Positions 1 through 23,926 of a DNA stretch of 23,926 nucleotides are shown here, piece by piece. The translations under genes were made by a program, and so were the position numbers. Source of the stretch: a virus; the IMG/VR virus record IMGVR_UViG_3300007735_000509, positions 1 to 23,926 of that record; one strand, written 5' to 3'. Within the stretch, counting starts at the first letter, position 1. Each line of letters opens with the position of its first letter. Under the pieces are notes generated by a model. That model did no database searches. It saw nothing but the letters and a program-made list of their open reading frames with translations, and was not told the DNA's origin.

Positions 1-41
1 TCTTATCATTTTAGTTATGTTTTACTTCGCCAATTCAGTAG

Positions 42-380
42 TTATAAGCAAGCACTACTGACCGCTTCCAAAAGAACATCTACGTGACATTTACAAGAAA
101 GAGAACAAAAGCGAGCTAAATCCTTGCCTTTTAAATCTTCTAATTTCAGTCGTTTATATTTTAGTTCTATATTCAAATGCTGTTTATATAAATCCAAACA
201 TTGTTCAATAGTCTTACACATTTCCCATTTAGGATTGAATGGATTTATCAAACATTCCCCTTCTGGAATATACATTTTACCCACTTGATAAGGATTTCCC
301 CATTTAGTTGGTCTTCCAACATAAACAGCATTTTCAGGCATCCTCCAACCTTTTGTTCTCTTTCTTTGTATTCGTTCCAT
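42..380 (-). CDS. DUF4326 family protein
   Basis: A 112-residue protein with the hallmarks of the DUF4326 family, small proteins common in phages whose biochemical role is not established. An N-terminal motif VGRPTKWGNPY lies near residues 21-31. A C-terminal Cys/His segment CSLSCKCHVDVLLEA matches the family's usual 'C.C..CHADVLLE' ending and could bind a metal. The ATG start at 380 leaves a 143-base gap to the next minus-strand gene, filled by the inverted repeat at 413-512. No Shine-Dalgarno is visible. Family assignment is by recalled motif; function is unknown. Confidence 0.85.
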   Translation of the reverse strand: MERIQRKRTKGWRMPENAVYVGRPTKWGNPYQVGKMYIPEGECLINPFNPKWEMCKTIEQCLDLYKQHLNIELKYKRLKLEDLKGKDLARFCSLSCKCHVDVLLEAVSSACL

Positions 381-412
381 AATTTAATTTTATCGTTAAT
401 TAACCGTGCCAG

Positions 413-512
413 CTTATAACAGCGGTTTTGTGCTATTTGCCCCATTAAGTTTGTCGTTAAATTGAAGCATTGTGCAAGGGCAAACAGACACAAAGCCGCA
501 AAACGTTATCAG
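413..512. repeat. Nested imperfect inverted repeat, attC-like
   Basis: The gap between the DUF4326 gene and the next minus-strand gene is a single foldable element. The outer arms are CTTATAAC (413-420) with GTTATCAG (505-512), 7 of 8 pairing. Next are GCGGTTTTGTG (422-432) with CACAAAGCCGC (489-499), nearly complementary. The inner arms are TTTGCCC (436-442) with GGGCAAA (478-484). The right side has a few extra unpaired bases (AAAAC). This architecture, and its place directly after the stop of 524-811, recalls integron attC sites. However, the ends do not match the RYYYAAC/GTTRRRY consensus, so it may instead be a dispersed Bacteroidota repeat. Confidence 0.55.
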
Positions 513-523
513 AAAAAAATTTG

Positions 524-811
524 CTAACCATTCCGTATAAGTTGAGCCACCATCTTCGCACTTCCTAATTGGTGGAAACTTGCTATGTGTCGGTTGCCAT
601 CTTTCAATCTGTAATAACTGCTTTTACTATCCCAATCTGCTTTCTCAATAGTGAAACCATCATTTGCCCAAGCAACCGTTTCTCCTGTCCACCAATACCT
701 TGATGCTTTGTCATACTTCCACCGAAGCCGCAAATTTTCATCTGATAACATCAGATTACAAGCCATATTTTTATTGGCAGGTTTTCGGTTATTTGAAGTT
801 TGTTTTTTCAT
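524..811 (-). CDS. Hypothetical protein, small accessory
   Basis: A 95-residue protein that I do not recognise. It has a basic, Asn-rich N-terminus (about residues 1-20) and then a compact Trp/Tyr-rich middle (WKYDKASRYWWTGETVAW, about residues 31-48). A segment WDSKSSYYRLKDGNRH around 60-75 suggests a small beta-rich domain. There is no signal peptide or membrane segment. The ATG at 811 follows an AT-rich leader with no Shine-Dalgarno. It is immediately followed by the inverted repeat at 413-512, as a gene cassette would be. It is credible as coding because it fills the interval with no better competing frame. Confidence 0.6.
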   Translation of the reverse strand: MKKQTSNNRKPANKNMACNLMLSDENLRLRWKYDKASRYWWTGETVAWANDGFTIEKADWDSKSSYYRLKDGNRHIASFHQLGSAKMVAQLIRNG

Positions 812-883
812 ATTTTAATTTTGTGGTTTAAGAAAGTGTATCGCTTTGAATTGCCAATAAAAAGACGGCTGTAATCCCTATCG

Positions 884-1048
884 TTACCTAATCTTACCAA
901 TACCCCTACATTCTAACTCCGCATTGATTTGAGCGATAGTATTATTGCAACCATCACTTAATACCGGTTTCCATTTAAGCGTCTTTAAAATGTGTCCTCT
1001 TAGCAAAATAAGTTGCTTTACTGATTTGGTTGTGAAGTCGTGTGTCAT
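884..1048 (-). CDS. Small ORF, 54 residues
   Basis: An ORF below the usual length cut-off: ATG at 1048, TAA at 884-886, 54 codons. It begins MTHDFTTKSVKQLILLRGHI and has a mixed helical composition with several Lys/Leu/Ile and two Cys. The best support is context: its ATG overlaps the TGA of the upstream minus-strand small ORF (1045-1200) in an ATGA arrangement, as expected for translational coupling. Function is unknown. Confidence 0.5.
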   Translation of the reverse strand: MTHDFTTKSVKQLILLRGHILKTLKWKPVLSDGCNNTIAQINAELECRGIGKIR

Positions 1049-1200
1049 GCTTGTATATTTAAAGGTTTAAAAATTAAATCAAATGCTGCGTTCAAAGTGT
1101 TCTTATTTTCAACTTCAAAGCGGGTTAGTGTAATGTATCTTAGCCATTGTTCGAATGTTTCGTGTCTAAAATCTGGTTGAATCGTTTTAACTGGAAGCAT
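1045..1200 (-). CDS. Small ORF, 51 residues
   Basis: ATG at 1200, TGA at 1045-1047, 51 residues starting MLPVKTIQPDFRHETFEQWL. It is predicted to be mostly helical and soluble. It overlaps the next downstream minus-strand ORF by four bases (ATGA). Its leader (taaaccaaaccaaaataaac before the ATG) closely resembles those of the genes starting at 1469 and 1678, which supports it as a translated gene. Function is unknown. Confidence 0.5.
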   Translation of the reverse strand: MLPVKTIQPDFRHETFEQWLRYITLTRFEVENKNTLNAAFDLIFKPLNIQA

Positions 1201-1217
1201 GTTTATTTTGGTTTGGT

Positions 1218-1469
1218 TTAAAAATCTGTTAATCTGCTTTTACGTTCTGCCAATATCTGCTCACGTTCTTCTTCAATCTCATCGCACTTATCTTTTTCAA
1301 CAAGAGAGTAAATACGTTGGAAGATTTCAGCATCGTCTAGGCTATCAATTTCGATACGTTCAGCATCTTCGCTAAAAGTGTGAACTTCGTCAATAAAAAG
1401 TTTGCCGTCCTCAAAATAAAATTCACCGAAGTAAACTGCTTTTGGAAGTGAGATTTCAAATTGTTTCAT
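1218..1469 (-). CDS. Hypothetical acidic protein
   Basis: An 83-residue, strongly acidic protein rich in Asp and Glu, with a Glu-rich helix near residues 64-74. It begins MKQFEISLPKAVYFGEFYFE, and the N-terminal half looks like alternating beta strands. There is no signal peptide, membrane segment or recognised motif. The ATG at 1469 is preceded by the leader taaaccaaaccaacaac shared in form with neighbouring genes. Small acidic phage proteins are often DNA mimics or inhibitors of host enzymes, but nothing here specifically shows that. Confidence 0.6.
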   Translation of the reverse strand: MKQFEISLPKAVYFGEFYFEDGKLFIDEVHTFSEDAERIEIDSLDDAEIFQRIYSLVEKDKCDEIEEEREQILAERKSRLTDF

Positions 1470-1489
1470 GTTGTTGGTTTGGTTTAAGA

Positions 1490-1678
1490 TTATTTACAGA
1501 TAAATCCTTTTGCTAATTTTATTGGGTAGTTCATTTCACCTATTTCGTTACCGCTAACAAAGTTTATTACAACATCTCTTTTATCAGTAAATCATATAAC
1601 AGTTCCCGCTAATACATTTGCATTATCTGACCAGTATAATTTGCTACCTACTTCTAAATTGTGTTTTGTTGCTTTCAT
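1490..1678 (-). pseudogene. Small ORF broken by an in-frame TGA
   Basis: Reading from the ATG at 1676-1678 gives 28 codons (starting MKATKHNLEVGSKLYWSDNA), then TGA at 1592-1594, then 33 further in-frame codons (FTDKRDVVINFVSGNEIGEM and onwards) to TAA at 1490-1492. The two halves look like one 62-residue beta-rich domain: composition is continuous, and there is a plausible leader and promoter upstream. The TGA is one base from several sense codons, so a nonsense mutation or a base-call error is the simplest reading. TGA is used as a true stop elsewhere in the window, which argues against recoding. It would be first in its operon. Confidence 0.5.
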
Positions 1679-1709
1679 GTTGTTGTATCGTTTGGTTAAT
1701 TTCGATATG

Positions 1710-1717
1710 CAAATATA
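1710..1717 (-). promoter_or_regulatory. Candidate -7 box for the left minus-strand genes
   Basis: On the minus strand this reads TATATTTG, matching the Bacteroidota sigma-ABfr -7 consensus TAnnTTTG. It lies about 30 bases upstream of the ATG at 1678, in the AT-rich divergent gap 1679-1830. No TTTG is present at the expected upstream spacing (the position reads TTTT), so it is only a half match. Confidence 0.5.
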
Positions 1718-1818
1718 TGTTTTTATATTTTGAATAAAAAAACATTTTCAAAAGTATTTTAAAAATAGTTTATAATTCATTGGTTTTCAATGGCAAAAAA
1801 TGATTAAAATAGTTTGTT

Positions 1819-1826
1819 TAAATTTG
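1819..1826 (+). promoter_or_regulatory. Candidate -7 box for HNH/RusA genes
   Basis: TAAATTTG matches the Bacteroidota -7 consensus TAnnTTTG and ends only four bases before the GTG start at 1831. Transcription would begin at or next to the start codon, giving a leaderless message. No good TTTG element is seen at the usual upstream spacing. Confidence 0.5.
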
Positions 1827-1830
1827 CAAA

Positions 1831-2082
1831 GTGAGAACATACACAGCTATTTACTTAGATTATTTCGGTTATTCAGTAGCCGATTTTATACCATGTGAAG
1901 TATGCAATAAAGAAGCTAAAGATATTCACCACATATTTGCTCGTTCTATCCGCAAAGATTTAGTAAACGATATTACTAATGTCATGGCTGTGTGTAGAGA
2001 GTGCCATGTAAAGTTTGGCGACCAAAAGCAACACCGCGAAATGCTAATCAATAAACACCAAAAGAAACTAAGTGAGCGTTAA
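1831..2082 (+). CDS. HNH nuclease-like protein
   Basis: An 83-residue protein with a zinc-knuckle HNH fold. C22-x2-C25 is followed by the D-I-H-H core (H33, H34), an Asn near 46-50, and then C55-x2-C58-H59. HNH proteins cut or nick DNA. In phages they serve in packaging, recombination or homing, and a very small one like this may be a structural zinc-binding relative. The GTG start at 1831 is forced by a TAA in frame at 1819-1821. There is no Shine-Dalgarno. A TAnnTTTG box ends four bases upstream, so the message is probably leaderless. The last 11 bases overlap the RusA-like gene. Confidence 0.8.
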   Translation: MRTYTAIYLDYFGYSVADFIPCEVCNKEAKDIHHIFARSIRKDLVNDITNVMAVCRECHVKFGDQKQHREMLINKHQKKLSER

Positions 2083-2401
2083 AATAAATGTAAAGCTATT
2101 ATCGGTTAATGCAGCATGGCAGGGTAAACGATTTAAAACACCGGCATATAAAGCATTTGAAACGGAATGTTTATATAAACTTCCAAAACTTACTATTCCA
2201 CCACCGCCTTACGAAGTGCATTACAAATTTGCCTTTAGTAGCCCATTGGCAGACCTTTTAAACCCCGAAAAATTGATTACTGATATATTGTGTAAGAAAT
2301 ACGGAATAGACGATAAAAACATATTTAAAATGGTCCTTGAAAAAAGCATAGTAAAAAAGGGTAATGAGTTTTTCGAGTTCAAAATAAATACACTAACTTA
2401 G
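2072..2401 (+). CDS. RusA-like Holliday junction resolvase
   Basis: A 109-residue protein resembling RusA, the phage-encoded homodimeric resolvase that cuts four-way junctions. Family features: an N-terminal SVNAAWQGKRFKTPAYKAFE segment (residues 11-30), and the catalytic-site region D61-x2-N64-x2-K67-x3-D71 with a following KYGIDD (76-81). The usual pattern is DxDNxxKxxxD; here the second Asp, just before the Asn, is Leu (position 63), so activity is uncertain. The GTG start lies inside the end of the HNH gene, which implies coupled translation. The length is typical of the family. Confidence 0.75.
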   Translation: MSVKINVKLLSVNAAWQGKRFKTPAYKAFETECLYKLPKLTIPPPPYEVHYKFAFSSPLADLLNPEKLITDILCKKYGIDDKNIFKMVLEKSIVKKGNEFFEFKINTLT

Positions 2402-2405
2402 TTGT

Positions 2406-2525
2406 ATGATACCCGAATATCCGCCAATCCCGAATGAACCTGAAGCAGACTTAACAGAATTTGAGTTTGAATTTTACGAGGACTTGAATTATTTCTTTAC
2501 GCTGATAATTGATAATGGTAAATAG
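2406..2525 (+). CDS. Small acidic ORF, 39 residues
   Basis: ATG at 2406 lies a few bases after the RusA-like gene and ends at TAG 2523-2525. The 39-residue product is acidic and starts MIPEYPPIPNEPEADLTEFE, with an aromatic, hydrophobic C-terminal half. No motif is recognised. Tight spacing and the same strand suggest it is the last gene of the short plus-strand operon. It could also be a chance ORF. Confidence 0.45.
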   Translation: MIPEYPPIPNEPEADLTEFEFEFYEDLNYFFTLIIDNGK

Positions 2526-2533
2526 TTTAAACA

Positions 2534-2560
2534 AATACTATGAATTTTGTTCAAAGTATT
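2534..2560. terminator. Weak hairpin between convergent genes
   Basis: AATACT (2534-2539) pairs with AGTATT (2555-2560), with an inner GAA/TTC pairing. It sits exactly between the ends of the plus-strand small ORF and the minus-strand zincin-like gene. It is AT-only and has no clear T tract, so it may be a weak bidirectional terminator or chance. Confidence 0.3.
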
Positions 2561-2828
2561 AATCTTCATTGTCTGCTTTCCGGTATCCCTCCCTCCAAAG
2601 ATAATCAGTAAACTTTCGGCTAAGTTCCCGCACTTCGTCCTCTGTGAAATCTGGACGCGCCCAATGGCTTAATTCGTGCAAGTGCAATTCCAATTCTTTT
2701 TTGCCCCTAAACTTTGTATCAATGTGAATTTCGTTATTTACAAACATGGCAAACGCCTGATGCTTACCCATTTTTCGGTAAATGGTTTTAGGTAGCTTAA
2801 AGAATTTCCATGTGAATAGTTGAATCAC
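2559..2828 (-). CDS. Zincin-like (HExxH) protein
   Basis: An 89-residue protein with an HELSH motif (residues 51-55, HExxH zinc-peptidase signature). It is followed by a Pro-Asp and then a helix ending LWREGYRK (about 77-84). Small phage proteins with this motif and a C-terminal 'LWRxGYR' helix recur in phage genomes. They resemble minimal SprT/ImmA-like zincins, but their substrate is unknown. The GTG start at 2828 overlaps the TGA of the 38-residue ORF upstream (GTGA). It lies at the 3' end of the minus-strand run that begins with the metallophosphoesterase. Confidence 0.65.
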   Translation of the reverse strand: MIQLFTWKFFKLPKTIYRKMGKHQAFAMFVNNEIHIDTKFRGKKELELHLHELSHWARPDFTEDEVRELSRKFTDYLWREGYRKADNED

Positions 2829-2941
2829 CTTTGAAGCCTTTTTAGTAACTCATTCGCAATCGCTTTCAATTTCTTTTCCGTTTCCTTGTTCAGTCGTTTC
2901 AGTTCTTCCAAAGTCAGTTTCGCTAATTCCTCTTTCGCCAT
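2825..2941 (-). CDS. Small coiled-coil-like ORF, 38 residues
   Basis: ATG at 2939-2941 to TGA at 2825-2827 gives 38 residues beginning MAKEELAKLTLEELKRLNKE, a highly charged amphipathic helix. It overlaps the 3' end of the 85-residue gene in another frame by about 90 bases, and its stop overlaps the start of the zincin-like gene (GTGA). The overlap favours a real coupled gene. Its regular Leu spacing looks more protein-like than the tail of the gene it overlaps. Confidence 0.45.
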   Translation of the reverse strand: MAKEELAKLTLEELKRLNKETEKKLKAIANELLKRLQR

Positions 2942-3107
2942 TTTCAGTTTCTTGTTTTTGTATCCATTGGAATATACATTCTGTTTTGCCGTTCACAACG
3001 CGATATGGCGCGTCCGTAAAGTATTCTGTGTTATCTTCTTTAATCGGATGGTAACGCTTGCAATGAAGCGATAACAAACAACCCGAACCGAGACAAAAAG
3101 GAATCAT
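2850..3107 (-). CDS. Small Cys-containing hypothetical protein
   Basis: An 85-residue protein starting MIPFCLGSGCLLSLHCKRYH, with three Cys and a His in the first 20 residues and a further Cys near 44 (KTECIFQW). The spacing suggests a small metal-binding unit. A segment YFTDAPYRVVNGKTEC is reminiscent of small conserved phage proteins whose function is unknown. The last third (Glu/Thr/Gly-rich) overlaps the 38-residue ORF in a different frame and may be poorly constrained. The ATG is one base from the stop of the metallophosphoesterase gene. Confidence 0.55.
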   Translation of the reverse strand: MIPFCLGSGCLLSLHCKRYHPIKEDNTEYFTDAPYRVVNGKTECIFQWIQKQETENGERGISETDFGRTETTEQGNGKEIESDCE

Positions 3108-3108
3108 G

Positions 3109-4098
3109 CTAATAAATTTTACCGCCTATTATTTGCTTGTTATCAACTGTAAAGTTACCTGTTGAATCAATAGTGATGTGAGCAAATCCTAAATTCCATT
3201 CGTTAAAAGGTAAATAATCAGGGTTTAATTCACACAAACACCCTACGCTCCATGTTCCGGTTACTGATTTATCAATATTTGTTTTAAGTCCTGATTGTGT
3301 TTTGTGTTTATCCCCTGCAATTACATTATCCCCTGCCAGAAGCCATAATGTTCTTGCCACATTTATTCCACCGCCTCCCTTATATTCGTTACCGTGAATC
3401 ATGTGAAGTTTACCGGCTATTACTAACTGTTTATTCTCTATAAATGTAACACCTTTTTCGCCCAACTTTAAAAGAACGTCTAATCTAAATTCATCCATCC
3501 CTAAACATACTGGAGCTTTCACCCTTAAAAACCTTTCCCATCTTACCTCATGATTCCCGAATTTATAAAATATTTTAGCCTTTGGGAACTCTCTTTTAAG
3601 TAGGTCAAGAAACAACCGCCCTTGCTCTAACTCATAACTAATATCTCTATTTTTAGGGTCTTGCTCGTGAAATGAACCTTTATAAATATCCAAAATATCC
3701 CCGTTAAGGTATATAGTATTGACTTGTTTTTGTTTTCCGTAATTTAAGGCTAATGTAAGCGCGTTAATATCATGGTATGGTAAATGTATATCCGATAGAA
3801 AAAGAATGTTATTTGATGCCTTTGGCAGTCTATATGGTTCAAATGGCTTTGCCTCCGTTGGTGGAAGTCCAAAAGGGTTCTCGCGTGTGAAGTTTGTTTT
3901 GTGTATTATCTCTTTTTTGGAAACGTTTGTGCCTTGTGCCCCTGTAAAATATCTTATCACGCTTCGCGCATCTTCAGCGTCCTTAAATAATAGCGGGTTA
4001 CTCTTAAATACAACTTGGGAAATTGTTTTTTTAGAAGATTTTGGAAAGTTAGATAGTGCCTCCTTAATTACTCGCGTTCTTTCTGATTCTTTTTTCAT
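3109..4098 (-). CDS. Calcineurin-like metallophosphoesterase
   Basis: A 329-residue protein with all five family motifs in order: D103-x-H105 (SDIHLPYHD), GDILD (133-137), GNHE (181-184), a lone His-Gly (HGN, 235-237), and a GDKH in place of the final GHxH (262-265). These residues hold a two-metal centre that hydrolyses phosphodiesters. Phage members may act on nucleic-acid ends or nucleotides, but the substrate cannot be told here. The first 55 or so residues resemble the small helix-turn-helix-like N-terminal region seen on many phage homologues (FKDAEDARSVIRYFTG). The leader cgaaaaaaccaacc precedes the ATG. Confidence 0.88.
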   Translation of the reverse strand: MKKESERTRVIKEALSNFPKSSKKTISQVVFKSNPLLFKDAEDARSVIRYFTGAQGTNVSKKEIIHKTNFTRENPFGLPPTEAKPFEPYRLPKASNNILFLSDIHLPYHDINALTLALNYGKQKQVNTIYLNGDILDIYKGSFHEQDPKNRDISYELEQGRLFLDLLKREFPKAKIFYKFGNHEVRWERFLRVKAPVCLGMDEFRLDVLLKLGEKGVTFIENKQLVIAGKLHMIHGNEYKGGGGINVARTLWLLAGDNVIAGDKHKTQSGLKTNIDKSVTGTWSVGCLCELNPDYLPFNEWNLGFAHITIDSTGNFTVDNKQIIGGKIY

Positions 4099-4150
4099 GG
4101 TTGGTTTTTTCGTTCAGTAAAGCTATATATTGGATTAACGATTGAATTTG

Positions 4151-4270
4151 TCAACTTCTACCTTGCCGATTATAAGGCTTACTACTATCGTGCTTATTAT
4201 GTTTCTTCTTTGCGCGTCCTTTGCTTTTCTTAGGCTTTGGAGCATATAAGTTTACTTTACCTTGTGCCAT
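4151..4270 (-). CDS. Small basic ORF, 39 residues
   Basis: ATG at 4268-4270 to TGA at 4151-4153. The 39-residue product starts MAQGKVNLYAPKPKKSKGRA and is very rich in Lys, Arg and Ser. It is likely a small nucleic-acid-binding or disordered protein. Its ATG overlaps the TAA of the small lipoprotein gene by one base (TAATG), supporting translation. No homologue is recognised. Confidence 0.5.
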   Translation of the reverse strand: MAQGKVNLYAPKPKKSKGRAKKKHNKHDSSKPYNRQGRS

Positions 4271-4464
4271 TACTGTAAATCAATTTCGTTTACGTGCATT
4301 ATCCATGTAGTATCTCTAATCGCGCGAACTTTATATATTCCTTTGCCCTCGTATTTGATTAGTTCAACCTGTTCGCCATTGTATAGGCAAGTCCAACCGA
4401 TATGTTTGTTTACATTGCAAGAAATGTAACAAATAAAGAATATAAATGTTACAAAATATTTCAT
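4270..4464 (-). CDS. Small putative lipoprotein or secreted protein
   Basis: A 64-residue protein with a hydrophobic N-terminal stretch (KYFVTFIFFICYISC, residues 2-16). This looks like a signal sequence, with Cys16 as a possible lipidation site, although the residue three before the Cys is Tyr rather than a typical lipobox Leu/Val/Ile. The rest is a small hydrophilic beta-rich domain. Its start overlaps the end of the M15 peptidase gene by four bases, so it belongs to the lysis operon. It could be an outer-membrane lysis factor. Confidence 0.55.
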   Translation of the reverse strand: MKYFVTFIFFICYISCNVNKHIGWTCLYNGEQVELIKYEGKGIYKVRAIRDTTWIMHVNEIDLQ

Positions 4465-4925
4465 GCAGTAGTGTTATTATCTGGTATGTATTTAGTAACT
4501 CCATTTACTTTTACCGCCCGCAAACATTGCCTCCTATTTATTCCTACTGATGTATAACTAATGTGAACCCAATGTCCAAATTCTTGAATGAGTTGGTCGA
4601 ATTTAATCCCCGATTGTTTTATGTCAGTGTATAAATTTTCAACCGTTACAACAGGGCTACTAATATCAGCCGCTTGACCTTTTGTATGTTGGCTCGAATC
4701 AGCCCCGCCTATTGTGTTGTTCAATCTATCGCACCTGTAACCTGAAGATACTTTAATATATCCACCTCCCAATAAATCACGCACAGGCTCTAAAACATTA
4801 TCGCACAATTCTTTTAGGTTATCTTTAATTGAATCAGGAGGGCAGAATTGTTCATCAATGCTTAATCGAATAGCCGTTTGGCTCGAAAGCATTTCATCTA
4901 AAGTAAAGTGTTCTGATAAATTCAT
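4461..4925 (-). CDS. M15-family peptidase, probable endolysin
   Basis: A 154-residue single-domain peptidase of the M15A type, zinc enzymes that cleave D-Ala-containing cross-links or stem peptides in peptidoglycan. Visible motifs: SSGYRCDRLN (60-69), SQHTKGQAADI (78-88) giving ligands H80 and D87, and HWVHIS (118-123) giving the third zinc ligand H121. The protein lacks a signal peptide, so it needs a holin; two small membrane proteins encoded upstream (5488-5924) are candidates. A terminator-like hairpin (4936-4963) separates it from the upstream lipoprotein gene, so readthrough or a separate promoter must express it. Confidence 0.88.
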   Translation of the reverse strand: MNLSEHFTLDEMLSSQTAIRLSIDEQFCPPDSIKDNLKELCDNVLEPVRDLLGGGYIKVSSGYRCDRLNNTIGGADSSQHTKGQAADISSPVVTVENLYTDIKQSGIKFDQLIQEFGHWVHISYTSVGINRRQCLRAVKVNGVTKYIPDNNTTA

Positions 4926-4935
4926 TTAATGTTTT

Positions 4936-4963
4936 AAAAAAGGCGAGGCAACCACTCCCCGCC
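4936..4963 (-). terminator. Rho-independent terminator (minus direction)
   Basis: Read on the minus strand, GGCGGGG (4963-4957) pairs with CCTCGCC (4948-4942), seven pairs with one G-U, around an eight-base loop. It is followed directly by six T (4941-4936). It lies between the lipoprotein gene (4988-5179) and the endolysin, so it may attenuate endolysin transcription. Confidence 0.75.
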
Positions 4964-4987
4964 CCTAAAGCAAACCTATGAAAAAAT

Positions 4988-5179
4988 TTATTTCTTTTGA
5001 GCTTTTTCGATTTGCGCCTTAACTACTTTCGCAAGGCTGTCGCATTTCAAACACCCATCAAATGAGCCGGTCTGCAAATCAACTGAAGTATATTTTACTT
5101 CGCAATGTTTCTGCACATCTTTTACAAATGAGCAAGAACTGATAAATACAGTAAGAAAGATAACGCATAATGTTTTCAT
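4988..5179 (-). CDS. Small lipoprotein, o-spanin candidate
   Basis: A 63-residue protein with a lipoprotein signal (MKTLCVIFLTVFISSC, lipobox ending at Cys16) and three further Cys. It ends in a helical, Lys-rich C-terminus. A small lipoprotein directly after a protein with an N-terminal hydrophobic segment and coiled-coil-like region is the arrangement of two-component spanins (Rz/Rz1), which fuse inner and outer membranes in Gram-negative hosts. The role is inferred from layout only; sequence similarity to known spanins is not evident. Confidence 0.55.
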   Translation of the reverse strand: MKTLCVIFLTVFISSCSFVKDVQKHCEVKYTSVDLQTGSFDGCLKCDSLAKVVKAQIEKAQKK

Positions 5180-5185
5180 GTTTAT

Positions 5186-5491
5186 TTATTTTAGTTTAAG
5201 TCCTCTTTTTTCTCTATTCGGGAACATCTGTTTTAATACCGTTCTGATTTCTTCCCTATCTTCGTTATCCAATAAATCAAACTTCAAAGCAACGTAAACA
5301 TCAACTGTAATTCTCGGATGCACGGACAAATATAATCTACTTTCTTCAATTATTCTATCCATCTCTCTTAACTCCAATCTTAACTCTTTTCTTTCTGCGT
5401 TTTTTTCCTGTATCTTTTCGGAAGGTGCAACTTTTGTTGAGAAAACAAATACGGCTTTGATGCTTTCAAATATTGCTGTTAGCCAATTCAT
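5186..5491 (-). CDS. Membrane-anchored coiled-coil protein, i-spanin candidate
   Basis: A 101-residue protein with a short hydrophobic N-terminus (WLTAIFESIKAVFVF, residues 3-17) and then a long charged helix (about 24-55, EKIQEKNAERKELRLELREM and onwards) consistent with a coiled coil. The end is a basic C-terminus. Its start overlaps the end of the upstream holin-like gene by four bases. Topology and position between holin-like genes and a small lipoprotein suggest an inner-membrane spanin. The hydrophobic segment is short for a full transmembrane helix, so it could also be peripheral. Confidence 0.5.
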   Translation of the reverse strand: MNWLTAIFESIKAVFVFSTKVAPSEKIQEKNAERKELRLELREMDRIIEESRLYLSVHPRITVDVYVALKFDLLDNEDREEIRTVLKQMFPNREKRGLKLK

Positions 5492-5715
5492 TTTTTCAAA
5501 TCTTTTAGAATCTTATAAATTGTAAGGATAGACGCACACGATGCAAACAACAATGAAACAAGTTGAAAGTATGGCAATATGTGAGCAACTGAATTATCTT
5601 GCACTATGCTTCCGATTAGGTGAGAGAAGATAACAAGCATCCAAGCAGTTGCCGAATCTAAAATGTAGCCTGCGTTATGGTTTAACGCATCTTGTAGGTG
5701 GAGTATTCTGTGCAT
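5488..5715 (-). CDS. Two-helix membrane protein, holin candidate
   Basis: A 75-residue protein with two likely membrane helices: about residues 22-40 (SATAWMLVIFSHLIGSIV) and 45-68 (HILPYFQLVSLLFASCASIL and onwards). It ends in the charged tail KDLKK, a typical holin feature. It overlaps the genes on both sides by one to four bases in a tight operon with the lysis genes. Holins share little sequence, so the assignment rests on size, topology and context. Confidence 0.55.
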   Translation of the reverse strand: MHRILHLQDALNHNAGYILDSATAWMLVIFSHLIGSIVQDNSVAHILPYFQLVSLLFASCASILTIYKILKDLKK

Positions 5716-5924
5716 TATGGTGTAGTTGATTCTATCATTAAGGAATCTACCAAACTTCGCAGAAACGAAGACGATAATTTAATAATCAATAGCAATGTTG
5801 ATTGGTCGGTATAACCTAAGATTAACAACAAAGCCATTACAAATGTTTCAGTGTTACCGTAAACCTTGTTGAAAATTCTATACCATTTTGGCGGTGGTGC
5901 AACTGCGTTTTTTAAAGCTTCCAT
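5715..5924 (-). CDS. Small membrane protein, holin-like
   Basis: A 69-residue protein with two hydrophobic segments, about 27-40 (TFVMALLLILGY) and 43-58 (STLLLIIKLSSSFL), after a basic Pro-rich N-terminus. It is the first of the overlapping chain of small membrane proteins leading into the lysis genes. It may be the holin itself or a holin partner. There is no sequence motif beyond topology. Confidence 0.5.
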   Translation of the reverse strand: MEALKNAVAPPPKWYRIFNKVYGNTETFVMALLLILGYTDQSTLLLIIKLSSSFLRSLVDSLMIESTTP

Positions 5925-5943
5925 TTTATTTGTGTTTTAGGTG

Positions 5944-6372
5944 TTACAATTTAATATCTACTATACTTACCACAAAAGTAGGATTGGTGAACAGTATTTG
6001 ATTCATTACCCTTTGGTGTATCCAGTAATCTAACTTATCAATTAAACTTTTACCCTGCAAAGCGTTAAAGTTAGTAATAGGTGCGCTTGCTAAAGTATCT
6101 GAATTAATAGTGTAAACTCGGTTTACCTGTGCTGATTGCTCTAAAGTCTTTTTCTTGTTTGTATAGCTTGCTTTGTTCTTATAGCCATCCATCAAAACGT
6201 CAATAGAATTTCCATCATAATTAAAAATATAAGTTAGTCGAAAGTAGGAAGTGTTATCCCCTATTTTGTAGGCAGAAGTATCGGTGGATGAAGTTAATTG
6301 CCCTGTTATCTGTAACCCTGCAAATGAGTTAAGAGATAGGAATAATGCTGAAATTAATAGTATCTTTTTCAT
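5944..6372 (-). CDS. Secreted protein of unknown function
   Basis: A 142-residue protein with a clear Sec signal peptide (KK at 2-3, hydrophobic core ILLISALFLSLNS, cleavage likely after A18). The mature part is beta-rich, with alternating polar and hydrophobic residues, and has no Cys and no recognised motif. It lies between the fibre-like protein, which also has a signal peptide, and the lysis membrane genes, three bases from the former. It may act in the periplasm or at the cell surface together with that protein. It is not recognisable by family. Confidence 0.65.
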   Translation of the reverse strand: MKKILLISALFLSLNSFAGLQITGQLTSSTDTSAYKIGDNTSYFRLTYIFNYDGNSIDVLMDGYKNKASYTNKKKTLEQSAQVNRVYTINSDTLASAPITNFNALQGKSLIDKLDYWIHQRVMNQILFTNPTFVVSIVDIKL

Positions 6373-6375
6373 AGT

Positions 6376-9096
6376 TTATTTTTGACTTTTTATTATCCAG
6401 TTTACGTTATTACTCACCAATACATAATTCTTTTTAGTAGCCAAACTCAATAGCAAAGTAGCGTTTCCATCTATGGTTTGGCTTGATGTTGTTGCTAATA
6501 CAACAAGTGTTGCTGAAACATTTTCAATATAGTATTCGCGTCCTGTTATACCTACTGCTGTTGGAAGTGTTACTGTATCTGTATTGGCTGTAAACCAAAC
6601 TCCATAATCAGTTGAAGTAAGTGTATAGTTTGCTGTTTTGCTTACATACTTTAAAGCAAGTGAACCGCTATCCTGTAAAGTAGAATTTGGGGCAGTTGTT
6701 CCAATGCCTGAAAAGTCAGAAAATATGTGACTTGTGCCATCTTCAGACTTAATGGCGAAACCTGTTTTATTAGCTACACCACCTCTTAATACTCCACCAA
6801 ATGACATTGAATTTGCACCCATTGATGCAGGCAAAGTTCCTGCCCCCATTGTTAGCATTTTTGTTCCCGCATTTACAGCATTTCCATTAAATATTGCACC
6901 ATTTAGACTTGCCCCAGAAAAAAATAGCCAATTAGTAGATTGTGCAGAACTATACAAATCAAAATTGGTAGAAGAATTTACCGTAAATGCTCTATTTGCA
7001 TTTCCTATATCATACCATCCATTAATTCCAGATATTATCCCAGCAGGTGCTTGTATCGCATAATTAGTAGTTGCACCAGATGCAGTAAAGTATCCCGCTA
7101 CGTTAGTAGATGTAGTGCCTGTATTAGTTACTGATGAATACATTCCATAGGTAGTTTTACCACTTGTGCTATTCGCCCCACTCATAGCCGCCTCAATTCC
7201 TTTTCCTGCGTTTACTGTTGTTGATGTGGAAGTTGCTTTAACTAAACTACCCGTTGTTAAACTACTTGAATTAATTGCCAATCCTATTCCTGTGGTTAAG
7301 CTATTAAAATCAAACTGCCCTGCTGTTGTAGTAGATGCTGTTGAAACAAAATGAAGCGGAACTGTTGGTGATTGTGTGCCGATTCCTAATCGTCCGTTGC
7401 TATCAATTACCATTCTGTAAGTTGCATTTGTCTTAAACCTCATACTAACATTATCATCAGTTCCAATATAATTAGTAGCCGAAGTTAATCCTGTATTACC
7501 TGTTGTTAGCCATGCACTACCGCTGAATGTTCCTGTTGCTCCTGTTGAACCCGTTGAACCAGTTGAACCTGTTGCGCCTGTTGCACCTGTGGCTCCGGTA
7601 GAACCTGTGCTTCCAGTTGCCCCTGTTGCACCGGTTGCGCCTGTTATTGTTGGTATAGTATCCCACCTTGCTAAGCCGTACGCATTGCTTGTTAAAACCT
7701 TTCCACTTCCCTGCGTTCCATCCGTAATTTGAATAGTGCCGTTTATTAGTAAAGCAGTATCTACAATTACAGGATAAAAAGTAGTTCCATTGTTATACGA
7801 AGAACTTAAATGCCCACCCTGCCAATTTAATTCATATCCTACTGCACAATTCAAACTAATACCCCTATTGCCTCCTGTGCTATTATCAAAAGTTCCTTGT
7901 GAAATATTTTGTAAACCTGTTCCAAAATAGATATGAGAACCGCTATCCATAGTTCCACCAGCTAAAGGTAAATATAAACCCGAACCTACTGTATCATATT
8001 GCCAGCTTGCCAGACCGTTTGCATCGCTTGTCAATATTTTGCCTGCCCCTTGTGTGCCGTCAACAATCTGCACCTTTCCGTTAAGCGTTACAGAATCATA
8101 GTAACTTGTAATTTCTTTAATTTCATTGTCAAATTGCATAATTACATTATCAGAAGTATCTTTAAATCGTATTTTATTTGCTGTATTTAAAATGATACTT
8201 CCACCTCCACTAACTATTCGTAAATTTTGATTATCCGTTGTTCCTATAAAATTAGTAGCAGGGTTAGTGCCGGAGTTGCCTGTTAAACCCCAAGCGTAAT
8301 TTGTAACCGTATCTATTTTTAAGCGTCCATCATTATCAACTCCTATTGTTTTATCCCCGAACCCTGCCAAATTCATTACGCTCAATCCACCACTTTTTAA
8401 TTCCAATGATTTTGCTCCACCATAGTCATAATAATTCATAACCGAATCACCTACAACGCCATCCATCAGAACATTACCGTTCCAATTAGCCATATAGATT
8501 CCATTATTATAAGTAACGAACCAATCTGCACCACCCGGTGCATAGATTTCATTGTAATTTACTCCATCACCTTCGGCAAAGTAACCACCACCAAAACGCA
8601 TAAACCTATTTGCCTCCAAATTCAAATCTCCATGCTGTAAATCTAACTTCCATGCAGGGTATTTAGTGCCAATTCCAACATTAAAATTAGAATCAATTGG
8701 ATACAATTTACTTTGCGAAGTATCCCATAATGTAACTGATGAAGCAGTTGACCTTGTGAAACAATCCCAATTTGCACCATTCCAATAACAAGGTTTCAAA
8801 CTATCTAAATTGAATACTCCTAAACCTACCGTTGAAGCGCTTATAGCATTCATTTGAGCAGTTGTAACTCTTGGTAATAAGAATCCTTTGGTTGTTGATG
8901 ATGCTTCTAAAACAGCATCAGAATTTAAATTATAACCTCCGACAATCAATCCACCTTGAGTATTTATCTTAACAGGTTTAACATGAAGAACAGTATCTGG
9001 AAAATACTTCTTGCCGGGTTCATTAATATATCCTGTTGGAACTTGCCCAAAACAAAATGAAGAAATAAGTAAGAAAAGTATTGTGAGTTTATTCAT
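6376..9096 (-). CDS. Large fibre-like protein with signal peptide and collagen-like repeats
   Basis: A 906-residue protein. I chose the ATG at 9096, nine codons inside the longest ORF, because it gives a clean signal peptide (MNKLTILFLLISSFCFG, cut before Gln18) and only an eight-base overlap with the upstream gene. Segments such as SSTTKGFLLPRVTTAQMN (about 64-81), GIGTKYP (about 141) and GIGTQSP (about 569) are typical of Bacteroidota fibre and surface proteins. A collagen-like Gly-X-Thr/Ser tract occupies about 484-522, and a module DGTQGxGKxLTS is duplicated before it. The C-terminus is beta-rich. It is likely a tail fibre or surface adhesin; the signal peptide is unusual for a virion protein. 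Confidence 0.75.
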   Translation of the reverse strand: MNKLTILFLLISSFCFGQVPTGYINEPGKKYFPDTVLHVKPVKINTQGGLIVGGYNLNSDAVLEASSTTKGFLLPRVTTAQMNAISASTVGLGVFNLDSLKPCYWNGANWDCFTRSTASSVTLWDTSQSKLYPIDSNFNVGIGTKYPAWKLDLQHGDLNLEANRFMRFGGGYFAEGDGVNYNEIYAPGGADWFVTYNNGIYMANWNGNVLMDGVVGDSVMNYYDYGGAKSLELKSGGLSVMNLAGFGDKTIGVDNDGRLKIDTVTNYAWGLTGNSGTNPATNFIGTTDNQNLRIVSGGGSIILNTANKIRFKDTSDNVIMQFDNEIKEITSYYDSVTLNGKVQIVDGTQGAGKILTSDANGLASWQYDTVGSGLYLPLAGGTMDSGSHIYFGTGLQNISQGTFDNSTGGNRGISLNCAVGYELNWQGGHLSSSYNNGTTFYPVIVDTALLINGTIQITDGTQGSGKVLTSNAYGLARWDTIPTITGATGATGATGSTGSTGATGATGATGSTGSTGSTGATGTFSGSAWLTTGNTGLTSATNYIGTDDNVSMRFKTNATYRMVIDSNGRLGIGTQSPTVPLHFVSTASTTTAGQFDFNSLTTGIGLAINSSSLTTGSLVKATSTSTTVNAGKGIEAAMSGANSTSGKTTYGMYSSVTNTGTTSTNVAGYFTASGATTNYAIQAPAGIISGINGWYDIGNANRAFTVNSSTNFDLYSSAQSTNWLFFSGASLNGAIFNGNAVNAGTKMLTMGAGTLPASMGANSMSFGGVLRGGVANKTGFAIKSEDGTSHIFSDFSGIGTTAPNSTLQDSGSLALKYVSKTANYTLTSTDYGVWFTANTDTVTLPTAVGITGREYYIENVSATLVVLATTSSQTIDGNATLLLSLATKKNYVLVSNNVNWIIKSQK
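7531..7645 (-). repeat. Collagen-like triplet repeat coding tract
   Basis: About 12-13 Gly-Ala-Thr / Gly-Ser-Thr triplets encoded in tandem nine-base units, within the fibre-like gene. Such tracts form trimeric triple helices in phage fibres and vary in number by recombination. Thr/Ser in the third position are possible O-glycosylation sites. Confidence 0.85.
7663..7740 (-). repeat. Duplicated fibre module, copy 2
   Basis: Encodes IQITDGTQGSGKVLTSNAYG followed by LARW. It is a diverged copy of the segment at 8001-8078 (VQIVDGTQGAGKILTSDANG followed by LASW). The two copies lie about 340 bases apart in the same frame, showing internal duplication of the fibre gene. Confidence 0.75.
8001..8078 (-). 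repeat. Duplicated fibre module, copy 1
   Basis: Partner of the repeat at 7663-7740. Both modules precede a segment of the form WxxTGNxGxxxATNFIGT followed by residues like DNQNLRI or DNVSMRF, so the duplication extends beyond the core. Confidence 0.7.
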
Positions 9097-9925
9097 AAAA
9101 GATAACAATATATTCTCCGCCATTTATATCTATTCCGTTAATAGTAAATGTTATTCCATCCCATGAATGAAAGCCTGGAGTTAAAACAGAACCATCCATA
9201 TTAACCGCAATAACATCGGTCATATTCGATAATCCACTTACATCGGAACTTGTATAAGATGTTTTACCAGCTGTTGTATAAAAAAATATTGGTGGCTTAC
9301 CAAAGTTAGCGCACTCATTAACCATTTGGCAGAATGACTTTGCCGCATAATCAAAAATGAAACTACTATCTGTGCAAGGTTCACCCGCAAAGCATTGCTC
9401 ATCGCCTGTTATACTAACTTCAAAATCTAAATAAAGTAGTATATCCGCATCCTTTAATGAATTTGGTAGTGTGGTTTGTGAACTCCAAACATTAGCCTTA
9501 TCAAAATTGGTATCGGTAACTTTTATTATAATATTAAACGCATTTAGCGCACTTTCCAAATCTTCCTGTAACCCGCTAAGATTTGCCTTTATGCCTTGCG
9601 CGATACTTTGCGAATAAGAACTACAATTTACATTCTCTAAACCTTGTGAGTAAACAACCGCCCTTAATGGATAAACTTCCGTAACCTGTTCTAAGGTAGC
9701 GATAACAGGATGCTCTACGGTAGTTCGGGTGGAGTTCCCATTGGTGAGAATATAAACGAGCGAAGAATAATTATCAAAGTTTACGTGCGTTAATTCAGAA
9801 CCCTGATATACCGCAATTACTTTTTCGCCATCCACGCTTACAGTTGAGCCCAATCCCAATACCTTTTTAATATAGGATAGAGATTCAAACTTTGCTATTA
9901 AGAATTGTAGTATTACAGATAACAT
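9089..9925 (-). CDS. Hypothetical virion-associated protein, 278 residues
   Basis: The family is not recognised. The N-terminal 25 residues are hydrophobic and amphipathic (MLSVILQFLIAKFESLSYIK). The middle looks like a mixed alpha/beta domain, with a central region containing CFAGEPCTDSSF (about 184-195) and two more Cys near 209-215. The C-terminal 45 residues are beta-rich and Gly-rich. It is encoded between a putative tail-completion protein (one-base overlap at its start) and the fibre-like protein (eight-base overlap at its end), so a tail or fibre-attachment role is likely but unproven. Confidence 0.6.
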   Translation of the reverse strand: MLSVILQFLIAKFESLSYIKKVLGLGSTVSVDGEKVIAVYQGSELTHVNFDNYSSLVYILTNGNSTRTTVEHPVIATLEQVTEVYPLRAVVYSQGLENVNCSSYSQSIAQGIKANLSGLQEDLESALNAFNIIIKVTDTNFDKANVWSSQTTLPNSLKDADILLYLDFEVSITGDEQCFAGEPCTDSSFIFDYAAKSFCQMVNECANFGKPPIFFYTTAGKTSYTSSDVSGLSNMTDVIAVNMDGSVLTPGFHSWDGITFTINGIDINGGEYIVIFYE

Positions 9926-10458
9926 CAGCTATTGAAATAGTTTATTAATCTCTTTTGAATCTCCTTTGCGAAATACTCTTTTTCTTCTTTTGTATGGCTA
10001 AATGTTTCTTTGCCATATCTATCTATTAATCCACTTACTTTCTTTTCATTCAATCCAACCACTTTTATTGAAACCGTATCGCCTTGTGTATATAATTTCA
10101 AACCTCTCCTTAAATCACCCCTATATGTTAGGTTTACAAAATTGCTTTCTAATCCTTGTATGCTTTTTAATTGCCTATAACCGCCAGGTAAATACATAGA
10201 CTTTCTTTTCTTCCCTGTTTTACCAACACCATTAAAACTTCCCGCATTCCTAAAAGCCGATTTACTCGCATACATTTCTTTTGATGAATAAGAGCCTATT
10301 TGAGAACCACTCCCATCTACTCCACTATCAAATAATCTATTTGTAAATAATTGTAGCATCTTAGTAGCAACAGGGAAAGTAACAATCTCAACTACCTTCA
10401 AAGAACGAATCTTATTATCTATCTTCTTTTGAAATTGCTCCGGTGTAAGCGTAGCCAT
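9925..10458 (-). CDS. Putative head-tail or tail completion protein
   Basis: A 177-residue basic protein. The segment GKTGKKRKSMYLPGGYRQLK (about residues 79-98), followed by LTYRGDLRRGLKL, resembles phage virion morphogenesis / tail completion proteins (Mu gpG or HK97 gp10 type), which carry 'L.G.LR.S' segments. The C-terminus (EEKEYFAKEIQKRLINYF) is helical. It lies five bases after the connector-like gene and overlaps the next gene by one base. Similarity is only by pattern, so the family call is tentative. Confidence 0.5.
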   Translation of the reverse strand: MATLTPEQFQKKIDNKIRSLKVVEIVTFPVATKMLQLFTNRLFDSGVDGSGSQIGSYSSKEMYASKSAFRNAGSFNGVGKTGKKRKSMYLPGGYRQLKSIQGLESNFVNLTYRGDLRRGLKLYTQGDTVSIKVVGLNEKKVSGLIDRYGKETFSHTKEEKEYFAKEIQKRLINYFNS

Positions 10459-10463
10459 CTCAT

Positions 10464-11480
10464 TTATGGCAATGCCACTCTCGTTTTAACTTGCGGAGTG
10501 CAACTGAAACATACAGAATCTGGTATCACCATATTCAAAAGAAAATCCTGAACTTGTTTGTTGTATTCCATTTCATACTCTTTCATCAATTCGTCATGGT
10601 TCTTCGCGTATATTGTAACCACACCAGTCAATCTTCTTGAGTGTTTCAATTCTTTCATTATCAATTCGCCCGCCTTGTATAATATAGGCAATGCCATCAT
10701 ATTACGTGCATTACAAAGCACTTCGGTAAACGAACATTGGAGGCTGTAATTAATACTCAAACCGCTTCCATAATCATTACTTTCTAAATATGCGTTTGTC
10801 TTTGGGTTGCTTGCTAATATCTTAGCTGAACGGAAATAAATAAACCCATTACGATAAGTTCCAGAACAAAAATTATTACAATCTTCATTAATCCGCATTG
10901 AAACAAATGGAGATATGTAACTTGTTTTGTAGCTTGCAAAAGTAGATGCGTAACCGATAAATAAATGCAACCTCTGCTTATTTGTCGCATAGGTTAAATC
11001 TATATCATTTAATGTAACTATCTCGCCTGCAACTGCGCTAACCGTAACCGTATCTAATAACTTCCCTTGAATCAAATCATAAACGTAAATCGGGACGCTC
11101 CCTGTTGTGTTTACAAACAAATTTAAACCCTGTAAGAAAAGATTTAAATAGGGAACTGAATCAATTTTTATTTCATAGCCAGTTAAATAGGTAGCTTGTG
11201 CTGCAATCTGTTCTTTATCCTCGTAATAATATCCTAAAACATTATTCTCAATAAAACTTTTCAACTGATATTTGTTACCTAAACCGTTGCCTATATTCCT
11301 ATCAACATACGCGGTAGCAAATGAAACAATATCTTGAAGTGCCGCAGATGCGTTCTTATGCTCTAAACTTATCGCCTTATCGAAGTCCGGTATATTAATT
11401 CCGGTTAAATCGTTTACATAGAAGTCCTTTGCAGTTGAACCACATCCGCGAACACCAACAAGATTATCTAAACAACTCAT
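10464..11480 (-). CDS. Virion protein downstream of capsid, connector-like
   Basis: A 338-residue protein beginning MSCLDNLVGVRGCGSTAKDF. This Cys-containing opening is one I associate with a conserved head-proximal protein of Bacteroidota phages. The central part (about 100-200) is beta-rich. The C-terminal region (about 265-315) is helical and charged (LIMKELKHSRRLTGVVTIYA), and several Cys cluster near 318-330. The position directly after the capsid gene (seven-base gap) suits a head-tail connector or neck protein. No catalytic motif is seen. Confidence 0.6.
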   Translation of the reverse strand: MSCLDNLVGVRGCGSTAKDFYVNDLTGINIPDFDKAISLEHKNASAALQDIVSFATAYVDRNIGNGLGNKYQLKSFIENNVLGYYYEDKEQIAAQATYLTGYEIKIDSVPYLNLFLQGLNLFVNTTGSVPIYVYDLIQGKLLDTVTVSAVAGEIVTLNDIDLTYATNKQRLHLFIGYASTFASYKTSYISPFVSMRINEDCNNFCSGTYRNGFIYFRSAKILASNPKTNAYLESNDYGSGLSINYSLQCSFTEVLCNARNMMALPILYKAGELIMKELKHSRRLTGVVTIYAKNHDELMKEYEMEYNKQVQDFLLNMVIPDSVCFSCTPQVKTRVALP

Positions 11481-11487
11481 CTACTGT

Positions 11488-12564
11488 TTAGGTATTTGTA
11501 ACCTGGAATTGTAAAACTCCGTTTGTTTTGTAAAGTCTGTCTGCACTGTTGTAAATATCACTTGGCAATCCAACTACCTTAAACGCAGTAGATACCTTGA
11601 TGTTTATTTGCTCTGCACAAGTTTTCCAAACTTTGTAGTTAAATGTAACGCCTGATTTCGGGTCGGTAATAGTATTGATAACCAAAGCATCATCCGCATT
11701 CTGAACCAATGGGTCGTTATAACGGTTGTATTGAAGCAAGAATAAAGAACCAGCATCAACTGCAAGGAATTTAGTTCCTGTTCCGCTACCGTTCAAAGCT
11801 GTATGAGTTTTGATAGATGGCAAGAAAGCCGCCTGATTCTGATTCACATACTTTACGAAATCCATACCGCCATCAGAGAAGTTGCCCAAACCGATAAGAT
11901 AATTCCAGTATCTCCAAATTGCAGAATAACCGAAAACATAAGGGATGCCGGTAAACCCGCTATTCATAGTAGAAAACATGATTTCCTGCAATGCTTCTGG
12001 ATTCCATTTGCCGCCATCAACTGCCGCAGGGAATTTAGTTGCAATAGTTTTCAGTGTTTTACCTGTCAATCCTGTTTCACCGTTATCTTCTGCGAACCAT
12101 CCGAACAATGTTGCCATTTGCGTAGCTACAACGGTTTGCATCTTGCGAACACAAACATCAATTTGAGCATTTACGCGCTGTGCAAAATAATCAGGGTTAG
12201 ATTTGCAGATTCTTGCAAGGTCGCTGATTTCGATAGTTTCTACTGATTCAACACCTGTTGCAGGGTCAATCACATAGTTAGTAGAAAGCATACCAGCTTC
12301 ATTACCGGCTGTGCAAGCTGTTGTAAGTGTTGTTGAAGTTGTTGATTCTGTCAAACGAGGGGCATAAACTACCTGAACCGTTTTAATCTTCGTTCCCCCA
12401 TCATCAACTACGCGCTGTTCAAGAATGCGCGAAGTGTTTACTTGTGATGTTAGGAATTGAATTTCCGGAGCAGGTTCGTTAGGGTTCTTCCCTTTATCTG
12501 TGAAATCGTTTAATTGTAATTGCACCGTAGGGCAATCAATAAGAGTTGATATGTTATATGACAT
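11488..12564 (-). CDS. Major capsid protein (probable)
   Basis: A 358-residue protein directly downstream of a scaffold-like gene, the usual place for the major capsid protein. Composition and length suit an HK97-fold capsid. The N-terminal arm is extended and polar. A long helix rich in Asp/Arg/Gln follows (about 115-150, ISDLARICKSNPDYFAQRVN and onwards), then alternating strands and turns to the C-terminus. It is the only gene checked in the virion block with a strong Shine-Dalgarno (AAGGAGG, nine bases before the ATG), fitting very high expression. That site is also part of the RNA structure at 12564-12690. There is no protease domain, so maturation cleavage is not implied. Confidence 0.8.
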   Translation of the reverse strand: MSYNISTLIDCPTVQLQLNDFTDKGKNPNEPAPEIQFLTSQVNTSRILEQRVVDDGGTKIKTVQVVYAPRLTESTTSTTLTTACTAGNEAGMLSTNYVIDPATGVESVETIEISDLARICKSNPDYFAQRVNAQIDVCVRKMQTVVATQMATLFGWFAEDNGETGLTGKTLKTIATKFPAAVDGGKWNPEALQEIMFSTMNSGFTGIPYVFGYSAIWRYWNYLIGLGNFSDGGMDFVKYVNQNQAAFLPSIKTHTALNGSGTGTKFLAVDAGSLFLLQYNRYNDPLVQNADDALVINTITDPKSGVTFNYKVWKTCAEQINIKVSTAFKVVGLPSDIYNSADRLYKTNGVLQFQVTNT

Positions 12565-12690
12565 TTCGCGTTGCCTCCTTCGTTTTTTATCGGAGGTCTT
12601 TTTTTGAGTTAAAAATAATTCAAACCTTTATGGCAGGTCAGCCAACAGTTTGAGTTTATTCTTGCCACAACTCTAAAAGGCAACGTGAAG
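12564..12690 (-). promoter_or_regulatory. Structured leader that can mask the capsid Shine-Dalgarno
   Basis: In the minus-strand RNA, TTCACGTTGCCTTTT (12689-12675) can pair with AAGGAGGCAACGCGAA (12580-12565), 14 of 15 positions with two G-U and one mismatch, closing a loop of about 95 bases and covering the Shine-Dalgarno. Inside it lie GAGTT/AACTC, TCAAAC/GTTTGA and TGGC/GCCA stems. A competing local stem pairs CCTCC (12596-12592) with the same GGAGG (12578-12574). Two mutually exclusive partners for one ribosome site suggest translational control of capsid versus scaffold. Confidence 0.5.
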
Positions 12691-12699
12691 TTTAAAATA

Positions 12700-13521
12700 C
12701 TATCCTTTTAATCGTTCTAACGCGGCTTGTGCGTTTGGATGAACTTTTGACTTAGTAGTATCTCCCTGTGCAAATGTAGTAATTACTTTTTTATTATCAG
12801 CATTATTTTTTTTCATAACGCCCTTTGATTCCATTTCAACTAAGAAAATTTCATCAGGTGTTGCAATATGCCCCGCCTTTAATTTGCTTTTAACCAAAGA
12901 GCCATCAGCCTTTAACTTAACGATAGGGTTATCGTTCTCATCCAAATCAAAAGCATAAGTGTTATTGATATGCGCTTCAAACCCTGCTTTTACTAAGTCG
13001 TTCTTTGTATATTCTTCGCTGAACTTAGGCATTAAAGTTTCACGAACCTTACCAATGGCAGAACTTAGTTTGTAATCTCTTAGAACATTCTCCTTAGCGG
13101 TAACATCGGCATTGTATTTCTTTTCCCAATCCGATAACCCAGCCTCTTTTATTGATAATGTAGATTGTAAGTCATTCAACTTAGCAGTTAATTCTTCAAC
13201 CTTTTTATCATTTCCCTTTCCGGCTTGTTCTGTGAGGGCAGTTATCTGTGTATCATAGTTAGTCTTTACCTTTGTTAGAATATCCTCTAAAGGCGAACCA
13301 TCTACATCAGAACTCTTTAGCCCGAATATTTGAGCCGTTTTTGTATTTAGCTTACCGAATAGTTGACCTGTAATCTTTTTCTTAATATCCTCATCCTTTA
13401 ACGCCAAATCACGAAGAACGTATTTAGATTCAACCTGTGTTTTAAATTCATCAGAAGTTAGCGTTTCAATATCTGCATCAATAGATAATGCAGAAAGAAT
13501 ATCCTTTAATTCTAAAGCCAT
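12700..13521 (-). CDS. Scaffold-like capsid assembly protein
   Basis: A 273-residue, highly charged, mostly helical protein with no Cys. A coiled-coil stretch spans about residues 90-150 (ITALTEQAGKGNDKKVEELT and onwards). This, with an acidic N-terminal half and a basic, Lys-rich C-terminus, is the pattern of internal scaffolding proteins that direct capsid shell assembly and then leave. It is encoded immediately before the capsid gene. No protease motif is visible. The family is inferred from composition and position. Confidence 0.7.
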   Translation of the reverse strand: MALELKDILSALSIDADIETLTSDEFKTQVESKYVLRDLALKDEDIKKKITGQLFGKLNTKTAQIFGLKSSDVDGSPLEDILTKVKTNYDTQITALTEQAGKGNDKKVEELTAKLNDLQSTLSIKEAGLSDWEKKYNADVTAKENVLRDYKLSSAIGKVRETLMPKFSEEYTKNDLVKAGFEAHINNTYAFDLDENDNPIVKLKADGSLVKSKLKAGHIATPDEIFLVEMESKGVMKKNNADNKKVITTFAQGDTTKSKVHPNAQAALERLKG

Positions 13522-13529
13522 ATAATAGA

Positions 13530-13838
13530 TTATTTAGTTACGTTAGGTTTGCGCCCTCTTTTGGGTTTTTCAACTTGTTCTTCCCCTAATGGGTTTATTA
13601 TTTCCACTCCTTCGGGTATAACTATCTCAACATGGTAATCTTTAATAGTATCATTGTCCACAACTACCACATCCTTTTTTTTTATTTCATTTACCGATTC
13701 ATCGGCTGGCTGTTCTATTGGTTTGCCAAATTCATCACAAGGGAAGAACCCCATTTGTTTTTGTAACATTTTATCGAATGCTAAATGTTCAGCAACCGGT
13801 TTAATATCGCCTTTCATGTTGATATTCTGTAACGCCAT
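13530..13838 (-). CDS. Small protein with AT-hook-like tail
   Basis: A 102-residue protein, first gene of the late minus-strand block. Its N-terminal half contains KMLQKQMGFFPCDEFGKP (about 23-40). The middle is acidic and beta-rich (VEIVIPEGVEIINPLGEEQV). The C-terminus KPKRGRKPNVTK resembles an AT-hook (core RGRKP, canonical RGRP), which binds the minor groove of AT-rich DNA. It is transcribed from the promoter at 13855-13885. It may be a minor head or DNA-associated protein; it is otherwise unrecognised. Confidence 0.6.
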   Translation of the reverse strand: MALQNINMKGDIKPVAEHLAFDKMLQKQMGFFPCDEFGKPIEQPADESVNEIKKKDVVVVDNDTIKDYHVEIVIPEGVEIINPLGEEQVEKPKRGRKPNVTK

Positions 13839-13854
13839 AATGTAATTGTTTATG

Positions 13855-13885
13855 CAAATCTAAAATAAAATTTTGAATTGTCAAA
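13855..13885 (-). promoter_or_regulatory. Bacteroidota-type promoter for the late minus-strand block
   Basis: On the minus strand: TTTG (13885-13882), 19 bases, then TAGATTTG (13862-13855). This is a full match to the Bacteroidota consensus TTTG-N19-21-TAnnTTTG. It sits about 17 bases before the ATG at 13838 and is the best promoter in the window. Confidence 0.75.
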
Positions 13886-13930
13886 TTTATTTTTTAGAGT
13901 AGTCTAAAATTATGATTTAAAAAACTTTAT

Positions 13931-13938
13931 TACATTTG
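13931..13938 (+). promoter_or_regulatory. Candidate -7 box for the carbohydrate module
   Basis: TACATTTG matches TAnnTTTG and ends five bases before the ATG at 13944, implying a leaderless or nearly leaderless message, as at 1819-1831. No TTTG lies at the expected upstream distance, so it is a half match. Confidence 0.5.
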
Positions 13939-13943
13939 CCGCT

Positions 13944-14204
13944 ATGCTATTAGATATGTCGGGTAATAAGTTACCATCAAGTGAAAAGAAAACAGTTCTT
14001 TGCACCGTTACATTTTTATACACTATGAAAGGTGTTATTAATGCAAAGCATCCAAAGAAAGAAACTGTATTCGCATGGATAGAAGAAGGTTCAACAAATA
14101 AAGATTGTGTATTTTTATTTGACCCTACCGGAGTTGAAAAGTCTAATTGTGTAATAAATGAAGTATTGGTATTCCCAATCCCAACAGTAACGCATGAAGA
14201 TTAG
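13944..14204 (+). CDS. Hypothetical protein heading the carbohydrate module
   Basis: An 86-residue protein, not recognised. It begins MLLDMSGNKLPSSEKKTVLC and is likely beta-rich with short strands separated by polar turns (KETVFAWIEEGSTNKDCVFL). There is no signal peptide or membrane helix. It is read from a TAnnTTTG box immediately upstream and its last 11 bases overlap the GT2 gene, so it is the first cistron of the module. It might be a regulator or an adaptor, but nothing shows this. Confidence 0.6.
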   Translation: MLLDMSGNKLPSSEKKTVLCTVTFLYTMKGVINAKHPKKETVFAWIEEGSTNKDCVFLFDPTGVEKSNCVINEVLVFPIPTVTHED

Positions 14205-14898
14205 TCTTTGCATTACCACATACAACCGTAACGCTTACTTATTCAAATCATTTGAACAGGTGTTGTTTGATGATAGGATAGATGAAATTATAATAGTAGA
14301 TGATTGTAGTGAACTTCAATTATATAAATTGATTGAGGCGCGTTGCTCTAAACTTCCAAAAGTTAGATTGTTTAGAAACGAATCTAATGTAGGATGTTAT
14401 GAGAATAAGAAAATAGCAGTAAGCAAAGCATCGAATGAGTTTGTAATAATTTTTGATAGCGATAATGTTATTGATACTAATTATCTTGATAAGTTATATA
14501 GTGTCGAATGGAGTTCAAATACACTTTACGCTCCCGACTTCGCTAAACCTGTTTTTGATTATAGAAAGTTTGCGGGAATTACTTTTAATAAATTGAATGT
14601 TGCTAAATATTGTTTCACGCCTGGATTCGATTGCTTAATGAATACTATGAATTACTTTATTCACAAAGATTCGTTTGTTCAAATATGGCAACAGAAACAT
14701 GATATTAAAGGTGCTGATTCTATCTATATGAATTACCTTTGGATGTTAGCGGGTAATAGTATTCATTGTTTAAGCGGGTTAGAATACTTCCATCGGGTTA
14801 ATGCAGAAGATAAATCCGAACATGGGAGCAATTTTATTGAGTTCGCCAATGAATCAAACCCAAAAGAGATTGAAAGGTTAATAAGTTTAATGCGATGA
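14194..14898 (+). CDS. Family 2 glycosyltransferase
   Basis: A 234-residue GT-A fold enzyme that transfers a sugar from a nucleotide-sugar donor. Motifs in order: TTYNR (8-12), IIIVDDCS (32-39), the nucleotide-binding loop NESNVG (62-67), and the metal-binding FDSDN (87-91, DxD). The C-terminal half carries aromatic residues typical of acceptor binding and shows no membrane helix, so it is probably cytosolic. Donor and acceptor cannot be read from the sequence. It overlaps the gene before it by 11 bases, and its TGA overlaps the ATG of a 25-residue ORF. Confidence 0.88.
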   Translation: MKISLCITTYNRNAYLFKSFEQVLFDDRIDEIIIVDDCSELQLYKLIEARCSKLPKVRLFRNESNVGCYENKKIAVSKASNEFVIIFDSDNVIDTNYLDKLYSVEWSSNTLYAPDFAKPVFDYRKFAGITFNKLNVAKYCFTPGFDCLMNTMNYFIHKDSFVQIWQQKHDIKGADSIYMNYLWMLAGNSIHCLSGLEYFHRVNAEDKSEHGSNFIEFANESNPKEIERLISLMR

Positions 14899-14972
14899 AT
14901 TATACTTTACTACGTGGAAGATTATACCCATGTGAAACAATAGAATTTAAAGAATGGTTGAACCAACACTAA
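14895..14972 (+). CDS. Mini-ORF, 25 residues
   Basis: ATG at 14895 overlaps the GT2 stop (ATGA), and TAA at 14970 lies inside the GT11 gene. It fills the only gap in the module. The product starts MNYTLLRGRLYPCETIEFKE. It may be a coupling ORF that keeps ribosomes loaded between the two enzymes, or chance. Confidence 0.35.
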   Translation: MNYTLLRGRLYPCETIEFKEWLNQH

Positions 14973-15700
14973 TAGGGCGATTAGGTAACTTCATGTTTGA
15001 GGTTGCAACTGCTTACGCATATTCTTTACGGCATGGAATGGAATACAACGTGAACCAGAATGAAGATTGCAACAATTACATTAATAGATTCTTTCCTAAG
15101 ATTGAAACGAAAAAAGTATTAATTAATTTCGATAAGTGGAAAGAACCAACACACGCATATACTGAAATACCAAAGTTTGAGAATGTAAAGATTCTTGAAT
15201 ACTTCCAAAGTGAAAAGTATTTTAAGGATTACCGAAAAGAAGTAATGGAGTTGTTTGATATTCCATATTCACTTAAAAAAGGATATACTTCAATCCATGT
15301 AAGGCGTGGCGATTATCTTATTTATTTTAATTCGTTCCCTCCGGTTGATGAAAGATATTTGAGTAATGCTATGCGATTAATGGCGCGTAATGGATTTAAA
15401 AAGTTTCTTGTTTTCAGCGATGATATAAAATGGTGCAAAGACAATTTGAACCCTGCTAAATATCCCGAATACGAATTTGAATATTCGGAGGGTAAAAATG
15501 AATACGAAGATTTAATGATTGGTAGTTGGTGTGAGCATAACATTATAAGCAATTCTACTTTTAGTTGGTGGCAAGCATGGTTAAATCAGAACCCAAACAA
15601 GATTGTAGTAAGCCCATCAAAGTTTAATTGGTTTGGCAAAAGAGTTAAATTATCAACTGAAGATATAATACCCGAATCATGGGAGCAAATTAATTTCTAA
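14954..15700 (+). CDS. GT11-family (alpha-1,2-fucosyltransferase-like) glycosyltransferase
   Basis: A 248-residue GT-B enzyme of family GT11, which normally moves L-fucose from GDP-L-fucose to galactose. Family motifs: GRLGNFMFEVATAYAYSLRH (8-27), HVRRGDY (115-121, GDP-binding Arg), FSDD (154-157) and NSTFSWWQAWL (200-210). The GDP-mannose 3,5-epimerase encoded four genes downstream would supply GDP-L-galactose, the 6-hydroxy analogue of GDP-L-fucose, so L-galactose is a plausible donor sugar. The ATG is chosen because the family starts shortly before GRLGN. No signal peptide or membrane segment. Confidence 0.88.
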   Translation: MVEPTLIGRLGNFMFEVATAYAYSLRHGMEYNVNQNEDCNNYINRFFPKIETKKVLINFDKWKEPTHAYTEIPKFENVKILEYFQSEKYFKDYRKEVMELFDIPYSLKKGYTSIHVRRGDYLIYFNSFPPVDERYLSNAMRLMARNGFKKFLVFSDDIKWCKDNLNPAKYPEYEFEYSEGKNEYEDLMIGSWCEHNIISNSTFSWWQAWLNQNPNKIVVSPSKFNWFGKRVKLSTEDIIPESWEQINF

Positions 15701-15701
15701 T

Positions 15702-16403
15702 ATGGGCTACTTACTAAACGGAGTTAATACAGGCGGGATACCTTTCTATTTAGTTGATGCAATAACAAATGAAGTTCATGTAGAAACATTTATTGAAACT
15801 GGAACTGCTGGTGGCGATAGCATAAAAGAGGCGGCTAAAAAGTTTAAGGCTTGCCATACAATAGAACTAATTGAAAATAGAGCCATACAAGACCATTCTA
15901 TAAAAAATATTACATGGCATACCGGCAACAGTATTGATATACTGCCTGAATTGGTGGAGATTATATACTATAAAAAAAGAAGCCCTCAAGATTATAAATA
16001 TACGTTGTTTTGGTTGGATGCTCACTATTGCGACCCTTTACCAAACACAAGCGGAATAAAAGAATGTTTCTTATTGGAAGAACTTGAAATAATAAGCCGA
16101 ATAAATAATGATGCAATCATACTAATTGATGATGCGCGTTTGTTTTTGGGGCAAGTTCCCGCACCTAACAACCCGCAAGATTATCCATGTATTCAAGATA
16201 TATTTGTATTGCTTAAAAACAAATTTCCACATAATTATTCTACTATTGTAGATGATTATATAATTAGCATACCAGATAGAATTAGACATACATTAGACAA
16301 AGAATGGCGGTCAAGGTTTAATATTCGTTATCCATCATCGGAAGATAAATTGAAATCAGAAGTAAAGAATGTTTATAACGCTTTGCTAAATTATATTAAA
16401 TGA
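15702..16403 (+). CDS. Class I SAM-dependent methyltransferase-like protein
   Basis: A 233-residue protein with a Rossmann-type start: FIETGTAGGDSIKEAAKKF (30-48, glycine-rich SAM loop), then TIELIEN (53-59, acidic end of strand 2). FWLDAHYCDP (103-112) and IILIDDAR (139-146) follow. Such enzymes in glycan loci methylate sugars. The acceptor here is unknown, and some relatives act on other small molecules. It starts one base after the GT11 stop and overlaps the GT25 start (ATGA), so it is part of the same operon. Confidence 0.75.
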   Translation: MGYLLNGVNTGGIPFYLVDAITNEVHVETFIETGTAGGDSIKEAAKKFKACHTIELIENRAIQDHSIKNITWHTGNSIDILPELVEIIYYKKRSPQDYKYTLFWLDAHYCDPLPNTSGIKECFLLEELEIISRINNDAIILIDDARLFLGQVPAPNNPQDYPCIQDIFVLLKNKFPHNYSTIVDDYIISIPDRIRHTLDKEWRSRFNIRYPSSEDKLKSEVKNVYNALLNYIK

Positions 16404-17152
16404 GTTTACTGTCAAACGCTTACTGCTCTTTTATAAATTTAGACCATCGGATAGACAGATTAGAACACATGAATAATCAACTTTCGCGTATTGGGTTGAA
16501 AGCGGTTAAAACAAGGGGTTTATTGCCGCAAGAAGTAAACGAGCCAAAAGAAAAGCTAAATGTAATGCAACAAAGAACGCCAGGTGCGATAGGTTGCCAT
16601 TATTCTCAAGTCAGTATTATTGAAACCGCTTATTCATTATGTAAGTCAGCTTTAGTAATGGAGGATGATTTGGTTTTCTGTGAAGATTTTAACGAAAGAA
16701 TGGAGATAGTTGAAGCCTTTTTAAACACTCACGAGTGGGATGTTTTTTGGTTAGGTGGGACTTATCATATACCGGCTGAATGGCATTCATTAAAGCACAA
16801 TTCAGATTTGCAAATGTGCGAATGTAAGTTGGGTGTTGACCATGAAGAAACTGATAACAAATATATCCGAAGAACTTATGGCATTTGGTCAACCTATGGC
16901 TACATTGTAAACTATAAAAGTATCCACAAAATATTAGAGTTGTTAGATATGAATGTTTATAGAAGCATGGGTATTGATTGGCTTTTTATACTTTTACAAC
17001 CTCAATTAAAAACATATTGCTTTAATCCTGGCATGGTAAAACAATTCGATAATGTTAGCGATATTGGCAGAATGGGAGATGGTTCACCTGCCATAACTCA
17101 CTTTAGCGGGTTTAAAAATTTAGGTTCACATTGGTTTCAAAATAAATTATAA
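16400..17152 (+). CDS. Family 25 glycosyltransferase
   Basis: A 250-residue protein of the GT25 family (LPS beta-1,4-galactosyltransferase LgtB/LpsA type and collagen galactosyltransferases). Motifs: INLDHRIDRLEHM (12-24), TPGAIGCHYSQVSI (60-73) and the metal-binding ALVMEDDLVF (84-93). Members usually transfer galactose or a related sugar. It lacks the C-terminal retention signals of eukaryotic enzymes. It sits between the two methyltransferase genes, overlapping the first by four bases. The co-occurrence with a collagen-like fibre gene is noted, but that tract has no Lys. Confidence 0.87.
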   Translation: MSLLSNAYCSFINLDHRIDRLEHMNNQLSRIGLKAVKTRGLLPQEVNEPKEKLNVMQQRTPGAIGCHYSQVSIIETAYSLCKSALVMEDDLVFCEDFNERMEIVEAFLNTHEWDVFWLGGTYHIPAEWHSLKHNSDLQMCECKLGVDHEETDNKYIRRTYGIWSTYGYIVNYKSIHKILELLDMNVYRSMGIDWLFILLQPQLKTYCFNPGMVKQFDNVSDIGRMGDGSPAITHFSGFKNLGSHWFQNKL

Positions 17153-17154
17153 TT

Positions 17155-17793
17155 ATGCTAATACCGCTATCAAAACTAATTCAGAAACACAGAATACAGC
17201 CTAAGGGAATTATTCATATTGGAGCATCTTCTGGTCAAGAGGCAAAAGACTATTTCGATAACGGTATAGAAAATGTAATATTCTTTGAAGCTATCCCTGC
17301 CGTTTACGATAAGTTGGTTAGAAACCTAAACTACTACCCGCGTATGATTGCGGTAAATGAATGTATAGGAGATGAAGATGGTAAGAAAATGACTTTTAAT
17401 ATAAGCAATAATGAGGCGCAAAGTAGTTCGTTACTTGAATTAGACTACCATAAAACAGACCATCCCGAAGTTTACTTCTCACATACTATTCCGGTTGTAA
17501 CTAAGCGAATTGATACATGGTTAAAAGAACATCAACTTTCATTAACAGATTATGACTTTTTAAACATTGATTTGCAGGGTGCGGAGTTAATGGCATTAAA
17601 AGGTATTGGCGAAGAATTAAAGCACGTTAAATACGCTTATATTGAAGTAAACAAGAAACACGAATATAAAGACTGCCCTTTGTTGGAAGATATTGATGCT
17701 TTTATGTGGTTGTTTGACTTTGAAAGGGTTCAATTAGAATGGTGTGGTGGGTTTAGTTGGGGAGATGCGTTTTATCTTAAAAAAGAAATATAA
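17155..17793 (+). CDS. FkbM-family methyltransferase
   Basis: A 212-residue SAM-dependent O-methyltransferase of the FkbM type, often found in glycan and natural-product clusters. It shows a family-like glycine-rich loop IIHIGASSGQEAKDYF (19-34), FFEAIP (43-48) and a Ser-rich segment AQSSSLLEL (88-96). The late motif FLNIDLQGAELMALKG (about 135-150) carries the acidic residue that commonly holds the substrate or metal. It probably methylates a sugar hydroxyl. It starts two bases after GT25 and ends directly at the epimerase start. Confidence 0.85.
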   Translation: MLIPLSKLIQKHRIQPKGIIHIGASSGQEAKDYFDNGIENVIFFEAIPAVYDKLVRNLNYYPRMIAVNECIGDEDGKKMTFNISNNEAQSSSLLELDYHKTDHPEVYFSHTIPVVTKRIDTWLKEHQLSLTDYDFLNIDLQGAELMALKGIGEELKHVKYAYIEVNKKHEYKDCPLLEDIDAFMWLFDFERVQLEWCGGFSWGDAFYLKKEI

Positions 17794-18753
17794 ATGAAAA
17801 CAGCTTTAATCTTGGGCGCGGGCGGGTTTATTGGTAGCCACTTAGTAACCCGATTAAAAAAAGAGGGCTATTCTTTTGTTCGCGGGGCTGATTTAAAATA
17901 TCCAGACTTCAGCGAAAGTAATGCAGACGAATTTATAATAGCCGATTTGCGTAACTATTTGGAATGCGAAGAACTATTTTCTATTTATAAGTTTGATGAA
18001 GTTTATCAGTTGGCGGCTGATATGGGCGGTGCGGGATATATCTTTACAGGAGAACATGATGCCGATGTAATGCACAATAGCGCACAAATCAATTTAAACA
18101 TAGCTAAACTTTGTGTTGAATATAGCGTTGGTAAAATATTCTATTCTTCATCGGCTTGTATGTATCCGCAAGAGATACAAAGAATAAGCAACAACACCGG
18201 ATTAAAAGAATCGGATGCCTACCCCGCAAACCCTGACAGCGAATACGGATGGGAAAAGCTATTTAGTGAGAGACTTTATTTATCCTTTGCGCGTAACTAC
18301 GGATTGAATGTAAGGATTGCAAGGTTTCACAATATCTTCGGAGTTGATGGAACTTATAAAGGAGGAAAAGAAAAAGCCCCTGCCGCGATGTGTAGAAAAG
18401 TAATTGAGGCGAATAATGAAATAGAAGTTTGGGGCGATGGTTTACAAACGCGCTCATTCCTTTATATTGACGAATGTATTGAGGGTGTTAGAAGATTAAT
18501 GGAAAGCGATGTAACCGAACCAGTAAACATTGGTAGCGATGAAATGGTTTCTATAAACGAACTCGCTAAAATGGTTATTGCAATAAGCGGGAAAGATATT
18601 CAGATTAAGAATGTCGAAAGTAATGCGTTAGGCGTTAGGGGGAGAAACTCTGATAATGAATTTATCTATTCTCAATTAGGGTGGAAGCCAAACTACCCAC
18701 TTCAAAAAGGTTTAGAGAAAACTTATGAATGGATTTGTAAACAACTTTTATGA
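17794..18753 (+). CDS. GDP-mannose 3,5-epimerase homologue
   Basis: A 319-residue short-chain dehydrogenase-type protein. It resembles plant GDP-mannose 3,5-epimerase, which converts GDP-D-mannose to GDP-L-galactose and GDP-L-gulose using NAD. Key features: GAGGFIGSH (8-16, NAD loop), SSSACMYP with catalytic Cys122, YGWEK (Y151, K155), GGKEKAPAAMCRK with catalytic Lys194, and WGDGLQTRSFLYIDEC (213-228). Also present are NIGSDEMVSINE (245-256) and GVRGRNSDNE (280-289). The preceding ADMGGAGYI (75-83) also matches the epimerase. All catalytic residues recognised are intact. Ordinary sugar-nucleotide epimerases lack the GGxEKAPAA stretch. Confidence 0.85.
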   Translation: MKTALILGAGGFIGSHLVTRLKKEGYSFVRGADLKYPDFSESNADEFIIADLRNYLECEELFSIYKFDEVYQLAADMGGAGYIFTGEHDADVMHNSAQINLNIAKLCVEYSVGKIFYSSSACMYPQEIQRISNNTGLKESDAYPANPDSEYGWEKLFSERLYLSFARNYGLNVRIARFHNIFGVDGTYKGGKEKAPAAMCRKVIEANNEIEVWGDGLQTRSFLYIDECIEGVRRLMESDVTEPVNIGSDEMVSINELAKMVIAISGKDIQIKNVESNALGVRGRNSDNEFIYSQLGWKPNYPLQKGLEKTYEWICKQLL

Positions 18754-19013
18754 CACCAAAATTTACAGACGTATTAAAATTGGTTGAGTATGGATGGACA
18801 GTATCTATTGCCGTTAAAATGTTAGGGGCAAAAGGAACATCATATTTCTATCAAAAAATATCGGAAGAACAAAGACTAAAGCTAAAAATGGCAAAACTAT
18901 CAAATGGAAGATATTCCGCATCTTATAGGTCAAAGGGATATTGCAAGGTTAATTATAGTGTTGGTGATGCTATTGATTATTTGATTGATTCTGATTCCTG
19001 TGATGGTGAATAA
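18750..19013 (+). CDS. Small helix-turn-helix-like protein
   Basis: An 87-residue protein starting MTPKFTDVLKLVEYGWTVSI. Residues about 9-35 (KLVEYGWTVSIAVKMLGAKG and the following) have the shape of a helix-turn-helix with a Ser/Tyr-rich recognition helix, as in resolvase-type or small terminase subunits. The remainder is basic. Its ATG overlaps the epimerase TGA (ATGA), and its 3' end overlaps the convergent minus-strand MuF gene by 37 bases. It could regulate the module or be a displaced small terminase. There is no firm family match. Confidence 0.55.
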   Translation: MTPKFTDVLKLVEYGWTVSIAVKMLGAKGTSYFYQKISEEQRLKLKMAKLSNGRYSASYRSKGYCKVNYSVGDAIDYLIDSDSCDGE

Positions 19014-19909
19014 TAACCTTTAGCCTCCGCATCATCCTTTACCGATTGCGGAACGTAATCATTTGATAACGGAACTAAAATGTGTTGGCAATTATACCCG
19101 CCTAAATAACTAAATATAGTTGCTGAATTAGTATCTGGATTCATTCCACCACCTTGCTTTTTATCGCATCCACTTGCATCGCCTTTATTCCATAAACTCG
19201 GCTTACTTCCCCATGAGGCTATTTCTTTTTCGTGAAATATTCCGTTTGACCTAACACAGCAAAAGTATCTTGTAGTTTTAATCTTACCTCCATCATACCG
19301 GTAAAACTCAATCCCATTAGACTTACTTATTAACTGATTATATTGCCTATCGGAAATCGCAAACGAATCTGTTATAATTGTCTTTGCGTATCTTGAAAGT
19401 AAAGCGTTCTCACCTACCATATTGTCGCGTAAACTTTGAACCGCTTGCGTGTAGCTTGTGTTGCTAATAATAGAATTGGAAAGTATTTGAGATAGTGGTG
19501 TTAAGAAGTTATGCGCTATTGCGCTTTCGTCCATCAGTAAAAGTGCATTTTGCTGTGAACTTTTAACCGTAGCTTTAAACATTTCATTATCATCAAAACT
19601 TCCAACAACCTGGCTAAGTATATTATTGTTTAAAGTGGCTTGTGTTTGGATTTCTGTTGCAAATTCTTTTATCCCATCTAAGTAATCAGAGCCGAACAAA
19701 GTCTTTTTCAGATTCTCTAATATGCCATTGATTTTAGATAGGTTATCTTTGCTTGCCTCTATCTTTCCATCAACTACTTTTAACTCGCTTAAATCTTTTA
19801 GAATCTGTTTAAATAGAACTTCATCTTGCTTATCAATTACGCTTTGAAGTTTGGCGGGGACTGATTCAAGTCTATCTATTCTTTCGCTGATTAATTTTTC
19901 TAAACTCAT
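18977..19909 (-). CDS. MuF-type minor head (head morphogenesis) protein
   Basis: A 310-residue protein. The N-terminal two-thirds are helical, as in portal-associated minor head proteins. The C-terminal MuF-like domain shows TTRYFCCVRSNGIFHEKEI (212-230), a Trp at 233 and GGYNCQHILVPLS (270-282). These match the family's 'TR.C....G....I..W' and 'NCRHxxxP' segments. MuF proteins assemble with the portal inside the procapsid. The ATG at 19909 overlaps the stop (TGA) of the frame-shifted portal C-terminus in an ATGA arrangement. Its 3' end overlaps the convergent plus-strand gene by 37 bases. Confidence 0.82.
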   Translation of the reverse strand: MSLEKLISERIDRLESVPAKLQSVIDKQDEVLFKQILKDLSELKVVDGKIEASKDNLSKINGILENLKKTLFGSDYLDGIKEFATEIQTQATLNNNILSQVVGSFDDNEMFKATVKSSQQNALLLMDESAIAHNFLTPLSQILSNSIISNTSYTQAVQSLRDNMVGENALLSRYAKTIITDSFAISDRQYNQLISKSNGIEFYRYDGGKIKTTRYFCCVRSNGIFHEKEIASWGSKPSLWNKGDASGCDKKQGGGMNPDTNSATIFSYLGGYNCQHILVPLSNDYVPQSVKDDAEAKGYYSPSQESESIK

Positions 19910-20040
19910 ATTGAACTAAGCAACTCATCTATTTTATCGCCTATTGATTTTGCAAGTGCCTTATCTCCGCTTTCTTCTGCTCTTGTTCTTGCCAATGCTA
20001 ACTGTTGTATTGCCAAAGGAATCTTACCTACACCACTATC
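19906..20040 (-). pseudogene. Out-of-frame C-terminus of the portal gene
   Basis: After the 12-G run the other frame reads 44 sense codons (DSGVGKIPLAIQQLALARTR and onwards) to TGA at 19906-19908, overlapping the MuF ATG. The sequence is helical, charged and plausible as a portal C-terminal tail. It joins the portal frame if one G is removed or skipped. Without this, the portal stops at 20036-20038 and leaves an empty gap of 126 bases, which is out of style for this tightly packed operon. Confidence 0.7.
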
Positions 20041-21832
20041 CCCCCCCCCCCGCAATATCTTTCATTATATTACCCGCACTATTCGCACCGGCAGACAAAG
20101 TAGCTTCATCCTGTTTTGCACGTTCAACTAACTTCTTATCTATCTCCGGTAAAGTCAATTCCATAAACGCAGCATTACTTTCAATCATTTCATTAACATA
20201 ACGCTGGAAATTAACGTGAAGCAATATCTGCCATTTAGCCACGTTGCCATTGGTTTGTAGTATAGTTATATCAGCCGTTTCTTTAACGAACAAAACATCG
20301 CTATACGCGGCTATTTCTGCCATCATTGAAACCGTTTGCGGGAACTCCTGTTCAAATAGTTGTAAGGTAAATTCAGTTAATGCTAAATCTGATAACCCTG
20401 CTTTCTTTGCCTCCCCTAATCTTGCCGTGATTTCATCAGTAGAAATTAAATCAAATGTAGTTGGTGGCTTTACTTTTATTGGCGATTCCTTACCGTATCT
20501 TACCTCATAAGCCGCATTTAAGAACTGTTGAAACAAAATAAACAACTCATTCGATATTGATAACATCAAAATATATTGTTCATCTCTATCTATCTTAGAC
20601 TTTGTAGCAGTTGGGTCATTCAACCCCTTACTATTCCCTGTTGCACCAACCTCAATATTTAAGAATAAAAAGGCATTCTCTAAATACTTTTCAATTACTT
20701 CTTCATTGTCTTTTATAATAGCCCCATCTGGAGCAACAAAAGAAACGCCTGGAAAGGCAACAGAGTTTTTATCTACGTCATTTGTAGCCGTTGGCAATTC
20801 GTGAACGTAATCCCTAAAAGGTGAAAACTTAACACTACCAGTTCCACCGCAAGTTGAACAATTAGACGCGCCTCCATCATTATAAACCTTGCCATTACTA
20901 CAATCTTTATTTGTGCATAATTGGTCATAATAAACCCTAATAGGGTAGCTTACTTTATTTCTTACACTCTTATTTGTAGAGTGAATTATTACCGCCTCAT
21001 TTAAGTAAGGTAAAGCGGGTGCGAAATATGATTCGTAGTAGGTTTCATCCTGTATAACATCTTCAGGAGTTCCCTTTAATTTCCATACAGGCAAATAACC
21101 TAAAGCATGATTATAGTAAACTGATAATTCAAATTGCCAATCTACCTTTTTGCCTACTTGAGCTATCCTGTAAATGTTTTCATTATCGTATAAGTAAAGA
21201 ACCAACCCTACTTTCTCTTTCCTTCCACCATACTCAACTAAACTCTTTTCTTCACTTAAACAAAGTGCGAAATCATTACTTTCAAACATTAGCAAATCAT
21301 CAGAATCATACACAGTAGCGAATGGTTCAAGTGCCTCCGTATCATCTATTACAAGTTCACCGTTTGCATCTTCTCTTACCGGCAAATCAAAATCTAACGC
21401 CAATACTCCGTTTGGTTCGCTAATCTTTTGCTCCGTTACAATGCTTTTAAAGAAACTTCTAACATCATTACCCATTGGGAAGTTTTCTAAAAAATACTTC
21501 TTAGCATCTTCATCTACCCAATCAATAGAATAGTTCTGTTCTGACCATACTCTATTTAAAGTTCCTAATGCTTTCTTCCAGTAAGGCTTTGTAATAGGTT
21601 GAAAAGAACGCCTGCGATATTCTCTTTCTTCATCCGTTTCGCCTGGAAAGTTTGCGCCAATTAATTTATTAGGGAAATCACCGCATGAATGCACTTCTAT
21701 TTCATCCGCTTGCTTACAAGCCTCCCGATATAATTCGCCCCAATCAGCCTTACCATCTTTTTTAGTAGCCGCAGATTTATACTTAGATGAAACCTCACTA
21801 AGTATTTTATTGAGTTGCTTTTCGTTTAACAT
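20036..21832 (-). CDS. Portal protein
   Basis: A 598-residue protein as read; the intact protein is probably about 640 residues. Portals form the dodecameric ring at the capsid vertex through which DNA is packaged. Supporting features: an N-terminal helical region with paired aromatics, a long body with many Asp/Tyr strands, and a C-terminal helical region (about 470-560). It is followed by a MuF gene. An insertion at residues 306-328 has four Cys (C306, C311, C325, C328, then GGTG) like a zinc ribbon or DnaJ-type knuckle. The frame ends at a run of 12 G (20040-20051); see the C-terminal fragment. Confidence 0.82.
   Translation of the reverse strand: MLNEKQLNKILSEVSSKYKSAATKKDGKADWGELYREACKQADEIEVHSCGDFPNKLIGANFPGETDEEREYRRRSFQPITKPYWKKALGTLNRVWSEQNYSIDWVDEDAKKYFLENFPMGNDVRSFFKSIVTEQKISEPNGVLALDFDLPVREDANGELVIDDTEALEPFATVYDSDDLLMFESNDFALCLSEEKSLVEYGGRKEKVGLVLYLYDNENIYRIAQVGKKVDWQFELSVYYNHALGYLPVWKLKGTPEDVIQDETYYESYFAPALPYLNEAVIIHSTNKSVRNKVSYPIRVYYDQLCTNKDCSNGKVYNDGGASNCSTCGGTGSVKFSPFRDYVHELPTATNDVDKNSVAFPGVSFVAPDGAIIKDNEEVIEKYLENAFLFLNIEVGATGNSKGLNDPTATKSKIDRDEQYILMLSISNELFILFQQFLNAAYEVRYGKESPIKVKPPTTFDLISTDEITARLGEAKKAGLSDLALTEFTLQLFEQEFPQTVSMMAEIAAYSDVLFVKETADITILQTNGNVAKWQILLHVNFQRYVNEMIESNAAFMELTLPEIDKKLVERAKQDEATLSAGANSAGNIMKDIAGGGG
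20040..20051 (-). repeat. Homopolymer run of 12 G in the portal gene
   Basis: Twelve consecutive G on the minus strand at the portal 3' end, by far the longest G/C run in this AT-rich window. A change of one base shifts the frame between an immediate TAG and the 44-codon extension. It is prone to replication slippage, transcriptional slippage and sequencing error. Confidence 0.9.
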
Positions 21833-21833
21833 A

Positions 21834-21887
21834 CTATTTCCCGCATCCCCCGCAAGGCTTAGGTTTAGGCATTTTTATTGGCTTCAT
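21834..21887 (-). CDS. Mini-ORF, 17 residues, Cys-Gly-Gly-Cys
   Basis: ATG at 21885-21887 overlaps the TGA of the GT8-like gene (ATGA), and TAG at 21834-21836 lies one base before the portal start. The product, MKPIKMPKPKPCGGCGK, has a basic Pro/Lys stretch and CGGC. Exact filling of the gap with overlaps suggests a real tiny gene or coupling ORF. A CxxC of this kind could bind metal or form a disulfide. Confidence 0.45.
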   Translation of the reverse strand: MKPIKMPKPKPCGGCGK

Positions 21888-22780
21888 ATCACTGCAAATT
21901 TAGTTTGACTTAATCCCTCACATAAGTTATTAAAAAATGGGTTTACCTTTTCCACATAACACATCTTAGCTTCTCTATTATATATATCCCTATTAACTGC
22001 GTAGTTAGTTTCAAGTTGCCCAAATAAACCCAACCCATAGAAGTTTTCTCGGATATGTTCTAATGTAGGAACTGGAGTTCTGTCATTTATCATTCTGAAA
22101 TAAACAGCTACTTCGTGAGCAGGGATAAAATCTAACATTGCCATAGCAACATCCAAATAAAGTTCGTCCGGTTGCGAGTTCTTATGTTCGCGCAATCTCC
22201 CCCAATTATACCAATGCTTATCAATAGGCAATGGGTTTGTCATAAGTAAATTATGCGCTAAATCAAATATATCCTTGCAGGTTTTGCCCTTACGAATAAA
22301 CATAAAAGAGCTATTTATGGCGGGTAGTTTTGCGGTAGCTTTTAAACCGAAATGAAACCAAATATTAGCAGGTTTAGCCCACTTTAAATGATTGAATATT
22401 TCGCCTTGTGCTAATTCATAAACGCCTTGAACATCGCTAACTAAATCTTCCCTTTGATTAAACAACGGAGTTATATCCTTTAATGTTACACCATCAACAT
22501 CAAAGTAAATTGTTTCATCAAAATGTAGTAAGTTGTAAAAACTCGTCTTTAGTTTAGCAGGGAATAATCGCCCCTGTTCGTCTGTGAACGCTTCAGCTTC
22601 AATAACAGTAAGAATATCAAAAAGGTTATCATGTTGCCTTGCGTTCTCTAAAAGTTCACTTGAAACTATTAACTGAATTGGAACATAAGGCGAATGATAT
22701 TTAAGTGAGGCGGCTTGATTCACCGCCCACTTTAAATATCCGTATCCACCAATAGCAATAAGTGTTACCCCTTTATTCAT
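21884..22780 (-). CDS. GT8-like glycosyltransferase
   Basis: A 298-residue GT-A-type protein of the glycogenin/GT8 kind. Its N-terminal strand IAIGGYGYLKWAVNQAASLK (8-27) begins a nucleotide-sugar fold. KLKTSFYNLLHFDETIYFDV (77-96, with DVD at 94-96) is the family's donor/metal-binding DxD region, and NSSFMFIRKGK follows later. Donor and acceptor are unknown. It is encoded on the minus strand inside the portal operon, away from the plus-strand carbohydrate module, so it may act on virion proteins. No signal peptide. Confidence 0.75.
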   Translation of the reverse strand: MNKGVTLIAIGGYGYLKWAVNQAASLKYHSPYVPIQLIVSSELLENARQHDNLFDILTVIEAEAFTDEQGRLFPAKLKTSFYNLLHFDETIYFDVDGVTLKDITPLFNQREDLVSDVQGVYELAQGEIFNHLKWAKPANIWFHFGLKATAKLPAINSSFMFIRKGKTCKDIFDLAHNLLMTNPLPIDKHWYNWGRLREHKNSQPDELYLDVAMAMLDFIPAHEVAVYFRMINDRTPVPTLEHIRENFYGLGLFGQLETNYAVNRDIYNREAKMCYVEKVNPFFNNLCEGLSQTKFAVI

Positions 22781-22788
22781 TTTAAGAA

Positions 22789-23331
22789 TTAAAGAGTGAA
22801 CACACCGGTAGGTTGAGTGTAAGCGGTAGGAAACCAGTCCTTACCACTTGACCATTCGCCTTCGATTTTGTAAGTTTGGAAATCCCGATTAGATGCGGGG
22901 TAAATTGGGAACGCTTGGAATGTTACTGGCTTATCAATAACAAGAACTTCACTTTGGTCTTTATTCCACAATACAAAATACGCATCTTTTTTATTAAGCG
23001 TAGTGTAAAATGAATTGTTCAAAGTTGAAACATTCGCATCCATTCCCTCTAATTTCCAATCAAAACCGTCCAAAATTTGCTGAGCTCCACAAGCAACAGG
23101 GTTATCCGTCTTTTGAGGTGATGGGTCTGGTATATTAAACTTTACTCTTTGGGCAACAACGACTTTCCCTGCCGCTATTTGAGATGCCCACAATACCGAG
23201 TTAGACCAATCGCCAACTAAAGGAGAATCTTTGTCAACAACAGCGAAAGACGGGAAACCGCCTCTTTTATAGTTGTTGCACTCCTGTTCGATGTGTGCTG
23301 GTAATACAGCGCAATCCGTTAGAAATGACAT
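22789..23331 (-). CDS. Virion protein candidate, unrecognised
   Basis: A 180-residue protein starting MSFLTDCAVLPAHIEQECNN. The N-terminal half is mixed; the second half is beta-rich (STLNNSFYTTLNKKDAYFVL, then VLVIDKPVTFQAFPIYPASN), ending in an aromatic, Pro-rich tail. It resembles small tail-tube or decoration-type proteins of Bacteroidota phages only in general shape. It is the first gene after a good promoter (23406-23438) and is followed at eight bases by the GT8-like gene. Position ahead of the portal suggests a head or tail component. Confidence 0.5.
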   Translation of the reverse strand: MSFLTDCAVLPAHIEQECNNYKRGGFPSFAVVDKDSPLVGDWSNSVLWASQIAAGKVVVAQRVKFNIPDPSPQKTDNPVACGAQQILDGFDWKLEGMDANVSTLNNSFYTTLNKKDAYFVLWNKDQSEVLVIDKPVTFQAFPIYPASNRDFQTYKIEGEWSSGKDWFPTAYTQPTGVFTL

Positions 23332-23445
23332 ATTTAAAAAATTAAAACTTTATGCCGCGATTCTATGCGTCTTGGCTAACGCAACAGGAGAGATAAACTT
23401 CTTTGCAAATATAGTAAAAAGTTATTTCACAATACAAAATTTATT
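23332..23445 (-). promoter_or_regulatory. Promoter and leader upstream of the portal operon
   Basis: The minus strand carries TATATTTG (23413-23406), with TTTG 21 bases upstream (23438-23435), a good Bacteroidota promoter. The 70-base leader that follows contains a small hairpin, TGCGT/ACGCA, around TAGCCAAG. No other gene was seen in this gap. Confidence 0.6.
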
Positions 23446-23926
23446 TTATGTGCAACTATAATTACTCGCAATTCCATCAGTATCTTTTATAGTGAATATG
23501 GCTTGCTTCAATTTACTTGTTTTTCTCTTTTTCAAATCATAAGAACCATCAACAATATACTCACTTCCATCAATAGAAAAGTAATCATTCAATCTTAGCA
23601 TCCTCAAACAAGCATGAATATAATCAGGCGCATCCGTTACGTTTATTTCATATTCAGTTTCACTTCTTGAAAACAATAGATTGCGTGAATTGTCGCTGAA
23701 TAGATAAGTTTCTTTTTCTTCCGGGAAACCAATAATATCTTGCTTTGCCTCTAATCTCAAATAATGCCTCATTGCACCGCTTGTGTAATCAAATCCGAAA
23801 GCATTATCATTATTGAAGGCATAAAATAAAAGTGTGCAAGTATGTGTTGTTCTAAGATTAATAGAAGCTGAAACGTTCAAAGAATCTATTGAAGAAACAA
23901 CAACAGAAACATTATCAAGAATATAA
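23446..23926 (-). CDS. Partial virion protein candidate (5' end outside window)
   Basis: The frame is open to the window edge, so the start is missing; the visible part is about 160 residues. It is beta-rich with repeated charged turns (ASINLRTTHTCTLLFYAFNN, about the first third) and YLFSDNSRNLLFSRSETEYE later. It ends with a Lys-rich loop and a short Cys tail. No family is recognised. It lies upstream of the promoter of the portal operon, so it ends the preceding minus-strand transcription unit; structural (tail or baseplate) is the likeliest role. Confidence 0.5.
   Translation of the reverse strand, partial: YILDNVSVVVSSIDSLNVSASINLRTTHTCTLLFYAFNNDNAFGFDYTSGAMRHYLRLEAKQDIIGFPEEKETYLFSDNSRNLLFSRSETEYEINVTDAPDYIHACLRMLRLNDYFSIDGSEYIVDGSYDLKKRKTSKLKQAIFTIKDTDGIASNYSCT

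Follow-up and report, generated by a model that had tools for sequence, protein, structure and literature searches.

In ordinary phages, the host cytoplasm is where fibres are assembled. The locus described here raises the question of what a tail fibre-like protein is doing with a signal peptide (SP) for export, and whether such a protein ends up on the virion, on the surface of the host or on neither. The window, by which we mean the whole stretch of DNA analysed, corresponds to a virus record of IMG/VR, 23,926 bases in length, and the features on which the argument depends are collected in Table 1.

Table 1. Features of the fibre locus and its surroundings in the window
Feature	Position	Strand	Basis
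SP-bearing tail fibre-like protein, 906 aa	6376..9096	minus	ORF and translation; PHROG tail fibre matches on the collagen part; relative L219
Signal peptide, codons 1-17, cleavage predicted before Gln18	9046..9096	minus	rule-based call
Eight-base stop/start overlap of fibre and upstream gene, ATGAATAA	9089..9096	minus	sequence; four-base overlap at the same place in L219
GFLPPRMT...YNGxxW domain, residues 52-113	8758..8943	minus	independent HMM, E 4.5e-18
Collagen-like repeat, residues 486-522	7531..7641	minus	Pfam PF01391, E 1.3e-5, 25.3 bits (cut-off 27.2)
278-aa gene, no called signal peptide, candidate cytoplasmic fibre adaptor	9089..9925	minus	C-terminal match to the L219 upstream gene; putative role
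Tail protein	9925..10458	minus	phrog_6195, E 6.3e-7
Portal protein	20036..21832	minus	phrog_7376, E 2.4e-25
Second secreted-type protein, 142 aa, signal MKKILLISALFLSLNSFA cut before G	5944..6372	minus	translation
Two small membrane proteins, holin-like by position	5488..5924	minus	translations; no family match
Small lipoprotein, lipobox SSC, spanin-like by position	4988..5179	minus	sequence
Endolysin, peptidase M15	4461..4925	minus	Pfam PF08291, E 5.4e-19; phrog_894 endolysin, E 5.1e-39

The fibre gene and its signal peptide

The predicted fibre begins with MNKLTILFLLISSFCFG, and the sequence QVPTG follows the predicted cleavage site. This is a signal of the Sec/signal peptidase I type, with Lys in the n-region, a 9-residue hydrophobicity of 2.8 (Kyte-Doolittle), a small residue at position -1 and Gln at +1. 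It obeys the Q-rule of Bacteroidota; in Bacteroidetes, roughly 71% of the substrates of signal peptidase I have Gln at +1 (Bochtler 2018, PMC5837995; Szczesniak 2023, PMC10653852). When given random N-termini matching the fibre in composition, the rule-based caller used here let through 0.65%, or 0.03% if Gln at +1 was also required. The initial annotation had proposed a Bacteroidota signal peptide cut before Gln18, and this is borne out by every sequence feature of the Q-rule as scored by the caller, as well as by conservation of the signal in L219, a relative described below.

An eight-base overlap with the upstream gene had been cited in support of the start codon. The overlap is present, and the L219 fibre starts at the same place within an ATGA overlap. 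Use of another in-frame ATG, at 9123, would lengthen the protein by nine residues (MAENILLSF) and leave a hydrophobic signal-like stretch in place; this alternative start is not conserved in L219 and was rejected. The fibre has no lipobox, Phe preceding Cys15, and no match to a T9SS C-terminal sorting domain was obtained with NCBIfam at E 0.1 or Pfam at E 0.05. With both elements absent, the T9SS cargo and lipoprotein routes were discarded.

The host-type motif and collagen-like repeats previously reported were both recovered. The window's version of the domain, GFLLPRVT...CYWNGANW, is matched by an HMM that was built from 109 viral copies, leaving out the window and all SP-bearing copies, and the Pfam Collagen match to the repeat falls slightly below the gathering score. 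The repeat, the PHROG tail fibre matches and a modular match to L219 mark the protein as a fibre by sequence type. Predicted structures were of low confidence, with a pLDDT of 31 for the fibre C-terminus and 34 for the product of the 278-aa gene. If periplasmic residence mattered for modification, the Bacteroidota O-glycosylation motif, D-S/T-A/L/V/I/M/T (PMC12871550), would be expected to be enriched in fibres with signals; no significant enrichment was observed in them (observed/expected 1.14, z 1.2) and periplasmic O-glycosylation is therefore unsupported.

As is typical of tail fibres, the gene sits with tail genes and a lysis cassette, and the same order of tail genes, SP-bearing fibre and lysis genes recurs in L025, L088, L103 and L238. 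The gene following the fibre also encodes a protein of secreted type, as had been stated at the outset, and a small Q-rule SP gene occupies this position in L025 (1540-1899), L088 (3102-3500) and L238 (9315-9779). The small genes of the window and of L088 have no sequence similarity to each other, and it may be that the position is kept and homology perhaps not.

Other small secreted proteins were seen near virion genes. The contractile-tailed phage contig L059 encodes a 142-aa Q-rule secreted protein (3900-4328) between a putative capsid protein and the tail sheath, and L071 (763-1164) and L118 (1152-1553) each encode, upstream of head and tail genes, a 133-aa Q-rule-like secreted protein, the two N-termini being almost identical. 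The window also has a metallophosphoesterase gene (3109-4098; phrog_221, E 1e-31) in the neighbourhood of its endolysin; a similar-looking gene follows the L103 endolysin and another is annotated near the glycoside hydrolase of Cellulophaga phage phi14:2. Further along the window, eight plus-strand genes (13944-19013) break into the minus-strand structural genes. Several of their translations resemble glycosyltransferases, a methyltransferase and a nucleotide-sugar epimerase, in the manner of a glycan-modification island.

Signal-bearing proteins in phages and bacteria

The frequency of the signal-bearing form was estimated in a viral sample assembled through a GFLPPRMT motif scan and a domain-alignment scan, and composed of non-redundant ORFs with their N-terminus inside the contig. 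Among the matches listed, which comprise 138 viral ORFs with the GFLPPRMT domain, a Q-rule signal is present in 11 and absent from 127; the class is uncommon yet turns up repeatedly, in agreement with the original premise that fibres normally lack export signals. Lack of such a signal is a usual, if not strictly defining, trait of tail fibres, and the window fibre departs from it. In bacterial genomes, a signal accompanies the same domain in 72 of 88 cases and Gln stands at +1 in 59 of 88, the motif usually being located near residue 45, a short distance behind the signal. Since the domain occurs mostly in secreted proteins of bacteria, the N-terminus of the window fibre is host-like, and it is a minority of phages that use such an architecture. 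Tandem arrays of secreted GFLPPRMT-domain proteins are present in the bacterial genomes L145 and L207 (six and four motif ORFs per locus, respectively). The domain also extends beyond Bacteroidota, to records labelled Bdellovibrionaceae, Bdellovibrionales and Kaiserbacteria (L140, L143, L183, L198).

Evidence that proteins with signals of this kind may reach the virion comes from cultured marine Cellulophaga phages, for which virion membership by MS/MS was taken from GenBank record notes. Signals were called in 11 of 11 annotated structural proteins encoded by phi10:1 (gp091-094), phi19:1 (gp101-104) and phi18:3 (gp085-087), with Gln at +1 in 10 of them. The 42 other MS/MS virion proteins that were scored, among them those of two podoviruses, phi14:2 and phi4:1, yielded a single call, which is likely a false positive. 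The window fibre resembles distal tail proteins of phi10:1 and phi19:1 (Assiduviridae) and phi18:3 (Pachyviridae), which bear signals almost all with Gln at +1 and, in phi10:1 and phi19:1, are encoded after the tail hub genes. One of them, phi19:1 gp101, carries the window's domain right behind its signal (residues 34-69; E 2.7e-11 with the same HMM, for which no reversed or shuffled decoy scored below E 1). The Cellulophaga proteins differ from the window fibre in their bodies, which have no overall similarity to it, and their annotation is silent on signals. Several are annotated as pectate lyases. The lyase domain of the signal-bearing phi10:1 gp093 is 44-49% identical to tail proteins of phi14:2, phi17:2 and phi4:1; the lyase-domain tail proteins of phi14:2 and phi4:1 have no signal.

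Virion proteins with cleaved signal peptides are known from filamentous phages, which are not tailed phages and whose coat proteins pIII and pVIII are assembled during extrusion through the membrane. The Lom protein of phage lambda is exported and encoded in a tail operon; it is an outer-membrane protein and no fibre. For Bacteroidota phages, the lyase proteins of Ingeline and Nekkels were described as having 'signaling peptides'; these proteins belong to the same gene families as the SP-bearing Cellulophaga proteins, and the passages concerned list the signals and draw no conclusion on export or assembly (Bartlau 2022, PMC8776804). Phages of P. gingivalis have genes with Q-rule signals like that of the window fibre; these are of unknown function and were read as host-envelope modifiers, not as fibres (Matrishin 2023, PMC10367356). 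The collagen-type tail fibre gp52 of Cellulophaga phage phi18:1, also a Bacteroidota phage, was found among methylated virion proteins by MS (PMC13288928) and, unlike the window fibre, has no signal peptide. No description of Sec-exported virion tail fibres was found in the literature covered, which lacked most subscription papers, and the assembly route discussed below would be new if confirmed.

Conservation of the signal and exchange of fibre forms

No close relatives were detected in IMG/VR through the fibre, the 278-aa gene, the capsid candidate (11488-12564) or the portal, and searches of INPHARED with the fibre and portal gave no match. L219, an IMG/VR record, was recovered through the domain-alignment scan only, and an N-terminus scan added no others. 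Its head genes differ from those of the window, and its fibre is 82% identical to the window fibre over residues 1-112 and 67% over a segment of the body. Between the two, signal codons 8-17 differ by four synonymous and no non-synonymous changes, and codons 2-7 have changed in sequence and kept their character. Across the Cellulophaga gp093 family, pairwise differences in signal codons 2-18 amount to 62 synonymous and 0 non-synonymous. Such codon patterns indicate that the fibre signal is under purifying selection.

Conservation reaches into the upstream gene. Over its last 36 residues, the 278-aa gene product shares 50% identity (E 4e-9) with the C-terminus of a 111-aa gene product encoded directly upstream of the L219 fibre, the two genes being otherwise different. 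As a related gene end stands beside both fibres, this putative adaptor end and the SP-bearing fibre appear to travel together.

The relationship between SP-bearing and ordinary fibres can be seen in an uncultured lineage in which the fibre is flanked by two conserved genes, a tail gene of 145 aa and a short 'MKQIQPV' gene. Between these flanks, L103 has a fibre with a signal peptide. At the same locus, an SP-less fibre is placed directly in L016, L114 and L116, and an extra small gene followed by an SP-less fibre is found in L002, L007, L040, L242, L247, L287 and L290. The body of the L103 fibre itself has SP-less counterparts elsewhere, being ~45-70% identical over ~280-600 aa to fibres of contigs such as L049, L228 and L036. 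In L118, a gene for a stand-alone 125-aa protein separates the 145-aa gene from the SP-bearing fibre. The first 46 residues of this protein are 63-67% identical (E ~1e-15) to the N-terminal domain that forms part of the SP-less fibre in L114 and L116. On the simplest reading of these alignments, the cytoplasmic anchor and the fibre may be encoded as one protein or as two, and the exported version would be the two-part form. The body of the window fibre has no match among the fetched SP-less fibres beyond the shared domain, and the argument for a split between anchor and fibre therefore rests on relatives.

A possible route of assembly and its alternatives

On balance, we regard it as somewhat probable that the window fibre is exported, trimmed before Gln18 and docked on the virion. 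Translated directly after an adaptor-like tail gene, the fibre would cross the inner membrane through the host Sec pathway and be cleaved before Gln18 by signal peptidase I, and the host would be expected to cyclise Gln18 to pyroglutamate. The mature fibre would then wait in the periplasm and dock on the tail once lysis mixes the compartments. Export and cleavage in the window phage, the presence of its fibre in the virion and the role of the 278-aa gene as adaptor are what we infer from the comparisons above. Docking at or after lysis is more speculative, and is proposed as the simplest way in which a periplasmic fibre could meet a cytoplasmic particle. Tailspikes of P22 and long tail fibres of T4 can be added to particles in vitro, which makes late docking plausible. 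As to the benefit of export, avoidance of self-binding in the cytoplasm and folding in the periplasm are guesses.

A genuine Sec signal would also serve a protein that stays on the outer surface of the cell, where it would mask receptors or block superinfection as a moron-like element of the tail operon. Display on the host surface was among the functions initially suggested, and it accords with the predominance of secreted proteins among bacterial carriers of the domain (72/88) and with the view of P. gingivalis phage Q-rule genes as possible modifiers of the host outer membrane (Matrishin 2023, PMC10367356). It now appears unlikely, as neither a T9SS C-terminal domain nor a lipobox, nor any other outer-membrane route, was found in the fibre. 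The virion is favoured over the host surface because SP-bearing relatives in Cellulophaga phages are annotated by MS/MS as virion proteins, because fibres with and without a signal replace each other at one locus in the lineage of L103, where the alternatives are ordinary tail fibres, and because the anchor domain can be split off. Another destination for an exported fibre or depolymerase is the soluble phase: released at lysis, it could coat debris or degrade polysaccharide, thereby sparing new virions, and merely co-purify with particles. The pectate lyase annotation of several Cellulophaga proteins and a gene order suited to release at lysis would fit such a role, and exported proteins could indeed contaminate virion preparations. 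The locus and body held in common with virion-type fibres, together with the separate anchor domain of L118, nevertheless imply attachment, and we consider soluble release improbable.

The signal might also go unused, the fibre folding in the cytoplasm like those of ordinary phages and keeping its hydrophobic N-terminus, for instance as a virion anchor. The host-like architecture is compatible with a recently captured host gene that carries a relict signal. Selection on the signal, visible in the presence of Gln at +1 in nearly all cases and in the 62:0 ratio of synonymous to non-synonymous differences in gp093, makes this explanation unlikely, slightly more so than the two preceding ones. Retention of an uncut signal in the virion, which the initial annotation had allowed for, is likewise disfavoured: Gln is conserved where the new N-terminus is predicted, and the signal codons show purifying selection. 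Finally, a host-like N-terminal architecture could be explained by a host gene for a secreted protein that entered a phage accidentally or came into the contig through misassembly. L219, with its different head genes, has the same N-terminal module in translational overlap with an upstream gene whose end is related, and we judge chance capture or misassembly to be very improbable.

Export of the fibre followed by docking on the virion, the reading we favour, departs from how tail fibres are thought to assemble, and some Bacteroidota phages appear to proceed in this way. More tentatively, it is possible that a group of tailed phages of Bacteroidota assembles in two compartments, with heads and tails made in the cytoplasm and receptor-binding fibres sent through Sec to the periplasm, the two meeting only at lysis by way of a cytoplasmic anchor that has become a separate protein; fibre genes of this group would switch between exported and cytoplasmic forms through exchange of their N-termini. 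Genes for SP-bearing fibres could otherwise be dismissed as encoding host secreted proteins or as morons. If the proposed route is true, attachment of the fibre would come last in virion assembly and take place outside the cytoplasm, and the host signal peptidase and glutaminyl cyclase would act as virion-maturation enzymes. Pyroglutamate N-termini on the fibres and dependence of infectivity on signal peptidase are predicted, and the annotation and production of receptor-binding proteins of Bacteroidota phages would be affected.
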